The notes under the pieces are model-generated. The model saw only the letters and a list, made by a program, of their open reading frames with translations, did no database searches and was not told the origin of the DNA. This document shows, one piece after another, positions 1 through 64,000 of a stretch of 64,000 bases of DNA (positions are counted from its first letter, which is position 1; the number at the start of each line of letters is the position of its first letter). The DNA is from Planctomycetaceae bacterium (GTDB lineage Bacteria > Planctomycetota > Planctomycetia > Planctomycetales > Planctomycetaceae), in assembly GCA_021732415.1 (NCBI GenBank), contig JAKFVC010000065.1:1-64000 (forward strand). Direction: 5' to 3'. The position numbers and the translations under genes are program-made.

Positions 1-25
1 ACAATGATTTCGATGGAGGGCATGA

Positions 26-388
26 TTAGGCTCCGACGTGAACGGTGACTTTGATGGAGCCATCGGCGAGCGATTGCTCGATGGCGGAATAACCTTGCTT
101 GCGGGCTTCCAATTTCGCTCTTTCGACAGCGTATGCTTGCAAGAATTGATCGAGGTACTGCTGCTCGCCCCAGCGACCACCGTAGTTGTCGTAGTTGAGC
201 TGCCCCTGCTCGACGTCGCACACGACGGGATAAGTCCACGCGGGCAGCTGGACCGCCCAGCCGGTGGAGGTGGTCGTAAACAACGTGACGGTCGCGAACT
301 CGGGCGCCGGCAGCTGTAATCGCTGGCAAGCGTGCGAAATCGCTTCCGGATCGCGGACTTGAGTTTGGATCGTGACAATGTGTGACAT
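26..388 (-). CDS. DUF1257 (Ycf35-like) family protein
   Basis: A 120-residue protein opening with MSHIVTIQTQVRDPEAI, the characteristic start of the DUF1257 family, which is related to the Ycf35 protein of plastids and cyanobacteria. The family has no settled biochemical role. I chose the ATG at 388 rather than the one at 430 because an AGGAG box lies 8 nt before it and because family members begin at this MSH. The protein is short, soluble and has no signal peptide. Family partners often seen in planctomycetes (an AAA ATPase and a small DUF2997 protein) are not visible here, but the gene lies at the window edge, so they could be just outside. Family assignment is from recalled similarity. 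Confidence 0.8.
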   Translation of the reverse strand: MSHIVTIQTQVRDPEAISHACQRLQLPAPEFATVTLFTTTSTGWAVQLPAWTYPVVCDVEQGQLNYDNYGGRWGEQQYLDQFLQAYAVERAKLEARKQGYSAIEQSLADGSIKVTVHVGA

Positions 389-1288
389 CAACAGATCTCC
401 TGACATAAAAGGAAGGGGGGGGCGATTCATGCATCGCGGAAATCAAATGGCGTGAGAGGCCGCACGTGAACGCGCAGTCAATCGAACTCGTGAGCCTTGA
501 CTTAGGAGTTGGCACGAGCGAGGACTCGGTCGTGCCGACAGCGGAGTGCGCAATCCACCGGCAATCGGTCGATCACAAGTATCGTTGGCTTTAGCCCACT
601 TCGGCCCTCGACTGTCGATCGCGCAATGCTAATACCACGGCATACAAGTAATATGACGCAAAAACGCCCAAAATTTAGATGCTTCCGCGACGGTAGTCAG
701 TGCGCCGCACGCAGTTCTGGCCGCCTGCCGACCGTGAGATCCACAGTCGGTCATTCATCAAGGACCTGTTGCCGTTAGGCGTCAAATTCATCCGGTTCTT
801 AGACTGGGATCGGTAGGCGCGACGTCGAGCCCTTGCTGACGATCTCACTTAGTCAATGGGACATCGTCCCTTCTCGATCGGTTCCGTTTTGTTGGAAGCA
901 GGGTCAATCGCTGATTGCGAACAAGCGTCAGCAACCCTGTAGCTCGCTTCTGAGGTACAAGCAAAACGGCCAATAGGATGAAGACGTGCAGACGGTGTGT
1001 GGGCCGACTGTTTCAGATGATGTCATCATCATTCCGCCAAGTCAGATACGACTGCGGGAATCATTAGTCTTGCTAGACTTGATCCTCGTAAAGTTGATCG
1101 GCTGACCGCTGACCAAATCGGAATCAAGATCCAGGCATCGGAGCCAGCTCGCGCTCTCTGGATCTTGGTCGCAACGCGTGTTTACGGAGATCCCGTCGAA
1201 CCGAGAAATCGAGTCGACACCCTTTGAGATCGATGTTCTTGCCGAGTGATGTGGCCGTTTTCGATCACGGTTTTCACAATTGAGGTTA
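389..1288. other. Gene-free stretch
   Basis: About 900 bases with no convincing gene on either strand. Open frames here are short, lack ribosome binding sites and have no recognisable composition. The only structure I noticed is a perfect 15-base palindrome at 1016-1030 (GATGATG-T-CATCATC), which might be an operator or simple sequence. No RNA gene was recognised. Confidence 0.5.
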
Positions 1289-2674
1289 CTACTGTTTTGC
1301 ACCTGTCGAATACTCAAACTCCCTGTTGTACGGATACTGGTTTCCATCTCGATCAATGACGTAGAACTGATACTTAGCATGACCCGCCTGGCGGGCGATT
1401 TCAAGCAGCGCTTTTTGCAGGGTGACATCCAACATTTCCTGCTGTTCTCTGGAAAAAGACACGTATTGGCGTTCGCTCGCTGCTACAAAGACTAGATACT
1501 CGTTGTTCTTGAGTGGATTGATGGTAACGGCGACGATGCTGGGAATGGTCTGCATTAAGGTTGCGGAAAGTGGGACGCGAGCATGGTAATTCGGATTCAC
1601 CGCCATGGAATTGACAAGTCGCGGGCGAAAGATGTTGATTTCGACGTCTTGTGATCCAATCAACTCTCCGGCACCATTGAACGTCAACTTCAAGCTGTAC
1701 TTCGCAGACTTGTCAGAGATGACGCGCAGATCGAATCTGTCTGCTTCCAAGGGCTTCACAAATTGCGTAACGCCCAATCGTTGCGTATAGCCCGATTTTC
1801 CTGCCTTAAACTCCATGTCATAATTGGCCGACGCGGTAGCATAGGCACCAATCCCTGGGGGAGTGGTTTTCACTCGAACCATGAATCGGATCGTTTTGAC
1901 TTTCTCATCGACTCGATATTTGACCTGTCCAAAGCACAGGAACCGCTCCTGTCCATTGAACGCTTTCGCTGATTCATTCCCAATGTCGATAGCCTTCTCG
2001 GTCGCGAGTGGAAACGGCTTTGTGAGTTGAAATCGAAAACCCTGCTTAAAGATCGCCTCATTGTCGTACTCTGATAACGGTGCGACTCCAAATGCCAGTT
2101 CCTCGACTCTGGTTTCTTTCCAGCCCAGATTGTGAATCACGAACTCGCGAGCAGTTTCCACTTCCTGAAATACGATAATGGGGGTTTGATCCAACGAACT
2201 TGAACGGACTTCGGCAGCCACCTCACTCACGATCATTGGATGGTTGGTCGGGTTGTTGATGAGTATCGCCAAATTGGGGGCGGTGAGTCTAAACGGGGCT
2301 TTGCCGATAAACTCTACTCCCCGGACGATTCCTTCTGCTTGAAGGACATCCAAATAGGGAAGTCGATACTCAACGACCAACTTGGGGCCGACTTTCTTTT
2401 GAGAGTAGGTCACCTGATACAGCGAGTCCGCTTCCTCAACCCGGGCACCATCGATCGGTTTCCAAGATTTGTCGAGAGGACGGATATGGACTTTCTGAAA
2501 GTCTGCAATCGCCTCGCCCATTCGCATGGGAAATGGACCACCGGCTGACTTCACCACGGGAAGCCTGACAACGGCTCTGGCTTCGTCACCAATCGCACTC
2601 GCCGAAGCTGAGACAAAGAACGGGATTGTCAGGCACGGAATCAAAAATCTATTGGTCCGGGCTAAGAATGACAT
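1289..2674 (-). CDS. Secreted hypothetical protein
   Basis: A protein of about 461 residues that I do not recognise. It begins with a short basic stretch followed by a hydrophobic segment ending in SASASA, a typical Sec signal peptide, so it is probably periplasmic or exported. The rest is rich in beta-type sequence (alternating V/I/F with polar residues) with no obvious catalytic motif and only one cysteine. An alternative start at 2704 adds ten residues; the ATG at 2674 places the signal peptide at the very N terminus. It overlaps the 3' end of the upstream gene by 26 bases, so the two are probably translationally coupled and work together. Function unknown. Confidence 0.7.
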   Translation of the reverse strand: MSFLARTNRFLIPCLTIPFFVSASASAIGDEARAVVRLPVVKSAGGPFPMRMGEAIADFQKVHIRPLDKSWKPIDGARVEEADSLYQVTYSQKKVGPKLVVEYRLPYLDVLQAEGIVRGVEFIGKAPFRLTAPNLAILINNPTNHPMIVSEVAAEVRSSSLDQTPIIVFQEVETAREFVIHNLGWKETRVEELAFGVAPLSEYDNEAIFKQGFRFQLTKPFPLATEKAIDIGNESAKAFNGQERFLCFGQVKYRVDEKVKTIRFMVRVKTTPPGIGAYATASANYDMEFKAGKSGYTQRLGVTQFVKPLEADRFDLRVISDKSAKYSLKLTFNGAGELIGSQDVEINIFRPRLVNSMAVNPNYHARVPLSATLMQTIPSIVAVTINPLKNNEYLVFVAASERQYVSFSREQQEMLDVTLQKALLEIARQAGHAKYQFYVIDRDGNQYPYNREFEYSTGAKQ

Positions 2675-3026
2675 CCACTGTCGGTTTGGGCGGCTTGGTT
2701 TCATTTTTGAGGGTCCGTCCGAAGAGGATGGCGGCGGCTATCAGCAGAACGCAGGCGACGACCGAGACGACGATGTGCGTGCGAAAGCGATTTTCCATCG
2801 CCTGTTGTATCAATGCAACGCGTTGGGCCTTCGTTAAATTCGCAGTCGGGATAATGTGAAAGTCACGTGCCATCTGCTCGATCATTTCGAATCGCTTCGC
2901 CTCGGGAAGCGAGTTTATTTTTTGTACTTCAGAGTTGTGTTTGACCCAATACGCGGCGACACCTGCCGCCGAAAGAAAGGCAATCATCGCAAACGGCGAG
3001 GTTACGAATTGAATTGCGTCAAACAT
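2649..3026 (-). CDS. Small two-helix membrane protein
   Basis: A protein of about 125 residues with a hydrophobic helix near the N terminus (about residues 5-25), a charged cytoplasmic-type middle part, and a second helix near residues 82-102. A GGGAGA box 5 nt before the ATG at 3026 supports this start over the one at 3053. The gene overlaps the start of the secreted hypothetical gene downstream, which suggests a two-gene operon of a membrane protein and an exported protein. I do not recognise a family and cannot assign a function. Confidence 0.65.
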   Translation of the reverse strand: MFDAIQFVTSPFAMIAFLSAAGVAAYWVKHNSEVQKINSLPEAKRFEMIEQMARDFHIIPTANLTKAQRVALIQQAMENRFRTHIVVSVVACVLLIAAAILFGRTLKNETKPPKPTVDVILSPDQ

Positions 3027-4149
3027 CGTTTCTCCCGGTCGTATTCTTGTCACGAGTGCTGCGACTTGACTGCGTATCTTCGGGATCCAATACGGTCACC
3101 TGTCGCGCGGGACAGATGTCCGGCCTGATGCGAGTCGTTACCGGTCATCGCTAGTGGCCAAGTCGCAAGGATTGTACCATCAATCCACGGAATCTGTACA
3201 AGCGATTGGGCAACCCGATCGAGAAGATTCGTCACGAATGAATGCAGGACGTTCAGGTGACGGGATGATGGAGCTTTCCAGCCCCAATCTCGGCAGCGAC
3301 GGAACGGGCCAGAGCGACATCCCGGCCGCGAAGGGCGACTCGACGGGATCGGCGCGCGATCGAAAAGGCGCGGTCCCATTTTTAGCCTCATTTCGACGCA
3401 GACAAGCGACGAGCCTACTTTTTGAAACCTACTGCCAGAGAAATCGGGTTCTGGTCAATACATCTGAAACCATCCGCTGCTGGTTTCGATCTCGAAACGC
3501 GCCCATCGCGACCGATTGAGTCGTTAAAAATTGGCCCACGAAGTTTCAGTTTACATCGTCCCCATCTTCCCGGGACATCAGGACCGGCAGTGTCACTTTC
3601 CCTAATAGAAAACTTGCAGTTTCGCATCACTCAGAATCTGATGCCCACGTTTTCGATTGAAAACGTCGGGCGGAGCCTGTAATGCACTATTTGCAAGGAA
3701 ATCGGAGGTATCCTGGTGTTTCTCGCACAACAAATGCCAACTTTCGCCTCTTGACCGGCAAAATCGCAGAAAACACTGTCTTTTGGGCTCAATAGTCAAC
3801 TATTTTGGCTCTACGATTCAGCCCTGCTGATGTAGCGAGCGGACCGTTTTAGTTCCGCAAGGCGAACCTATCACTGCCCGCTCGTAATTTGTTAGCGGCG
3901 TCTCGGGATGCGCGACGAAGTACGTCAACATCCTGCGCATCGATGATGCACCAGGGTATCAGAGTTAGCAGCTAACATAGCAATGCTCAGATCTCACGAG
4001 CATCCCCGTAGAAAAAGCCATCCGAGAATCATCGCCGCGATTATCGGCCCGCAACCGGTCTCGGGCTTCCAGCGAGTCTCGATGTGCTTTTCACCAAACA
4101 ATCCCGTGTAAACAACAGTGTGCTTCGTCTTTCTTCCCATCCTGCGATC
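3027..4149. other. Gene-free stretch
   Basis: About 1.1 kb without a convincing coding region. The longest open frames (about 120 codons at 3154-3519 plus and 113 codons at 3050-3391 minus) overlap each other on opposite strands, have no ribosome binding site and no family I recognise. No RNA gene or repeat was seen. Confidence 0.45.
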
Positions 4150-4608
4150 TCATTTCTTGAATTTGAACCAGCCTGAACCGTCGCATTTTTTGCATGTCAC
4201 CGTGAAGTTCCCAGCACCCTGACAACGACGACAATCGTTCGCTTGGCTTCCATTTCCGTTACAGCTCCGGCACGCTTCAGTCAGTGGTGCCTTAAAATGC
4301 CCGGACCCCAGGCATTTTGCGCAAGACTTTCCATCGATGAGGCCAGTTCCGGAGCAACGAAAGCAGAGCTGCGCTGGTCTCTCGAAGACACCAGTCCCTT
4401 GGCAGCGATGGCATTTTGCGGCGTGCTTGCCAGTTCCCTGACAGGCATTGCACGTGAGCGTACGCGAACCGCTCCCATTGCATGAGAAGCAAGTCCCGTA
4501 AGTGTTGACCGGACTGATCAGATTCTTGCCGATAACGGAAGGAGCCCACTGATTTCGCTGGGCGCGCTCTCGTCGATTGTCTCCGAACAGAAACCCGAAC
4601 AATCCCAT
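4150..4608 (-). CDS. DnaJ-type zinc-motif repeat protein
   Basis: A 152-residue protein containing eight copies of the CxxCxGxG motif of the DnaJ cysteine-rich domain: CFSCNGSG, CNACQGTG, CHRCQGTG, CFRCSGTG, CAKCLGSG, CRSCNGNG, CRRCQGAG and CKKCDGSG. There is no J domain and no C-terminal substrate-binding domain. Classical DnaJ has four such motifs forming two zinc sites, so this protein could bind about four zinc ions. The N terminus MGLFGFLFGD is short and hydrophobic and might touch a membrane. Similar stand-alone zinc-finger proteins are known, with chaperone or disulfide-related roles suggested. Its role here is unknown; zinc binding is inferred from the motifs. Confidence 0.75.
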   Translation of the reverse strand: MGLFGFLFGDNRRERAQRNQWAPSVIGKNLISPVNTYGTCFSCNGSGSRTLTCNACQGTGKHAAKCHRCQGTGVFERPAQLCFRCSGTGLIDGKSCAKCLGSGHFKAPLTEACRSCNGNGSQANDCRRCQGAGNFTVTCKKCDGSGWFKFKK

Positions 4609-4707
4609 ATATCTGTCCTTGAGAATGCCCCCGCGTTCAACACGACCAGTGGTGTTTGTGGACTATAGTCTACGGATTCGGCGGCGAAGGTCAACTACGC
4701 TCGCCGT

Positions 4708-4938
4708 ATGCTGGGAGAAATTCTAAAAAATGCGAGAATCGCGTCAGGAATGACGCAGGAAGACTTGGCATTCAAAGCGGGTGTCGACCGCAGCTATATT
4801 TCGATGTTGGAGCGGGATTTGAAGTCACCCACATTGCAAATGCTTTTCCGGCTTTGCCAAGCCACCGGCACTTCTCCGACAAAAGTCGTCAGTCAGTTGG
4901 AACGCGAGGCCGAGGACGATCCATCAACAAAAAGCTGA
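4708..4938 (+). CDS. XRE-family transcriptional regulator
   Basis: A 76-residue protein that is essentially one Cro/C1-type helix-turn-helix domain. The recognition region reads [20 protein letters not shown] followed by ERDLKSPTL, the typical XRE pattern. There is no extra ligand or dimerisation domain. It is divergent from the zinc-motif gene at 4150-4608, with a 99-base gap that could hold a shared control region. Targets are unknown. Small XRE proteins of this kind are common in accessory regions. Confidence 0.8.
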
Positions 4939-5376
4939 TGGCGAGCTGATTTGATAGCGTTAGCTGATGGTTGGTGTGGGGATAGCGATTGTCGATCGGG
5001 TCTGTGCGTTGCCGTAACACTCGTGGCAATTAACGTATACATGGACCACAAAGTGCAGAGATGTTGCTGCTCTGTCCCGAAGACGACGAAAATGTCCGGC
5101 TGGTCCAGCGCCCCTGGCGAATCCCTTAGCCTGAACACCATTCTCGGAATCTGGAGTTGAAAACGCCTTCGATTTTGCCAGCAATTGACCACGCGAATGC
5201 ACGATTTGATACCAAGTGCCTTTCCGGCCTCAATTTGGAATTTGCGCTGGGTTCGGCGCATTCTCTGTCTTCGAAATTCGCCCTGTGTTTAACTCCAGCA
5301 ATGGGCAGAATAGCGGCCATTGGCATTCGTTTGTCACGCCGCATGCCCTCAAGCAATCATTTCTGGAAACGTACAA
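4939..5376. other. Gene-free stretch before the cold-shock pseudogene
   Basis: About 440 bases with overlapping short frames on both strands, none with a ribosome binding site or recognisable family. On the minus strand there is a fragment NCHECYGNAQ, faintly like a cytochrome heme site, but the surrounding sequence gives no support, so I leave it uncalled. The last part is likely the 5' untranslated leader of the cold-shock gene. Confidence 0.4.
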
Positions 5377-5573
5377 ATGGCCGAAGGCGCGATCAAAAAA
5401 CTGACCGATAAGGGATTTGGGTTCATTAAGACGTACGGCTCGAAAGACCTATTTTTTCACTCGAAGGCCTGCAAGGCGTCAGCTTTGACCAACTGCAGGA
5501 AGGCCCAAAAGTCACCTTTACGGAAGGCCGCAGTGATAAAGGGCCATGTGCCGAGAACGTGAGGCCGGTCTAG
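5377..5573 (+). pseudogene. Cold-shock protein (CspA family), frameshifted
   Basis: The frame opening MAEGAIKKLTDKGFGFIKT continues to KDLFFHSKA, giving the first RNA-binding motif (KGFGFI) and second motif (DLFFH) of a CspA-type OB fold. After the codon for Ala the match jumps to another frame that reads LQGVSFDQLQEGPKVTF and ends NVRPV before a TAG at 5571. Restoring a single C at about 5467-5471 (gcc-ctg) would give one continuous protein of about 65 residues, the normal family length. So either the gene has lost one base or the sequence has an indel error. The product would be a nucleic-acid chaperone. Confidence 0.75.
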
Positions 5574-5647
5574 CCCCGACATCAGCCAAAGTCACCGTGC
5601 TGACGACCTTCTTTCGAGTTCACTGTCACAATGCGCGGCATCAATTA

Positions 5648-5893
5648 CTAAGTTCCAACACGTCGTGAATCGGTCGCCAAGTTGTCAACACGGTTTCGGT
5701 TCGATTCGTTGTTGATGTCCCCGAGACAAAGCCATCGGCCATCGACCTTCTGAATCGCATCCGCAGGTGCGTCATCAAGTTGGGCTTCTTCGATGATCTT
5801 ACGCGCAGATTCCGGTGTGAATCCGAGCCATTTCGCCCAGGCAACGATGTGGTGATATTTCTGGGTCTTCACCACGTTGTCAATTTCGACCAT
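5648..5893 (-). CDS. Possible small hypothetical protein
   Basis: An 81-residue frame starting MVEIDNVVKTQKYHHIV and including WAKWLGFTPESARKIIEEAQ, which looks like a helical, codon-biased coding segment. The open frame extends further upstream to about 6241, but that part has poor composition. I recognise no family and see no strong ribosome binding site. It could be a real small gene, a remnant of a longer one, or chance. Confidence 0.3.
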   Translation of the reverse strand: MVEIDNVVKTQKYHHIVAWAKWLGFTPESARKIIEEAQLDDAPADAIQKVDGRWLCLGDINNESNRNRVDNLATDSRRVGT

Positions 5894-6582
5894 GTTTGCC
5901 TCGTATGCCGCTCGATCTGAAATTCTCGGGATGGTCGATCTAGCATTCGTCGCTGAAATAACTCCGTCCCTCGATTGGCTCTGGTCCATTGAACGCATTC
6001 CCTCATCAAAAGTGATCGTCGGTAACCCAAAGAATCGACAAGATTTCTGTTCACTTGGACAGTGTCTCTGAGAGTGACTTACCGAAGATAAATCCGACCT
6101 GTCGTGGATCACAGGCGTTTTCCGGTTGAAAGTCTCCCAATAATTGGGCAGATTCTGATGCGCAGTGGGAATTGCCCGTAACTGATGCTGGGATGTTTTC
6201 CGTCGCCACCTACCGGTATTGTGGCTCACCGATTTGCGCAATCGGCAGAAGTAAGCCAGTCTGGCTTGGCATAAAAAACAATCTCATGAAAACCGATCGA
6301 AGCACGGTCCTCGTAACTGTTTTTGAAGCGAAAACAGATGGTTCTGAGATATACCATGGGCATCATATTATATGACGCATTTTCGGCCTCGATTTAGGTC
6401 TGTGGAATGCCAAAGTCCGAGGGCGGCGACCGGAGCCGACTGAACGTTTCTTTTCACCGAGAATTCGGACATGAGGGGTCGCAATCGAGAGTCATGGTCC
6501 GTGCATTCTTTTTGAAACACCTCCGGCATCCCGGATAGACGCGTCAGCATGCTAAGGGGACGGCTGGCACGCCGATCGTAAA
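5894..6582. other. Probably gene-free stretch
   Basis: About 690 bases where I can support nothing. Part of it is an upstream open extension of the doubtful minus-strand frame ending at 5648. No repeat, RNA gene or ribosome binding site was found. Confidence 0.35.
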
Positions 6583-6747
6583 GTGAAGTACGCGATCACC
6601 CACACTGAGACTCTGGCCACCTGGGTGGCAAAGCAAACCTACCGGGCGATATCATCCTTCCTCACGCCGACTCGTGACCTCGTTCAGCCCTTGCTCATCG
6701 GCACGCTGGGAATTCTGACGATTCCGGCGGAACGACTTCGATATTAG
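6583..6747 (+). CDS. Possible leader ORF before helicase
   Basis: A 54-codon frame beginning with GTG (MKYAITHTETLATW) and ending with TAG 11 bases before the helicase ATG. The spacing suggests it could be cotranslated with the helicase, but there is no clear ribosome binding site and no family I recognise. It may instead be the last piece of a decayed gene, since the frame closes just upstream with a TAA and lacks an ATG. Confidence 0.2.
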   Translation: MKYAITHTETLATWVAKQTYRAISSFLTPTRDLVQPLLIGTLGILTIPAERLRY

Positions 6748-6758
6748 ATTGATTCAGA

Positions 6759-8774
6759 ATGATCACATCAGCGCAAATCGCGACGGCGCAAGCCGTCCAG
6801 CACGCGGCGGCCCATGACAACTCCAACCAAGTTCGGCTGGTCGCCGGACCGGGCTCTGGAAAGTCCGCCTCCATTGAAGAGCGCGTCTGCTGGCTTCTCG
6901 GACAAGGCGCTCCGCTGGATACCATCTGCGCCGTCTCCTTCACGCGCGCCGCGTCCACTGATCTTCGACTGCGGATTCACCAGGCCTGTACCGCGGCCGG
7001 CGTCCCGAACGCAACGAGCATCCGAGTCACTACACTACACTCGCTTGGGCTGCGTCTCCTGCGCGCCGCCGGGCAGCTTGGCGCGTACCCTGTAGAACCA
7101 TTGGTCCTCGACCCTTGGGAACTAGAAGAGTTCTTCGATGCCGAGTTTGGTTGCCAAGGGGGCCATTCGAAGAGTCGCAGAGAGGCGATTCGCAGATACC
7201 ATGAAGCCTATTGGAGCACCGGAAGCTGGAATCCCGCGAACTACATTCCACCGAATCCACCGATTACTGGCGCCGAGCAAACTCAGTTCAACGCCTTTCA
7301 TGGACCGAGGACGCAGACATACGCATGCGTCCTACCCGGCGAAATCATCCGCCAATGCGTGACCAATCTACAAGCTGGGCTGATCAACCCCGTGGAGTTG
7401 CTAAATATCCGCCATCTGATCATTGATGAATTTCAGGACCTTAATCCGCTCGATTTGCAATTCGTCGATTTTTTCATTGCAGCAGGTGTACGGCTGTTTG
7501 TCGCGGGCGACGACGATCAAAGCGTCTATTCGTTTCGATTCGCGGAGCCCGCGGGTCTACAGCAGTTTCCGACAAAATATGCGGGTACGGGCCAACACCA
7601 GCTATCGGCGTGTTTTCGTTGCCCGCCAGCAGTTCTTGGAACAGCGACCACCTTGATGGCGGCCTTCCCATCCCCCGGCCGTATTCCAAAGAACCAGCAC
7701 TCGCTTTACGTGGCATCGACCCCACCGGTGAATGGGAGCGTGCATCGCTGGCGTTTTGCGAGCGCACGACAAGAAGCAACGGCGATTGCTGAATCTTGCC
7801 GCGATCTCCTCGTCGCAGGCATGATGCCCCGCGACATTTTAATCCTTCTCAGCAACGGCCGCGCGCTCTCGAAAGAGATCTGCGACGCGCTCACGGCTGC
7901 CAAGGTGCCGTTCGAGAATCCGCGCGAGGATTCTTTTCTGGATTCAGAAGCAGGCCGCCTGACTCTGGCGCTTGTCCGAATCGTATGCGACAGCGAGGAC
8001 TATGTCGCACTTCGTGCTGTGTTAGGTGTCAGAAACGGGGTGGGCGTCGCGACCTGTCATCTCATCTGCGACTCCATCATTGCCAACAACCTCAATTACC
8101 GCGATGTATTCTACAACCCCCTCCCGGCTGGCGTGTTTGCCGGTCGCCTGCTGAACGCGTTAAATCACGCGAGAACCACCTGCGCAACAGTGGCGGGCTG
8201 GAATACGACAGACACGCTCAATCATCTCGCGAACGACATCGCACAAGTTATTCAAAGCCACCTCGATCCTACCGCAGCCGCCAGTTGGCATGCCTTCCGC
8301 GCAGTCCTCCCCGGTGACACAACGATCGAAGAGCTTCGGGACTTCCTTTGGGCGGACAGCGACGAACAACAAATCACCGTTTTGGAAGCAATCATGGACC
8401 GGCTCGGCATTCCTCGCCCGACCGCCGGCGTGCTTCCTCCCCGCGTTAGGATCATGTCGATGCACGGTGCCAAGGGATTGTCGGCCCGAGCAGTATTCAT
8501 CCCCGGACTGGAGGAAGAGATTTTCCCTGGACAGTGGCGCGTTCCGTATCCTGGACTGGTGCTGGAAGCCGCCAGGCTGCTTTACGTTTCCATTACGCGA
8601 GCGCGTGCTGCTTGCATGCTCAGTTTCGCCACTTCGCGAATGATGAACGGAAATCTCATCAGACCTGTACCAGCACGATTTGCTGCCCATTTGGCAGGTG
8701 CATTTGTAAATAGGGTCGGAGGCTTGAACCCAGCTGAGGTGGCTCAAATTCTTGGCGACTGCGCAAACCTTTAG
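6759..8774 (+). CDS. UvrD/PcrA-like superfamily 1 DNA helicase
   Basis: A 671-residue ATP-dependent 3'-5' DNA helicase. The motifs appear in order: Walker A GPGSGKS at 30-36, motif Ia FTRAAS, Walker B IIDEFQDLNP, motif III GDDDQSVYSFRFA, motif IV region LSACFRC, motif V MSMHGAKGL and motif VI LLYVSITRARAACML. This is a compact UvrD-like protein with no nuclease or C-terminal RNA-polymerase-interaction domain that I can see. It is not in an operon with a known repair or phage-defence partner. The start at 6759 follows directly from the open frame, although no strong ribosome binding site is visible. It probably acts in repair or clearing of DNA; a defence role cannot be excluded. Confidence 0.9.
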   Translation: MITSAQIATAQAVQHAAAHDNSNQVRLVAGPGSGKSASIEERVCWLLGQGAPLDTICAVSFTRAASTDLRLRIHQACTAAGVPNATSIRVTTLHSLGLRLLRAAGQLGAYPVEPLVLDPWELEEFFDAEFGCQGGHSKSRREAIRRYHEAYWSTGSWNPANYIPPNPPITGAEQTQFNAFHGPRTQTYACVLPGEIIRQCVTNLQAGLINPVELLNIRHLIIDEFQDLNPLDLQFVDFFIAAGVRLFVAGDDDQSVYSFRFAEPAGLQQFPTKYAGTGQHQLSACFRCPPAVLGTATTLMAAFPSPGRIPKNQHSLYVASTPPVNGSVHRWRFASARQEATAIAESCRDLLVAGMMPRDILILLSNGRALSKEICDALTAAKVPFENPREDSFLDSEAGRLTLALVRIVCDSEDYVALRAVLGVRNGVGVATCHLICDSIIANNLNYRDVFYNPLPAGVFAGRLLNALNHARTTCATVAGWNTTDTLNHLANDIAQVIQSHLDPTAAASWHAFRAVLPGDTTIEELRDFLWADSDEQQITVLEAIMDRLGIPRPTAGVLPPRVRIMSMHGAKGLSARAVFIPGLEEEIFPGQWRVPYPGLVLEAARLLYVSITRARAACMLSFATSRMMNGNLIRPVPARFAAHLAGAFVNRVGGLNPAEVAQILGDCANL

Positions 8775-9479
8775 TCAGCTTTTCTCCTGATTACTCTGGC
8801 TTTGTGGCGCTAACGTGCCCCTGTTGCGAGTTTGCACAAGCGGTTGGTCGGATGATGGCACTGATGGCCCATCGCGTAAGAAGCACATGTATACAGCAGT
8901 CACCCGTGAGTTACCTGCCAAGGCTCCGTGTCGCCACCAACGCTATCCAAAACCGCCATGGCCGCCGACCTCGGGGCAATGGTGATGATCGACCAGTTGG
9001 CGATGAGTAACTGCACATCGCCCAAGGCGTTATCGTGCATCCGCACGATTGTTTATCTGCTTAGCTGTCAGATTCGGCCCCCGGTGACTCCTTTGGAATA
9101 CCGGTTGGTGTCGCCGGCTTACGAATCGAAACGATGTTAGAGGTCCGCAGCCCAAAGACTTCAAGCGGTAGATGCGGATTCGGATCGTTCCAGCGCAAGC
9201 ATTCGAAGATCCGCTCGTGCGTCCCCGCTCCGGATCAATTCTTCCCAGAATGCACGGTTATGAAATACGATGCGGGGGGCTTCACGGAGATTTCAGAGCG
9301 ACCAAGATGTTTAAGATGTTGCCAACACAACTAAGGCTCCGTTCTGCACCGAGGTTATCCAAAGATTTAATAAATCTGCCACAACGAGCCGAAAACCACG
9401 GCGAACACAAGTGAAGCATCTGGTTCGATAACTGTCGCCGTCGTTAAACTAGCTACAGTTGCCCGAGCACCACGACCAG
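8775..9479. other. Gene-free stretch
   Basis: About 700 bases after the helicase with only short, unsupported frames. Fragments on the minus strand (for example NWSIITIAPRSAA near 8980) look vaguely protein-like, perhaps part of the same decayed membrane protein as the remnant at 9480-9665, but nothing firm can be called. Confidence 0.35.
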
Positions 9480-9665
9480 TGTCATCACGATCGCCGAGAT
9501 ACATCGGATTGCATGTTCCCTCGAGATCGCGACCATGAGAGGCTCGTTGTGAACGACATCCAAAGGAGCCCCAACAGCATATCGAAGGCGTTACTTCCGA
9601 GCCCATTGCTGATTGCCCAATCGTGCGCCCCCAATCGCGGAGGTGCCGACGATTCCAGGGACACA
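9480..9665 (-). pseudogene. Possible Na/Ca exchanger (CaCA) remnant
   Basis: On the minus strand one frame gives GIVGTSAIGGARLGN and, after a shift of frame, AMGLGSNAFDMLLGLLWMSF. The GSNxFDxLLGL part resembles the conserved alpha-repeat of cation/Ca2+ exchangers (GSNVFD followed by a glycine/leucine-rich helix), with VGTS resembling the preceding GTS motif. There are frame changes and no complete gene, so if the assignment is right this is a decayed fragment. It lies in a zone with several other broken genes. The match is short and could be coincidence. Confidence 0.3.
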
Positions 9666-9699
9666 TGCGAAACGGGATAAAGTCACCCTTCATTTATTC

Positions 9700-10065
9700 T
9701 TATCCAATTTTCTCGTTCGAGGTGCTGTTAGCGGTCAACTCGGAATGGGCTGCCTTTATTTGTTGCCAGGTCCTCGTCGATGGCCAGCCATCGACAGGAC
9801 ACGGCTTGCCGCGACATAAAAACAAGATTGCGGCTTCCGCAACAGCGTGATCCCGCTGGTGACCGAGCCTCGCCGCCACGGTGGGATGCTGTCGGAGTGC
9901 CCGTTCCATGCGGCTTGTCTCATGCGAAGTTGGCGGTGCCACGGGGTGTGGTCCAGTCGAAGCCGGTTTAACGCCATCGGATTTTCCGCTAACCAAAACT
10001 CCAATGATGGCGGCCGCGATGACACCGCCGGAAGTAATCAGCGCCGCGATCACAGTATTGTCCAT
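9700..10065 (-). CDS. Hypothetical protein with N-terminal membrane anchor
   Basis: A protein of about 121 residues starting MDNTVIAALITSGGVIAAAI, a single hydrophobic helix that would anchor it in the inner membrane, followed by a Gly/Ser/Pro-rich linker and a more charged C-terminal half. I chose the ATG at 10065 because it places the helix at the N terminus and has a purine-rich stretch (AGAGAGA) upstream. No family is recognised and no catalytic motif is visible. Confidence 0.5.
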   Translation of the reverse strand: MDNTVIAALITSGGVIAAAIIGVLVSGKSDGVKPASTGPHPVAPPTSHETSRMERALRQHPTVAARLGHQRDHAVAEAAILFLCRGKPCPVDGWPSTRTWQQIKAAHSELTANSTSNEKIG

Positions 10066-10516
10066 GAATTCTCTCTGCATTATCGTCGCCACGCGCTCAA
10101 GCTACCCGCGCGAGCTTGCTGACAACAACCTCAAACATGGCCAAAAGACCTGAAACGGGATGTCCCAATCTTAAAATTCCAACGAATTGACATCGCGGAG
10201 ATCGTCAGCGTTGTCAATTTCATGAAACACATTGAGGATGAGTTATCCCCAAGAGCTACGATGAACCCCGAAGACTGGTAGGCCATTTCCACGGTTCGAC
10301 ATTCTCCTCAATCTACTCACCAAACATATGCATGCATCATGCCGATTACTTCGTGTCCAACGATGACTCGCTCGTCGATCTCGGTTCTCAAAATCTAAGA
10401 CAGCAAGACTCCTCAAATGTGGCGGACGGACGTCGTTTCTCAGCTGATGCCCACCTACAAAAAAAACCAACACATCGAGCCCTTCCGATCGGCGATGCCC
10501 GGCCGCTACTGGTCGC
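10066..10516. other. Gene-free stretch
   Basis: About 450 bases between two minus-strand hypothetical genes. Short frames on both strands have no ribosome binding site or recognisable product, and no RNA gene or repeat stands out. Confidence 0.4.
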
Positions 10517-10999
10517 TCAGCCTCCGTTCCAACGTTCCAGATCGCATTGAAACTTTGCCGCAGCCGCATTCATGCTGTCGTTTCGCATGGCTGTCTCCGC
10601 ATTCCGTTTGTCGACCTTGAGTTTCAATTGGCGATTGTATTCGTTCAAGACATTGGCAGCATAACGGAGTCGTTCTTCTGGCCTGTCGAAACGCCATAGC
10701 TTATCTTCGATAAATCCCTTGATGTCGTTGTCGGGGATTCCAGGCACTTGCAGCATCTTGGATGCAAATGCTTCAGGCGTCAGATCATCGTAGTCGGCGG
10801 AGAAGTCAGATCGGTTCATGTTGTTCCGATTCTCAATAGTTTCCCAGGTCGCAAGAGCGTTGCCGTCATCGTCCATCGACGTCGAAATCAGCCCATCGGG
10901 TAAGTAACCAAAGTAGGCCCGAAGCACGGATTGAAGTTCCGTGAGGGGAGGGTGATCCGGTGGCAGTCTGTTCTCGTAGCTCATCACCATAAGATACAC
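10517..10999 (-). CDS. Hypothetical protein
   Basis: A soluble protein of up to 160 residues. It contains acidic and helical stretches such as FASKMLQVPGIPDND and EERLRYAANVLNEYNRQLKL, which look like real protein. Three in-frame ATGs lie close together (10999, 10990 and 10984) and none has a strong ribosome binding site, so the start is uncertain by a few residues. There is no signal peptide or metal-binding motif and I recognise no family. Confidence 0.5.
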   Translation of the reverse strand: MYLMVMSYENRLPPDHPPLTELQSVLRAYFGYLPDGLISTSMDDDGNALATWETIENRNNMNRSDFSADYDDLTPEAFASKMLQVPGIPDNDIKGFIEDKLWRFDRPEERLRYAANVLNEYNRQLKLKVDKRNAETAMRNDSMNAAAAKFQCDLERWNGG

Positions 11000-11714
11000 G
11001 CGCGGCGATCGAATACCAGCCCTGAAATCCTGAAATCGTGACGATACGAAGGGGCTTGTATTTCCAGTGGGCGGACGTCGCTGGACTGAACTGTGGCGAC
11101 TTTTAACCCATGCGGATTAGACAGAACGGCAAATGAAACGGACTTTACCAAAGTACGAAATACTATGTGGTCGTTGTGAAGCAAGCCATTTGAAAGTTGA
11201 ACTGTGGCAGGAAGATTTTCCCATTTACCTGCCAGCAGCTTCTCGTAATATGTATTTACGACGGACTTGCTTGTTCGTCTAGAACACTACACCTCAGGCC
11301 GCGCGGGAGCAAGTACTCTAGCTCTGTGCCCTGTTCTCCCCGCGAATTATGCATCGGAAAGTAGGATTTGGCCTCGACTTTTGATCGCCTTAACTCTAAC
11401 GTGAGTTAGCAGTTACGCGATAGGCAACGCCAAGAAGGTTTGATTTCGCTTTTCGTCCGAGGACGGCAAGCAAACCTTAATGAAGTTGTCGATTCTTTGA
11501 CTATCCGCTGGGTTTGAGGTTCGAGTCCTTTTCGGGAACCTTTCTGACCATTTGAAGATCCGTTCAATCGGACGTTGACGATCGGCCAACTGCCGCAATT
11601 CTCTACACACTTGTCTTCCGCATCCAACCGCACCAGTTCTTCTTTAACGCTGGCCAGTGCGTCCGTTCCAAGCGATTTGAGCATTTCTAGTGGCTGGTGG
11701 ATTTCTCCCCGGAT
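11000..11714. other. Gene-free, probably decayed stretch
   Basis: About 700 bases with no supported gene. It contains a tRNA-like T-arm sequence (GGTTCGAGTCC near 11519) but no matching acceptor or anticodon arms, so no tRNA is called. A 92-codon minus-strand frame at 11406-11684 has no recognisable product. The region borders the glgP/galT mosaic and is probably part of the same decay zone. Confidence 0.4.
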
Positions 11715-12395
11715 CTAGGCTAGTTGGCGGCGAACGATCTCTTCCTCTTTTGCCAGACGCGGCCCTTCGTCGTCGAGGAGCGAAGCAGCCTGCTCAACAA
11801 TTTCATCGCGGGCAAACTCCCAAGCGCTCAGCTCCCTGATACGAAGTAAAAGGGCCGCTTCCAGCGGCTCAGCGGGAATCCGTGGGGCTACGCGGGTACC
11901 AGACTGTTCGAAGAATTCCGTTGCAACGTGATGCTGGAGACGGAGCCGTTGGGGCACGACCTCTTGGCAGAGACTGTAATGAGCACATCCACTATTGAGT
12001 TCGCCGTTCAACGACGAATTCTCCGGCAGATCAGTATCGAGCAAGTAAACCGGAATGACATGCCCCGAACAACCAGTGACCGCGTACTTCGAAGGCGCGA
12101 TGACAACCGTTCGTCCTTCAATCTTGACCGACACTCGCATCGGTAGGGTTTGATGAAAGTCGTCGATTGGCCATTGCATAGGCTGTTCGCTGTGATGGCC
12201 TTGCTGGTCAAGCTGTTGATGAAAATAGCCGCGCCGATACAGGAGCGTCGCTGCGACGAGCGGCAGTCTCAAATCTGCCGCGGCCCGCAAGGTGTCGCCA
12301 GCCAGAATGCCGAGTCCGCCACTTTAGGTGGGGATCGCCGACTTCAGCCCGACCTCCATCGTAAAATACGCGATGCGGTGTTCGCCGTTCGTCAT
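11715..12395 (-). pseudogene. Mosaic glycogen phosphorylase / galT remnant
   Basis: Reading leftward from about 12395, EHRIAYFTMEVGLKSAIPT matches the N terminus of bacterial alpha-glucan phosphorylase. A TAA stop at 12324-12326 replaces the expected Tyr codon, after which the same frame resumes with SGGLGILAGDTLRAAADLRL and runs to VIPVYLLDTDLPENS. The match then ends and the frame continues into VVPQRLRLQHHVATEFFEQ, which matches 16 of 21 residues around position 178-198 of the intact GalT encoded at 54531-55547. The last 55 residues are not recognised. Only about the first 110 residues of a phosphorylase that normally has over 500 remain. This is a rearranged, inactive relic of two sugar-metabolism genes. 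Confidence 0.75.
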
Positions 12396-12742
12396 CGCAT
12401 CACTTTTTTGAGCAATCTGGGTCCCCCTCGGGGATGCACGTGTTGCTCCACAGTCGTTCGAGATGACAGCAACCATCATGACTCGAGGTCGTCTCCGGTA
12501 TTTGATCCAGATGTTACGCTCAGTTGTTGCGGACACCGCATTCCTACATCTATCCGCTCATTTTTCGGGGCAAGCCAAAGCCACGACTTATAGCCGTGGT
12601 CGTTTGCTTTGCTTTTCATAGAGCATCTCATTTCGTTGACTCAACGTGGCTGATCGACGAAGAGGGCAGCCGTGACGTTGGCTAACCAGCAGAGGTTGTT
12701 TACCATCCCACCAGCCGCACACGGCTGCCCAAACTCACAGGA
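12396..12742. other. Intergenic stretch with inverted repeats
   Basis: No gene is seen. It contains a small hairpin around the sequence CCACGACTTATAGCCGTGG near 12583-12601 followed on the plus strand by a T-rich tract, and a larger inverted repeat at 12664-12730, listed separately. Confidence 0.45.
12664..12730. repeat. 11-bp inverted repeat downstream of minus-strand gene
   Basis: GGGCAGCCGTG at 12664-12674 is perfectly complementary to CACGGCTGCCC at 12720-12730, with 45 bases between. The element lies just after the stop of the frameshifted gene that ends at 12743 on the minus strand. It could form a long hairpin acting as a terminator or RNA stabiliser, or be a remnant of a small mobile element. 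No T-tract follows directly. Confidence 0.5.
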
Positions 12743-13343
12743 CTATTTGTCGGCGGTGGCAGGCTTAGGCGGTGAGATCGGCTTGGGCGGATTGAGCAAT
12801 CGCATCAACGCCCGCTGCTCTGCTTGAGCTTTTTCCAGTTCGGTGATCATATCACTGCAGCAGTCGGCGGATTTCTCACCCTCGACATGGTCCTTGCAAC
12901 ACACTTCATGCATCATCTTGTGGTGGTCCATCGCCACTGCGAGATGCTTCTCAATCGCATCCAGCTTCGTGAGAATTGCCTCGTTGGCCTCGGCTTCCTT
13001 ACGTACGATGGCGAGTTCTTTCGTCGCTGCCGCGACGCTCTTTCCGATGTCTTCGCTTTGCCTCTTGGCGACAGGGGGGGGCAACGGGCTGAGTAGTATA
13101 AGAGTACTGATACAGACCCTGGCAGCCATCTGTCGCGGACTGCATGTACTGGCCAGCGGATCGTGAATAATTATACACTCTGCTGCCATACCCTGTACCA
13201 TGAGCGACCCCGCCGTCCCGAATCTTTCTGCCCGCATCGAGGCCTGAATCATTCTGGGCGAGCGTTATGGCGGTGCCGACTGCGATTACAGAAAGAATTA
13301 GGGTCGTCGATCGAACCCAACGAGTGACTTGCGACATCTGCAT
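12743..13343 (-). pseudogene. Secreted Cys/His protein, frameshifted in a G8 run
   Basis: The first frame starts at the ATG at 13343 (AAGG box about 7 nt upstream) with a signal peptide around STTLILSVIAVGTAITLAQ and a Tyr/Ser/Gly-rich part ending in TTQPVAPP. At a run of eight G (13074-13081, C on the coding strand) the sequence continues in another frame: VAKRQSEDIGKSVAAATKEL, then a coiled helical domain with HHKMMHEVCCKDH and SADCCSDM, ending PPKPATADK. Removing one C restores one protein of about 199 residues. The helical part is paralogous to the partial gene at the right end (63779-64000), which has EVCGM and GDCCSEM in the same places. Probable periplasmic metal-binding protein, now broken or misread. 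Confidence 0.7.
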
Positions 13344-13686
13344 GGCGGACCTTTTCAAAGGAGATAAACGACCGCAACTCACGATTGGCCACGGACCCCA
13401 CGCGGTTGTCGGTCAAAGTGTCTTACGCCTATTAGATGTCACCAATCGCAAGGTTCTTCACGCAAATTGCCTTTTTTGGGTACTATTCGGACGCTGTGCG
13501 ATCGGGCACGGCTGGCCCGCATTTTTATGCCATTTTCGCACACTTTGAGGAACATTCAGATCGCCAGGTCAGCTCAAAGCCTTGAGCTGAGTCATTGGTA
13601 TCACTTTTGCAAAGTAGGTGTTCCATGACGACGAGCGTTGGGAGCAAATATCTTGGAAAAACTTTTCATTCGCGAGAAGCCGGATC
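13344..13686. promoter_or_regulatory. Divergent control region upstream of the ECF sigma gene
   Basis: About 340 bases between the start of the minus-strand secreted protein and the start of the plus-strand sigma factor. Both genes must be transcribed from here, so at least two promoters are expected. I could not identify a convincing -35/-10 pair or operator by eye. No gene is seen within it. Confidence 0.4.
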
Positions 13687-14358
13687 ATGTTGACTGCATC
13701 TAAACTAGCGACGGAGGCCGAGGTACCTACGGAAACGTCGCCTGTTGAGCCATGCCTCAATCATCTCGTGAGTGCTTGCCGAGAGGGAAGTCGGAATGCC
13801 CAGCGACAACTTTACGAACGATGTCAGCAGCGAGTTTACCGGCTGATCATCAGGATCGTGGGGCGAAATGAGGCCGCTGATGCCTTGCAGGAGGTCTTTC
13901 TCCGGGTGTTTCGGGAACTCCACCGATTCGATGGTCGGTCTAGATTTGAAACATGGCTGTATCGCGTCACGATGAACGAGGTGTTGCAACATCTGCGGCG
14001 ACAGCGGCGCTGGCGTTGGAGTTCCCTTGTAAGCGATGTCGTGGACCATGAACCAAATCAGGAACGGCAACTGGATTACAAAGAGCTACTAGAACACGCA
14101 CTTGCACGCCTTGAACCGGAATTGCGGTCGTTGTACCTGCTTCGAGAAGTTGAGGAGAAATCGTACGCCGAAATTGCCGAAATCACCCAGCTTTTAGAAG
14201 GCACGGTGGCCTCGCGCCTGAATCGGGCTCGGCAACTCTTGAAGCAACATCTCCTTGAGTTGGGCTGGGAGCAGTCGACATGCAGTGTCACGAAGTCGTT
14301 CCATTTCTCTCCGCGTACGACGACGACGAATTGCCGCCGGATCGCGCGGCAATCGTGA
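13687..14358 (+). CDS. ECF-type RNA polymerase sigma factor
   Basis: A sigma-70 family extracytoplasmic-function factor of about 223 residues from the ATG at 13687 (an upstream ATG at 13618 would add 23). Region 2 is seen as DALQEVFLRVFRELHRFDGR followed by FETWLYRVTMNEVLQHLRRQ. Region 4 is LEPELRSLYLLREVEEKSYA followed by EIAEITQLLEGTVASRLNRA. The last 25 or so residues run over the start of the anti-sigma gene, so the two overlap by 79 bases, a sign of translational coupling. It probably senses envelope or metal stress through its anti-sigma partner and directs transcription of the plus-strand metal block that follows. Confidence 0.85.
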   Translation: MLTASKLATEAEVPTETSPVEPCLNHLVSACREGSRNAQRQLYERCQQRVYRLIIRIVGRNEAADALQEVFLRVFRELHRFDGRSRFETWLYRVTMNEVLQHLRRQRRWRWSSLVSDVVDHEPNQERQLDYKELLEHALARLEPELRSLYLLREVEEKSYAEIAEITQLLEGTVASRLNRARQLLKQHLLELGWEQSTCSVTKSFHFSPRTTTTNCRRIARQS

Positions 14359-14708
14359 CATCGCATGTCGAGTCGTGCCCCCGCTGCACCGCTGAGTTGG
14401 AATGGTTCCGCAAAATGTCCGATCTGACGTCGCAGCTCTACCGGCCGTCCCCTCCCTCCCACGTCTGGCAACGCATTGCAACACAACTTGATGCGGATGC
14501 CTTGCTGGCCAAGGCAACGGTGAAACCTTCAAATCGCATTCGACACCTAACGCTTCTGGCAGTGGTGGTATTAGTTGCGGCCGCTATTGGCCGCAGACGA
14601 CAAGGCATCGACTGTCGTCATGGCGGGCGATGGCAAGATCTCCTGACATTCAAAAGCGATGAGAGAAGCACACTCACGTCGTTGCCAAGGACGCCGAGAT
14701 CTCCTTAG
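14280..14708 (+). pseudogene. zf-HC2 anti-sigma factor, damaged after membrane helix
   Basis: The N terminus MQCHEVVPFLSAYDDDELP with HVESCPRCTAELE is the HC2-type zinc-binding anti-sigma domain (His-x3-Cys-x2-Cys). A helix LTLLAVVVLVAAAIG follows at about residues 89-103. After it the reading frame leaves what should follow: the next DNA encodes, in other frames, a domain like the small exported protein at 24700-25008. Without the indels the gene could have encoded a cytoplasmic zinc domain, a membrane helix and a periplasmic sensor domain. As written, the periplasmic part is nonsense. The zinc domain itself is intact and may still bind the sigma factor. Confidence 0.65.
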
Positions 14709-14818
14709 ACGACAAGACGGTCAAACTCGACGAACTGAAGGAAGGCATTCCCGCCCGTGCGACGATGGACGACAAGTTTGTCGTCGCCAAGATTCATGCC
14801 AAATCGAAAAAGAAATGA
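14581..14818 (+). pseudogene. Degenerate copy of the small exported protein at 24700
   Basis: Translation in pieces gives LLAADDKASTVVMAGDGKIS, then LTFKSDER, then KHTHVVAKDAEISLDDKTVK, then KLDELKEGIPARATMDDKFV and a final KSKKK stop. This aligns end to end with the mature part of the protein at 24700-25008. Two single-base deletions, near 14654 and 14676, break the frame. The sequence just after the stop (tgaacgacgagttggatg) also resembles the one after the intact copy (tgaactacgagtcggatg), so the duplicated block includes flanking DNA. It is joined to the anti-sigma membrane helix rather than to a signal peptide. Confidence 0.7.
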
Positions 14819-14956
14819 ACGACGAGTTGGATGCCCAGCCTTGAGGTCTCTCGCGTCACGACATCCAGACCATCGGAGATGGTGCGACAAAGTTCCAACA
14901 TCGCGGAGAGACAGGATCCTCGAATGGCGAGCAATGCGTCGGAAAGAAGAAATGAA

Positions 14957-17422
14957 ATGGCGAAAGACCCGATTTGCGGAATGACGGTGGATGAGTCGTC
15001 TCCGCTGCGCGCGGAACGAGACGGGCAGACGTATTATTTTTGTAGCGAACATTGCCGAAAGAAATTCCTCGGGCAATCCCAACCCGCCACGGTCACAACC
15101 GGCAGTCAAGGCGTTGGTTCAGCAAGCCACACGCTGCACGGCCATGCCAATCACGATCATAGCGTTGTGATGGTAAAGCCCGCGGACTCTGCAAAATACT
15201 TCTGCCCAATGTGCTCGGGCGTGGAGTCGGATCAGCCGAGCAATTGTCCGAAATGCGGTATGGCGTTAGAACGCAATCCGGCTTCGATCGCGTCCGCGTC
15301 GGGCAAAACGATTTACACCTGCCCGATGCACCCGGAAGTCGTGAGCGACCAGCCGGGCAACTGCCCGAAGTGCGGCATGGCTCTGGAGCCGCGTACGGTC
15401 ACCGTCGCGGAAGGCCCAAACCTGGAATTGGCGGACATGAGTCGCCGCTTTTGGATTGGACTTGTCCTGAGTCTGCCCGTTTTCGTCCTGGCAATGGGCG
15501 ACATGCTACCCGGCCAGCCGCTGCACCACTTGGTGAGCATGCTGGCGATGAACTGGGTGCAGCTTGCGTTGACCACGCCGGTCGTTTTCTGGTGCGGTTG
15601 GCCGTTCTTCGAGCGGGCATGGGCTTCTATCGTCCACCGCAGCCCCAACATGTTCACGCTGATCGCCCTGGGCGTCGGCGCGGCTTACCTCTATAGCTTG
15701 GTCGCGACTGTCGCCCCTGGGTTATTCCCGGAAGGGTTTCGAGCGATTGGTGGCGCGGTGATGCCGTACTTCGACACTGCCGTCGTCGTGACGGTCCTGA
15801 TTCTGCTTGGTCAGGTTTTGGAACTGAAGGCCCGTAGTCAAACCAGCGGGGCGATCAAGCGTCTGCTCGGCCTGGCCCCGAAGACCGCTCGGCGCGTCAA
15901 GTCCGACGGCACTGAAGAAGACGCGCCGCTCGATCAGGTCCGGGTCGGTGACATGTTGCGAGTTCGGCCTGGTGAAAAGGTTCCGGCAGACGGTGTCGTC
16001 ATGGAGGGCCGTAGCACAGCAGACGAGTCAATGATCTCCGGCGAGCCGATCCCCGCCGAGAAGGAGCTTGGCAGCAAGGTCGTCGCCGCCACGGTCAACG
16101 GCACGGGCGGGCTGCTCATCCGTGCCGAAAAGGTCGGCTCTGACACGCTGCTCGCCCAGATCGTGCGTATGGTCGGCGAGGCACAGCGCAGCCGCGCCCC
16201 GATTGAGCGAGTCGTCGATCAGGCGTCTCGCTACTTCGTCCCGGCCGTCGTTCTTGTCAGCCTTCTGACTTTCGCTGTCTGGAGTATTTGGGGGACGGAG
16301 CCAAAGCTGGCCCACGCTCTGGTGAACTCCGTGGCCGTCCTGATCATTGCCTGCCCATGCGCTCTCGGGCTGGCCACGCCGATGGCGATTATGGTCGGCG
16401 TCGGGCGCGGGGCTGAGAATGGTATCCTCATCAAGAACGCCGAGGCGCTCGAAATTCTGCAACGAGCCGACACGCTCGTGGTGGATAAGACCGGCACGCT
16501 CACCGAGGGCAAGCCCCGTCTCGCTGCCGTCGAGCCCGCCGATGGCTTCACGGCGGACGAAATTCTACGGCTCGCGGCCGGCTTGGAGCGTGGCAGCGAA
16601 CATCCGTTGGCGGCTGCCATCATCCAAGGAGCTGAAGAAAAGCATCTGACCATTCCCACTGCGCAGGACTTTCAGTCCGTCACAGGTAAGGGCGTCACCG
16701 GCACCGTGGACGGTCGCAAGGCCGCCTTGGGCAACGCGGCCCTGATGGGCGAACACGCGGCCGACCTCAAGAGTATGCAGGGCCGGATTGAGGCGCTGCG
16801 CGGCGAAGGGCAAACGGTGATGCTTTTGGAAATCGACGGCCGCTTTGCCGGTCTGATCGGCGTTGCCGACCGAATTAAGGACACGACCCAGGAAGCCATT
16901 CGCCTGCTCCACGAGGATGGGCTGCGGATCATCATGCTGACCGGCGACAGCAAGCGCACGGCCGAGGCGGTGGCGCGGAAGCTGGGCATCGACGAAGTGA
17001 TCGCCGAGGTACTGCCGGGCCAGAAGAGCGAAAAGATCAAACAACTTCAGGCTGAAGGCCGGGTCGTCGCGATGGCGGGCGACGGGATCAACGACGCTCC
17101 GGCGTTGGCTCAGGCACAAGTCGGCATCGCGATGGGATCGGGCACGGACGTGGCGATCGAGAGTGCCGGCGTCACGCTGGTGAAAGGCGACCTGCGGGCC
17201 ATTGCCCGCGCCCGCCGCCTGAGCCGGGCAACGATGAGCAACATCCGGCAGAACCTGTTTCTCGCGTTCTTCTACAACCTGGCCAGCGTGCCGGTCGCTG
17301 CGGGAGTGCTGTATCCCTTCTTGGGCATTCTGATCAACCCGATCTGGGCCAGCGCCGCGATGAGCTTGAGTTCTCTGTCAGTCGTAGGAAACGCGCTGCG
17401 GCTGAGGCACGCGAAACTTTAG
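14957..17422 (+). CDS. Copper/silver P1B-type ATPase with YHS and two HMBD domains
   Basis: A cation-exporting ATPase of about 821 residues. It begins [20 protein letters not shown], a YHS domain closed by FCSEHC, followed by two heavy-metal-binding domains (CPMCSG...CPKCGMAL and CPMHPE...CPKCGMAL). Then come the transmembrane part with the CPC metal site at about residues 466-468, the phosphorylated DKTGT at about 510, and the hinge [13 protein letters not shown] plus HMBD points to Cu(I) or Ag(I) export from cytoplasm to periplasm. An ATG at 14924 with a good AGGA box would add 11 residues and is an alternative start. It follows the sigma/anti-sigma genes, so it is a likely target of them. 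Confidence 0.92.
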
Positions 17423-17430
17423 TGGCAACT

Positions 17431-17453
17431 GCCACGGCTGTGTCAGCCGTGGC
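17431..17453 (+). terminator. Hairpin after the copper ATPase gene
   Basis: GCCACGGCTG at 17431-17440 pairs perfectly with CAGCCGTGGC at 17444-17453 around a 3-base loop, 9 bases after the ATPase stop codon. A T-rich tract (GCTTTTTTGG) starts about 17 bases later. It could be an attenuating terminator or an mRNA-stabilising hairpin between the ATPase and the next gene. Confidence 0.55.
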
Positions 17454-17490
17454 TTCGTAGGTTCTTAAACGCTTTTTTGGAGAGTTGAAC

Positions 17491-17649
17491 ATGATCGAAA
17501 CGAAGATCAGTTACAAATGCGGCGCTTGCGGGATGATCAAGACGATTCCGGCAGACCAGAAGCCACCCACTTGCTGCGGTAAGTTGATGCAAATAACTGA
17601 CCCGCAAAAACCCGGAGAAAGCAAGGAAGGTTCCTGTTGTTCGGGTTAG
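17491..17649 (+). CDS. 52-aa Cys-rich zinc-ribbon-like protein
   Basis: A small protein starting MIETKISYKCGACGMIKTIP and continuing through PPTCCGKLM to the end SCCSG. A GGAGAG box lies 6 nt before the ATG. The two knuckles CGAC and TCCG resemble the ends of a rubredoxin or desulforedoxin type metal site, and the C-terminal CC adds more thiols. It has no signal peptide, so it would be cytoplasmic, next to a copper exporter: a copper or zinc buffer, chaperone or metalloredox protein are all possible. No family is firmly recognised. Confidence 0.7.
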   Translation: MIETKISYKCGACGMIKTIPADQKPPTCCGKLMQITDPQKPGESKEGSCCSG

Positions 17650-17793
17650 TCATGAACCTCTCGATTTTCAGCCCCATGCTCAGACTGACTGCGGGCATAC
17701 GTGGAGCGAGTTTCGTTCGAGCCAAAGAATCAACCGAATGACAGTGAGCTCATGTTTTTACCCGGAGTCGAACTCCGAGAAAGAAGGAATGCT

Positions 17794-18693
17794 ATGCAAA
17801 AGTACAAAACCGTGGCGACGTCGCGACTGGCAGTGTTCATCGGGGGCGCATTGCTGTCCTTTGCTCTGATCTCGCCTTTAATGAGCAACGCCCAAGTCAA
17901 ATCTAACAACGCAAAAGATCCCGACCCGCATGCCCAGCACAAGGACAAGCAGCCTGCTGAAGACCAGGACATGGCCAGCCAAATTGCGGAACTGAGTGCA
18001 AAGGTTGCTAGGCTCGAAGCGGCTTTGAAAAAGAGCGGGGCGGGCATGTCATCAGGCATGGCCGGCATGAAGCCAGACAAGGGTGGCAAGAAGCCAGCAA
18101 TGGGCGCGATGAAAGATGACATGGACGACATGGACCAAATGGGCGCGATGAAACTCAGCCAAGGCGCGCCGGCCGCGGGCGGCATGGGTGGCGGAGAGAT
18201 GGGGATGAAGATGGATAAGATGATGGGCATGATGGACATGATGATGAGCGGCGGTTCGATGCCACCCGCGGGCGGCATGGGCGGCGGAGAGATGGCCATG
18301 AAGATGGATAAAATGATGGCTATGATGGAGAAGAAAATGAGCGGCGGTTCGATGCCACCCGCAGGTGGCATGGGCGGCGGAGAGATGGCCATGAAGATGG
18401 ATAAAATGATGGCCATGATGGAGAAGAAAATGAGCGGCGGTTCGATGCCACCCGCAGGTGGCATGGGCGGCGGAGAGATGGCCATGAAGATGGATAAAAT
18501 GATGGGCATGATGGAGAAAATGATGAGCAGTGGTTCGATGCAACCGGCCCCGGCCGCGCCGGTGATGGGTGGAAACGGCAACTCAGCGTTGGAATTAAAG
18601 ATGGAAAAGTTGTTGTGGATGATGGAGAAAATGACTAGCGGCGGTTCAATGCAGTCCGCCCCGGCCGCGCCGGCGATGGGTGGGATGATGTGA
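17794..18693 (+). CDS. Secreted Met-rich repeat protein, likely copper binding
   Basis: A protein of about 299 residues. The ATG at 17794 has an AAGGA box and starts a signal peptide ending in SPLMSNAQ. A His/Asp linker and a coiled segment (residues about 55-75) follow, and then a long low-complexity region of Met, Gly, Lys and Asp, with about four units of 31 residues built on GGMGGGEMAMKMDKMMAMME. Clusters such as MxMxxMM are typical of periplasmic Cu(I)-binding proteins. It is directly after the copper ATPase and ends next to the CBM48 gene. The N-terminal 60 residues resemble those of the CpxP-like protein at 50725-51609. Role as a periplasmic copper sponge is inferred. Confidence 0.75.
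   Translation: MQKYKTVATSRLAVFIGGALLSFALISPLMSNAQVKSNNAKDPDPHAQHKDKQPAEDQDMASQIAELSAKVARLEAALKKSGAGMSSGMAGMKPDKGGKKPAMGAMKDDMDDMDQMGAMKLSQGAPAAGGMGGGEMGMKMDKMMGMMDMMMSGGSMPPAGGMGGGEMAMKMDKMMAMMEKKMSGGSMPPAGGMGGGEMAMKMDKMMAMMEKKMSGGSMPPAGGMGGGEMAMKMDKMMGMMEKMMSSGSMQPAPAAPVMGGNGNSALELKMEKLLWMMEKMTSGGSMQSAPAAPAMGGMM
18180..18546 (+). repeat. 93-bp in-frame tandem repeat
   Basis: Units start at 18247, 18340, 18433 and 18526, exactly 93 bases apart, each encoding 31 residues rich in Met. The middle units are almost identical at the DNA level, differing only at silent or single-codon positions, while the flanking partial units (from 18180 and after 18526) have diverged. This shows recent copy-number change within the Met-rich gene. 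Confidence 0.85.
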
Positions 18694-18719
18694 AAGCCAA
18701 AACAACCGGAAGCAAAAAC

Positions 18720-19013
18720 ATGAAAACGACCAGTTCAAAACAAGTCGAACTCTGCTGCCACGCACCCGAGGCGCAAGCCGTGTTCGTAGCCGGCACGTTC
18801 AACGATTGGCGTCCCGATGCGACGCCGCTGAGGCGACAAGCGGACGGGCATTGGCGAAGCACGTTGCCTCTGCCGCACGGGCACCACGAATTCAAGTTCA
18901 TCGTCGATGGGCAATGGTGCTGCGAACCGGGTTGCGAGCACGAATTTCAAGGCTGTCCCAAATGCGTGCCGAACGAATTCGGCACGATGAACCGGTTTGT
19001 CGATGTCACATGA
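18720..19013 (+). CDS. Single-domain CBM48 glycogen-binding protein with Cys clusters
   Basis: A 97-residue protein consisting of one AMPK-beta/CBM48 early-set domain: VFVAGTFNDWRPDATPLRR, then GHHEFKFIVDGQW, then VPNEFGTMN. It has no catalytic domain and no signal peptide. Unlike usual members it carries seven cysteines: C12, C13, and C67, C68, C72, C79 and C82 in the loop after DGQW, where the family normally has residues like VPDP. The ATG at 18720 has a GGAAG box 7 nt upstream; a GTG at 18690 overlapping the previous stop is the alternative start. Predicted to bind alpha-glucan and, by the cysteine pattern, probably metal. Confidence 0.8.
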   Translation: MKTTSSKQVELCCHAPEAQAVFVAGTFNDWRPDATPLRRQADGHWRSTLPLPHGHHEFKFIVDGQWCCEPGCEHEFQGCPKCVPNEFGTMNRFVDVT

Positions 19014-19133
19014 TTCTTCCAACACACAATCGACTAGGAAAGGCGAGACGAGCAGTAGCACGCTCGCAATGTACCGTTCGAGAACCACGTTAGACCGTTT
19101 GTAACCATGAACTAAAAAACTAAGGAGCCACTC

Positions 19134-19595
19134 ATGACCAAGAAAACCAGCCTCGTTAGCACAATCAGCCTCACTTCCGGACTCGCACTCGCCGTTGCAC
19201 TCATGGTGTGGTGGTCCGGTGCGACCCACGCCGCAGACGAAAAGCACGATGCACACCAGAACGCTCATGTGGCACACATGAACCACATCACGACTCAAGC
19301 CGAGGCCGAAGCCCTGAAGCCGGGTGACTCGATCGCGATGGCCTGCAGTAAGTGCAAACACATCATGGTCCAGAATGTGACGAAGGATAACTCGCACGTC
19401 AAGCTGATGACCATCGGTCAAAAGCACACATGCGTTTGCGGTGGGAACGTCACGGTCATCGGCACCGGCAAAGGCAAAGGAAAGAACGAAGCAGTGAACC
19501 ACGTCTGCTCGAAGTGCGGTGACGACGCCATGTTCGTCTGCGCGATCAAACCCGGAAGCGGTGCCGTGAAGGACACGGACCACCAGAAGAAGTAA
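19134..19595 (+). CDS. Periplasmic Cys/His-rich protein
   Basis: A 153-residue protein with a strong AAGGAG ribosome binding site, a signal peptide ending at THAADE, a His-rich segment (HDAHQNAHVAHMNH) and three cysteine pairs: CSKC, CVCGG and CSKCG, plus a late VCAI. The pattern suggests metal binding in the periplasm, with the cysteine pairs forming one or more zinc- or copper-type sites. No enzymatic motif is visible. It belongs to the same plus-strand block as the copper ATPase. Confidence 0.7.
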   Translation: MTKKTSLVSTISLTSGLALAVALMVWWSGATHAADEKHDAHQNAHVAHMNHITTQAEAEALKPGDSIAMACSKCKHIMVQNVTKDNSHVKLMTIGQKHTCVCGGNVTVIGTGKGKGKNEAVNHVCSKCGDDAMFVCAIKPGSGAVKDTDHQKK

Positions 19596-19816
19596 CGCGA
19601 AAGCGGTTACCTGGACTGCACCGGGCGGCTACGAGCAACGCGGTGGCTGGTTGCTACACCAGTTCGGCCATTCCGGCACCCATCCCCAATAGCATGAAGC
19701 GCCTGAGGGAAGTGACGTCAGCATGATCCATTCGGCCTAACCTGCTGCCAACCGCACCACTAACCCATGCTTCAATAACGAAACCAAACACAGCACAAAA
19801 AAAGAAAGTCACAATC

Positions 19817-19948
19817 ATGAAAACGAAACACATCGTCCTCGGAACACTCAACGTCCTTCAGCAATCGGCATGGATACGTCCGGCGCTAATGATGTTAGCG
19901 CTCCTCGTCGCCGCCCTCGGCGTGGCCGGCTGCAAACCTCACCACTAA
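19817..19948 (+). CDS. Possible 43-aa lipoprotein
   Basis: A short frame starting MKTKHIVLGTLNVLQQ, with a hydrophobic core and an ending GVAGCKPHH. The VAGC sequence fits a lipobox, giving a mature lipopeptide of only four or five residues, CKPHH, with one Cys and two His. The ribosome binding site is weak. Either a very small lipoprotein of the entericidin type, a remnant, or chance; the neat signal-peptide form argues for a real one. Confidence 0.4.
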   Translation: MKTKHIVLGTLNVLQQSAWIRPALMMLALLVAALGVAGCKPHH

Positions 19949-20099
19949 GCAACCTCAATGGCCTCGACCCTCGACGGTTGAAGACGCCCCAAACAACAGC
20001 CAGTCGGTTCGTTCGTTTGGCGTTGGGCACACTCCGCTTGGATGTCCTGCGGAGCATGGCTTTCTCCGATCGGAGCCGGCAACCGGCAGCGATCTGCTC

Positions 20100-20714
20100 G
20101 TGAAAGAAACGATCTACGTGATGGCAAGAACTTCTCAACAGAGACGGCTGGCAGCGGTCAAGCCAAGGGGAACCGTTGTCGTTTTGTCGGCCGTGGTGTC
20201 CGTCCTTTGTGCCGTCGCCGCACTGGGGTTCGCGGCGTCGCCGGATTCCGGCCAAAGCGCGCCGCTGGAACTCAAGATGCCCGTTTCCCTGTGGACGCGG
20301 CACGAAGCCTTTCACGCGGAGTTCATCAAGGCGACGAAGGACACTGGCAAGGTCGGCGACGCGGCCCGAGCGATCGAGAAATTGGGTGCCACCCATTTTC
20401 CGAAGGCGAAGGATGTGTTCGCGCCGCTCGGACTGTTGCCCCGGCTGGCGGAGGGAAAGTTCACGCCGGAGATGAGCGAGGCGATCAAAGTGGCTGAGAA
20501 ACTAAGGGCCAGCCTGCCGCAGATTCACGGCGAGCACCGCGAACTTTTGGCGGGGCTGAAGAGACTCGGGGAAGCGGCCAAGGAAGAGGGGAAGACGGAC
20601 TACGTGCGCTTCGCTGAAAGTCTGAGCTTGCACATCCAGGAAGAAGAAGAGGTCTTGTACCCGACGGTCCTCCTGATCGGCGATTACGTGAAACGGAAAC
20701 TCGACAAACGGTAA
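20100..20714 (+). CDS. Hemerythrin-like HHE domain protein, exported
   Basis: A protein of up to 204 residues (GTG at 20100; an ATG at 20121 is an alternative). An N-terminal hydrophobic helix VVVLSAVVSVLCAVAALGFA makes it exported or membrane-anchored. The rest is a four-helix hemerythrin-type domain: LWTRHEAFHAEF, THFPKAKDVF, QIHGEHREL and SLHIQEEEEVLYP provide the expected His and acidic ligands for a di-iron or similar site. Such domains bind oxygen, NO or metal. It opens the redox gene group that continues with the membrane Met-rich protein and the reductase, about 115 bases downstream. Confidence 0.75.
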   Translation: MKETIYVMARTSQQRRLAAVKPRGTVVVLSAVVSVLCAVAALGFAASPDSGQSAPLELKMPVSLWTRHEAFHAEFIKATKDTGKVGDAARAIEKLGATHFPKAKDVFAPLGLLPRLAEGKFTPEMSEAIKVAEKLRASLPQIHGEHRELLAGLKRLGEAAKEEGKTDYVRFAESLSLHIQEEEEVLYPTVLLIGDYVKRKLDKR

Positions 20715-20829
20715 CGCGCCCCACGTCTTCATCGCGTTGCCAGCCCGGCGATGACGGCCCGCATGATCGCTGCCTCCCAGTGCGTGCCCAACTCATCTGG
20801 AACCATGAACCGCCTGAAGTGACATAAAC

Positions 20830-21642
20830 ATGAGCCATCTGCCTACTCAAACGTCAGTGACGATCCGGCTTGCCTGGCTCGGCGTGTTCGCCGTCTCGAT
20901 CGGACTGGCGTTGGGCATTCCGGGTTACGGACAGTCACCGGAGGAGCACGCAAAGCACCATCCCGCTCAGGACATGGCGAAGGACAAAGGAGGAGCACCG
21001 GGCATGCCCCCCGGCGGCGACGGGCCGGCGAAGGGGATGGGCGGAATGATGGAGGGGATGGGCGAAATGATGAAGGAAATGGGGAAGGCCCCGCCCAAGG
21101 AGTTGTATCCGACCCTGATGAGCCTACCCGAACTGACACCGGAACAGCGGAAGCAAGTCGAGAGTCAGGCGGACGAACGTATGAGTTCGGGTGTGGCCCT
21201 GTTGTCCGAGGGACTGGACCGACTGAGCGAAGCGACGGAGAACGAGGATTACGCGGCCATGCAGGAAGCCACCGCCCAAGTGCGCGAGGCCGTCGCGCAA
21301 TTCGAGAGCGGCCTGGCCGCCCGGCGCGCTCTGGCCGAGGGCAAGCCGCCGCGCCAGGTCGCCCTGCAATGGTTTAAGGATGAAATGAACCTTCAACCGC
21401 CGCAGAGTGTAGAACGTCGCGGCGGTTTCTCTGGAGTCACGCTATTTCACCTCTTCACGATGGTGCTGCTCATCGCGTTCGCGCTGGCGATGGTGGGCAT
21501 GTACTACTTCAAGATGCGTCGCGCTGCAGCCCTCTTTGAGCGTATCGAGACCGACTCGGGATCGCCTCCGCCTGGCTCGGCAGCGCCGCTGGCAGGAACA
21601 GCGCCGCCGCCTGCGGCGGACACCAAGGGGACGCCAGCATGA
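20830..21642 (+). CDS. Membrane-anchored Met/Gly-rich protein
   Basis: A 270-residue protein with a signal peptide (up to about residue 34), a His/Met/Gly-rich region (GMGGMMEGMGEMMKEMGK), a helical domain of about 100 residues, and a C-terminal membrane helix (GVTLFHLFTMVLLIAFALAM) followed by a Pro/Ala-rich tail. The Met-rich part suggests Cu(I) binding outside the membrane. Its stop overlaps the start of the reductase gene by 4 bases (ATGA), so they are translationally coupled and probably act together. Confidence 0.7.
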   Translation: MSHLPTQTSVTIRLAWLGVFAVSIGLALGIPGYGQSPEEHAKHHPAQDMAKDKGGAPGMPPGGDGPAKGMGGMMEGMGEMMKEMGKAPPKELYPTLMSLPELTPEQRKQVESQADERMSSGVALLSEGLDRLSEATENEDYAAMQEATAQVREAVAQFESGLAARRALAEGKPPRQVALQWFKDEMNLQPPQSVERRGGFSGVTLFHLFTMVLLIAFALAMVGMYYFKMRRAAALFERIETDSGSPPPGSAAPLAGTAPPPAADTKGTPA

Positions 21643-22781
21643 GCAAACTGACGACCAAACCAACCGCGTCGCATGCGAAAGTTGCCAAAGCTGCCCCGCC
21701 AAAGGAAACGGAGGCGATCGCGCCGTTGCCAGTGGCCGAGAATTGGCGCGGGCACCTTCGCGTCGGGAGCATCATCACAGAAACGCCCGGCGTGAAAACG
21801 TTTCGCCTCGTGCCTTCGTCCAGCGACCGCTTGCTCCCTTTCACATTCGTGCCCGGTCAGTTCCTCAATGTCGCGTTCTGGATTGGCGGCGCGAGAATGA
21901 ACCGCTCATACTCCATCTCATCCTCCCCGACGCAGCGCGAATACATCGACCTGACCGTGCGGCGCGAACCACGGGGCGCGGTCTCCCGTCACATCGTTGA
22001 TTTGCTCAAGGTGGGCGACCAGATCGAAGCGGCAGGCCCGGTCGGAAAATTTACGTTTGACGGAACAGAGGCGGACAGCATCGTCCTCATCGCAGCCGGC
22101 GTGGGCATCACGCCGATGATGAGCGTCACCCGGTATCTCACGGAGCGATCCTGGGCCGGAGAGATCTTCTTGATTTTCACATTCCGCAAACCAGCCGACT
22201 TCATTTTTGCGAACGAGATCACGGCGATTCAACGCGTGAATCCAAAGTTGCACGTCGCGGTCACGGTGACGAGAGCGGAAGGGACGGACTGGAAGGGCTC
22301 CCGCGGACGCATCACCAAGGAACTGCTCACACAGACGGTTCCCGATCTGGCTTCGCGGAGAGTCCACGTGTGCGGGCCGCAGTCGATGATGGAGGCGACC
22401 AAGGCCATGCTCACCGAGCTAGGCGTGGCTCCGGACCAACTGAAGACCGAAGCGTTTGGCGCAACCAAACCCGCCCCGGCCGCCGCCGGAACCGCCCTGA
22501 AACCAACAGCCGAGGCCACAGGCCCGCTGGTCACGTTTTCAACGAACAACAAGTCGGTCAAGATTCACGTCGATCAGACGGTTCTCGAACTCTCCGAGGA
22601 ACTCTCCATCGGCATCGAGAACTCTTGCCGCGTCGGCACCTGCGGCCTGTGCAAGGTGAAGATGACGTCCGGCGAGGTCGAGATGGCCGTCGAGGACTCT
22701 CTCACGCCCGACGACAAGGCCAACGGCATCATTCTCGCCTGCCAGGCGAAGCCGAAGAGCGACATCGTGGTGGAGGCGTAG
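21639..22781 (+). CDS. NAD(P)H:ferredoxin-type reductase with C-terminal 2Fe-2S domain
   Basis: A 380-residue flavoprotein of the ferredoxin-NADP reductase family. The FAD site is RSYS at 89-92, the NAD(P) site GVGITPMMS at 154-162 and CGPQSMM at 245-251. A plant-type 2Fe-2S domain follows with cysteines at 330, 335, 338 and 368. The layout is that of Hcr or phenol-hydroxylase type reductases. An N-terminal Ala/Lys-rich extension of about 35 residues is extra. It moves electrons from NAD(P)H through FAD to the iron-sulfur centre, and from gene order the next acceptor is probably the membrane cytochrome encoded 2 bases downstream. Confidence 0.88.
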   Translation: MSKLTTKPTASHAKVAKAAPPKETEAIAPLPVAENWRGHLRVGSIITETPGVKTFRLVPSSSDRLLPFTFVPGQFLNVAFWIGGARMNRSYSISSSPTQREYIDLTVRREPRGAVSRHIVDLLKVGDQIEAAGPVGKFTFDGTEADSIVLIAAGVGITPMMSVTRYLTERSWAGEIFLIFTFRKPADFIFANEITAIQRVNPKLHVAVTVTRAEGTDWKGSRGRITKELLTQTVPDLASRRVHVCGPQSMMEATKAMLTELGVAPDQLKTEAFGATKPAPAAAGTALKPTAEATGPLVTFSTNNKSVKIHVDQTVLELSEELSIGIENSCRVGTCGLCKVKMTSGEVEMAVEDSLTPDDKANGIILACQAKPKSDIVVEA

Positions 22782-22783
22782 CC

Positions 22784-23527
22784 ATGAAAGAACGCGATCG
22801 CATCATCGCCGCCAGCATCTTCGGCGTCTTGCTGTTTGCCTGGCTGGGCTTCCTCGTCCACACTTCGCCGCGCTTCGCAGGCAGCGGAGTCGGGGCGTTC
22901 TTCGGGATCGCGGGGGCCGTGCTCATGCTTGTGCCGCTCGCCTATCCGATCGTCAAACGCATTCGCTTCGTCAATGCAAGGATCACGCCACACGTTTCTC
23001 TCCAGTCGTGGATGACGGTGCATGTCTACGCCGGCATTCTCGGTCCTCTGCTGGGAATTATTCACACCGGCCACAAGTTCGACAGTTGGCTGGGAATCAC
23101 GTTGACGGCAGTGATGCTCCTCGTCGTCGTGAGCGGGTTCATCGGCCGCTATCTGCTGACTTACGTCAGCCAGGACATCAAAGACAAGCTGCTGCTCTTG
23201 CAGACGGCCAGGGGCGATCTGGATAGCGCATGGGGGGCGCTCCAGAACGCGCCCCCGGAGCTGCGTACACTTCCGAAGATGCGTCTCTTGGTCGCCGGCC
23301 TGGCGTCGTTGGGACTCGATCTTCAAATCGGCGGGCCAGCCGGCGAGGTCACCAAGCTTGCCGAATCCGTGGCGGACTTGGAGTTCGCGATCCGCACGCA
23401 CGAGCTGTTCAAGCGCTGGTGCAGCCGCTGGCTGAACCTGCACCTCGTTCTCTCCGTCATCCTCTACGTGTTGCTCGCACTGCACGTGTGGGCGGGAATC
23501 CATTTGGGATTGAGGTGGCTCTCATGA
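22784..23527 (+). CDS. Five-helix membrane protein, putative b-type cytochrome
   Basis: A 247-residue membrane protein with about five helices. Histidines at 80, 94 and 97 in the third helix region and at 220, 234 and 240 in the last helix are placed as in di-heme cytochrome b domains, so two b hemes spanning the membrane are likely. A soluble loop of about 85 residues separates helices four and five. It sits between a 2Fe-2S reductase and a multiheme cytochrome c, with 2-base and overlapping (ATGA) junctions. The simplest reading is a transmembrane electron conduit from the cytoplasm to the periplasm. Heme binding is inferred, not shown. Confidence 0.7.
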   Translation: MKERDRIIAASIFGVLLFAWLGFLVHTSPRFAGSGVGAFFGIAGAVLMLVPLAYPIVKRIRFVNARITPHVSLQSWMTVHVYAGILGPLLGIIHTGHKFDSWLGITLTAVMLLVVVSGFIGRYLLTYVSQDIKDKLLLLQTARGDLDSAWGALQNAPPELRTLPKMRLLVAGLASLGLDLQIGGPAGEVTKLAESVADLEFAIRTHELFKRWCSRWLNLHLVLSVILYVLLALHVWAGIHLGLRWLS

Positions 23528-24357
23528 AACTGCGAACGGCATTTCTTTATGCGGCCATCGTACTGGCCTTGCCTGTGATCGGGTTCTTGACGTTTTCCTC
23601 GCACTACTCTCATCATCGGGATCAAACGGCGGCTGTGATTGTCTCACTCGCCTTTTGGCAGCACATGGTGAGTCCCGGTGAGTTGTCGCAGGCCCACGCG
23701 TCGTTGGAGAATAATTGCGCGGCCTGCCACACACCGGTCAAGGGCGTCGAGGCGCAGAAGTGCATCATCTGCCACGCCAACAATGAGTCGTTGCTGCAGC
23801 GCCAGCCAACCGCGTTTCATGCCAACGTGAGCAGTTGCGTCGAGTGCCACCGCGAGCATCGGGGGACCGATCAGCGCCCGAACGAAATGAACCATCTGGC
23901 GCTGGCCGAGATCGGTTTCCGCCTTTTGAAAACCGACCACCCACCAGCCGGTGAAAACGAACGAGTGCGGAAAGACCTGCTCGACTGGATCGGCCAACAT
24001 CAGCCCGCGAGCCAAGGGTCGGAAGGCCATTCGAGCCTCACCCCAGAGGAAGCGGTCTTGAATTGTGCGACCTGCCATTCCAATAAGGATCGGCACGTCA
24101 AACTGTTCGGCCAGGATTGTGGCCAGTGCCACACGACGGCGAAGTGGACGATCCCGGAGTTTCGGCATCCGTCGCCAAATTCCAAGGACTGCGCACAGTG
24201 CCATCAGGGGCCGCCGAGCCATTACATGATGCACTTTCAAATGATGTCGGCCAAGGTGGCGGGCAAACCGAAGGCGCAGGTCAATCAGTGTTTCCAGTGC
24301 CACCAGACGACGGCATGGAACGACATTAAAGGCATTGGCTATTACAAGCACCATTAG
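23524..24357 (+). CDS. Heptaheme c-type cytochrome
   Basis: A 277-residue protein with an N-terminal membrane segment (FLYAAIVLALPVIGFLTF) and seven CXXCH heme sites at residues 65, 80, 105, 181, 199, 223 and 256 (CAACH, CIICH, CVECH, CATCH, CGQCH, CAQCH, CFQCH). Extra histidines spread through the chain can serve as sixth ligands, as in cytochrome c7/c3-type proteins. The start ATG overlaps the stop of the cytochrome b gene. It is probably anchored to the inner membrane facing the periplasm, taking electrons from the cytochrome b and reducing an unknown acceptor, possibly metal ions, in view of the neighbours. Confidence 0.88.
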   Translation: MKLRTAFLYAAIVLALPVIGFLTFSSHYSHHRDQTAAVIVSLAFWQHMVSPGELSQAHASLENNCAACHTPVKGVEAQKCIICHANNESLLQRQPTAFHANVSSCVECHREHRGTDQRPNEMNHLALAEIGFRLLKTDHPPAGENERVRKDLLDWIGQHQPASQGSEGHSSLTPEEAVLNCATCHSNKDRHVKLFGQDCGQCHTTAKWTIPEFRHPSPNSKDCAQCHQGPPSHYMMHFQMMSAKVAGKPKAQVNQCFQCHQTTAWNDIKGIGYYKHH

Positions 24358-24375
24358 TCAGACGGAGGGAACCGC

Positions 24376-24597
24376 GTGAACAGCGAATACATGTCCGAAC
24401 CCTCAGTGGAACAACTGGCAGGACTCGTGCAGCGGCGATTACATGGGCAGGTACGCGATCTGCGTCTGTTGTTGCGAGACCAGGGCCTTATTGTGCAAGG
24501 GCAGACTTCGACTTACTACGCCAAGCAACTGGCCCAACAGGCGGTCATGGAAATAACAGGACTGGCAATCCTGGCAAACGAGATTGAAGTGCGCTGA
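24376..24597 (+). CDS. BON-domain-like small protein
   Basis: A 73-residue protein with a GTG start 8 nt after a GGAGG box. The pattern of a short helix, then RDLRLLLRDQGLIVQGQTST, then AKQLAQQAVMEITGLA and a final ILANEIEVR matches a single BON domain (beta-alpha-beta-beta fold). BON domains are usually found in envelope proteins that bind phospholipids. No signal peptide is visible, so a cytoplasmic-side function is possible. It follows the heptaheme cytochrome by 18 bases in the same direction. Confidence 0.65.
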   Translation: MNSEYMSEPSVEQLAGLVQRRLHGQVRDLRLLLRDQGLIVQGQTSTYYAKQLAQQAVMEITGLAILANEIEVR

Positions 24598-24699
24598 GTT
24601 GCACTTCGATAAATGGAGTTCCAGTAACCGGAAGGAGCTTCACAAAGGCAGCCGCGTGCGCTTCCTTGGCGTCTTCCAATTTAGACGAGGAGAAACCCG

Positions 24700-25008
24700 A
24701 TGATGTCTCGCATTTCATTCCTGAGAGTTGTGGCCGCGTCACTGTTTGCACTGTCGGTGCTGCCGCTGCTGGCCGCAGACGAAAAGGCCAAAGAGGCAAC
24801 GGTCGTCAAAGCCGGCGACGGCAAAATCACCCTGACCTTCAAGGGGGTTGATGGGAAACACAATCACGATGTCGCCAAGGATGCCAAGATCATCCTGGAC
24901 GACAAGAAAGCCAAACTCGAAGATCTGAAGGAAGGATTCACCGCCCATGTGACGATGGACGACAAGTTTGTTGTCACCAAGATCGAAGCCCATTCAAAAA
25001 AGAAATGA
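24700..25008 (+). CDS. Small exported hypothetical protein
   Basis: A 102-residue protein with a good AGGAG ribosome binding site, a signal peptide ending LLAADE, and a compact Lys/Asp-rich mature domain that includes AGDGKITLTFK, KHNHDVAKDAKI and TMDDKFVVTKIEA. I do not recognise a named family; it looks like a small beta-barrel. A decayed copy joined to the anti-sigma factor lies at 14581-14818, so the domain may be a periplasmic sensor or metal-responsive module. The HNH histidine pair might bind metal. Confidence 0.65.
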   Translation: MMSRISFLRVVAASLFALSVLPLLAADEKAKEATVVKAGDGKITLTFKGVDGKHNHDVAKDAKIILDDKKAKLEDLKEGFTAHVTMDDKFVVTKIEAHSKKK

Positions 25009-25101
25009 ACTACGAGTCGGATGACAGGTCAGGAGCGACTCTCCTGGCCCGGCCTCTCCAAAGCCCCAGATCATCGAGTCAGAGAAGTGGAACGCCATAC
25101 C

Positions 25102-26457
25102 ATGACAATGCCATCGGAAATGCCGACTGAATCCGCGAAGCGAAAACTGGGGCTGCAGCTCGCCTTGATCCTCTTAATCCTTCTGCCGCTCATCATCCTT
25201 TTCCTCACGCCAAGCGGCGGAATGTTGCACGGCGGAATGTTCTTTTGGATGGGGCTGCTGCTCTGTTTCTGGATGATCTCGATGTTGTGTGGGACGAGAG
25301 CGGAGAGCGTGCCCGAAGTGACCGCGCGTCCCTTGAACGCAGAAGAGCAACCTGTGGCGGTGAAGGAGGTGATGGACGTTCGCTTCGCCGAGGAAGACAA
25401 TGGCGTGCGGATTTTTCGCGGTCGGCTGCGCGCGCCAGCCGCCGCTGTCTATGACAAACTCAAGCGTGCGCTCGGTGCCGAATCTGCTCCGATGGTGCAG
25501 GCCGACGAGCAGTTTGGCGCGGCCATCCTGCTCTTCCCAGGGCCAATGGCGAAAGCTGTTGCTGAGCAACATGCGAGACCGTGGGTGAACTGGTTGCTGT
25601 TCGCGCTCACCATCGTCACGACCACCTGGGCGGGCGCGGCGCATCAAGGCGTCAATTTGCTGCTCGATCCGGGACGCTTCACGGTCGGGCTGCCCTACTC
25701 GCTAGGACTGTTACTGATCCTCGGCGTTCACGAATTGGGCCACTACTTCATGGCCCGACATCATCACATCCAGGTGACGTTGCCTTATTTCATTCCGATG
25801 CCATTCGCACTGGGCACGTTCGGGGCGTTCATCAAAATGCGTTCGCCCGCCGAGAATCGGCGTGCGCTCTTCGATGTCGCCGTCGCCGGTCCGCTGGCGG
25901 GATTGGTCATCGCCATCCCGGCGCTCCTAATCGGCCTGCGCTCATCAGTTATCATCGCGGAGTCCACTGAACCGGCGGCAGGGATGATGATGCACGGCGG
26001 AACCTCCGTCGGCTCGTCAGTGCTGCTCGCGTTTCTCGCGAAGTTATCACTCGGTCCCGTCGTGCTCGAAGGCCATGTGCTTCAACTTAGCCCGCTCGCC
26101 TTTGCTGGCTGGCTCGGCCTGATGGTCACCGCCCTCAATCTGCTCCCCATCGGTCAGCTCGACGGTGGTCACATCGCTCAAGCCATGTTCGGACGCCGTG
26201 CGGGTGACACGATCGGCAGTGTCGCCATGTGGACGTTGCTGCTGCTCGGTCTGTTCGTTTGGCCGGGCCTGCTGACGTGGGCGATCATCGTATTTTTCAT
26301 CGCTGGTCGCGACACGCCGCCGCTGGACGATGTGACGCCGCTCACACCATTGCGCCGTTGCTTGGGCTACGCAGCTTTCGCCATCCTCGCCCTGATTCTC
26401 GCCCCGCTGCCGCACACGCTGTGGAACGCCGCGGGCATCCACTGCCCTTACATGTAA
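25102..26457 (+). CDS. Site-2 protease family (M50) membrane metalloprotease
   Basis: A membrane protein of about 451 residues. HELGH at about residues 210-214 and NLLPIGQLDGGH near 350 are the zinc-binding and third-ligand motifs of M50 intramembrane proteases. Several hydrophobic helices surround them, and no PDZ domain is seen. The ATG at 25102 fits the charged leader before the first helix; an ATG at 25021 just after the previous gene is an alternative. Site-2 proteases often cut membrane-bound anti-sigma factors. An ECF sigma and a zf-HC2 anti-sigma lie about 11 kb upstream on the same strand, so it could act on that pair, although no site-1 protease gene is seen. Confidence 0.8.
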   Translation: MTMPSEMPTESAKRKLGLQLALILLILLPLIILFLTPSGGMLHGGMFFWMGLLLCFWMISMLCGTRAESVPEVTARPLNAEEQPVAVKEVMDVRFAEEDNGVRIFRGRLRAPAAAVYDKLKRALGAESAPMVQADEQFGAAILLFPGPMAKAVAEQHARPWVNWLLFALTIVTTTWAGAAHQGVNLLLDPGRFTVGLPYSLGLLLILGVHELGHYFMARHHHIQVTLPYFIPMPFALGTFGAFIKMRSPAENRRALFDVAVAGPLAGLVIAIPALLIGLRSSVIIAESTEPAAGMMMHGGTSVGSSVLLAFLAKLSLGPVVLEGHVLQLSPLAFAGWLGLMVTALNLLPIGQLDGGHIAQAMFGRRAGDTIGSVAMWTLLLLGLFVWPGLLTWAIIVFFIAGRDTPPLDDVTPLTPLRRCLGYAAFAILALILAPLPHTLWNAAGIHCPYM

Positions 26458-26504
26458 TTGCAACGTGAACTGAAACTCATTCAAGACCGAAAAGGGAAGG
26501 TCGT

Positions 26505-26690
26505 ATGGACTGGAATTCAATGATCTCGCTGATCGTCATCGGCCTGATGTTCTTCTTGATGATGCGTCACGGCGGCGGATGTTGTGGTGGCAGTCATTCG
26601 CGGGCACAGGACATTCGTAATGAGCCATCCCGTAAAGACGAATCGCGGCAGAGCGGGAGCAACCGGGTAGGAGATGAAAACTCCCTCTAA
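26505..26690 (+). CDS. Small single-helix membrane protein with GGGCCGG motif
   Basis: A 61-residue protein with a GGAAGG box, one hydrophobic helix (ISLIVIGLMFFLMM) followed by RHGGGCCGGSHS and a charged tail. Small proteins ending with a Met/His/CC cluster right after a membrane helix are common beside copper and mercury resistance genes and probably present a metal site at the membrane surface. It lies between the site-2 protease and the dehydrogenase gene. Confidence 0.6.
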   Translation: MDWNSMISLIVIGLMFFLMMRHGGGCCGGSHSRAQDIRNEPSRKDESRQSGSNRVGDENSL

Positions 26691-26770
26691 ATGCATGGCC
26701 AAATGCGATGGCTCAGGGGGAGTCGCGCATTATCCGGCAATCGCTAAGAGCTCAGAAATGGACAGACCCA

Positions 26771-28396
26771 ATGCCAGCTTCCGAAATCATTCAGGCCAAG
26801 GCAGCGGGGCACGTCGATACTCCCGCTCCTACTCCTGTGCAGGTAGCGGAACCTTTCGCCTTGATTATTTTCGGAGCTACCGGGGCTTTGACCCACAGTA
26901 AGCTGCTCCCGGCGCTGTTCAGCCTGTGGCAAGGCAACTTCTTCGGCACGCCTTTCATCATCGTTGGGGTGGGCCGGCGCGACAAAACCGATAACCAGTT
27001 CCGTGATGAACTTCGTGACGCAGCCGAGACGCACGACCGTATACATGCCAGCGACCGGAATGCATGGGAGAGCTTTGCCGAAAATGTCATCTACCATCGG
27101 TCGGACTTCACCGTCGCGGAGAGTTACAGTACGCTGGCCGAGCGTCTCCAAGGGCTGGAAAAGGAGCGCGGGCTTGGCGGAAACCGCCTTTTTTATCTGG
27201 CTACCGACTCCGACCAGTTCGCTCGGATCATCAAAGAGCTCGCCGCTGTGGGCTTGGTTCAGCGGGAAGCGACGCAGCCCTGGACGCGGGTCGTAGTCGA
27301 GAAGCCCTTCGGCAAGGATGTAACGAGTGCCCGCACACTGGACGAGGACATCCTACGCGTTCTACACGAGGAGCAGATTTTTCGCATCGACCATTACTTG
27401 GGCAAGGAGACGGTGCAGAACCTCCTGTCGTTTCGCTTCGGCAACGCCATATTCGATCCACTTTTCAATAGCCGCTATGTCGATCACGTTCAGATCACGA
27501 TGGCCGAGGTCGACGGCATGGAGGGTCGGCGAGGTGCCTATTACGACGGGGCTGGGGCTTTGCGGGACGTCGTGCAGAACCATCTTCTGCAGTTGCTGGC
27601 CCTAGTGGCGATGGAGCCGCCCGCGTCGCTGGGGGCGAAGGATGTCCATGACGAGAAGGTGAGAGTACTGCGTCAGCTCGTGCCTGGAGGGGGAAAAGAC
27701 GGGAGCGGCTGGGTAGTGCGCGGCCAGTACGGCACAGGAACAAGGGAGGGCCGGCCAGCACGCGCCTACCGCGAGGAGGAAGCGGTCGCCACGAACTCCA
27801 CCACCGAGACCTACCTGGCGCTGCGTCTGGGAGTGGATACTCCGCGCTGGGCTGGCGTCCCGTTCCTACTGCGAACCGGCAAAGGACTGGCCCGGCGGGT
27901 GACGGAGATTGCCATCGAGTTCAAGCAGGCACCATTGCGTCTTTTCACCGCGGCGACGCAGAACGGAGACCTATGCGATCGGACTTGCAACTGCGGAGCC
28001 GATTGTCGATGCGGCATCGCTTACGCGGAGCCCAGCGTTTTGGCGTTTCGCATCCAGCCGGATGAGGGGATCAGCCTGTCATTCTCGGCCAAGCAGCCGG
28101 GTATGCAACTGGTGCTACAGCCGGTGCGGATGGATTTCCTCTATGGGCAATCGTTTAAGCAAGCCCTGCCCGAAGCCTACGAGCGGCTGCTGCTGGATGC
28201 GCTGCGGGGTGACTTGACCCTATTCATGCGGTCCGACGAGGTGACGACGGCCTGGGAGTTCGTGACACCGATCCTGGAGGCGTGGGAGCGACAGCCTGCA
28301 CCAAACTTTCCCAACTACGCGGCCGGAAGCTGGGGGCCGGTCGAGGCAGACCGGCTCCTGAGCGGGTGCCAGCGGGAGTGGCGTCAATTCCAGTAG
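26771..28396 (+). CDS. zwf: Glucose-6-phosphate dehydrogenase with Cys cluster
   Basis: Oxidises glucose-6-phosphate to 6-phosphogluconolactone with NADP+, the main entry to the oxidative pentose phosphate pathway. The nucleotide site is seen in LIIFGATGALTHSKLLPAL, the catalytic core in RIDHYLGKETVQN, and VVVEKPFGKD nearby. From the ATG at 26771 it is 541 residues, longer than usual members of about 490-510. Part of the difference is an insert after the FKQAPLRLF strand, with C402, C406, C408, C412 and C414 (CDRTCNCGADCRCG), before the normal FRIQPDEGISL. The CxC pattern resembles metallothionein. An ATG at 26708 is an alternative start. It sits among metal-resistance genes, so it may supply NADPH under metal stress. 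Confidence 0.9.
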   Translation: MPASEIIQAKAAGHVDTPAPTPVQVAEPFALIIFGATGALTHSKLLPALFSLWQGNFFGTPFIIVGVGRRDKTDNQFRDELRDAAETHDRIHASDRNAWESFAENVIYHRSDFTVAESYSTLAERLQGLEKERGLGGNRLFYLATDSDQFARIIKELAAVGLVQREATQPWTRVVVEKPFGKDVTSARTLDEDILRVLHEEQIFRIDHYLGKETVQNLLSFRFGNAIFDPLFNSRYVDHVQITMAEVDGMEGRRGAYYDGAGALRDVVQNHLLQLLALVAMEPPASLGAKDVHDEKVRVLRQLVPGGGKDGSGWVVRGQYGTGTREGRPARAYREEEAVATNSTTETYLALRLGVDTPRWAGVPFLLRTGKGLARRVTEIAIEFKQAPLRLFTAATQNGDLCDRTCNCGADCRCGIAYAEPSVLAFRIQPDEGISLSFSAKQPGMQLVLQPVRMDFLYGQSFKQALPEAYERLLLDALRGDLTLFMRSDEVTTAWEFVTPILEAWERQPAPNFPNYAAGSWGPVEADRLLSGCQREWRQFQ

Positions 28397-28458
28397 AACC
28401 ACGGCGATGAAGGTTGAACAGCCTGTTTCATCCTTCCTCTTGGATTGGAGACGGCTGC

Positions 28459-29832
28459 ATGGCCCAACCCTTATACGACGATATGCTGGACTCCCTTCAA
28501 CGAGATGCGTTCGGTTACTTCGTAAATGAAGTGAACCCCGCGAATGGATTGGTGAAGGACTGCACCCGCCCGGGCTTTCCGTCCAGCATCGCCGCCGTCG
28601 GACTGGCTCTGGCGGCTTATCCAGTAGGCGTCGAGCGGGGGTTGCTGAAGCGCACGGCGGCGGTGTCGCGGACGCTGACGACCTTGCGCTTCTTCTGGAA
28701 CAGCCCCCAAGGGCCCGAGTCGGATGCCACCGGCCACATGGGGTTCTACTATCACTTCCTTGACATGGAAACAGGACGGCGCGCCGGGGACTGTGAACTG
28801 TCCACCATTGACACGACGATCCTGCTCGCAGGGGCGCTGGCCGCCGCCTTGTACTTTGACCGGGACGTGGGTGAGGAGCGCGAGGTGCGGGAATTGGCGG
28901 ACACCCTCTACTGCCGCACAGACTGGAAGTGGGCACAGAACGGGGAGTCGACGGTCACACACGGCTGGAAGCCGGAGGGCGGGTTCCTGCCGTATCGTTG
29001 GCGGGGCTATGATGAGGCCACGATCCTCTATCTCTTAGGTCTCGGCTCGCCGACGCATCCCCTGTGCGTGGAGAGCTACATGGCGTACACATCGACCTAC
29101 AGTTGGAAGAACATCTACGATTACGAGTTCCTGTACGCGGGACCGCTTTTCATCCACCAATACTCGCACGTCTGGATCGACTTTCGTGGGATCCAGGATG
29201 AGTACATGCGTGCCAAAGGCATCGACTACTTCGAGAACAGCAAACGGGCGACGCACGTGCAGCAGGAATACGCAATCCGCAATCCGCTCCAGTTCCGGCG
29301 CTCCTGCGGGTGCCACCAGTGCGAATGCTGCTGGGGAATTACCGCCAGCGACGGCCCAGGCCCCACAACGCTAATTATTGACGGTATCGAACGCCGCTTT
29401 TTTGATTATCTGGGCCGCGGCGCGCCCTACGGACCCGACGACGGCACCATCGCTCCATGGGCCTCGGCCGCGTCCTTACCTTTTGCCCCGGAGATTGTTC
29501 TGCCGACGATCGAACACATGGTCCAACTTGGCGTCAAGCAAACGTCATGCCGGTACGGGCTAGTGGGCAGCTTCAATGCGACGTTCCCCGGGCCGACGCC
29601 CCTTGGCTGGGTATCTCCCTGGAATTATGGGCTCAATCAGGGCCCGCTGGTCCTGATGGTAGAGAACTACCGCTCAGGACTCATTTGGAGCTTGATGCGC
29701 CGTTGTCCGTATCTGATCGCAGGACTTGAACGGGCAGGTTTTTCCGGCGGCTGGTTGGAGAGTGATCGGGCCACGTCCAGGTCGGAGCCTACGGCTGCTT
29801 CTGATGGCCTTCATGTTCCTGACCGCCCATGA
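28459..29832 (+). CDS. Glucoamylase-family (PF10091-like) protein with Cys cluster
   Basis: A protein of about 457 residues related to the bacterial glycoamylase-like family, usually an alpha/alpha-barrel: DAFGYFVNEVNPANGLVKD, FYYHFLDMETGRR, DTTILLAGAL, IHQYSHVWIDFRGI and WGITASDGPGP. It has no signal peptide. In place of the few residues before WGITASDGP it has five cysteines, C283, C285, C288, C290 and C291 (SCGCHQCECC). The ATG at 28459 has a GGAGA box; an upstream start at 28414 lacks one. It follows the dehydrogenase gene by 62 bases, and its end overlaps the convergent multicopper oxidase gene by 44 bases. Activity on alpha-glucans or beta-glucans is unknown. Confidence 0.8.
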   Translation: MAQPLYDDMLDSLQRDAFGYFVNEVNPANGLVKDCTRPGFPSSIAAVGLALAAYPVGVERGLLKRTAAVSRTLTTLRFFWNSPQGPESDATGHMGFYYHFLDMETGRRAGDCELSTIDTTILLAGALAAALYFDRDVGEEREVRELADTLYCRTDWKWAQNGESTVTHGWKPEGGFLPYRWRGYDEATILYLLGLGSPTHPLCVESYMAYTSTYSWKNIYDYEFLYAGPLFIHQYSHVWIDFRGIQDEYMRAKGIDYFENSKRATHVQQEYAIRNPLQFRRSCGCHQCECCWGITASDGPGPTTLIIDGIERRFFDYLGRGAPYGPDDGTIAPWASAASLPFAPEIVLPTIEHMVQLGVKQTSCRYGLVGSFNATFPGPTPLGWVSPWNYGLNQGPLVLMVENYRSGLIWSLMRRCPYLIAGLERAGFSGGWLESDRATSRSEPTAASDGLHVPDRP

Positions 29833-31357
29833 TTTTGTCGTACAATTCCGGCGGTAGCACGCGTAAGACGGTGAAGAGACCTTCGATCGCCATCGACCAG
29901 CCGGGACGCATGCCCATCGCTTCGCGTCGGCCCTCGACTCGGTCCGCGCCTTCCATCCCTTCCATGCCTTTCATTCCCTCGTGGCCGGCCATTGGCTTTT
30001 GTGCGGCTTCGGGTTTCATGTTCATCTTGCTGTGATCGGGTTCGCCGTTCGATTTCAGGGGTGTTTTCTTCTGTGGCATGTCTTTCATGTCGTGTTTTTT
30101 CATGTCCATGCCCTTCATGTCCGCACCGGGCATCTTCATGTCTTTCATGTTGGGCATGGCCATGCCCAACATGACTTGCGGATACCCTTTCACTTGGAGT
30201 TGCTCAGGCGTGGAATTGTCGCGGATCAACGGGCCGGCTTGAGACGACATCGAGTTCATCATGTGGTGGAACATGTGACAGTGCAGCCCCCAATCCCCTG
30301 GGTTGTTGGCGATGAACTCGACTTCACGCACCTGGGCCACTCCGACCAACACGTTGTTGCTCGGATACCAAGCCGACTCCGGCAGGCGGCCGCCCTCGGT
30401 GCCCGTAATCCAGAACGTATGCCCGTGAAGGTGCAGGGGGTGGTGGTCCATCACGCTGAAATCCAGGAAGCGAATTCGCAAACGCTCACCCAACTTGCAC
30501 AGCAGCGGAGTGGTGAGCGGGCCGCAGCGGCCATTCAGCGTCAGGAAATTCCATTCCATGGACAGCGTGTCCGGAACGGTCGAATTCGGACGCAGTTGAA
30601 ATCCCTGAGCGATCAGGACGAAATCGCGATCCACCGCCGGCTCGTGAGTCTTGGCGGGATACACAATGAAGAGGCCTACCATGCCCATCGCTTCCTGCAT
30701 ACCTTCGTGCGAGTGATAGAAAAACGTCCCCTCTTGATGAACCGTCCATTCGTAGGAAAACTCTTGCCCCGGTTCGATAGTATCCTGATTCAGGTACGGA
30801 ACCCCATCCATGTCGTTGGGGAGTTCCAGCCCGTGCAGATGCAGCGTGGTCGGCTCGGGGAGTTTGTTGTGCAAGACAATTCGAACGCGATCGCCCTGAT
30901 TGAGTTCAATGGTCGGTCCAGGCATGTCTCCGTTGTAGCCGTAGGTGTCCATCCACACGCCGGGCAGGATTTCCCGGCGCACTGGCTCGGCAGTCAAATG
31001 AAACTCTTTAGCTCCGTCGACATCTTCCCAAGGCAGTTTCTGCAGGTCGGGTGCGTGGATCGGAACTGGCGGCAACGTGGCATCGCGATAGCCCGGCACC
31101 AGCTTGCCGCGGTCGGTGGGACTTCCGACTGGTCCGCCCAAGCCAGCGTGGGTGCGGGGATACTCGACCGCATCGTTTTCAGCGACAGGAGGCTGGTGCT
31201 TCTCATGCTCGCCTTGCGGCGGTTTGGCCATTGGGCTATCGCTGGGCTGTTCGGCGAGCTTTTCTTGCGCACGTCCCAATGCCGTGCCAGCCACGAGAAT
31301 GCCTGCTGCGGTCGCACCCTTGACGAGAAAGTTTCTGCGATCGTCGGGATGGGTCAT
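29789..31357 (-). CDS. Multicopper oxidase, Tat-exported, Met-rich tail
   Basis: A protein of about 522 residues. RRNFLVK near the N terminus is a Tat signal, as usual for folded copper enzymes. The copper motifs appear in order: HLHGLELPN, FFYHSHEGM, HPLHLHGHTFW and GLHCHMFHHM, which make up the T1 and the trinuclear T2/T3 sites. A long C-terminal tail is very rich in Met, Lys and His (KDMKMPGADMKGMDMKKHDM), as in CueO/PcoA-type cuprous oxidases. A GGAG box precedes the ATG at 31357. It probably oxidises Cu(I) to less toxic Cu(II) in the periplasm. Its end overlaps the convergent glucoamylase gene by 44 bases. Confidence 0.92.
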   Translation of the reverse strand: MTHPDDRRNFLVKGATAAGILVAGTALGRAQEKLAEQPSDSPMAKPPQGEHEKHQPPVAENDAVEYPRTHAGLGGPVGSPTDRGKLVPGYRDATLPPVPIHAPDLQKLPWEDVDGAKEFHLTAEPVRREILPGVWMDTYGYNGDMPGPTIELNQGDRVRIVLHNKLPEPTTLHLHGLELPNDMDGVPYLNQDTIEPGQEFSYEWTVHQEGTFFYHSHEGMQEAMGMVGLFIVYPAKTHEPAVDRDFVLIAQGFQLRPNSTVPDTLSMEWNFLTLNGRCGPLTTPLLCKLGERLRIRFLDFSVMDHHPLHLHGHTFWITGTEGGRLPESAWYPSNNVLVGVAQVREVEFIANNPGDWGLHCHMFHHMMNSMSSQAGPLIRDNSTPEQLQVKGYPQVMLGMAMPNMKDMKMPGADMKGMDMKKHDMKDMPQKKTPLKSNGEPDHSKMNMKPEAAQKPMAGHEGMKGMEGMEGADRVEGRREAMGMRPGWSMAIEGLFTVLRVLPPELYDKIMGGQEHEGHQKQP

Positions 31358-31461
31358 TTCGATCTCCAGGCAGTAGCCAGCTAATACGACAAGACTTTGC
31401 GGCGTCGCGGCCAGACCGCGAACTCTCATGCGTTCCAATTCAAACCAGCCCGCATGCAGTC

Positions 31462-32973
31462 TTAGCGCGGCCTGGGTGTGGCGTCGATGTGTCCGCCACC
31501 GACCGCTGCGGGCGGTTCCGTCAGCCCGCCGGTCAGCAGCATTCCGCGGATGGCAATATCGGATTCACGATATGTCTTGAGGCTATCGACGAATTCGGTT
31601 TCAAGCGTCATGTGCAAGCGCTCCGCGGTGAGCACTTCGACCCATGTGGCCCGCCGATCTTTGTAGCTTTGCCGGAGTAGCTCGGTGGCCTCTTTGGCCT
31701 TCGGCAGCATCGTGGCCTGGTACTCTTCGACATGCTGCCAGGCAGAGAGGTAGGTGCGGTACTCGGCGGCCAAACGCGTTTGCAGGTCCAACTCCAGCCG
31801 CCGCGCATCGGCGTGCGCACGGTTGAGGTCGGCTTGGGCCTGTTGGATCGTGCCTTTATTTTGGTCGAAAACTGGGATCGGTAACCCGATGTTGACGCCG
31901 GCCGTGGTGCCACCAGACTCGAAGTTGCGACCGACTCTGGCATCGACGAGCACATTCGGAATCGGCTGAACTTGTTCGCGTTCGAGTTGGATTTCATCGT
32001 GTCGAATCTTCTGACAGGCAGCCACCAGTTCAGGACTGCTACTCAACAACTGTCCGAGGGCCGAGTCATAGTCCAGCGGCTCTTGCGTGGTTGCCAGTTG
32101 ATCTTCCAGCGTCGTCGATGAAAGCTGCGGAATTCCCGCCAAGGCGGACAGCCTGCGCCAAGCCTGTTGAGTGTCATTCTCGGCGTCCTTCAACTTCAAC
32201 TGATCGCGTCGCAGTTCCACCTCGGCCTGCAACACGGCCGATGCCGTCGTCTGGCCCAGGTTGAACATTTCGCGGTGTGTTTGGAGATTGTCTTCGCCGT
32301 TAGCGACCAACTTCTGCTGAATCTCAACGACACGCTGCGCGGCGACCGTGCGATAGAATTGCGCCCGAACGTCATTGAGCACGCGCTGTTGTTGGGCTTG
32401 TGCGTTGGTCGCGGCGATTTGCGCGCGCTGCGCATATTTGGCGCGACTCAGACGCAGCTTTCCGCCGGTGACGATCTCCTGCGACACAAAGCCGCCCTGC
32501 GTTTCGCCGGCAGTCCCATTGACACCAATTTGTTCGCTCGTGTAACCGACCACCGGATTGAACGGCAGGCCGGCCTGATACGCGGCACCCTGCTCTCCTT
32601 GCAATTGGGCATTTGCCTGGACCAGCGTCGGATTGTTGCCCATTGCCATGACCTCCAGATCCTGCAACGTCAACACCGCGTGCTCTTCGGTTGACACGAC
32701 GGGTGGGATTTCGTGTTCGGCATGCGATTGCGGCTGCGGGAGTTCCTCTTGATGGGCAACCAACTGGGTCTGCGCTGCGGAGATCGCAACCGTTCGATTA
32801 ACAGCCTCGTGAGCAGAAACGGGTGTGTTCGACACCTTCGAAACCGGTCGAGTCGCGCCAGAGTTAACACGCTTTGCACGTGAAATGCTGCGAGATGACG
32901 CGGTGGCACAGCCGCTAAAAACTAATGCCAAAAGGAGTAAGGTCGTGACGAGATGTCGATTTATGCTCATCAT
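31462..32973 (-). CDS. TolC-family outer-membrane efflux lipoprotein
   Basis: A 503-residue outer-membrane factor. It starts with a signal peptide ending in the lipobox VFSGC, then a Ser/Arg/His-rich linker, and two long coiled repeats typical of TolC (for example ENDTQQAWRRLSALAGIPQL and WQHVEEYQATMLPKAKEATE). It forms the outer tunnel of RND metal pumps, like CusC or CzcC. It is one of two such genes here, both on the minus strand downstream of the RND pump and adaptor. A short gap of about 100 bases separates it from the multicopper oxidase gene. Confidence 0.88.
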   Translation of the reverse strand: MMSINRHLVTTLLLLALVFSGCATASSRSISRAKRVNSGATRPVSKVSNTPVSAHEAVNRTVAISAAQTQLVAHQEELPQPQSHAEHEIPPVVSTEEHAVLTLQDLEVMAMGNNPTLVQANAQLQGEQGAAYQAGLPFNPVVGYTSEQIGVNGTAGETQGGFVSQEIVTGGKLRLSRAKYAQRAQIAATNAQAQQQRVLNDVRAQFYRTVAAQRVVEIQQKLVANGEDNLQTHREMFNLGQTTASAVLQAEVELRRDQLKLKDAENDTQQAWRRLSALAGIPQLSSTTLEDQLATTQEPLDYDSALGQLLSSSPELVAACQKIRHDEIQLEREQVQPIPNVLVDARVGRNFESGGTTAGVNIGLPIPVFDQNKGTIQQAQADLNRAHADARRLELDLQTRLAAEYRTYLSAWQHVEEYQATMLPKAKEATELLRQSYKDRRATWVEVLTAERLHMTLETEFVDSLKTYRESDIAIRGMLLTGGLTEPPAAVGGGHIDATPRPR

Positions 32974-33447
32974 AGACCATTCTTGGCATGTAACGCGAGA
33001 TTTGAAAATGAAAGGACAAACAAGTTATGGCGTCGCGATGGCGATGGTGCATATAACTCTGTACGGATGTCAAATCGGGTTGTCCGTGATTTCGCACACC
33101 ACAAAGGCCGGGTCGGCACGCTCATGTTTATTGCGCCAGCGTGTTACAGAGAAATTGCTCTGAGCGTCATCCCTTAATGTGCGCTTATGATGTTTGCAAA
33201 GATTCTGTTAATTTATCGGAATATTCTGCGCTAGGGTTAAGTCTGAAGCTTGGGCTGCGGGAATTGAATCGCGGAATCGTTACCGCCGCGAACATCGCGG
33301 TGAGGCCAATCGGGCCGCAACATATTAACCGATTCAATCTCGACCGTTCCCGTTGACGGCTCCTAGTTATGTCCAGACAGGAAGGCAATGGCCCACCAGA
33401 TTCTGAGCGATTTTAATCGAATTACTGTGTCGTACTCCAAGTGAGAT
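32974..33447. other. Gene-free stretch between the two TolC genes
   Basis: About 470 bases with no convincing gene. Short open frames on the plus strand (such as one at 33141-33356) lack ribosome binding sites. It probably contains the promoter for the downstream TolC and oxidase genes, but no clear element was recognised. Confidence 0.4.
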
Positions 33448-34971
33448 TTACCGACCTGTTTGCAATGCGGCTGGCAGCAGTCGCTTGGACGTGCTCTCTT
33501 GCAGCTTATTGAGGACTGCACGTTGTCGGCTGACGCCGCCGCCTGCACCTTGAAGGGCTGTGCCGATTTCGGCGGGATTCAAGCCGCCAGTCAGTTGTAG
33601 ACCATTGATCTCGGCCACGACTTTTTGTAATTCAGTCAACGCTTCGACGTAAGCCAAACTGCTTTCGAAATAGGTTTGACGTGTGGACAGGACTTCAAGA
33701 ATGCCAAATTCGCCTTGTTTGTAGCCGTCGGTCGCGAGTTGCAGAGTTTCTTTGGCATCGGGCAAGATGTTATCGCGCAGGCTGCTGACTTGGTCGCGGG
33801 CGGTCTTGTAGCGGCGAAACGCATCCGTCAGCAGGTCTCGCAGCACCAGCCGCACACGTTCGACATCGGCATTCGCTTGCCGTATTTCCGCCTGAGCGCG
33901 GGTAATGTTGCCCTGGTTGCGATTGAAGATCGGGACAGGCACCGAAAATAAGGTGCTCACGGTGTTGGAGTTTGTGACCCGATCTCGTTCCGCCACCACT
34001 TGCACGCTGAGATTGGGAATCGATTCGACCGACTCCCGCTCCAGTTCGCTCCGGGCGAACTGGACGCGGGTCAGCGCCGCGTGCATTTGCGGACTGTTGC
34101 TCTCCAACTGCGTCCAGCATTCATCCCAGCCAAGTTCGGCAACTTCTTCCTCCAGTTGGCCCGCGACCGTCGCACGTTCCATGTCAGGCACGCCAATGAG
34201 CACGGTCAATTGGTTCCAGGCCGAATCGTGACGATGTTCAGCTTCACGCAAATTCAACCGTACTGTGTGCATTTGAACTTTGGCCTGGAGCAGGTCTTTC
34301 CGCGATACCTGCTTGGCGCGACTCATGCGATCCGTCAACTCGTAGCCCTCGCTGGCGATGCGATCCAAATCATGAGTGAGCGCGACGGCGCGCTGCGCGC
34401 CAAGCAACTCGTAATAGCGAATCTTGAGGTCGTTGAGCACCCGCATCCGTTGCGCTTCGGCATCCCACGATAAACGTTGAATGTCCCACGCTTCAATGTT
34501 GCGATTCTTTTTGAGCTTGCCAGCCGTGACAAACTCCTGGCTCACGAAGACTCCTTGCGTTTGGGATTGGTCGCCCCGCGAATTGTCCGAACGGAGGTAG
34601 CCGACTTGCGGATTCGGATAGCGGCCGACTTGGTCGTAGAGTCCACGATCCGCGTCCACCGCGGCGGCGGCTTGGGCCAACGTGGGATTGTTTGAGAGCG
34701 CGAGTTGCTCCAGGTATTCCAGCGTCAGCGTCGGTTGCAGGGCGTCATTAGCGGGCTCCTGATGAACCATCTGCTCGATGTTTGTCTTCGACGATCTTTT
34801 GGGGGACAACGTCGCGATAGCCGGATTCACATTGGCTGGCTTTTTGCTGGCCGCCACAGCCGTCACTTTCGCGCGTCCGCGTGACGGTGTCTCTTGAGCG
34901 AATAATGAAGAGGTGATTAAGCCCGCGAGAATGGCGAGGGATAGAGTGCGAAAAATCGTTAAACGAGTCAT
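33448..34971 (-). CDS. TolC-family outer-membrane efflux protein (CzcC-like)
   Basis: A protein of about 507 residues with a perfect AAGGAGGT ribosome binding site 4 nt before the ATG at 34971 and a signal peptide ending LFAQE. The two tandem TolC repeats are visible (for example RAVALTHDLDRIASEGYELT and RVQFARSELERESVESIPNL). Unlike the other TolC protein it has no lipobox cysteine. It is likely the partner of the HME-RND pump and adaptor encoded upstream at 37595-43510, although three secreted-protein genes lie between. Confidence 0.88.
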   Translation of the reverse strand: MTRLTIFRTLSLAILAGLITSSLFAQETPSRGRAKVTAVAASKKPANVNPAIATLSPKRSSKTNIEQMVHQEPANDALQPTLTLEYLEQLALSNNPTLAQAAAAVDADRGLYDQVGRYPNPQVGYLRSDNSRGDQSQTQGVFVSQEFVTAGKLKKNRNIEAWDIQRLSWDAEAQRMRVLNDLKIRYYELLGAQRAVALTHDLDRIASEGYELTDRMSRAKQVSRKDLLQAKVQMHTVRLNLREAEHRHDSAWNQLTVLIGVPDMERATVAGQLEEEVAELGWDECWTQLESNSPQMHAALTRVQFARSELERESVESIPNLSVQVVAERDRVTNSNTVSTLFSVPVPIFNRNQGNITRAQAEIRQANADVERVRLVLRDLLTDAFRRYKTARDQVSSLRDNILPDAKETLQLATDGYKQGEFGILEVLSTRQTYFESSLAYVEALTELQKVVAEINGLQLTGGLNPAEIGTALQGAGGGVSRQRAVLNKLQESTSKRLLPAALQTGR

Positions 34972-35362
34972 AGTCACCTCCTTGTGACGATTTCAAAATC
35001 GGCATTTTGCCGAATCCAGTTCAAGATTTCATCCTTGGGAACCGAGCTTTTGAGGTCTCTCGCATGTATGAAACCCGCAGACTACCAGTTCGCTGTTGCG
35101 ACGCGGCGAGGTTATTCTCGATTCCCTTTCCCGTGAAGGCTTTGTTTCCGACGCGGCCCGGGACAGATCACGGTCGGGGAGCTGGCGTGTCGCGGCGCGG
35201 TGACGGAGGAGGAGCTTCTTCACGCTCGTCATGTAGAGATTTCACACCGGCATCGTACATCGTGATGTGCCAGCGATTCCGCACAGATCAGTTTCTCCTG
35301 CAGGCCACCATTCCCGACTTGTTGTGAAGGCTGACGTTGCGGTTGAGGAACACACGCTCACC
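34972..35362. other. Gene-free stretch
   Basis: About 390 bases between the second TolC gene and the NPCBM-like gene. No supported frame, hairpin or repeat was recognised. A promoter for the TolC gene is expected here. Confidence 0.4.
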
Positions 35363-35953
35363 TTAAGCTCTCAACTGGGGCTCTCCCCACCAGAATGAGA
35401 AGTCGTTGTTGCCGCGGATGGAATCGAGCATCAGAGTCACTCGCATTTCGCGGGCCTTGACGGGCAATTTGCGTTCGATTTTGGCCCACTTGTTTTTCTC
35501 GCTGCGGCCTCCGTCGATGATGATGTCGCCGTTGATCTCCACGCTGAAGATGACCTCGCCCTCGGCCTTACCGTTCCAGCCCACGGTGGAGTAGAAGGTC
35601 ATGTCTTTGCCGATCAGCTTCTGATCAAACTGCAAGAAGAACGTGATCAGCCCCCAGCCGAATGTGCCTGGACGTTGCTGGATCGCGTGCTCCTTCTCGC
35701 CACCGATCGCCACTTCCTCTGCCTTGGCGATCACGTTGTTGCATGAAACGGCATGGTCAAATTCGTGTTGCAGGTGGAACGACAGTTCATGTACGTCGAA
35801 GTAGCCTTGGCGTTCGCTATTGTCGGCAAGGGCCGTGCCGGGCAGAGCCATGGTCAAGGCCGGCACGAGAATCGCTCCTGCCCCGACGACCGTCGCCACT
35901 CTGTGTCCAAAGGCGCGACGAGAAATATTTCCCAGTGATTGCGAGTGACTCAT
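35363..35953 (-). CDS. Exported NPCBM-like beta-sandwich protein
   Basis: A protein of about 196 residues with an AGGAG box before the ATG at 35953, an RR-type signal (SRRAFGHRVATVVGAGAILV) that may use the Tat pathway, and a mature part whose end (VIFSVEINGDIIIDGGRSEK and then REMRVTLMLDSIRGNND) resembles NPCBM/NEW2 carbohydrate-binding sandwiches. The resemblance is from memory and the sugar ligand is unknown. It is unusual to find it inside a metal-efflux operon, between the TolC and TPR genes. Confidence 0.55.
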   Translation of the reverse strand: MSHSQSLGNISRRAFGHRVATVVGAGAILVPALTMALPGTALADNSERQGYFDVHELSFHLQHEFDHAVSCNNVIAKAEEVAIGGEKEHAIQQRPGTFGWGLITFFLQFDQKLIGKDMTFYSTVGWNGKAEGEVIFSVEINGDIIIDGGRSEKNKWAKIERKLPVKAREMRVTLMLDSIRGNNDFSFWWGEPQLRA

Positions 35954-36049
35954 AATTGATGCTCCTGTGCAAGGTTTGTGACATCGATCCTTCTCAAACA
36001 CTATTGCTGTGGGCCCGCGCCCACGTTCCTGGACCACGAAGGCCGCGAG

Positions 36050-37054
36050 TTACTTGCTCTTCTCTTCGTGCTTGTGGTCGGTCGCGCCGAGGCCGCCGGG
36101 CTTGAGGGATTTTTCGAAGTCTTGCGGCGGCGGATACTCGACCGATGCGTCCACCGATCGTAGGGACTCGCTCATGCCGGTCGTTACTCCCAGCGGGTGA
36201 ACGCCGGAAACTTGTTCGGACGGTGGCGGTCCTGGGCGCGGCGCTGGGCCATCGATGACTTCTAACAAGCGGGGCGCCCATTCGTCGCGCGGGTTGAGTT
36301 CCACGGCCTTGGTCAACTCGCGGCTCGCCGCGTTCGGATGGCCCAGAAACACCCAGTGGTAGCCCACCAGGAATCGGGCGTCGGCGTGGTTGGGGTTTTC
36401 CGCGATGAACCGCTCTAGCCGCCGAACCTGCGCCACGTAATCGGCGTCGTGGTAGTAGCTGCGGAAGTTCTTAACGACATACCCCCAGTCCTCTTGCGGT
36501 AGCAGTGACATGGCAAGACGCGCTGCTCCGGCGGCGTCGCGGTACTCGCCCACCGCGAAATGGATTTGCGACAGCAGCAGGAACAGGCGGCCTTCGCGCG
36601 GCATCTCTTTGGCCGCACGTTTGGCCCACTCAACCGCCTCTTCGTAGTGATGGGAACGGAAAGCGGACTCGGCGCGTCTCTGGTAACTCAACGCGGTGGC
36701 TGTGCCGTAGTACGTCGCCCCCAACATCGGGCCATCATCTGAACTTGAGGTCGCGACAGCCGGCGGGGCCACAGACACGGTCGAAGGACCAGAGTAGGAG
36801 TAGACACGCGGGGTATAGCTCTGCGGCCAGGAGTTGTACCCATACGAGCCATATCCCACCCCGAAGTAGATCGGGGAATAATGGTGGCCGAAGCCGGAGT
36901 GGCCAAAGCCGCCGAACCCATGACTGAAGCCGTGGCCGCCGTAGTGATGGCCACTATGGCCACCGTGCTGTGCCCAGGCAGGCAGACCGGGTATCGCCGC
37001 GCCGATCAGGAAAGACAGCACTGGCAGCCAGCGGGTCGTGATCTGGTAATACAT
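36050..37054 (-). CDS. Exported Gly/His-rich protein with TPR repeats
   Basis: A protein of about 334 residues. After a signal peptide ending PAWAQH comes a segment of about 50 residues rich in Gly, His, Tyr and Phe (HGGHSGHHYGGHGFSHGFGG), which looks metal-binding. Then come several TPR-like helical repeats, for example SAFRSHHYEEAVEWAKRAAK and FIAENPNHADARFLVGYHWV, and a disordered Pro-rich tail. AAGGA before the ATG at 37054 supports this start. It probably binds metal with its His-rich arm and partner proteins with the TPR part. It lies next to another Gly/His-rich gene. Confidence 0.65.
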   Translation of the reverse strand: MYYQITTRWLPVLSFLIGAAIPGLPAWAQHGGHSGHHYGGHGFSHGFGGFGHSGFGHHYSPIYFGVGYGSYGYNSWPQSYTPRVYSYSGPSTVSVAPPAVATSSSDDGPMLGATYYGTATALSYQRRAESAFRSHHYEEAVEWAKRAAKEMPREGRLFLLLSQIHFAVGEYRDAAGAARLAMSLLPQEDWGYVVKNFRSYYHDADYVAQVRRLERFIAENPNHADARFLVGYHWVFLGHPNAASRELTKAVELNPRDEWAPRLLEVIDGPAPRPGPPPSEQVSGVHPLGVTTGMSESLRSVDASVEYPPPQDFEKSLKPGGLGATDHKHEEKSK

Positions 37055-37144
37055 GCAGACATCCTTCTTTGATTTCGTCATTGCGGCCGCTGGCGAAAGC
37101 AGCCGATTTCCGATCCGGTGCGTCCATCGTCGCGGACTCGCCCG

Positions 37145-37534
37145 TTAGTAATGGCCGCCAAACACGTGCCCGCCGGAGTAATGGTGCCCGCCGGAATAGC
37201 CGTGGCCATAACCAAAGCCATTGCTGGGGGGGTAATGGTGGCCGTCACTGCTTCCATAGTACGACGAGCCATAGTAGATCCCGCCGTAATACGGTGACGA
37301 ATAAGAGCCGCCGCCATAACCGCCATAACCGCCGTAGTACTGCGGCGAGTAGTGGTGGCCGTACGAGAAGCTAAAACTGGGGGCGTAATGATGGCCGCCT
37401 CTCCCGTAATACGCGCCGTGGCCACCAGTGTAATGGCCGCCGTGATGTTGAGCCCGCGTGGCCGGGGGCGAGAGCATCGCCCAAGCCAACATGGCTGCCA
37501 CTGCAACTACACGCATTTCAAATTTCCGAAACAT
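37145..37534 (-). CDS. Secreted Gly/Tyr/His-rich protein
   Basis: A protein of about 129 residues with a signal peptide ending TRAQHH followed only by low-complexity sequence of Gly, Tyr, His and Ser (HHYSPQYYGGYGGYGGGSYS). GAGG 5 nt before the ATG at 37534 supports this start. Such sequences can bind copper or nickel and may form flexible extracellular matrices. It is in the same orientation as the RND pump and follows it by about 60 bases. No enzyme function is expected. Confidence 0.6.
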   Translation of the reverse strand: MFRKFEMRVVAVAAMLAWAMLSPPATRAQHHGGHYTGGHGAYYGRGGHHYAPSFSFSYGHHYSPQYYGGYGGYGGGSYSSPYYGGIYYGSSYYGSSDGHHYPPSNGFGYGHGYSGGHHYSGGHVFGGHY

Positions 37535-37594
37535 GGTAACCTCACTTTCCAACGGAGTTGGATTGGTGACTTTGATAGTATCCGCCGAGCATCG

Positions 37595-40500
37595 TTACGG
37601 CTTTGCCTCACGCCGATTCTCCGAAGGTGATGCGGGAGCAACCGTTGGCGGTGCGCCGGTTGGGGCGGCTGAACTCGTCTTGTCGTTGAGTTTCGGTTCT
37701 GGGACTGCGGCTTGCCGAGTCGGATGTGGAGCGGCCATCACAACATCCTGTCGAGTGGCCGTGCCGGAGGAAGTCGCGTTAGTTTTGGTTCTCTCATAGA
37801 CCTTGCGGCCGAACTTAAAGAACAAGGCGGGCGTGACAACTTGGTCGAGGATCGTTGAGGTCAACATGCCGCCGAAGACGACGAGCGCGAGCGGGTAGAG
37901 AATTTCCTTGCCGGTCTGCCCCGCTCCGAACAGCAGCGGCAGCAGGCCGATGAAGCTGGTCATGGCGGTCATCATCACGGGTGCGAGACGCTCCAAACTG
38001 CCGCGTACGATCATCTGTTCGGAAAAGGTCTCGCCTTCGTGCTGCATCAGGTGGATGTAGTGCGAGATCATCATGATACCGTTGCGGCTGACGACTCCGA
38101 TCAGCGTGATGAAACCGACCCAGTGAGCGACTGAGAGGCTCGTCGCGCTGACCCAGACGCGGGGCCAGTCCCACCACGGCGCAACTTGTAGCGCGGACCA
38201 CTCCGGGCGATTCACGATCAACAGTGCCAGCACGGAACCGAACGCGGCGAGCGGGATGTTGACCAAGACTTGCACCGCGGCGCGCCAGGAATCGAGTGCC
38301 TTGCAGAGCAGCAAGAACACGCCCAGGATGCTGAGCGCACCGAGAATCGCGAGTCGACGATTCGCCTGCTGCTGAGCCTCGAACTGGCCGCTGTATTCGA
38401 GGTAGTAGCTGCCGGGTAATTTTCGCAGGTTGTCTTCGACTGGCGTGAGCGCCTGCTTGATGTCGGCGACGACGCTGGCGAGGTCACGGCCTTGTGTGTT
38501 GCAGAAGACGACGATGCGGCGTTGAACGTGTTCGCGATTGAGCGTGTTCGGACCCGTGGTGTCGAGCACTTCGGCGACCTGTCCCAGCGCGACGCGGCGA
38601 CCGGAGGGTGTTTCGAGGATCGTTTCGTTAATGACGTCGGGATCGCTGCGCGAGTCGGCGTCGTACCAGACGACCAGACCGAAGTAACGGTCCTCGTCGA
38701 GCACCTGCGAGACCACTCGCCCTTTGTAGGCGGTCTCCAAGAGTTCGGCGACGTCTCCGGGAGCCAGTCCATAGCGGGCGGCTTCGTCGCGTTTCACCTT
38801 CAATCGCACTTGCGAGATTTCGACTTGCGGCTCAATCTGTAAATCGACGATACCGGGGATCGGCTGCATGCGTTCTTGAATGTCATAGGCGGCCGTGCGG
38901 AGTTCGCGTAAATCCTGGCCGAAGACTTTGACCGCGATTTGGGCGCGGATGCCGGACATCATGTGATCCAGGCGGTGCGAGATCGGCTGACCGATGTTCA
39001 CGGCGGCTCCGGGGATATTCGAGATGCGGTCGCGCACCGCGGCGATGACTTCTTCGCGCGGACGCCCCACGGAATCAAAGCCCCAGAGGTGCGCAATGGG
39101 TACTAATCGCAACACCGCAAACCCCCAGCCTGGTTTCGGCGGACGATGTTCGGCAAGTCGCACATCGATTTCGGACGAGTTGACTCCCTCGGCGTGCTCG
39201 TCCAGTTCCGCGCGGCCCGTGCGGCGCGAAACAGAGAGGACTTCCGGCACATCCAGGATCAATCGCTCGGCTCGCTCGGCGACGCGTTGGCTTTCGTCGA
39301 GGCTGGTACCGGGCTCCATCCGCAAACTAATGGTCAACGTCCCTTCGTTGAACGGCGGCAGGAACTCGCCACCCATCCACAGAATGCTCGTGCAGGACAC
39401 CGCGACCAGCACGGCGACAAAGCTCAGAATCAGCGTTGCGTGGCGCAGCGTGAATCGCAGCACTGTCGCATCGACGCGTTTCAGCCAACGTAGAAATAGC
39501 GGGTCTTTTTCTTCATCCAGGAGCTTTGCTTGCGGCAACAGGAACGACCCGAGCACGGGCGTGAACGTGAGCGACACCACCAACGAGCAGAGCAGAGCAA
39601 CGATGTACGCGATGCCGAGCGGGGCGAACATGCGGCCCTCCAAGCCAGCCATCGAGAACAATGGAAACATGACCAGAATTACGATCAGCGTTGCATACAC
39701 GATCGAGTTCCGCACCTCGCACGAGGCGTCGTAGATCACGTCCAGGGGCGAGCGTTGTTGGCTGACCGGGAGCTGCCGGTTCTCTTTCAACCGACGGTAG
39801 ATGTTCTCGATATCCACAATTGAATCGTCCACCAGATCACCGATCGCTACCGCGATTCCTCCCAGCGTCATCGTGTTGATCGTGATGCCGAACCAGTGGA
39901 ATACGAGCACGGTCAGCAGAATCGACAGCGGCATAGAAGTCAGCGAGCTGAGACTCGTGCGGAAGTTGCCCATCAACAGGAACAGCACGACGATGACCCA
40001 CAACGCTCCGTCGCGAACCGCTTCGGTGACGTTCTCGACGGCGGCTTCGATGAAGTCGGCCTGCTTGAAGATGCGACGTTCGATCACGACATCTGGCGGC
40101 AATTCCTTCTGCAACGATTCCAGCACGTCGTCAATCTTGCGGTCGAGTGCCAGGGTATCGGCGTTCGGCTGCTTCTGGACGGTCATGATGACGGCCGAGC
40201 CGCCGCTGATTTTCGTCGTCGTGGCTGCTTCGTCGTCTTTCTCGCCATCGCTGTGCTCATGGTCTGCTTCATGTTTGTCGTGACTATGTTTCGACGGCTC
40301 AACATGACTGCTTTTCTCGCGACCAGCCTCGCCATGACTGTCCACAGGCGGGTCGGCTTCAGCGTGCCCGTGCGGTTGCGATTCACGAACGGCGGCATTC
40401 ACGTCGGGTTCGAGCTTCACCCACGCACTGCCGTCGCCCCGCTTGACGGGCCCCCCGAAACGGACATCGGCCACGTCCTTAATCCGCACGGGCATTGGCT

Positions 40501-41275
40501 CGCGCCACAGTACCGGCGTGTTTTCGATCTCCTCCAGCGTCAGGCTTTGTCCGCTGATCCGCAGCAGCGACTCCTTCGGCGACCGGACCATGATGCCTCC
40601 GCCCGCGATGACGTTGGCTTTTTGAGCCGCATCGGTGAGCTGTTGCAGCGTGATGTTTTGAGCCGCCAGTCGCGCGGGCGACGTGATGATCTGATATTGC
40701 TTGAGCACACCGCCCATGACTGTGACTTGCGACACGCCTCCGACCGCCAGCAACCGATTGCGCAACGTAAATTCCCCCAGCGTTCGCAATTCCATCGCCT
40801 TTGCCGCTTGTTCTTCGGGAGACTTCAATTCGGCGGTGGACCGCAGACCGAGCAGCATGATCTCGCCCATGATCGAGGAGATCGGAGCCATGACTGGGTT
40901 GGTGTCGGCGGGCAACCGCTCGCGAGCCAGTTGCAGTTTCTCCGCGACGATCTGTCGGTCGCGAAAGATATCGGTACCCCAATCGAACTCGACCCACACA
41001 ATTGACAGCCCGATGCCCGATGCCGACCGCACCCGCTGCACGCCGGTGGCTCCGTTGAGCAGAAACTCGATGGGCCGCGTGACCAATACTTCGACTTCTT
41101 CCGGCGCGAGGCCGGCCGCCTCGGTCATAATCGTCACCGTCGGACGATTGAGATCGGGGAATACATCGACGGGCATCTCGCGCAGCAGGATCACTCCGTA
41201 GACCATGACCACGAGCGACCCAATTAGCACGAGGGCGCGATTCTTCAGAGAGAAAGAGATGATCCAATTCAGCAT
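37595..41275 (-). CDS. HME-family RND heavy-metal efflux pump (CzcA/CusA type)
   Basis: A 1226-residue inner-membrane pump. It opens MLNWIISFSLKNRALVLIGS with the HME signature VDVFPDLNRPTVTIMTEAAG, and has the 12-helix, two-periplasmic-loop RND pattern with DDSIVDIENIYRRL in helix four. It exports divalent or monovalent heavy metals using the proton gradient. In the first periplasmic loop, about residues 285-358, is an insertion rich in His and acidic residues (KHSHDKHEADHEHSDGEKDD) that is not typical for CzcA or CusA and likely binds metal. It is 12 bases downstream of the fused adaptor gene. Confidence 0.9.
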   Translation of the reverse strand: MLNWIISFSLKNRALVLIGSLVVMVYGVILLREMPVDVFPDLNRPTVTIMTEAAGLAPEEVEVLVTRPIEFLLNGATGVQRVRSASGIGLSIVWVEFDWGTDIFRDRQIVAEKLQLARERLPADTNPVMAPISSIMGEIMLLGLRSTAELKSPEEQAAKAMELRTLGEFTLRNRLLAVGGVSQVTVMGGVLKQYQIITSPARLAAQNITLQQLTDAAQKANVIAGGGIMVRSPKESLLRISGQSLTLEEIENTPVLWREPMPVRIKDVADVRFGGPVKRGDGSAWVKLEPDVNAAVRESQPHGHAEADPPVDSHGEAGREKSSHVEPSKHSHDKHEADHEHSDGEKDDEAATTTKISGGSAVIMTVQKQPNADTLALDRKIDDVLESLQKELPPDVVIERRIFKQADFIEAAVENVTEAVRDGALWVIVVLFLLMGNFRTSLSSLTSMPLSILLTVLVFHWFGITINTMTLGGIAVAIGDLVDDSIVDIENIYRRLKENRQLPVSQQRSPLDVIYDASCEVRNSIVYATLIVILVMFPLFSMAGLEGRMFAPLGIAYIVALLCSLVVSLTFTPVLGSFLLPQAKLLDEEKDPLFLRWLKRVDATVLRFTLRHATLILSFVAVLVAVSCTSILWMGGEFLPPFNEGTLTISLRMEPGTSLDESQRVAERAERLILDVPEVLSVSRRTGRAELDEHAEGVNSSEIDVRLAEHRPPKPGWGFAVLRLVPIAHLWGFDSVGRPREEVIAAVRDRISNIPGAAVNIGQPISHRLDHMMSGIRAQIAVKVFGQDLRELRTAAYDIQERMQPIPGIVDLQIEPQVEISQVRLKVKRDEAARYGLAPGDVAELLETAYKGRVVSQVLDEDRYFGLVVWYDADSRSDPDVINETILETPSGRRVALGQVAEVLDTTGPNTLNREHVQRRIVVFCNTQGRDLASVVADIKQALTPVEDNLRKLPGSYYLEYSGQFEAQQQANRRLAILGALSILGVFLLLCKALDSWRAAVQVLVNIPLAAFGSVLALLIVNRPEWSALQVAPWWDWPRVWVSATSLSVAHWVGFITLIGVVSRNGIMMISHYIHLMQHEGETFSEQMIVRGSLERLAPVMMTAMTSFIGLLPLLFGAGQTGKEILYPLALVVFGGMLTSTILDQVVTPALFFKFGRKVYERTKTNATSSGTATRQDVVMAAPHPTRQAAVPEPKLNDKTSSAAPTGAPPTVAPASPSENRREAKP

Positions 41276-41287
41276 TCGAGTTCCTTC

Positions 41288-43510
41288 TCACCGCACCGCG
41301 GAATACGCGGTTTGAATCTGAGGGACGCCGCTCGTGGCGATCATTTCGCCATGGGTCAGCCCGCTTTTGATTTCGAGGAAACGATCATCGGCTCGGCCGA
41401 CTTCCACTCGTCTCCGCTCAAACGTGCCATCGGTTTTCTGCACGAAGACAAAACTCCGCAGGCCATCGCGTACGACGGCGTTCAGCGGTACGGCCAAGGC
41501 CGGAGGCGGACGAGCTGTCGTGAGCGTGATACGCGCGAGCATGTTGTGTTGCAACGCGAGAGAGGGCGGCTGTTGAAACTCGATCCACGCGCCCTGGGTT
41601 CGGCTATCCGCCCCCACAACCGGGCCGAGGCGAGCCACTGTCCCCTCCGTCTCGAAGTCGGGATATGCGACAAAATGGATGCGTGCCGTCTGACCAACCT
41701 GCACGTGGCTCGTTTCTCTTTCGCCAACGAACGCCTGCACCCCCACCTGCGACAAGTCGTGAATTTCGAAGAGCGGCTCATCGGCCCGAATGACTTGGCC
41801 CAGGACTCGGTCGAAATGCACGACCACGCCTTCCATCGGCGCTCGGACGGGCAGGGCATCGACGACACGCTTGGTCTTCACGACTTCGTCGATCTGCGCC
41901 GATGACAGGCCCACGGTCAGCAGCTTCTGACGGAAGTTGGCGAACCGCGTTTCCAACGCCTTGACCCGGCTTTCCATTTCCAGCACGCTCCGTCGTGGCA
42001 CGGCATCCCCCGCATTCCGGAGTCGCGTGTACGTATCCCGCCACAGCGCGCCGTCGAGGTGGGCTTTGAGCAACTCCAACTGAATGTCTTGCAGTTCCAG
42101 GCTGGCGATCTCGGCGAGAATGGTGCCCGCTTGGACCGGCTGGCCACGGTCCACGCGGATACTGCGCAGCGTGCCAGCCAATTGCGATGACGCGGACGTG
42201 CGACGTTGCGGCGGCACATCGAGCGCTCCATCGAATTGCAAAATGCGTTCGACGCTGTGTTCGGAAACCGCTTCGACTTTCAACCCGATGCTCTTGGCCG
42301 TTTCGGGACTCAGGCGCAGGATGCCGAGAAAGAACAGGCTCGACAGTTCGTGTCCGCCGCGCGTCACCACGCGGTCGCCGGGAAAGACATCGCCGGAAAT
42401 CACCTCCGCGAATTCGCGAGTCCGCCGGCCGATGACGACCGACTTCTTGCGGTACTCGGAACTTGCCTTGGTCGATGTCTCTTCGACGAATACGTACCGC
42501 TCGGCTCCATCGCTGAAGACGGATGCAGTCGGCAGGCTCAACCCCTTGGCGCGTCCCGGTAGAATGAACTCCGCCTGACCGTTCATGCCCGGCAGCAAAC
42601 GCGGACCGGTCGCGCTGTTCGCGATCTCGGCCCAGGCCGTCCCCTGGTGCGTCTGCGGGTCCAGCAACAAGCCGAGCTTATCCACTTTGGTGTCGAAGTT
42701 CTTCCCAGGAAGTCCGTTGAATGTGACGCGGACCATTTGTCCTTCTTGAACGCGATGCAAGTCCCGTTCGAGCACGCCGATCTTCACCCACACGCGCGAA
42801 GTGTCCACAATCTCGAACAGGTGCTCAATCGGTTCAACGAACTTGCCGACCGCGACATCCGCATGCACGACAACGCCACGAATGGGACTGGCGAGCGACA
42901 GCCGCAATGGCGGCGAGTCTCCTGCGGCTGATGTGTTGAGGTCTCCTTCGGGCACGTTAAGTCCCACCGCTTTGGCTCGCAAGACGTCGAGCTCGTTTTG
43001 GTTCTGCTGGTGCGCGTTCTCCGCTTCGACCAGCCGTTGAGCCGGAATCGACCCCGCCTTCGCGGCGACAGTCAGCGATTCGAGGATTTTGCCCGACAGT
43101 TCGAATTCGTTTTGCGTTTTCTGATAGTTCAGTCGGAGTGTATGCAGGTCGAGGCTATCGAGTTCCGCTAACACCTGTCCCGCTTCGACGGTATCGCCCG
43201 GCCGGACATGCAATTTCCCAATGCGTCCCGGCATCCTCGACGTGACATAAGCCCGGCGAGTCCACGGAGCGACGACCGTGGCATAAGCCCGCACGACCCC
43301 CGCTACGTCGCGAGTCTGAACCTCGACCGATTGCACATCGAGCACCTGCCGAGCCGCTCGGCTGAGTGTGAGATGCCCCGCCTTGAGATCAATCTGCACG
43401 CCCTTTGTCGGCAGCGGTTGATGCCCTTCGTGCCCGAACGCTGGCGTGCCGGCAATGATCAGCAGCAGGACACCCAAGCGCACCCAGTGGCTGCAACATA
43501 GTCGACGCAT
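41288..43510 (-). CDS. RND membrane-fusion protein with two adaptor modules
   Basis: A 740-residue exported protein that contains two periplasmic adaptor units in tandem. The first (residues about 30-390) has a biotinyl-like part IGKLHVRPGDTVEAGQVLAE and ends with the beta-barrel VRVTFNGLPG. The second (about 400-740) repeats the pattern with LRSIRVDRGQPVQAGTILAE, a helical hairpin and IEFQQPPSLALQH. Usual CzcB/CusB adaptors are 350-500 residues and have one unit; six protomers assemble per pump. Two units in one chain would need only three chains. It lies 12 bases from the RND pump gene and 4 bases from the secreted gene upstream. Confidence 0.85.
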   Translation of the reverse strand: MRRLCCSHWVRLGVLLLIIAGTPAFGHEGHQPLPTKGVQIDLKAGHLTLSRAARQVLDVQSVEVQTRDVAGVVRAYATVVAPWTRRAYVTSRMPGRIGKLHVRPGDTVEAGQVLAELDSLDLHTLRLNYQKTQNEFELSGKILESLTVAAKAGSIPAQRLVEAENAHQQNQNELDVLRAKAVGLNVPEGDLNTSAAGDSPPLRLSLASPIRGVVVHADVAVGKFVEPIEHLFEIVDTSRVWVKIGVLERDLHRVQEGQMVRVTFNGLPGKNFDTKVDKLGLLLDPQTHQGTAWAEIANSATGPRLLPGMNGQAEFILPGRAKGLSLPTASVFSDGAERYVFVEETSTKASSEYRKKSVVIGRRTREFAEVISGDVFPGDRVVTRGGHELSSLFFLGILRLSPETAKSIGLKVEAVSEHSVERILQFDGALDVPPQRRTSASSQLAGTLRSIRVDRGQPVQAGTILAEIASLELQDIQLELLKAHLDGALWRDTYTRLRNAGDAVPRRSVLEMESRVKALETRFANFRQKLLTVGLSSAQIDEVVKTKRVVDALPVRAPMEGVVVHFDRVLGQVIRADEPLFEIHDLSQVGVQAFVGERETSHVQVGQTARIHFVAYPDFETEGTVARLGPVVGADSRTQGAWIEFQQPPSLALQHNMLARITLTTARPPPALAVPLNAVVRDGLRSFVFVQKTDGTFERRRVEVGRADDRFLEIKSGLTHGEMIATSGVPQIQTAYSAVR

Positions 43511-43514
43511 GGCT

Positions 43515-44405
43515 TTAGTGCCCTCCTGCAGGTGACAGCGGCGTGCCGCGTATGTGCTCGATCACGAACGGCACGGCGAAAACCGATTCTTCGCGTTGGA
43601 GTTGGTCCCAGGCCTTGTAAATGCCACGCTTCGGTAAGCGACCGCTGAACTCAACGGTTCCAGCGGAATCTGTCTTGGTTTCACCCTGTGAATACGCGTG
43701 AGCGTTCGCGCGGCCTTCCTCGCTCACGATGGCGAGATGTCCCTTCGCTTCGAGACGCGGTTGCAAGTCGCCGACCGCTTGACTGGACGAATCGATGAAC
43801 TGAAAACACCCTGCTGTTTCCCGATTGCCCGGCATTGTTGTGATGTGAGCCGTGAGCGCGTCCACCTTGATTTCGTTGGAAGCGTTCGGCATCAGAGACG
43901 CCGTCGGTTCTTTATCACCATGCACGACAAGTTGTCCCTCCGCCCGCGCCGGCGATTTTCCCCTCGGCTGATGTTCGACAATTAGTCGATATCTGCCAAC
44001 CATCGGAAACGCAAATTCGATCGTAATCATGCCTGAAGCATCCACTTCCGGATGCAGGTGCGCGATCTCGTCGAGTCCCTCATGCACAACGATCAGATAC
44101 ACCAGGGTCGAGTGCCACGCGTCGAACCGCGTGATCGGCGTGCCATCGTCGTCTTGAATCTGCATCACGAGCTTCGTCGGCGAGCCGACCTGAGGCTGCG
44201 CAGGGTCGGTCCCGACGATTAGCTTGCGCGAAGACCCCATGAACGAGTCACATCGTTGCCCATCAGAAATCGCTTTCGACGGTGCGGCATGATCCGCGCG
44301 ACGGCAATGATTTGCCGCCGGAAGCGTTGCCAATGGAATGCCTGCCACTTGGCCGGTGCAGGCAACGGCGGCCACTCTCAATATCGGCGTGTTGCAAAGT
44401 TGCAT
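43515..44405 (-). CDS. Secreted YtkA/FixH-like protein
   Basis: A protein of about 296 residues with an N-terminal hydrophobic signal region (VAAVACTGQVAGIPLATLPA). The mature part has an immunoglobulin-like domain with RYRLIVEHQPRGKSPARAEG and TRFDAWHSTLVYLIVVHEGL, followed by HLHPEV, which resembles YtkA/FixH domains found in copper-handling proteins. HEGLDEIAHLHPE gives a possible copper site. Its stop is only 4 bases before the adaptor gene, so it belongs to the same operon. The start is uncertain: in-frame ATGs at 44435 and 44558 exist and none has a strong ribosome binding site. Confidence 0.6.
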   Translation of the reverse strand: MQLCNTPILRVAAVACTGQVAGIPLATLPAANHCRRADHAAPSKAISDGQRCDSFMGSSRKLIVGTDPAQPQVGSPTKLVMQIQDDDGTPITRFDAWHSTLVYLIVVHEGLDEIAHLHPEVDASGMITIEFAFPMVGRYRLIVEHQPRGKSPARAEGQLVVHGDKEPTASLMPNASNEIKVDALTAHITTMPGNRETAGCFQFIDSSSQAVGDLQPRLEAKGHLAIVSEEGRANAHAYSQGETKTDSAGTVEFSGRLPKRGIYKAWDQLQREESVFAVPFVIEHIRGTPLSPAGGH

Positions 44406-44611
44406 AATGAACTCTGTGAGGTGATATCTGCGCATCGCAGATTGGGCGAATGGTGGCATTGGACCGCGCGAAAGCTCTCCCCGGGACTGCCAATCAGGCA
44501 CCGGCCGACTGTCTGACGTTTTCATTGCAGCGAATCGATCGTCGTGGAAGCCAATCATTCGATTGTGGTCAGTCAGCGGCCGGTGCTGATCATGGAAGTC
44601 ACTTTTCGTGT

Positions 44612-45283
44612 CTATTTCTTGGTGGCGGTTCCTTTCTTATGCTCATGGTCAGCAGCACCATGCTTGTGATCGTGACCTTCATGTTGACCTGCTTTGGCGT
44701 TCTCCTTCTTAATCTCTTCCACTTTGGCTAACGTCATCTTGGTGTTCTCGCGAGCGGAGTCTTCACATCCCTTACAGCATAGAAAGACTGGCTTGCCATC
44801 CAACATCAACTTCACCGGAGTCCCCATTGAGCCAAGGCGGCTGCCTTCTTCAATGGGACAGAAGAGTTGAGTTTCCGCGAGTGGTTGATCGGCCGTTGGC
44901 AGCTTCGCGATGGCGGCGGCGGACTTCTTGAGCTTCGCGACCTTGGCCAACGTTTCCTTACCGTGTTCCACCGCGTCATCTTTGCAACCACTGCAACACA
45001 CAAACACTGACTTACCGTCGATCAAGACCTTGAGCGGCGTGCCCATCGCCCCCAACCGGACCGTGTCCATCATCGGGCAGTACCTTTGAGCCGCCGCGGC
45101 CGACCGATCCGACTCCGGAAGTTTGGCCATCGCGGCTTTAATCTTGGCGTCACTCGGCTTTTCCGCCTTGTGGTCGTGCCCTGGCTTGGCGGCATCGTCC
45201 GAGAATGCCACCGTGATGGACAAGCTTGACAATGTGCAGGCACCGACGATCAACATGATCGGAAACCAACGATTCGTTTTCAT
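44612..45283 (-). CDS. Exported protein with two TRASH-like CCxGC domains
   Basis: A protein of about 223 residues with a GGAG box, a signal peptide ending VAFSDD, and two copies of one metal-binding domain. Each has the form CP followed about 24 residues later by VCC-x-GC: YCPMMD then VFVCCSGCKD, and FCPIEE then VFLCCKGCED, with LG(A/S)MGTP in between. This is like TRASH/YHS metallochaperone domains, but with a spacer longer than the usual 19-22. A His-rich C-terminus (HDHKHGAADHEH) adds more metal sites. It is the first of a run of related genes reading toward the RND pump. Confidence 0.75.
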   Translation of the reverse strand: MKTNRWFPIMLIVGACTLSSLSITVAFSDDAAKPGHDHKAEKPSDAKIKAAMAKLPESDRSAAAAQRYCPMMDTVRLGAMGTPLKVLIDGKSVFVCCSGCKDDAVEHGKETLAKVAKLKKSAAAIAKLPTADQPLAETQLFCPIEEGSRLGSMGTPVKLMLDGKPVFLCCKGCEDSARENTKMTLAKVEEIKKENAKAGQHEGHDHKHGAADHEHKKGTATKK

Positions 45284-45413
45284 AATAAACTGCTCCATTT
45301 CAATTGGAAAAAACTCACTCTTAGAGGGAAGACTTGTTGCATTCACCGCTTGACGGGTGACCAATTCACCAAGGACGGTTCCTCGGCGTCGATCGGCTCC
45401 GATAAAACACGGC

Positions 45414-45785
45414 TCAATTGTGGTTTTCAGATTTCACCTTGGCCCTGAGTTCCGCGAGCTTGGCAAGCGTCTTGTCCGGATTCGATTTGGCCTTCTTCTC
45501 GCAGCCTTTGCAGCAGACAAAGACGGTCTGTCCACTGACGTTCAATTTGAGCGGCGGTCCCATCGAACCGAGCGGCTCTGTCGTTACCGCACAGTAACCT
45601 TGAGCTTCTGCCAGCGCCCGGTCTTCATCGCTGAGTTTGTCGAAACTCGCCTTTTGTTCATCCTTTCCATTATGGTCGGCGTGTTGGGGCTGCGAGTTTG
45701 CGTTTTGAACCGAGCCACATCCGGTCAGAAACAACGTCATCGCAGCGAAGCTCGCGGCACGCAGATAAACAGAACTGGTAATCAT
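45414..45785 (-). CDS. Lipoprotein with one TRASH-like CCxGC domain
   Basis: A protein of about 123 residues with a GAAGGA box, a lipobox (FLTGC) and one domain: CAVTTEPLGSMGPP then VFVCCKGCEK. It also has an alanine-rich helical part DEDRALAEAQG before the domain, the same as in the previous protein. It is probably attached to a membrane and delivers or traps copper or another soft metal in the periplasm. It is paralogous to the neighbours on both sides. Confidence 0.75.
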   Translation of the reverse strand: MITSSVYLRAASFAAMTLFLTGCGSVQNANSQPQHADHNGKDEQKASFDKLSDEDRALAEAQGYCAVTTEPLGSMGPPLKLNVSGQTVFVCCKGCEKKAKSNPDKTLAKLAELRAKVKSENHN

Positions 45786-45887
45786 AAATGGTCCTTCGTG
45801 GAATGAGTTGATGAAGATGGAAAACCCCGCTGACACGCTGCCGGGGACGTCTTGAACAACTCTCGACTCCGTTTCAAATAGTTTTCG

Positions 45888-46355
45888 CTAATGATGATGA
45901 CCCGCCAACGACTCGGAGTCGCGGCCGGGGTCGGCTGGCGGCTCGTACGAAGCCTCGCGCCGGGGTGCAGGGGCATCCGCCCCCCCGATTTCGTTGTCAA
46001 CTTCGTTGTCAACAATTTTTAAGTACTTGCCAGGGTTCTTTTTCACCGCGGTGACGCAGCTCTGACAGCAGACTTGAATGGTCTTCCCTGCCACCATGAC
46101 GGGAATCGGTGGTCCCATCGAACCCAGCTTCTCGCTCGTCACGGGACACGTCTGTTGGATCTTTCCACGTGGCGTGTCCTCAGCGGCGTGAGTCTGAAGC
46201 ATCTCATTGCGACGTGGCGGAACAGACTCGGCCGATGACGAAACTCGACAACTGCCATCTCGGCAACCCCTATCGCGTGATGACGCACATCCAACCGAGA
46301 TTGTGGCCATTGACGACAGGACCACGACGACTTGATACAACCTGAATCCGTTCAT
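45888..46355 (-). CDS. Lipoprotein with one TRASH-like CCxSC domain
   Basis: A protein of about 155 residues. The N-terminal signal ends SVGCASS, a lipobox. The domain is CPVTSEKLGSMGPP then IQVCCQSCVT. After the domain comes a Pro/Ala-rich tail ending in GHHH. Additional cysteines (RGCRDGSC) are near the mature N terminus. An upstream ATG at 46364 is too close to the GGGAG box; the ATG at 46355 is the better start, with a spacer of about 11. Paralogous to the neighbours. Confidence 0.7.
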   Translation of the reverse strand: MNGFRLYQVVVVLSSMATISVGCASSRDRGCRDGSCRVSSSAESVPPRRNEMLQTHAAEDTPRGKIQQTCPVTSEKLGSMGPPIPVMVAGKTIQVCCQSCVTAVKKNPGKYLKIVDNEVDNEIGGADAPAPRREASYEPPADPGRDSESLAGHHH

Positions 46356-46506
46356 GACAACCATCACTCCCTTGTTAAGATTGTTTCCTGATGGGTGTTT
46401 GAAATGCCTCACGAAAGCGGCTCCCCGGAGTGGAACCATGCGACTGACACATCGTTACCATCGGGCAACACAGGTGGCTGAGGAAACAATGTCTCCGGCG
46501 CTGTTG

Positions 46507-47376
46507 TTACTGACGCTTTACGTAATCCGCCGGTTGTTTGATTTCGTCCGGCGTTGCTTTCGCCGTCTTCACGAACTCATCCACGCACGGGGGGCAGCAG
46601 AATTCATAGGGTTTGCCACCCACAATCCAGGTGAACTGCGGATTGGCCTTGGTCTTGGTGACGGGACAGATCTTGTCACCCAGCTTGGGGAACATATCGT
46701 GCGACGATTTCAGCCCCTTGAACTTGTTCGTTGCAGTCACGGCGCCATTCGCCTTGATGTCTGCTTCCGTGTATTTCCCACCTGGCGTGAGATAAAGCTG
46801 TCTCTCGTCGTCGTCCGCAACCTTGTTGGGCATGCCTTGGTCGTGCTCCTCAGGAGTCGACTTGAAGCCCAACCGGAACCGCTCCCCAGAGATCAAGATG
46901 TTAGGAACCGTCACTTCAAGATTCAGACCCCACAAACCCTTCGGCAATGTGCCCACGAATTGCGAAGTTTGACCTTCGGCGTCACCTTCCTGCGGTTCCG
47001 ATGCGAGCGTGAACTGTTCTGCCATGGATTCGCCTTCGGCTTTCACGAAGCCTTTGAGCGTCTGCTTCTCGACGTCAATTACCCGTGATTCTTCCTTGCC
47101 CAGCGTGTAGAGCCGCAGCACGCCCCCCTTCTCGAACACCGCTTCCGCATGGTAACTGTCGCGTCCCAACGAGATCATGATCCCGCCGTGGATACCCGCT
47201 TTGTGCCCATGCTCTTCTGAATTTGCCGCTTTGGCTGAAGCGGACGCGACTGGAGGTGCAGTCGCGGTCGAGGGTAAAGAAGTTACCGCAGTCGAACTGC
47301 GTTCCACGCAACCGAGAATAAGAGCGATTCCGCCCAGTGCCAAACCACAGGCAATCCAAGCCTTTTTAGAAAACAT
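46507..47376 (-). CDS. Lipoprotein with C-terminal TRASH domain
   Basis: A protein of about 289 residues with an AAGGA box, a lipobox (ALILGC), a linker and a beta-rich domain of about 190 residues (HGGIMISLGRDSYHAEAVFE and nearby) that I do not recognise. The end contains ICPVTKTKANPQFTWIVGG and YEFCCPPCVDEF, a TRASH-like C-x22-CC-x2-C site. It is longer than the other members, suggesting a substrate- or partner-binding part fused to the metal site. Same direction and operon as the pump genes. Confidence 0.7.
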   Translation of the reverse strand: MFSKKAWIACGLALGGIALILGCVERSSTAVTSLPSTATAPPVASASAKAANSEEHGHKAGIHGGIMISLGRDSYHAEAVFEKGGVLRLYTLGKEESRVIDVEKQTLKGFVKAEGESMAEQFTLASEPQEGDAEGQTSQFVGTLPKGLWGLNLEVTVPNILISGERFRLGFKSTPEEHDQGMPNKVADDDERQLYLTPGGKYTEADIKANGAVTATNKFKGLKSSHDMFPKLGDKICPVTKTKANPQFTWIVGGKPYEFCCPPCVDEFVKTAKATPDEIKQPADYVKRQ

Positions 47377-47652
47377 GCTTCGATCCTTTCCGGCCCGCTC
47401 AGCGTGCCGATTCATGAAACCAATTGACCAAACAACGACAGCACGATGCCGCGGCGCGCGGACATCTGCATCGCGAAATAAGAGAAAGCTCAACCCAAAT
47501 CACCGTCGGAGAAGCGTTCCGATCAAACGTTGCCACCAGTTACGGGCAGCAAACATGATACTTTTCGGAATGCTATGGTTGAGCAGATAAGAGCTGCCGA
47601 AATCCGCTGGTTCCGACCCTTGGTCGAGAATCACGAATCGGCGATGTGGCGA

Positions 47653-48117
47653 TTAGCACTGCCACGAATGGAGAGCGACGCGGATCTCTCGACCCGATCG
47701 TGTCGCAGGCGGTGTCTCGTCAGGATGCACCACCATCGAGAAAAAGTCGTCAGTCTCAAGCACTAGAGGTGCGGCGAGATTTCGACAGACGTCATCCAAC
47801 CAGGAGCGAGATTGCTCGCCTACGACGTCAACACGCTGAGCCGGAACTCCGTTACAGAGGCTTTTCTCACACCTGCAACGCTCGGCCGGTACTTTCGGAA
47901 CAAGCTGCCGCGCTTCCGGCTGTGATTCGTCCGGCTGCACGTCAATGGTGCTTCCAAATTGATCTTTACAGCAACTGAGCCGCAAAACATCCTTGGATTC
48001 ACTCAACCCACCCCATGATGCGACCTTCGACGCGATACGTGCGAATGTGCAGCAGCACGGGTTCGGTCCCGTGAGTGACAGCAATAGCATGTGGGTGACG
48101 AGGAGGTAACGAAACAT
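47653..48117 (-). CDS. Small secreted Cys-rich protein
   Basis: A 154-residue protein starting with a hydrophobic signal (YLLVTHMLLLSLTG) and then PNPCCCTFARIA, LSCCKDQFG and RCRCEKSLC, about eleven cysteines in all. It has the look of a periplasmic metal-binding protein and is the first gene of the minus-strand group that runs into the TRASH and RND genes. No family is recognised. A palindromic element 42 bases upstream (48159-48174) might control it. Confidence 0.55.
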   Translation of the reverse strand: MFRYLLVTHMLLLSLTGPNPCCCTFARIASKVASWGGLSESKDVLRLSCCKDQFGSTIDVQPDESQPEARQLVPKVPAERCRCEKSLCNGVPAQRVDVVGEQSRSWLDDVCRNLAAPLVLETDDFFSMVVHPDETPPATRSGREIRVALHSWQC

Positions 48118-48463
48118 GGTCGCTTGCAGAATCTTTATCTAGTTCGATTTTCGACAACTCGATAATTATATCGACATCCCCGTTTTATGTAATCATCAGT
48201 TTTTCTGAGGAGACCATGATTTGTCAGGTCGATCGCTTTGAGTGACGCTGGGATGACGTACTAACACATTTCCTGTAAATCACTTGCGAAAGAATGCACG
48301 ACGTGCCGGGAAACGCGTCAAAGTTTTGTTGGGCGGTATTGTGAGGTGTCACCTGGAGGCTCGACAGTCTTCAGACCGTGGACATTCTGTCGCATTGGCT
48401 CAGTGCCACTTTTGTGCTTGCCAAGGTTGATGATCGCATTGATTCGCCGGAGCCCGAATTAAG
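48118..48463. promoter_or_regulatory. Upstream control region of the metal operon
   Basis: About 350 bases without a gene. It holds the 16-base palindrome at 48159-48174 and several other TCGA half-sites nearby (48143 to 48174). The leftward operon starting at 48117 is expected to begin here. No -35/-10 pair was identified with confidence. Confidence 0.4.
48159..48174. promoter_or_regulatory. Palindrome TCGATA-ATTA-TATCGA, candidate operator
   Basis: A perfect 6-base inverted repeat around a 4-base centre, in an AT-rich patch just upstream of the Cys-rich gene that starts the leftward operon. Additional TCGA copies are spaced at about 8-12 bases upstream (TTCGATTTTCGACAAC). This is the form expected for a dimeric repressor site. 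No known metal-sensor box was matched. Confidence 0.4.
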
Positions 48464-49273
48464 TCATTTGGGAGAATGCACATGCCCGGTCAGGGCACTG
48501 CGATCATTCGAGCCAGTCAGAACCTTCCGTTGTTCATCAGTGAGTAATTTAACTGCTTCACCCACTGACTCGATGAATGCCAGCCGTTGTTCGCCACGCA
48601 GTTTTTCGATGGCTTCCACTTTCGCCTGGATTTGGGCGAGATCCGGCTCATTGATTCCAGTCAACTCCCAGAGTTGTTGCTCAGCCTCATCGATGTTTCG
48701 CTGGGCCGTCGATCTGCTCAGCAGCGACTTCTGTTTCAGGCGGTTGAGTGCCACTTGTTGCTTGATCGTCATTGCGATGTGCTCCGCATGGTTCAGGAAG
48801 AACCCCGTCGCACCAATATGATAGAGACGCGACAGACCCGGAATACCGGGGAGCGCAGAAGACGCGGCGATGACCCATTCCCCGTTTGTCGCACCGGCAC
48901 CGGCCTGCATTGCCATCTGTTCGGGCATCGGGCGCGATTGCCCGGCCATGGACTGTGACAACTTGTCATGCCCCATGCCAGCGTGGCCGCTCACCTTCTC
49001 CAGGTGTGCCGGCGGAGGCTGCGGCGTACCAGCAGGCTTCTGCGACTTCAATTGGCCGCTTTGAGATTCATGCGTGTCGGCATGTCCCATCGCCGCATGA
49101 CCATCTCCGCTTGATTTTTTCGGGCTCCTGGCGTCGTCCTGTGTCATTTTGCCATGATCGTGCCCGGTCCCTACAGGCGATTCATCGCGGAAGTAGGCGA
49201 CGAGCAGTGCGGCGGACACGATCAAGATCACCATGACGGCGAGGAATGCTTTGAGATTGACGAGTGGTTCCAT
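48464..49273 (-). CDS. CpxP/CnrR-like metal resistance protein
   Basis: A protein of about 269 residues. An N-terminal membrane helix (LKAFLAVMVILIVSAALLVA) anchors it, followed by a His/Met-rich linker (HGKMTQDD, HAAMGHAD, GHAGMGHDK) and a helical domain of about 130 residues with NHAEHIAMTIKQQVALNRLK and LTDEQRKVL, the LTxxQ type motif of Spy/CpxP/CnrR periplasmic proteins. It probably senses metal or protects envelope proteins. It starts 14 bases after the stop of the flavoprotein gene, and is paralogous to the gene at 50725-51609. Confidence 0.7.
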   Translation of the reverse strand: MEPLVNLKAFLAVMVILIVSAALLVAYFRDESPVGTGHDHGKMTQDDARSPKKSSGDGHAAMGHADTHESQSGQLKSQKPAGTPQPPPAHLEKVSGHAGMGHDKLSQSMAGQSRPMPEQMAMQAGAGATNGEWVIAASSALPGIPGLSRLYHIGATGFFLNHAEHIAMTIKQQVALNRLKQKSLLSRSTAQRNIDEAEQQLWELTGINEPDLAQIQAKVEAIEKLRGEQRLAFIESVGEAVKLLTDEQRKVLTGSNDRSALTGHVHSPK

Positions 49274-49287
49274 GAGCCATTGACAAG

Positions 49288-50628
49288 TTAGAGGTCGAAA
49301 CGTTCGAAATGAATACGTCTGGCGGGGACGCGGGCCTTCCGCAAGGTCTGAATGGTTTGCTGCGTGAACATCGATGGCCCGCACACATAGAAGGCGCGCG
49401 GCGCTAGCTCCGGGCCGGCACAGCGTTTGATGTGTTCATCGTTCAACCGGCCGCGCTCACCCTCCCACGCGTCCGACGGCTTGCTCAGCACATGCACGAC
49501 TTTGAGTGAGGTGGCGCCAGCACGTTCCATGTCGGCCAGCTCGTCACGGAAAGCGATGTCTTCCTCGCGGGTGTTGGCGTAGAGCAGGATCACACTCCGC
49601 TCCGCACGCGTATCGCGAATATGCCGAAGCATGCTCATCAGCGGCGTAATTCCGATGCCCGCGGCGATGAAGACAAGTTCGCGCTCATGGGGATGCAACA
49701 CATAGGAGAAACGCCCATACGGCCCATCGACGAGTGCGGTGTCGCCGGGGTGAGTCTTGCCGATCGAGACGGTGAAGTCACCGGATTCCTTGATCGTCGA
49801 ACAGAGGACGCCGGGCGCGGTCGGGCTGGAAGAGATCGTCCAGGGATGCTCTTCGACCGGCAGGTTCGGAGCGCGTTGAAAGGTGAGGAAGTGGAACTGT
49901 CCGGGCAAATAATCAAAACGCGGAACTCCTTCAGGCGGGACAAGGGTAATGGTCCAGACGCCTTCCGCCTCGCGGCGAACTTCTGTGACCTGGTAAGGAT
50001 ATCGACGGAGCAGAACCGGGCGCAGGACGCGATGCCGAAAATAGCTGGCGACCGCCGTGAGCAGCAGCGCGGCCCAGAGCGTTTTCATCCACGGGAGCTG
50101 CAGATCGCCGCCCGCCTTCCAGCTATGGTAAAAGCCGAGCGGGAGGATCAGTACTGCACCAAGATTGTGAACGAAACGCCAGGTTTCATAATTCATCTTG
50201 ACGACCAACCGGAAGGTTGCCAGCCAGACATGGACGAGTATGATCAGGAGTGCGATTCGCCCCAGCCAAATGTGCCAGATCACTTGCGGTCCGAAGATGA
50301 GCGACCATTCGTTTCCGCCGAGTGCCAGGAGCATGGGGTGCGAGAGCAACAGCAGCGAGGCGATCACCGCCATCGCCTTATGGAAATAAAACAGGACATT
50401 CAGCCCGAAGGGACGCTCGACCCAAGGGAATCGCGCAGAGACTACGAATTGCAGGGCGAGGATCGTGAATCCCACCAGAGCCAGATTCTTACCGACGGTG
50501 AAGACAAAGCCGTGATCGGTCATTGGCCTGGCAAATCGCACCAAGAGGAGCGGTGACAGCACAATAACTCCATAAAGCAGCATGCATACCGCAGCTCCTA
50601 TCCGTCCGCTCCTTTGGTGCTTCGTCAT
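49288..50628 (-). CDS. Ferric-reductase-like membrane flavoprotein
   Basis: A protein of about 446 residues with six or so membrane helices (residues about 10-200) of the ferric reductase/NOX type, with histidines for two hemes (FYFHKAM, LLLSHPM, IWHIWLG, ILVHVWL), then a soluble FAD domain (HPWTISSSPT, which replaces the common RxYS/T) and NAD(P)H domain (FIAAGIGITPLMSML and FYVCGPSMFT). It transfers electrons from NAD(P)H across the membrane, usually to Fe(III), Cu(II) or oxygen. It is a second redox route besides the reductase/cytochrome cassette at 20-24 kb. The start is uncertain: ATG at 50628, no clear ribosome binding site. Confidence 0.8.
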   Translation of the reverse strand: MTKHQRSGRIGAAVCMLLYGVIVLSPLLLVRFARPMTDHGFVFTVGKNLALVGFTILALQFVVSARFPWVERPFGLNVLFYFHKAMAVIASLLLLSHPMLLALGGNEWSLIFGPQVIWHIWLGRIALLIILVHVWLATFRLVVKMNYETWRFVHNLGAVLILPLGFYHSWKAGGDLQLPWMKTLWAALLLTAVASYFRHRVLRPVLLRRYPYQVTEVRREAEGVWTITLVPPEGVPRFDYLPGQFHFLTFQRAPNLPVEEHPWTISSSPTAPGVLCSTIKESGDFTVSIGKTHPGDTALVDGPYGRFSYVLHPHERELVFIAAGIGITPLMSMLRHIRDTRAERSVILLYANTREEDIAFRDELADMERAGATSLKVVHVLSKPSDAWEGERGRLNDEHIKRCAGPELAPRAFYVCGPSMFTQQTIQTLRKARVPARRIHFERFDL

Positions 50629-50724
50629 AAGAAAGTCGCAGACTTGTGTTGTGCCCTTGCGCAATTCCGATGCGTTTCACGATGAACGATGCACCGGCTG
50701 AAAACTCACTGTCAGCACATTCCC

Positions 50725-51609
50725 TTACTTCTCAGAGGGCACGTCGTCCTGAGCGGCTCTTGTCTCCTTCAACCCCAGGAGAACTTCGCGCTGCTCCTCT
50801 GTCAGCACCTTAGTGCCTTCGGCGACAGACCGGATAAACGCCATTCGTTGCTCACCCCGCAGTTTTTCGATGGACTCCACTTTGGTCTGGATCAGAACGA
50901 GATCTGGTTCATCCACGCCGGTCAACTCCCACAGTTGTTGCTCGGCCTCATCGATTTTCCGCTGAGCGGTTGCCTTATTGAGCAAAGCCTTCTGTTTGAT
51001 AACATTGAGCATCGCCTGTTGCTTAGTCATGAGTGCGATGTGCTCTGCGTGGTCGAGGAAATGCCCGGTTGCACCGACGTGATAGAGGTGCGAGATGCCT
51101 GGGACGCCGGGTTGCGACGATGCCCGCTTCATTTCACTCATGCGTTTCATGCTCGCGGATTCTGCTCCCGCAGTAGCCCCCATCCCCATCAAGTCCTTAA
51201 CCGCTGGCCTCATCCCCATCATATCGACATCATCGTTCATGACATGCCCACCGGCCGACGAACCAGGCATCGTCATCGAGTCGGCGTCCGTTTTATCCGC
51301 GGGCATCTCTTTCATCCCGGGCATGCCCTGCTTCCGGCCGCGATTATAGTCTTCAAACCACCACGCCGATGGCTTCGGGCCACCCATGGCACCCATCTCG
51401 TGCTTAGGACTACCCATTTTGCTCATGTCGTGCTTCTGCTCGCCATAAGATTGCTTGTCCTTCTGCTGCGTGGGGGCATCAGCCTGATGTATGTGCTTCG
51501 ATTTGTCCTGCGCTGTGCAGTTTAATGGCCAGCCCAAGCTGAGTGCCAGCAGCGCGCCGCCAATCAGGACGATAACGCTCGACATGGCTAACTGTTCGGA
51601 GGTCTGCAT
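50725..51609 (-). CDS. CpxP/CnrR-like Met/His-rich metal protein
   Basis: A protein of about 294 residues with an AAGGA box. After a signal peptide (VIVLIGGALLALSLGWPLNC) is a His/Met/Lys-rich linker (KHDMSKMGSPKHEMGAMGG) and then the same helical domain as the protein at 48464-49273: NHAEHIAM in one, DHAEHIALMTKQQAM in the other, and LTEEQREVL. The first 60 residues, and even the upstream leader, resemble those of the Met-rich protein at 17794-18693 on the other strand. Probable periplasmic metal sensor or chaperone. Confidence 0.7.
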   Translation of the reverse strand: MQTSEQLAMSSVIVLIGGALLALSLGWPLNCTAQDKSKHIHQADAPTQQKDKQSYGEQKHDMSKMGSPKHEMGAMGGPKPSAWWFEDYNRGRKQGMPGMKEMPADKTDADSMTMPGSSAGGHVMNDDVDMMGMRPAVKDLMGMGATAGAESASMKRMSEMKRASSQPGVPGISHLYHVGATGHFLDHAEHIALMTKQQAMLNVIKQKALLNKATAQRKIDEAEQQLWELTGVDEPDLVLIQTKVESIEKLRGEQRMAFIRSVAEGTKVLTEEQREVLLGLKETRAAQDDVPSEK

Positions 51610-52173
51610 GGCTTTGATCCTTTTTGTGGGTCGTATTTGCGATTCCATCCCAGGAAGGAGGAGCCGATACTGGGATGGCAGAGTCGAACTTTCGGCGACT
51701 CTCAGCACGTGTGTTGCGACGAGCAGTTGACACTGGGATCCAACACACCGTTCTTCTCAGCCAGCACCTTCGGTAATAGAGGCATTGGCCTCTAAACCGC
51801 ACAAATCCTGTCACCATTGGCGGTCGAAGACCAAATAGGCAGGAGAATGGACTCCAAATGTGGTGGAGACCTCGATCAAAGCAATTCGCCTCAGCAATCT
51901 TGGCCCATTAGCTGACTCGCAACGTGTCGGTCGGTATGTCCGTCAGGACACCCGCGACTGGAATGCCCTCTCCCAGTCAGCACCTTGTCAATTTGACATT
52001 ACCGTAGTCGATCTGACAACTCCAATTCTGCACCAACGTCTTTACACCACGCAAAAGCGGGTGTTTTACGTGGCCTTGTCAACTTTGTGAGATTCGGCAC
52101 ATCAAGTGCGTCTGGAAGGAACGGCTCGGTAATATCGCCGGGAATCGAAATCAAATGCGAGGATGGGACCAAA
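51610..52173. promoter_or_regulatory. Divergent intergenic region
   Basis: About 560 bases between the divergent genes at 50725-51609 and 52174-52494. It should contain promoters in both directions. A hairpin is present at 52047-52073. Otherwise nothing is recognised. Confidence 0.4.
52047..52073 (+). other. Imperfect hairpin in divergent region
   Basis: CCACGCAAAA at 52047-52056 pairs with TTTTACGTGG at 52064-52073, with one mismatch and a 7-base loop. It lies about 100 bases before the plus-strand Gly/Tyr-rich gene. It might act as an mRNA leader structure or a terminator; no T-tract follows it. Confidence 0.35.
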
Positions 52174-52494
52174 ATGAAGCGAATTTCAATGATTGCAGCG
52201 TTGGCAATGTTTTTGGCCGTGGGAGTGGCGGGTTCGGCGAGCGCCAATAACGGCTATAACAATTACGGGTATTCGGGCTACGGTTCGTACGGATCCAATT
52301 TCTCTCACCATAGCAATTACGGGTATTCCGGATTTTCTCCAGGTCACGGCCCAGGCGCCTATTATGGATCCGGCTATGGCAGTTACGGATCTGGTGCGTA
52401 CGGGTACGGCGGCCATGGATCTAGTAGTGGGTACGGCGGTTACGGATACGGGCACGGTGGACACGGTTATTCAGGCCATGGACGGCGCTGGTAA
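52174..52494 (+). CDS. Secreted Gly/Tyr-rich protein
   Basis: A protein of about 106 residues: a signal peptide ending VAGSASAN and then only Gly, Tyr, Ser and His in short motifs (SGYGSYGSNFSHHSNYGYSG). It is of the same type as the protein at 37145-37534 on the other strand. There is a purine-rich box (AGGATGGGA) before the ATG at 52174. No enzyme function expected; it may bind metal or form an extracellular coat. Confidence 0.6.
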   Translation: MKRISMIAALAMFLAVGVAGSASANNGYNNYGYSGYGSYGSNFSHHSNYGYSGFSPGHGPGAYYGSGYGSYGSGAYGYGGHGSSSGYGGYGYGHGGHGYSGHGRRW

Positions 52495-53195
52495 GGACAT
52501 GGCACCCCCGGATATTTTGAAGGTCGCGGTGCGGACTATCGGATTAATACGTCGGATTAATACGTCTCGCTTCGGACTGTGTTCGGGCATTAACCTTAGA
52601 GATGGTTCGGTCCGCTGCTTGGCGGAGAGTTGCCAAGCGACGGGTCGAAAAACTATCGTCAGGAGGCAAGCCGACTCGGACTTTCACGCCAATTGGTATT
52701 GTCTCCCATGATCTTTTTGTCTCTCGGTTCGCATGATGATTGGCGCACAATCCCGGTGGCAAAACGCAAAAGACGTACGAGGCCAGCGACACTCCTCGAC
52801 CAAAACGACGACAAGTCCACGTCCCTCACCGCAGTGAGTTCGATTCCGTAAGCAAGGTCCATGTCCACGGTTTGTTGCAAGCCGCGCTCGAGGCCCGTCC
52901 ACAGTTCTGGAGCGGCGGCGATGAGGCTGGCGTTGGCCTGGGACTCGGCGTCCGTATCCTCAAATGGTACACATGATGCAACCGGCGCATGGCATGATGC
53001 GGAGAGTGGATTGAGGAAACTCATGATCAGCAAACCACAGGCTGGGACTACCCGCGAGAGCGAGAATGTGCGGCGGCCCGCTAAGATAAAGTTGCTGCAT
53101 TTGCCGTTCCAGGTACTGGCGGTGTTGCTAACCGATGGTGATAATCTGTCGGGTGAAGGAACCCGCGGATATGCAGAATGTACGGAGTTGATTGA
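52495..53195. other. Gene-free stretch
   Basis: About 700 bases. Open frames here (such as one from 53023 that would overlap the next gene) have weak composition. One segment on the plus strand, AALEARPQFWSGGDEAGVG near 52890-52945, looks protein-like but no start or family was found; it may be the remnant of a gene. Confidence 0.35.
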
Positions 53196-54464
53196 ATGGC
53201 GCTATCGCTGGACGACATGCGAACGCTCGCAGGCCGTTATAAATCCGATTCTGAATCGGTTTACAACACTTGGTTCATTGACAGCCCAGTGAGGTTGAAG
53301 GCGTTTCGGTCGATCCGTTGTGGCGTGCAAGAAATTGTGCGCTGCATTCGGGATGGGACGTTTGGCAACGACTTTCGCGGCTCGCCGCTCGAAACAGTGC
53401 TCGACAGCATCACCGAGCAAAAACAAGTATTCGACGGAGCCGCTCACCCGTTTTACTGGAAACCCAAGCTGCGAATTCCTGACATTTATGAAAATGAGGA
53501 GAACAAGCGGGCTTTCGGTCAGTTTTTGGAGCGGTGCCTCGCGACGACAGACGAAGATCGCATCCTACGCGAGATCCACGAACTCGACCGGCTGCGAATC
53601 AAGGGACTCGGCCCGGCTGTGGCCAATATCTTGTATTTTCTGCACCCGACATCGTTTCCGCCGTTCAATACAGCCATCTTGCGGGGCTTCAATGCGCTAT
53701 TTGAAGACTCGAAGAAGCTCGGATCGTGGACCGAATACCTGGGAATGAGAGACGTGATCCTCAACACGAACCTCCAACTCAGCTCACTTCTGTCAAAAGA
53801 CTTGGGAGCCCTGTCCGGATTGCTATTCGATACTGGTGTTGGAAAGCTGGTCGTAGACGCCAATTGGTCCGAAGCGCTCGCGCGAGAACGAAAGAGCATC
53901 GAGAAAGTCTCGCTGAAGCGCCACGCGGAGGTCCAGCAAGACATCCGCGAGGAAAACGAGCACCTCAAGATTCAATACCTCTTGACGAAGATTGGCCGCG
54001 CGCTGGGGTATCAAGTCCATGTCGCGTCCAACGACCGCGGCAAAGTCTATGACGGTCAGTCACTGGCCGAAATGTCGCTCCCGGCCTTGCCGCACTTGAG
54101 CTTGGCTGAAGACGTAGCACAGACGGTCGCATTGATCGATGTGTTGTGGTTGAGTTCAGATGCGAGCACTGTCGTGTGTGCCTTTGAAGTGGAAAAAAGT
54201 ACGTCGATTTACTCAGGCATCCTGCGGCTAATCGATCTTGTACACTCGATGGACGGTCAGTCCTCAAATGCTTTTCTTGTGGCCCCCGACAGTCGCGAGA
54301 AGGAGATTCAAGCCCAACTCCACCGTCCCGCATTCGCGGACTTGGGAAAGCTCAATTTGCGTTACATTCTTTTCTCGGAATTATGCGAGCACTGTGCAGG
54401 ACTGTGCAAATTCGGGGAGGATCACCGAGCACTGTTGAAGATCGCCAAAGGAAGGGAGGGATGA
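53196..54464 (+). CDS. Putative HhH-PD-(D/E)XK nuclease
   Basis: A 422-residue soluble protein with a GGAG box 8 nt before the ATG. Residues 131-160 carry a helix-hairpin-helix DNA-binding motif (RIKGLGPAVANILYFLHP). Further on, about 313-350, is LIDVLW then CAFEVEKSTSIYSGILRLID, which looks like a PD-(D/E)XK nuclease core (D315, E331, E333, K334). Between them is a coiled segment. The combination resembles type II restriction enzymes or DNA repair nucleases. No methyltransferase, helicase or other partner is next to it, so a solitary nuclease is the best guess. Composition is somewhat unlike the metal genes around. Confidence 0.5.
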   Translation: MALSLDDMRTLAGRYKSDSESVYNTWFIDSPVRLKAFRSIRCGVQEIVRCIRDGTFGNDFRGSPLETVLDSITEQKQVFDGAAHPFYWKPKLRIPDIYENEENKRAFGQFLERCLATTDEDRILREIHELDRLRIKGLGPAVANILYFLHPTSFPPFNTAILRGFNALFEDSKKLGSWTEYLGMRDVILNTNLQLSSLLSKDLGALSGLLFDTGVGKLVVDANWSEALARERKSIEKVSLKRHAEVQQDIREENEHLKIQYLLTKIGRALGYQVHVASNDRGKVYDGQSLAEMSLPALPHLSLAEDVAQTVALIDVLWLSSDASTVVCAFEVEKSTSIYSGILRLIDLVHSMDGQSSNAFLVAPDSREKEIQAQLHRPAFADLGKLNLRYILFSELCEHCAGLCKFGEDHRALLKIAKGREG

Positions 54465-54530
54465 CTTCGCCGCTGATCCGTACCAGACAGACACCCGGTT
54501 GATTGCTACTCATCGACGGATTGCGTGATT

Positions 54531-55547
54531 TCAAAACGATTCGGCTTGTCGCAAATATTCAGCCGCATCCTCTGGCAAGGTCGTGTTGATCGACATTCCA
54601 CTACCCATCTCAAAACCGGCCTGCGTCGTCAATCGGGGCAGAATCTGGATATGCCACAGGAAATACTGTTTGCCTTCGTCTCCGCGTGGCGCGGTGTTTA
54701 GAATGAGATTGAAGGCGGGGTTATCCAGTCCGCAGAACAGCTTTTGAAGGACGGTTTTTAACAATTCCGCCAGCGGTCGAAACAGGGATGCCTCTACCCT
54801 GCCGAATGAAGAATTGTGCCGCTTGGGCAAGATCCAGATTTCAAACGGCACATGCGACGCATAGGGTGAAATCGCGGCATAGTGATCGTTTTCCGCGACG
54901 ACTCGCTCGCGTGCGAGAAGCTCTTCATGAAGGAGTACACAGTACAAGCAGCTACCAGTCTGATCGAAAAAGTCGGTCGCCACGTGATGCTTGAGGCGGA
55001 GCAGCTGGGGCACGACCGGCATGGCGATAAGCTGGCAATGCGGATGTCGCAGTGACGTACCGGCCTGCTCTCCGTGATTCTTGAAGATGACGATCGTTTG
55101 AAACCGCGAGTCGCGCATCAAGTCGTTGAATCGGAGTTGCAATGCGCGAAGCAGAAACTCGACTTGCTCGACCGGCTGTTGCGCTAGGAACAGGTCGTGA
55201 TCGGGCGACTCGACGATCACCTCATGTGCTCCACAACCACCCATGTGACGAAAGGTCGGCCCCTCTTCCTGTCGTCGTGTTTCCTCTTCGATCCGCAGTG
55301 CCGGGAACTTGTTGGGGATCACTCGCACTCGCCATCCTGGCGTGTTTGGCGCGGTTCCGCCCCGTAGAGCGTAAATCTCCGGGCTCGTCATTTGTTCGTT
55401 GCCCTGACAGAACGGGCATTTCCCCTCTGACGGAAGCGAAGCTTCACTTTCTTCGGCGGCCTGCTTCCATTCATGTGGGCGACGTGCTCGTTCTGGAGCG
55501 AAGATCACCCAGTCATTCGTGGTGACGTCCTGGCGGAGGAGTGACAT
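54531..55547 (-). CDS. galT: Galactose-1-phosphate uridylyltransferase
   Basis: A protein of about 338 residues that exchanges UDP between glucose-1-phosphate and galactose-1-phosphate, part of the Leloir pathway. It starts MSLLRQDVTTNDWVIFAPER, has the zinc pair CPFC at residues 44-47, the loop GCGAHEVIVESPDHD, and the active-site HPHCQ at 168-172, where His170 is the expected nucleophile. Most relatives have HPHGQ or HPHSQ, so Cys171 is unusual. GAGG 7 nt before the ATG at 55547 supports the start. No galK or galE is beside it. A remnant of a second copy is in the mosaic pseudogene at 11715-12395. Confidence 0.88.
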   Translation of the reverse strand: MSLLRQDVTTNDWVIFAPERARRPHEWKQAAEESEASLPSEGKCPFCQGNEQMTSPEIYALRGGTAPNTPGWRVRVIPNKFPALRIEEETRRQEEGPTFRHMGGCGAHEVIVESPDHDLFLAQQPVEQVEFLLRALQLRFNDLMRDSRFQTIVIFKNHGEQAGTSLRHPHCQLIAMPVVPQLLRLKHHVATDFFDQTGSCLYCVLLHEELLARERVVAENDHYAAISPYASHVPFEIWILPKRHNSSFGRVEASLFRPLAELLKTVLQKLFCGLDNPAFNLILNTAPRGDEGKQYFLWHIQILPRLTTQAGFEMGSGMSINTTLPEDAAEYLRQAESF

Positions 55548-55676
55548 GGCGGGACCTCTGAGACATAAGTGAATACTGAAATCGGATTGACTCGGCCCGA
55601 CTCCCGGCACAGCCCACGGCGCTATTGTGGATCAGACATCGTCGTCGCCAAATCGGATTGTTAGGTTGGTCCACAC

Positions 55677-58600
55677 TCAGTTGCTGGCGGAAATTGATCG
55701 GTTCGCACGCCGAAACTGCCATTCCTTTACCATACAGTAACAGCACGGGATCACAAAAAGTGTAATGAGGGCGACCGACATGCCGCCGACGCTGGGAATG
55801 GCCATCGGTTGCATGACATCGGAGCCACGGCCGGTGTCGAAGAAAATCGGGGCCAGGCCGATGATGGTGGTGGCGGAAGTCATCAGGCAAGGGCGGATCC
55901 GCTTCAATCCAGCTTCGACGACGAGACTACGAACATCATCGACGGATTGCGGTGGCTTGTCGCGGAAAAGGTCCTCCAGGTAGGTGAGCATCACCACGCT
56001 GTCGTCGTCGGATACACCGATCAAGGCGATGAAACCGACCCAGACGGCGACGCTCAGGTTCGCTCCGTAAAACAGCAGGGCGATGAAGCCGCCCGACACT
56101 GAGACCGCGATGTCAATGAACACCAGGAATACCAGCCACCATTTGCCAAAACTGAAGTACAACGAAAAGACCATCGACAACAACACGAGCGGCATCAGTA
56201 GTGACAGCCGGCTCATCGCTCGCTGCTGGTTCTCGAATTGGCCAGACCATGTCCAATAGTAGCCCGGAGGTACGATCAAGGTGGCTTCGGTATGTTGGCC
56301 GGCGGCGACGAGTTCGTCGCTGCGTTTGCGTTCGGATTGGAGCAGACGTTCGGCGTCTTCGACGACGCTGATTTCGTCGCGGTCGCGGGTATTGAGCGTC
56401 ACGTACCCGACCAGCAACCCATTTTCACTCTTGATCTCTTGCGGACCAATGCTGTAGGTCAGCTTGGCGACTTGGGCGATTGGGACCTGAGCTCCGGTTG
56501 AGGTCGGTACGAGGATGTGCTCCAGATCGTCGAAGCGTTCGCGCAGCTCACGTGGGTAGCGGACGCGGATCGGATAGCGTTCGCGGCCTTCGACGGTGGT
56601 GGTCAGTCGTTCGCCGCCGATGGCGATCTCGATGACATCCTGGATATCGCGAATACTGACGCCGAGTCGTGCGGCTGCCTCGCGGTCGATTTCATATTCG
56701 AGGTACGGTTTGCCAATGAGCCGGTCGGCGACAACATCCACCGCGCCGGGCACCTTTTTGAGGAGCTGCTCCATTTGCAGCCCGACTCGTTCGATTTCCT
56801 TCAGGTCCGCGCCATAGATCTTGACCCCCATCATTGCGCGAAAGCCAGTTTGCAGCATGACTAGTCGCGTCTGAATCGGCTGCAGCCAGGTGGGCAACAC
56901 GCCGGGAATTGCGGCTTTCTGATTCAACTCTTCCAGGATTTCGGCCTTCGTAATTCGTCGCTCTTCAGGCCAGAAGTACTGCAATCCAGGGCGACACCAC
57001 GCGAGCCACGATTGATCGCTGTGCCAGCGTGTTTGCGACACAATGCGCCATTGGTTTTCCGGTTTCAAGGTGACGATTGTCTCGATCATGGTGATCGGTG
57101 CGGGATCCAGGGACGACCCGGCTCGGCCGACCTTGCCGACGACGTGATTGACTTCGGCCACCGTGCTGATGGCAATGTCTTGTTGCTTGATGACCTCTTC
57201 GGCGATGGTGAGCGATGCCGAAGGCAAGAGCGATGGCATATACAGGAACGAGCCCTCATCCAGCGGCGGCATGAATTCGCGACCGATGCCCGGAAATGAT
57301 TGTTCGAGACGCTGCCAACCTGCCGTGCGTGTGATGTCGACACCCACGACTCGACATGCCGTTGAGATCGGAGCGCCAACGAGGTCAAAGCCCAGCCACA
57401 CCGTGAAACCCAACGCAATAATGCCTGCCGGGATCGTCAAGAACGTTCTTTTGTGTGTGAGCGCCCAACGCAATGTCGGTCGGTAGAACTTGAAGATCAG
57501 TTGCGAAACGCAGTTCTCTTCCAGTGGAATGAGTTGTTCGCGGCCCATGCGGTAGACCAACGCGCCGACGATGAACCCGACGGCCAGGGCCGTGGGCCAG
57601 CCGCTCCAGGTTGCCCCGAGATCGAGACCCCAGACCAGCGCAACGCGCAGAGCGATCATCGCCGCGATACCGGCCAGGCTTCCGAATAGCAGTGATCGAC
57701 GACGCGACCAGGTCACTGGTTTCAATAAGTAGTAGCTGAGCACCGGCACGACGGTAATGGCCAGGATGACTGAGGCGGCGATCGCGAATGTCTTCGTGTA
57801 GGCCAGCGGCCGAAACATCTTCCCTTCCGGCCCGGTAAGGGCGAAAACCGGAATGAACGACACGACCGTGTTGACGACCGCCGTGACGATGGCCCCACCG
57901 ACTTCGGTCGCGGACTCGTAGACCACATCAAAATAGGCACGGTTCTTATCGGTTGTCAGTCGGCGGTAGATGTTCTCCGTCATGATGATGCCCATGTCGC
58001 TGACATCGCCGATGGCAATGGCGATCCCCGCCAGCGACATGATGTTGCTGTCCACTCCGAGCCAGTACATCGCGATGAAGCTCATGGCGAGTGCCAAGGG
58101 CAGCGTTGGTAGCACGGCCAGTGAGCTCCGCAGGTGCAATAGAAACAGGATGGTAACGAAGGCCACGGCAATCGACTCTTCGATCAGATTGTCCTTCAGT
58201 GTGCCCATGACTTCATAAATAATGTCGGTGCGGTCATAGTAGGGCACGAGCTTTACCGGCACTGCCTTCCCCGAAGGCAGCGTGATTCGCAAGCCGGGTT
58301 CCATCTCAGCGATTTTCTGTTTGACGCGATTGATGACGGCCAGCGGGTTCTCGCCATAGCGCATCAGGACGACGGCTCCGGTGGCTTCGCGGCCGGCATT
58401 GTCGAGCGTGCCACGGCGAAATTCCGGGCCAAGCTGTACCGTTGCGACGTTCTTCACATAGATCGGTGTCCCTGCTTCCTGGCGGATGACAATGTTCTCA
58501 ATATCCTGAACATTGCGGATAAAGCCTTTACCACGGATGAAGAACTCAAAGCGATTGCTCTCGACGACTTTGGCTCCGACGTCAATGTTGCTTTTGCGGA

Positions 58601-59222
58601 CCGCTTCGTAAACGTCAGGCAAGTTGACGCGGTGCGCGCGAAGCTTTTCCGGGATTACGTCGATTTGGTACTCGCGCACGTAGCCGCCCAGCGTCGAGAC
58701 TTCCGTCACGCCCTCGACAGACTGCAACTGATACCGAATGTACCAGTCCTGTAGCGACCGCAATTGCGCGAGGTCCGCACCTTCGGCTTCCAGTGTGTAA
58801 TAAAAAATCTGTCCCAGGGCCGTTGCGTCCGATCCGAGCGTCGGTGTCACACCTTGCGGCAACCGCCCTTCCGCGACGTTCATTCGTTCGAGAACCCGTG
58901 ACCGCGCCCAGTAATATTCGGCTTCGTCCTTAAAGATGATGAACACCATCGAAAAGCCGAAACCGGAGAATGACCGGATCGTTTTCACGCCGGGAGTACC
59001 CGACAGGCTGACGGTCAGCGGGTAAGTGACCTGGTCTTCGACATCTTGCGGTGAGCGGCCGGGCCAATCGGCCAGCACAATGACCTGTTTCTCGCCGATG
59101 TCCGGAATGGCATCGATCGGGATGTTGGCCACTGCGTAATAACCAGCGCCGAGCAACAAGAGCGTTGCCAGCATTACGAGGAACCGGTTGAGCAGACACC
59201 AGCGAATAATGAGGTTGACCAT
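55677..59222 (-). CDS. cusA: CusA-type RND copper/silver efflux pump
   Basis: A 1181-residue inner-membrane pump of the HME-RND family. It begins MVNLIIRWCLLNRFLVMLAT, followed by PIDAIPDIGEKQVIVLADWP and QDVEDQVTYPLTVSLSGTPG, the CusA signature. The helix-four region reads AIGDVSDMGIIMTENIYRRL. It has an extra pair of membrane helices near the middle (about residue 540-580). It is downstream of its adaptor (59241-60932) by 18 bases. No TolC gene is adjacent; the two TolC genes at 31-35 kb could serve both pumps. Copper or silver is the likely substrate because of the HMBD domains in the adaptor. Confidence 0.92.
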   Translation of the reverse strand: MVNLIIRWCLLNRFLVMLATLLLLGAGYYAVANIPIDAIPDIGEKQVIVLADWPGRSPQDVEDQVTYPLTVSLSGTPGVKTIRSFSGFGFSMVFIIFKDEAEYYWARSRVLERMNVAEGRLPQGVTPTLGSDATALGQIFYYTLEAEGADLAQLRSLQDWYIRYQLQSVEGVTEVSTLGGYVREYQIDVIPEKLRAHRVNLPDVYEAVRKSNIDVGAKVVESNRFEFFIRGKGFIRNVQDIENIVIRQEAGTPIYVKNVATVQLGPEFRRGTLDNAGREATGAVVLMRYGENPLAVINRVKQKIAEMEPGLRITLPSGKAVPVKLVPYYDRTDIIYEVMGTLKDNLIEESIAVAFVTILFLLHLRSSLAVLPTLPLALAMSFIAMYWLGVDSNIMSLAGIAIAIGDVSDMGIIMTENIYRRLTTDKNRAYFDVVYESATEVGGAIVTAVVNTVVSFIPVFALTGPEGKMFRPLAYTKTFAIAASVILAITVVPVLSYYLLKPVTWSRRRSLLFGSLAGIAAMIALRVALVWGLDLGATWSGWPTALAVGFIVGALVYRMGREQLIPLEENCVSQLIFKFYRPTLRWALTHKRTFLTIPAGIIALGFTVWLGFDLVGAPISTACRVVGVDITRTAGWQRLEQSFPGIGREFMPPLDEGSFLYMPSLLPSASLTIAEEVIKQQDIAISTVAEVNHVVGKVGRAGSSLDPAPITMIETIVTLKPENQWRIVSQTRWHSDQSWLAWCRPGLQYFWPEERRITKAEILEELNQKAAIPGVLPTWLQPIQTRLVMLQTGFRAMMGVKIYGADLKEIERVGLQMEQLLKKVPGAVDVVADRLIGKPYLEYEIDREAAARLGVSIRDIQDVIEIAIGGERLTTTVEGRERYPIRVRYPRELRERFDDLEHILVPTSTGAQVPIAQVAKLTYSIGPQEIKSENGLLVGYVTLNTRDRDEISVVEDAERLLQSERKRSDELVAAGQHTEATLIVPPGYYWTWSGQFENQQRAMSRLSLLMPLVLLSMVFSLYFSFGKWWLVFLVFIDIAVSVSGGFIALLFYGANLSVAVWVGFIALIGVSDDDSVVMLTYLEDLFRDKPPQSVDDVRSLVVEAGLKRIRPCLMTSATTIIGLAPIFFDTGRGSDVMQPMAIPSVGGMSVALITLFVIPCCYCMVKEWQFRRANRSISASN

Positions 59223-59240
59223 GACGTCGCTTCCGAAATT

Positions 59241-60932
59241 CTAATGCTGATGTCCGCCGGCAGCGGATTTGGGTTCAGTGGTCATCGCGCCGCCGTGACC
59301 ACTGTGACCGGAGTGCAACGCCATCCCGGTTTGCCCCACGGGATACAACAGGCTCGGCATTCCTTCTATCTGCCGCTGGCTGTCGAGCAGGAAGCCGCTT
59401 TGTGAGACGACTTCGTCTCCGTCGCTGAGGCCCTCCGTCACGACGAAGTACTCACGCCGTTTCCCCGACTCATCCATCGAATGAGCGCGCGGGCCGAGTT
59501 TGAGTTCGACCAATTCATAGGCACCCTCACCGGTCAGTCGGTACGTGATCCGTCGTCGGCCAGTATCGAGCACTGCTGAAACGGGAATAGCCAGCACGCC
59601 CTTGGTGGATGTTGCCTTCTTGGGAGACGATGGCCCGGCCGCGTGTCCTTCGTGACCAGTTTGTCCTGCATGCGATTCCGACTTCAGCATTTTCGTCGCG
59701 GCTGTCGGCTTTTTCGTGTGGGCCGAGTGATCTTCTTGCTCGTCCTTTGCAGTGCGTGCGCTCCCCGGCGAATTAACCACCGCGTTCTCGGGCTTCGGCT
59801 TCGGCTTCGGCTGTCGATTTTCCGGCAACGGTCGACGTTCCGGCACCTTCTCCAACGGCATCTCGCAAATTGGACACTTGCCAGGCTCGCGTCGCACGAC
59901 TTCGGGGTGCATGGGACAGACGAACTTCCCTTCCAGGCCGGTCGGTTCGGGCGTGCCGTCCGGACGCAATCGGACGTGAATTGTCGCCGTCGCGAACATC
60001 TGCGGTTTGAGCAGGCGGTCCGCGTTCTTGATGTTCACACGGACGCGAATCGTTCGCGTCGCGTCGTCGAGGAACGGGTCGATGAACATAATCGAACCGG
60101 TGAATGTCTCACCCGGATAGGCGTCCAATTGGACATCAACCGTCTGTCCAAAACGGATCCAGGCGACATCGAACTCGTAGATATTGAGATACAACCAAAT
60201 CGGGTCGAGGTCAGCGATGCGATAGATTTGGTCGCCTGTCTTCAGGTATTGCCCGACGCGGACGTTCTTTTCGATGACTGTGCCACCGATGGGTGCGAAC
60301 ACCGTCAGGTGCGTGGTTGGTTTATGGGAGGTCTCGATCTCGGCGATTTGCTCCTCGAGGATGCCGAGTAACCGTAGCTTGGTGCGAGCCGATTCCAATC
60401 GCGATTGGGCGAAGCTCTTGGTGACTGGCGAGGTTGGTTTTTCGATGCCAACCGCATCTAATCCAAGCAGTAGTTCGTTCTGGGCGACCAGCAAATCCGG
60501 GCTGTAAATCTGAACGAGATGATCCCCTTTCTTGACTTCGACGCCGGTGAAGTCCACAAATAGACGATCAACACGGCCATCAATGCGCGATGAGATATAT
60601 GCCACCTGCCGTTCGCTATAGTCGAGCTTGCCGACGGTGCGTATCTCCTTGAACAGTTCGCGACGTTGGATCTGTTCGGTAACCAGACCTGCTCGCGTTT
60701 CCAGGTCGTCGCGGGCACTCGGCAACTTGGAAACCGGAATCAACTTCATACCACAGATCGGACAGTTGCCGGGATTGGGCAAGCGAATCTGCGGGTGCAT
60801 GGAACAGGTCCATGTGTCACTTCCAGAGGCAGCATGCCCCGTCCCTCTCGGCCACCACACGATCAATGCCAGTAAGAGGGCCAGCCCTCCCCCGACCGTT
60901 CCAAGTCTCAGCGCACCAGATTTCCAGTTCAT
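59241..60932 (-). CDS. cusB: CusB-type membrane-fusion protein with two HMBD modules
   Basis: A 563-residue periplasmic adaptor. After an N-terminal helix (VGGGLALLLALIVWW) comes an HMBD (CSMHPQIRLPNPGNCPICGM), then the biotinyl-like and hairpin parts (SRIDGRVDRLFVDFTGVEVK), the barrel VDVQLDAYPGETFTGSIMFI, and, unusually, a second HMBD inserted further on ([20 protein letters not shown]) followed by a His/Lys/Pro-rich linker and a C-terminal domain. The tail is His-rich (HSGHSGHGGAM). It links CusA to an outer-membrane channel and binds Cu(I)/Ag(I). The second HMBD is not in typical CusB. Confidence 0.9.
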   Translation of the reverse strand: MNWKSGALRLGTVGGGLALLLALIVWWPRGTGHAASGSDTWTCSMHPQIRLPNPGNCPICGMKLIPVSKLPSARDDLETRAGLVTEQIQRRELFKEIRTVGKLDYSERQVAYISSRIDGRVDRLFVDFTGVEVKKGDHLVQIYSPDLLVAQNELLLGLDAVGIEKPTSPVTKSFAQSRLESARTKLRLLGILEEQIAEIETSHKPTTHLTVFAPIGGTVIEKNVRVGQYLKTGDQIYRIADLDPIWLYLNIYEFDVAWIRFGQTVDVQLDAYPGETFTGSIMFIDPFLDDATRTIRVRVNIKNADRLLKPQMFATATIHVRLRPDGTPEPTGLEGKFVCPMHPEVVRREPGKCPICEMPLEKVPERRPLPENRQPKPKPKPENAVVNSPGSARTAKDEQEDHSAHTKKPTAATKMLKSESHAGQTGHEGHAAGPSSPKKATSTKGVLAIPVSAVLDTGRRRITYRLTGEGAYELVELKLGPRAHSMDESGKRREYFVVTEGLSDGDEVVSQSGFLLDSQRQIEGMPSLLYPVGQTGMALHSGHSGHGGAMTTEPKSAAGGHQH

Positions 60933-60956
60933 AACAGAACTCCTGCCATAGCGACG

Positions 60957-63689
<2,733 letters not shown>

Positions 63690-63729
63690 CGGCTTCGTCT
63701 TGTCGTAAGGGTGTCTGGAGAAACGAAAA

Positions 63730-63758
63730 GGGGCAGGCAATGATCATTTGCCTGCCCC
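63730..63758 (-). terminator. Rho-independent terminator between partial gene and ATPase
   Basis: GGGGCAGGCAA at 63730-63740 and TTGCCTGCCCC at 63748-63758 form a perfect 11-bp stem with a 7-base loop. On the minus strand the stem is followed by CTTTTCGTTT, a U-rich tail. It lies just after the stop codon of the partial gene at 63779, so it ends that transcript and separates it from the P2 ATPase/cus genes. Confidence 0.85.
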
Positions 63759-63778
63759 CGCGCCGCGTCAATACAAAT

Positions 63779-64000
63779 CTACTTTGGGGCATCTTTCTTC
63801 GCGGCCACCTTTTTGGGTGGGGTCAAAGTCTCAATCTTGAGTAGCTTCAGGAGCTTTGCCGTCTCAGTGCGGGCGGCATCGACTTCGTGCCACATCTCGC
63901 TGCAGCAATCGCCGATCACGACGTGATCACCGTGTTCCTTGAGGCAGTGTTCCTCCGCCATGCCGCAGACCTCGTGAGCCTTGGCATGGTGCTTCTCAAT
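63779..64000 (-). CDS. Partial gene: Cys/His periplasmic protein (C-terminal part)
   Basis: The visible 73 residues are the end of a protein whose start lies beyond the right edge of the window. It reads EKHHAKAHEVCGMAEEHCLK, then GDCCSEMWHEVDAARTETAK, and finishes with a Lys/Pro/Ala tail (TPPKKVAAKKDAPK). The same layout, IEKHLAVAMDHHK, EVCCKDH and DCCSDM with a Pro/Lys tail, occurs in the frameshifted gene at 12743-13343, so the two are paralogs. Probably a periplasmic metal-binding or sensor protein. The terminator at 63730-63758 ends it. Confidence 0.7.
   Translation of the reverse strand: MEKHHAKAHEVCGMAEEHCLKEHGDHVVIGDCCSEMWHEVDAARTETAKLLKLLKIETLTPPKKVAAKKDAPK

Follow-up and report, generated by a model that had tools for sequence, protein, structure and literature searches.

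A mobile gene module of copper-resistance islands, a candidate NAD(P)H-driven reductase of periplasmic metal

Introduction

Among the described systems closest to the locus reported here, the bacterial membrane protein CcoG (FixG-type) has been shown to reduce Cu(II) and supports copper tolerance; its loss raises copper sensitivity and its overproduction raises tolerance, so copper reduction can accompany a higher tolerance (PMC7558416). In the ferric reductase domain proteins (Fre, NOX, and STEAP), electrons pass from NAD(P)H to flavin and then to one or more transmembrane hemes, and Fe(III) or Cu(II) is reduced outside the membrane. The PepSY_TM reductases FoxB and CrpH also carry out a di-heme transmembrane reduction in the periplasm, and CrpH has been suggested to be a copper reductase (PMC13038864). 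The Geobacter Ext and MtrCAB conduits combine an entry module with a chain of multiheme c cytochromes. Finally, two genes of Alteromonas, orf1 and cyt, were co-cloned beside a hydrogenase, HynSL (PMC3102683).

Here we describe a four-gene module that resembles each of these systems in some respect. On balance, we consider it probable that the module is a mobile, copper-associated, NAD(P)H-driven reductase of metal, namely copper, in the periplasm. A search of openly accessible journal papers brought up no account of it as a copper system.

Results

Gene content and surroundings of the module

The module was found in the window, that is, the whole stretch of 64,000 nt that was analyzed, whose positions serve as coordinates (Table 1). 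Its core is formed by four adjacent intact genes on the plus strand. The end of the Met-rich gene and the start of the reductase gene have an ATGA in common, a 2-base gap lies between the reductase stop and the b-type start, and a further ATGA overlap joins the b-type and heptaheme genes. An earlier note on this DNA had described five genes in a row, the last four with overlaps or a 2-base gap, and this arrangement was verified. The first of the five codes for a hemerythrin-like protein and lies 115 bp upstream of the Met-rich gene; its inclusion in the set did not hold, since just three relatives, all planctomycetes (L031, L032, and L049), were found to have it close to the module, with inconstant adjacency, and it was ruled out as a core gene.

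Table 1. Features of the window discussed in the text
Feature	Position	Strand	Basis
Hemerythrin-like protein, non-core neighbor	20100..20714	+	Pfam hemerythrin, 5.5e-6
Met-rich membrane protein	20830..21642	+	No Pfam match
NAD(P)H:FAD:[2Fe-2S] reductase, FNR-type, predicted cytoplasmic	21639..22781	+	Pfam, NCBIfam, motifs
Five-helix b-type (di-heme-type) membrane protein	22784..23527	+	Conserved His, helices; no Pfam match
Heptaheme cytochrome c, predicted periplasmic	23524..24357	+	CXXCH count, Pfam multiheme models
CopA-type P-type ATPase with YHS and two HMBD metal-binding domains	14831..17422	+	Context
Met-rich repeat protein	17701..18693	+	Context
Glucose-6-phosphate dehydrogenase (putative NADPH supply)	26708..28396	+	Context
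Putative glucoamylase-family protein	28414..29832	+	Context
Met/His-rich multicopper oxidase	29789..31438	-	Context
CusA/CusB-like RND efflux genes	37595..43510	-	Context
Metal_resist/LTXXQ-like gene	48464..49384		
Single-chain ferric-reductase (FRD) type reductase	49288..50664	-	
Stretch similar to the Metal_resist/LTXXQ-like gene	50761..51333		
Ca2+-type P-type ATPase	60957..63740	-	

Outer-membrane efflux proteins and two RND/CusB sets also surround the module. The window contains a second reductase, of the FRD type, and the Metal_resist/LTXXQ-like gene and the similar stretch beside it make this another pairing of a metal sensor with a transmembrane reductase in the same island. A P-type ATPase of the Ca2+ type, not the heavy-metal type, adjoins CusA/CusB-like genes.

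Distribution

With the b-type protein as query, a scan of 84,980 species genomes yielded 23 loci, a search of 149 related genomes added others, and 52 plasmid records carry a relative, including plasmids of Sphingobium, Alteromonas, Variovorax, Acetobacter, Methylophaga, Spirosoma, and Legionella anisa. Altogether, there are about 40 distinct loci in eight phyla by record label (Planctomycetota, Verrucomicrobia, alpha, beta, and gamma Pseudomonadota, Bacteroidota, Elusimicrobiota, Hydrogenedentota, Polyangia, and a cyanobacterial MAG). Nearly all of them have the same genes in the same order (Met-rich, reductase, b-type, heptaheme), and because this order is kept in so many phyla it is not due to chance. 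Plasmids and copper-resistance islands carry the module from one bacterium to another, unrelated one. It is also rare and accessory: when the best candidates of a first look were scored, it was present in at least 7 of 294 Planctomycetota and, for the class that includes Variovorax, in at least 2 of 369 genomes.

On a Legionella anisa plasmid (L072:11233-11995), two reading frames share what should be a single b-type gene; the genes next to it look intact. Two unrelated loci have a Fic-domain gene after the module, and a third has one at a distance of no more than 8 kb (L061:11695-12906, L075:13751-14863, and L072:19737-20711).

The Met-rich protein and the reductase

The Met-rich protein has a signal-like segment, an MxxxMMxxM motif, a helical hairpin, a transmembrane helix at about residues 205–227, and a positively charged tail. 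Residues M77, M81, and M84 are invariant among homologs, and several proteobacterial members have added Cys residues beside the Met motif. Judging by charge, the KMRR following the transmembrane helix would place the N-terminal part in the periplasm and the C terminus, hence also the fused reductase of other loci, in the cytoplasm. The protein matched no Pfam family. Its membership in the Metal_resist, CnrX, or CpxP (LTXXQ) group was rejected, as neither Pfam Metal_resist nor LTXXQ matched; BLASTP against a Metal_resist neighbor showed no similarity, and a fold search found nothing significant for a link to Metal_resist, CnrX, or CpxP.

In most homologs, the Met-rich protein and the reductase are encoded by a single ORF of about 525–690 aa, whereas in the clade of the window the two genes are split, with an ATGA overlap or a short gap. 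The fusion indicates that the Met-rich protein belongs to the reductase and is not an independent chaperone, and it gives the reductase a Met/Cys motif of the soft-metal kind.

The Pfam domains of the reductase are FAD_binding_6, NAD_binding_1, and Fer2, in this order, and its motifs RxYS, GxGxTP, CGP, and CX4CX2C...C are kept in 34–38 of 38 homologs. Domain order and motifs are those of the FNR-type NAD(P)H:[2Fe-2S] class (Hcr/GbcB/PaaE); within this class no specific member can be named, because the protein scored below the cut-off of every NCBIfam equivalog.

The b-type membrane protein and the heptaheme cytochrome

In the cytochrome b of bc1 complexes and in ferric reductases, two stacked hemes are held by two helices with His residues 14 positions apart. 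In the b-type protein, H80/H94 and H220/H234 form two exact H-X13-H pairs, which by their spacing agree with the HX12-13H pattern of the ferric reductase type, and heme binding is predicted. A membrane protein lacking heme ligands had been named beforehand as an outcome that would count against the proposed electron path; instead, both pairs, together with H26 and H97, were invariant in the 21 aligned b-type proteins, and the same six His residues were present in at least 38 of 39 members of a wider set. Nearly all loci keep both pairs. The TM2-TM3 loop is strongly positive (4.4 K+R against 0.1 D+E), which by the positive-inside rule would make it cytoplasmic, with one His pair on each membrane face. 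The charged and helical loop 122–214 would also be cytoplasmic and is a plausible docking site for the reductase.

No Pfam family matched the b-type protein above cut-off. Ferric_reduct was sub-threshold in 6 of the 21 members (best E 0.0099) and Ni_hydr_CYTB in 5 of the 21 (best E 0.00048), neither matched the window protein, and similarity to DUF4405 was also sub-threshold. Assignments to the Ferric_reduct family and to the cytochrome b561/Ni-hydrogenase cytochrome b group were therefore both rejected, as the first requires a transmembrane domain above the curated cut-off and the second a Ni_hydr_CYTB match above it. Moreover, unlike in the FRD/NOX/Fre superfamily, the FAD and NAD(P) domains are on a separate chain from the b-type protein. 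In some planctomycete and Hydrogenedentes loci, a DUF547 domain is found C-terminally on this protein (L034/L068 6167-7801 and L067 2888-4450).

The window's heptaheme cytochrome has exactly seven CXXCH motifs and an N-terminal hydrophobic segment. Its Pfam matches are to the MtrC/c3/c7 multiheme models, and at least eight distal His residues are conserved, as in the multiheme class III/c7 type. The seven motifs are kept by nearly all homologs, with one missing in L032/L047. Some homologs also weakly match NrfH and octaheme models, and some ExtN/ExtO.

When the PDB was searched by sequence and by profile, nothing significantly related to the b-type, the heptaheme, or the Met-rich protein came up. 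AlphaFold models of the b-type and Met-rich proteins were of moderate confidence (pLDDT about 70), and fold searches of the PDB with them gave no match below E=0.09.

Distant b-type relatives in planctomycetes (L042-L046) adjoin cytochromes with 10–15 hemes and, in single cases, a Pyr_redox flavoprotein or 4Fe-4S proteins. Because of these relatives, the module is regarded as one branch of a wider b/multiheme-c theme, and their complexes are possibly an undescribed family.

Genes linked to the module

For 33 independent module loci, none of them a plasmid source of queries, the surroundings were set against 33 random stretches of 20 kb by tblastn, using copper, sugar, and other families as queries and a distance of about 10 kb. 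Any copper family was found near the module in 21/33 loci and in 3/33 controls (p=6.5e-6), in a comparison where some queries came from the window's own island, several loci were truncated where their contigs end, the relatives have ancestors in common, and most of the controls were planctomycete. Excluding P-type ATPases, the numbers were 18/33 and 0/33 (3e-7); at least two copper families were present in 14/33 versus 0/33, multicopper oxidases in 16/33 versus 0/33, and Metal_resist genes other than the Met-rich protein in 21/33 versus 0/33 (8e-9). The eight annotated plasmid loci that supplied queries, and so are not independent, each have copper genes as well.

Taken together, copper or Metal_resist genes accompanied the module in 27/33 loci, against 3/33 controls. 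Of the six loci with neither, two are contigs under 7 kb (L048 and L102), and one (L061) belongs to a genome in which a copper locus (L106) holds the module a second time; the remaining three (L034, L067, and L072) appear to be true exceptions. The earlier note had foreseen, as an outcome against it, that the trio of reductase, b-type protein, and heptaheme cytochrome would sit mainly in respiratory operons unrelated to metals, and the neighborhood comparison did not find it so.

A respiratory or redox-balancing role, as an electron sink or a hydrogenase partner that rides on copper islands by chance, is very unlikely. [NiFe] hydrogenase operons do directly adjoin the module on an Alteromonas plasmid (L070, 15.8–27 kb) and in the cyanobacterial MAG (L061, 1.7–7.9 kb), which counts against the copper-reduction reading and points to other uses of the electrons, and one of the distant planctomycete pairs of b-type protein and 10–15-heme cytochrome is accompanied by Pyr_redox flavoprotein and 4Fe-4S genes. 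However, hydrogenases occur at only 2 of about 40 loci, which rules out a general role as hydrogenase partner, the module is rare and accessory, and in E. coli the hydrogenase was active without the AltDE proteins Cyt and Orf1 (PMC3102683).

The annotated neighbors on plasmids are pcoA/copB, CusABC, a Cu-ATPase, four-helix copper-binding proteins, and DUF411/DUF2933. It is rather improbable that the module is a broad reductase of metals and oxyanions (Ag, Au, Fe(III), Te/Se), linked to copper because copper, silver, and other resistances travel together. Such a role would suit the weak matches of some heptaheme homologs to ExtN/ExtO of selenite/tellurite reduction operons, and plasmids with the module do carry other resistances, e.g., mer and czc on an Alteromonas plasmid (PMC4781885); the consistent neighbors are nonetheless pcoA/copB, CopA, CusA, and four-helix copper-binding genes, as seen with queries that did not systematically include mer, ter, sil, or ars.

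The multicopper oxidases suggest yet another reading, in which the same electron path protects copper-stressed cells by feeding the periplasmic removal of oxygen, peroxide, or NO, or the neighboring oxidase itself. We consider it unlikely. These oxidases flank the module in the 16 loci above, a hemerythrin gene does so in the three planctomycete relatives, and the weak NrfH and octaheme matches would fit; yet at about half of the loci no multicopper oxidase was detected, across the loci no consistent linkage was seen to genes for a peroxidase, an NO reductase, or a terminal oxidase, and the reductase has a Met/Cys soft-metal motif of its own.

Genes for sugar and NADPH metabolism (G6PD, phosphogluconate dehydrogenase, and glycogen/starch) were near the module in 16/33 loci and 2/33 controls (2e-4). 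Glycogen/starch, G6PD, and gnd genes recur beside it in the window (18690-19013 and 26708-29832) and in L055, L059, L063, L071, L077, and L079, and in copper islands they perhaps supply NADPH.

Discussion

As proposed in the earlier note, the module is still best read as an electron path without gaps that starts at NAD(P)H in the cytoplasm and leads into the periplasm; this path is well supported by the conserved cofactor motifs and heme ligands. In the cytoplasm, NAD(P)H would reduce FAD and then the [2Fe-2S] cluster; the electrons would pass to a cytoplasmic-side heme (H80/H220) and a periplasmic-side heme (H94/H234) of the b-type protein, and from there to the heptaheme cytochrome in the periplasm. 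The cytochrome would then pass them on to copper, most likely turning Cu(II) into Cu(I), to which Met-rich proteins, CusABC, and copper-storage bundles bind; the reduction possibly goes on to Cu(0). Copper is put forward as the last acceptor because of the copper context and the Met/Cys domain. The periplasmic Met-rich domain may bind copper at the membrane surface and either recruit the substrate or switch the reductase on, the module would operate in response to copper, and the linked G6PD, phosphogluconate dehydrogenase, and glycogen/starch genes may refill NADPH. Metal reduction, or the keeping of Cu as Cu(I), which the earlier note had listed among the possible roles, likewise stands as the best reading, on context and with the hemerythrin dropped from the set.

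Multicopper oxidases are thought to oxidize Cu(I), the opposite of the proposed reaction, and their presence in the same islands is the main weakness of the copper-reduction reading. Oxidase and reductase can be reconciled if they are active at different times or under different oxygen supply. In a more cautious wording, the module probably either reduces copper or uses the electron flow against copper stress.

Somewhat more tentatively, the module could be a new class of cupric reductase, that is, a mobile complex of three to four proteins in which a copper-binding periplasmic domain is covalently joined to an NAD(P)H reductase, which actively reduces periplasmic copper and whose islands bring their own glycogen-to-NADPH fuel genes; we hold this to be possible, if short of probable. 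If true, the module would be a dedicated NAD(P)H-driven, periplasm-facing copper route spread by plasmids across many phyla, and its presence in culturable carriers, with Methylotenera mobilis 13 and Variovorax sp. WDL1 among the harmless natural ones, makes the question of copper reduction directly testable.

As predicted from its proteins, the module would work like a metalloreductase, yet it falls below the curated cut-offs of Ferric_reduct, Ni_hydr_CYTB, and Metal_resist, and it differs from each of the described systems. CcoG has two 4Fe-4S clusters, an unknown donor, and a tie to cbb3 oxidase assembly, with no heme b or c and no NAD(P)H domain. The Fre, NOX, and STEAP proteins are single polypeptides with neither a heptaheme cytochrome nor a Met-rich domain, and FoxB and CrpH have PepSY domains and an unknown donor, with no flavoprotein or multiheme c partner. 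The Ext and MtrCAB conduits, to which the module is alike in its weak ExtN/ExtO matches, are respiratory, reach the outer membrane, and lack a link to copper islands; no porin (outer-membrane beta-barrel) or surface cytochrome was recognized in the conserved gene set of the module, and for this reason an MtrCAB or porin-cytochrome conduit was rejected. Judged by gene order, orf1 and cyt of Alteromonas appear to be the b-type protein and the heptaheme cytochrome (L070; PMC3102683). In the accessible part of the HynSL study, they were treated only as possible hydrogenase accessories, with no function found, and the fused reductase upstream of them, which that part does not discuss, belongs here to the module.

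Follow-up and report, generated by a model that had tools for sequence, protein, structure and literature searches.

A conserved metallothionein-like cysteine loop in a putative glucose-6-phosphate dehydrogenase of planctomycete copper-resistance islands

A putative glucose-6-phosphate dehydrogenase (G6PD) encoded in the copper-resistance region of a planctomycete contig carries a metallothionein-like thiolate loop that, judging from sequence variation among 11 genomes, is held by purifying selection. The window analyzed here is the whole 64,000-nucleotide stretch of contig JAKFVC010000065.1 from a Planctomycetaceae bacterium. Its features, together with related features in other genomes, are collected in Table 1. 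The cluster had been noticed in a sequence-only reading of this DNA, and we recovered it exactly: the 39 bases encode CDRTCNCGADCRC in frame within the G6PD open reading frame, with five cysteines in 13 residues and CxC spacing. Assuming a Cys content of 1.2%, about 0.0007 five-Cys 13-mers would be expected per whole proteome, and a search of the 9.87 Mb genome with the CxCGxxCxCG DNA pattern gave a single match. The oxidative pentose phosphate pathway, the cell's main NADPH-making route, begins with G6PD, and the presence of a conserved loop in the G6PD of a copper-resistance operon suggests that NADPH supply is tied to metal load. In the literature searched, we found neither a G6PD with a metal-binding insert nor a G6PD described from a copper island, and no case of G6PD activity coupled to metal through a built-in site.

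The island G6PD and its cysteine loop

The open reading frame is assigned as a putative G6PD by curated family models and by its substrate-binding and catalytic motifs. Pfam identified a full-length protein (G6PD_N, PF00479, E 2.6e-57; G6PD_C, PF02781, E 1.2e-109), the NCBIfam zwf model TIGR00871 scored 577.9 bits against a cutoff of 400.6, and a motif scan located RIDHYLGKE, QNH, RTGK and the fingerprint Lys. An AlphaFold2 model of the monomer, built from 76 homologues, had a mean pLDDT of 88.6 and was matched by solved G6PDs at a TM of about 0.8–0.9. The nearest solved structure was the Synechocystis G6PDH–OpcA complex (9emm), and the Synechocystis G6PDH is 44% identical to the island protein. 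In length, fold and the three motifs the island G6PD resembles other Zwf proteins, from which it differs by a 12-residue Cys-cluster insertion, an extra C-terminal Cys and, in the subtype A described below, a GxxGAL fingerprint. The genome also encodes a second G6PD, a plain-loop housekeeping paralogue with 50% identity to the island copy (G000:C24:31913-33403).

The loop that contains the cluster was poorly modeled, with pLDDT blocks of 56–62, the lowest of the model except for the N-terminus. Across 86 distinct aligned G6PDs, the majority of them from Planctomycetota, the stretch that links the LF strand to the RIQPDEG strand varied in length, spanning 28 to 51 residues in the aligned segment. 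The earlier reading had assumed a short, Cys-free connection in other family members. This was correct for most of the aligned G6PDs, including those from Chloroflexota and many from Planctomycetota, but not for the Pirellulaceae housekeeping copies (the G000:C24 copy of the window genome among them), which have two Cys in the sequence TVECxGDxCxL. In the alignment, the second Cys of this pair matches the first of the cluster, after which comes the 12-residue insertion; the first Cys of the pair is missing from the Cys-cluster form. By this alignment, one of the two ancestral Pirellulaceae loop cysteines appears to have become the first Cys of the cluster. All 11 Cys-loop G6PDs have one further Cys, the sixth, near the C-terminus; it was found in none of the 26 plain-loop rows of the tree described below, and in 2/83 other G6PDs in the wider set.

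Likeness to metallothioneins, which had also been claimed, holds at the level of the motif. The seven-Cys unit of the fungal Cu-thioneins of Neurospora and Agaricus, [CxC]-x5-[CxC]-x3-[CxC]-x2-C, has in common with the C-x3-[CxC]-x3-[CxC] arrangement of the G6PD loop the element [CxC]-x3-[CxC], with small intervening residues (PMC4755600). Unlike the fungal proteins, the G6PD loop has only five or six Cys, is located inside an enzyme and is a putative metal site, and we claim no homology between them. The CxC-based thiolate spacing typical of metallothioneins was present as C-x3-CxC-x3-CxC in 11 genomes. Metallothioneins are small, stand-alone Cys-rich proteins, whereas here the 13-residue cluster is part of a 562-residue enzyme. 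From its sequence, the island protein is best described as a previously unreported form of G6PD with a metallothionein-like motif, and not as a metallothionein.

Distribution, conservation and genomic context

A first scan of GTDB contigs yielded two close relatives, 82–83% identical, with the cluster loop. Of the matches to the CxCGxxCxCG pattern, which include many unrelated or shadow ORFs in other genomes, only those inside G6PD were counted. With a looser DNA pattern, 11 of 398 genomes sampled from the class matched, and the reversed-pattern control gave one match. All 11 loci recovered had the Cys loop at the equivalent place in G6PD. Two subtypes could be distinguished: subtype A, LCDRTCNCG[AP]DCRCGIA, in the window's own genome (G000), G369 and G708, and subtype B, LCDRGCDCG[AP]TC[EG]CC[NH]AG, which has six Cys, in G408, G418, G491, G527, G563, G566, G593 and G637. 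The carriers span three families (f1, f4 and f101). No further Cys-loop G6PD was found in a phylum-wide sample; its one extra pattern match, in G198, was rejected as a short unrelated ORF.

The 11 Cys-loop G6PDs and 26 plain-loop rows were used to build a tree from which the loop columns were omitted. The Cys-loop proteins formed a single clade with support of 99/94, and its sister rows were plain-loop f101 G6PDs with the sequence TVECxGDxCDL. The housekeeping G6PD of G369 fell in a distant group, so the island copy in that genome was probably acquired horizontally. No plasmid G6PD reached 60% identity, so no plasmid carrier was found, and the glycoamylase was on no viral contig. All five loop Cys were invariant in the 11 genomes, and five of the eight other core positions varied. 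Among the 11 proteins, pN/pS was 0.23 for the core and 0.35 for the rest of the protein, and the Cys codons showed synonymous changes between lineages. In the subtype A core, 7 of 14 codons had changed but only one residue had.

Subtype A also differs in the coenzyme fingerprint. The Asp of GxxGDL is otherwise invariant, but is replaced by Ala (GATGAL) in the window, G369 and G708 alone; subtype B retains GATGDL. GxxGDL is a conserved fingerprint, although the G6PD family models do not require it. Since an otherwise invariant residue is lost, catalysis could be altered in the subtype A enzymes. The human coenzyme contact at this site is described as a main-chain one (PMC8973466), so the substitution need not abolish catalysis.

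The gene lies in a region for copper and heavy-metal resistance (the sequence-only reading had placed it in a copper-resistance block), with a Cu-type P-ATPase, a multicopper oxidase, two CusA/CzcA pumps and their adaptors, efflux porins and a ferric-reductase-like protein. The frame at 21540-22778 was rejected as a ferric reductase, since Pfam identified it as an FAD/2Fe-2S oxidoreductase, and ORF 22370-23524 and some other listed frames were discarded as shadow frames. Upstream of the copper block, at 11955-12461 on the minus strand, is the remnant of an alpha-glucan phosphorylase gene, degraded and interrupted by an internal stop.

The insert was unique to metal islands in our sample: genes of one conserved, syntenic, copper-linked operon flank all 11 Cys-loop G6PDs, and none of the 83 other G6PDs aligned has the five-Cys cluster. 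(Three of the 11 islands are on contigs of 5.5–8.2 kb, which give a narrow view of their surroundings.) A multihaem cytochrome c gene is found near the Cys-loop G6PD in nine of the islands. The remaining two are cut off by a contig end close to G6PD; of these, the G708 island has the glycoamylase and multicopper oxidase genes in view and the G593 island has the multicopper oxidase and a SLOG-YHS gene. The multicopper oxidase is present near G6PD in eight islands. Two of the remaining three are on contigs of 5.5 and 7.3 kb, and in the third, G566, no multicopper oxidase was found in the 19 kb of sequence covered. The FAD/2Fe-2S oxidoreductase, the hemerythrin-like protein and an efflux porin recur in many of the islands, and a PF10091 glycoamylase gene lies next to G6PD in four genomes. 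Among the plain-loop loci, 52 records were searched, and other island genes were matched in only two, one match being a partial P-type ATPase and the other a distant RND pump; the records include some genes twice and most cover about 1.5 kb on each side, a weaker comparison than that among the islands.

Table 1. Features of the window and of related loci in other genomes. Positions without a prefix are those of the window.
Feature	Position	Strand	Basis
Copper-type P1B ATPase with YHS and HMBD metal-binding domains	14831..17419	+	Pfam; TIGR01511 599 bits, above cutoff
Hemerythrin-like protein, conserved in several islands	20100..20711	+	Pfam, synteny
NAD(P)H-dependent FAD/2Fe-2S oxidoreductase, conserved upstream in islands	21540..22778 (open frame, start codon not fixed)	+	Pfam FAD_binding_6, NAD_binding_1, Fer2; synteny
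Multihaem cytochrome c, conserved upstream of G6PD	23227..24354 (open frame)	+	Pfam Mtrc-MtrF_II-IV_dom, Cytochrom_c3_2; synteny
Putative island glucose-6-phosphate dehydrogenase (zwf type), 562 aa	26708..28393	+	Pfam, NCBIfam, AF2 model, PDB fold match
Coenzyme fingerprint GATGALTHSK in island G6PD	26873..26902	+	Motif scan, comparison of Cys-loop G6PDs
Variable loop TAATQNGDLCDRTCNCGADCRCGIAYAEP, between strand ending FKQAPLRLF and strand SVLAFRIQP	27947..28033	+	Alignment, AF2 model
Cys cluster CDRTCNCGADCRC (C-x3-CxC-x3-CxC), residues 423-435 of G6PD	27974..28012	+	Translation, 11-genome comparison
C-terminal Cys (SGCQREW), sixth Cys of island G6PD	28367..28369	+	Alignment of Cys-loop and plain-loop G6PDs
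PF10091 glycoamylase-family gene, adjoining G6PD	28414..29829	+	Pfam E 1.1e-75; synteny
Cys cluster CGCHQCECC in glycoamylase, directly before WGITASDG (conserved WGxTASDG segment)	29305..29331	+	Comparison of islands
Multicopper oxidase	29789..31438	-	Pfam Cu-oxidase_3, Cu-oxidase_2
Outer membrane efflux protein	31462..32973	-	Pfam OEP
CusA/CzcA-family heavy-metal RND pump	37598..41275	-	TIGR00914 716 bits, above cutoff
Ferric-reductase-like transmembrane flavoprotein	49291..50664	-	Pfam Ferric_reduct, FAD_binding_8, NAD_binding_1
SLOG cluster4-YHS protein	L172:8233-9072; L175:3848-4669; L181:5717-6529	-; +; -	
Alpha-glucan phosphorylase with N-terminal YHS, in or near Cys-loop G6PD operons	L172:4859-6805; L175:6141-7292; L183:1504-3381	-; +; +	

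Proposed function and alternative explanations

We take the cluster loop to be equivalent to the loop of human G6PD that contains Cys385 and Arg387. From the alignment and the known human sequence, it is presumably located just before the dimer-interface strand with the residue equivalent to Arg393; the sixth Cys presumably lies in the C-terminal tail that in the human enzyme completes the structural NADP+ site. We infer from these placements that the cluster loop is at the region homologous to the structural NADP+/dimer site. In human G6PD, Cys385 and Arg387 are near both the structural NADP+ and the dimer interface, and their substitution makes the enzyme less stable (PMC11641639); the structural NADP+ itself is contacted by Arg393, Tyr401 and Tyr503 (PMC8973466). 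The site has been described as restricted to higher organisms (PMC8973466), so the homologous bacterial surface may not be allosteric, and an allosteric role for this region in bacteria is hypothetical.

The best overall explanation is that the loop binds Cu(I) or a different soft metal and thereby adjusts the supply of NADPH within an operon for copper defence, a proposal that we consider evenly balanced between right and wrong. On its separate parts, the loop probably binds metal, and metal binding might well exert an allosteric effect on the enzyme, which we judge slightly short of an even prospect; activation is the favoured direction of the effect. In this scheme, a thiolate loop would have been grafted into a duplicated G6PD, which joined a transferable copper-defence operon. 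Cytosolic Cu(I), most likely, or another soft metal would bind to the loop, perhaps jointly with the C-terminal Cys. Once loaded with metal, the loop would become ordered and either the stability of the dimer or its activity would shift, making NADPH output track the metal load. Consumers of this NADPH would be the operon's NAD(P)H-dependent FAD/2Fe-2S reductase and multihaem cytochrome, as well as thiol repair; electron flow from NADPH to the reductase and the cytochrome is plausible. If this is true, metal load would set NADPH supply by a post-translational route beside the usual transcriptional metal sensors, the structural NADP+/dimer region would become testable as a control point in a bacterial enzyme, and the loop would offer a natural template for an NADPH source that responds to metal.

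Mercuric reductase, MerA, offers a parallel: it is an NADPH-linked enzyme of a metal-resistance operon with a built-in N-terminal metal-binding domain, which delivers the metal substrate. The island G6PD would follow the same idea, with the difference that MerA consumes NADPH, whereas G6PD makes it.

We considered the possibility that the loop is a protective buffer that binds stray Cu(I) or Cd, making the island G6PD a metal-resistant but unregulated isozyme while the plain paralogue is poisoned. The genome does keep a plain-loop second G6PD, and the gain of metal-binding motifs by several unrelated island enzymes fits a general protection strategy. However, a single loop of five or six Cys would have little capacity, and with its fixed spacing and a C-terminal Cys conserved alongside it, the loop looks more like a defined site than a sponge for metal. 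We consider this explanation rather unlikely.

OpcA has a redox role in the control of cyanobacterial G6PDH, and the closest solved structure is that of a G6PD under this extra control. The loop could similarly be a thiol redox switch, in which disulfides formed under oxidative or copper stress turn G6PD on or off, as in the redox-regulated cyanobacterial and plastid enzymes; a C-x4-C pair was already present in the ancestral Pirellulaceae loop. Control of the Synechocystis enzyme is exerted by a separate protein, whereas the candidate site of the island G6PD is built in. However, OpcA (PF10128) was undetected in 10 of the 11 Cys-loop genomes, including the window's own (G708 gave the only match, and control genomes were positive as expected). 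Furthermore, CxC-x3-CxC is a metal–thiolate spacing, and the Cys-cluster form lacks the first Cys of the ancestral pair. We regard a redox switch as improbable.

A structural Zn (or Fe-S) knuckle, which would stabilize the dimer or dock a partner such as the reductase without any sensing, would explain why the spacing is fixed and why the C-terminal tail has a sixth Cys, and in homologues the loop precedes a dimer-interface strand. Ordinary G6PDs fold without the cluster, however, and in our sample the cluster is seen only with the copper operon, which makes a purely structural role quite improbable. That the cluster is a neutral or random insert in a highly variable surface loop is hardly credible, despite the variable loop length across the family, because the conservation data contradict it: five Cys were kept in 11 lineages through synonymous changes in their codons, core pN/pS is below that of the rest of the protein, and loop variation elsewhere in the family never yields the cluster.

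Metal motifs on other proteins

Taken together, the metal modules across the island carbohydrate enzymes are a more novel lead than the G6PD loop alone. The sequence-only reading had mentioned neither these modules nor the ancestral Cys pair and the sixth Cys of G6PD. At the site of the Cys cluster in the glycoamylase, three other islands have CxCC, and the congener copy has GYGENC, with a single Cys. In G566, G593 and G637, the Cys-loop G6PD adjoins a SLOG cluster4 (LDcluster4) protein that has YHS as its C-terminal domain, and next comes a beta-CASP hydrolase with the sequence CPLCC. In G566 and G637, the hydrolase is in turn followed by an alpha-glucan phosphorylase with an N-terminal YHS domain; in G418, the YHS–phosphorylase fusion is beside the beta-CASP hydrolase on a contig other than that of G6PD. 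Extending the tuning of NADPH supply by metal to these enzymes, the islands might form a metal-gated carbon-to-NADPH module, in which the glycoamylase, YHS-phosphorylase, SLOG-YHS protein and G6PD each bear a metal element and soft metals would switch storage-sugar breakdown and NADPH production, powering metal reduction and repair. We put this forward as a speculative and, on balance, unlikely extension.

The beta-CASP metallo-hydrolase (L172:6846-8237, minus strand) has an identical CPLCC stretch in the Cys-loop G6PD operons of three genomes. In other Planctomycetia, Cys-rich proteins with repeated CxCGxxCxCG motifs were seen at L080, L081 and L070. These free-standing proteins, e.g., CGTDCQCGISCQCG and PCGPSCACGADCPC, share the motif of the G6PD loop but, unlike G6PD, are small, Cys-rich non-enzymes in which the motif is repeated; from their sequences, they are possible metallothioneins. 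Finally, the C-x4-C pair (VECxGxxC) is common to the Pirellulaceae housekeeping G6PDs (L015-L042), in the loop homologous to the cluster loop, and may be a disulfide or a metal site of its own.
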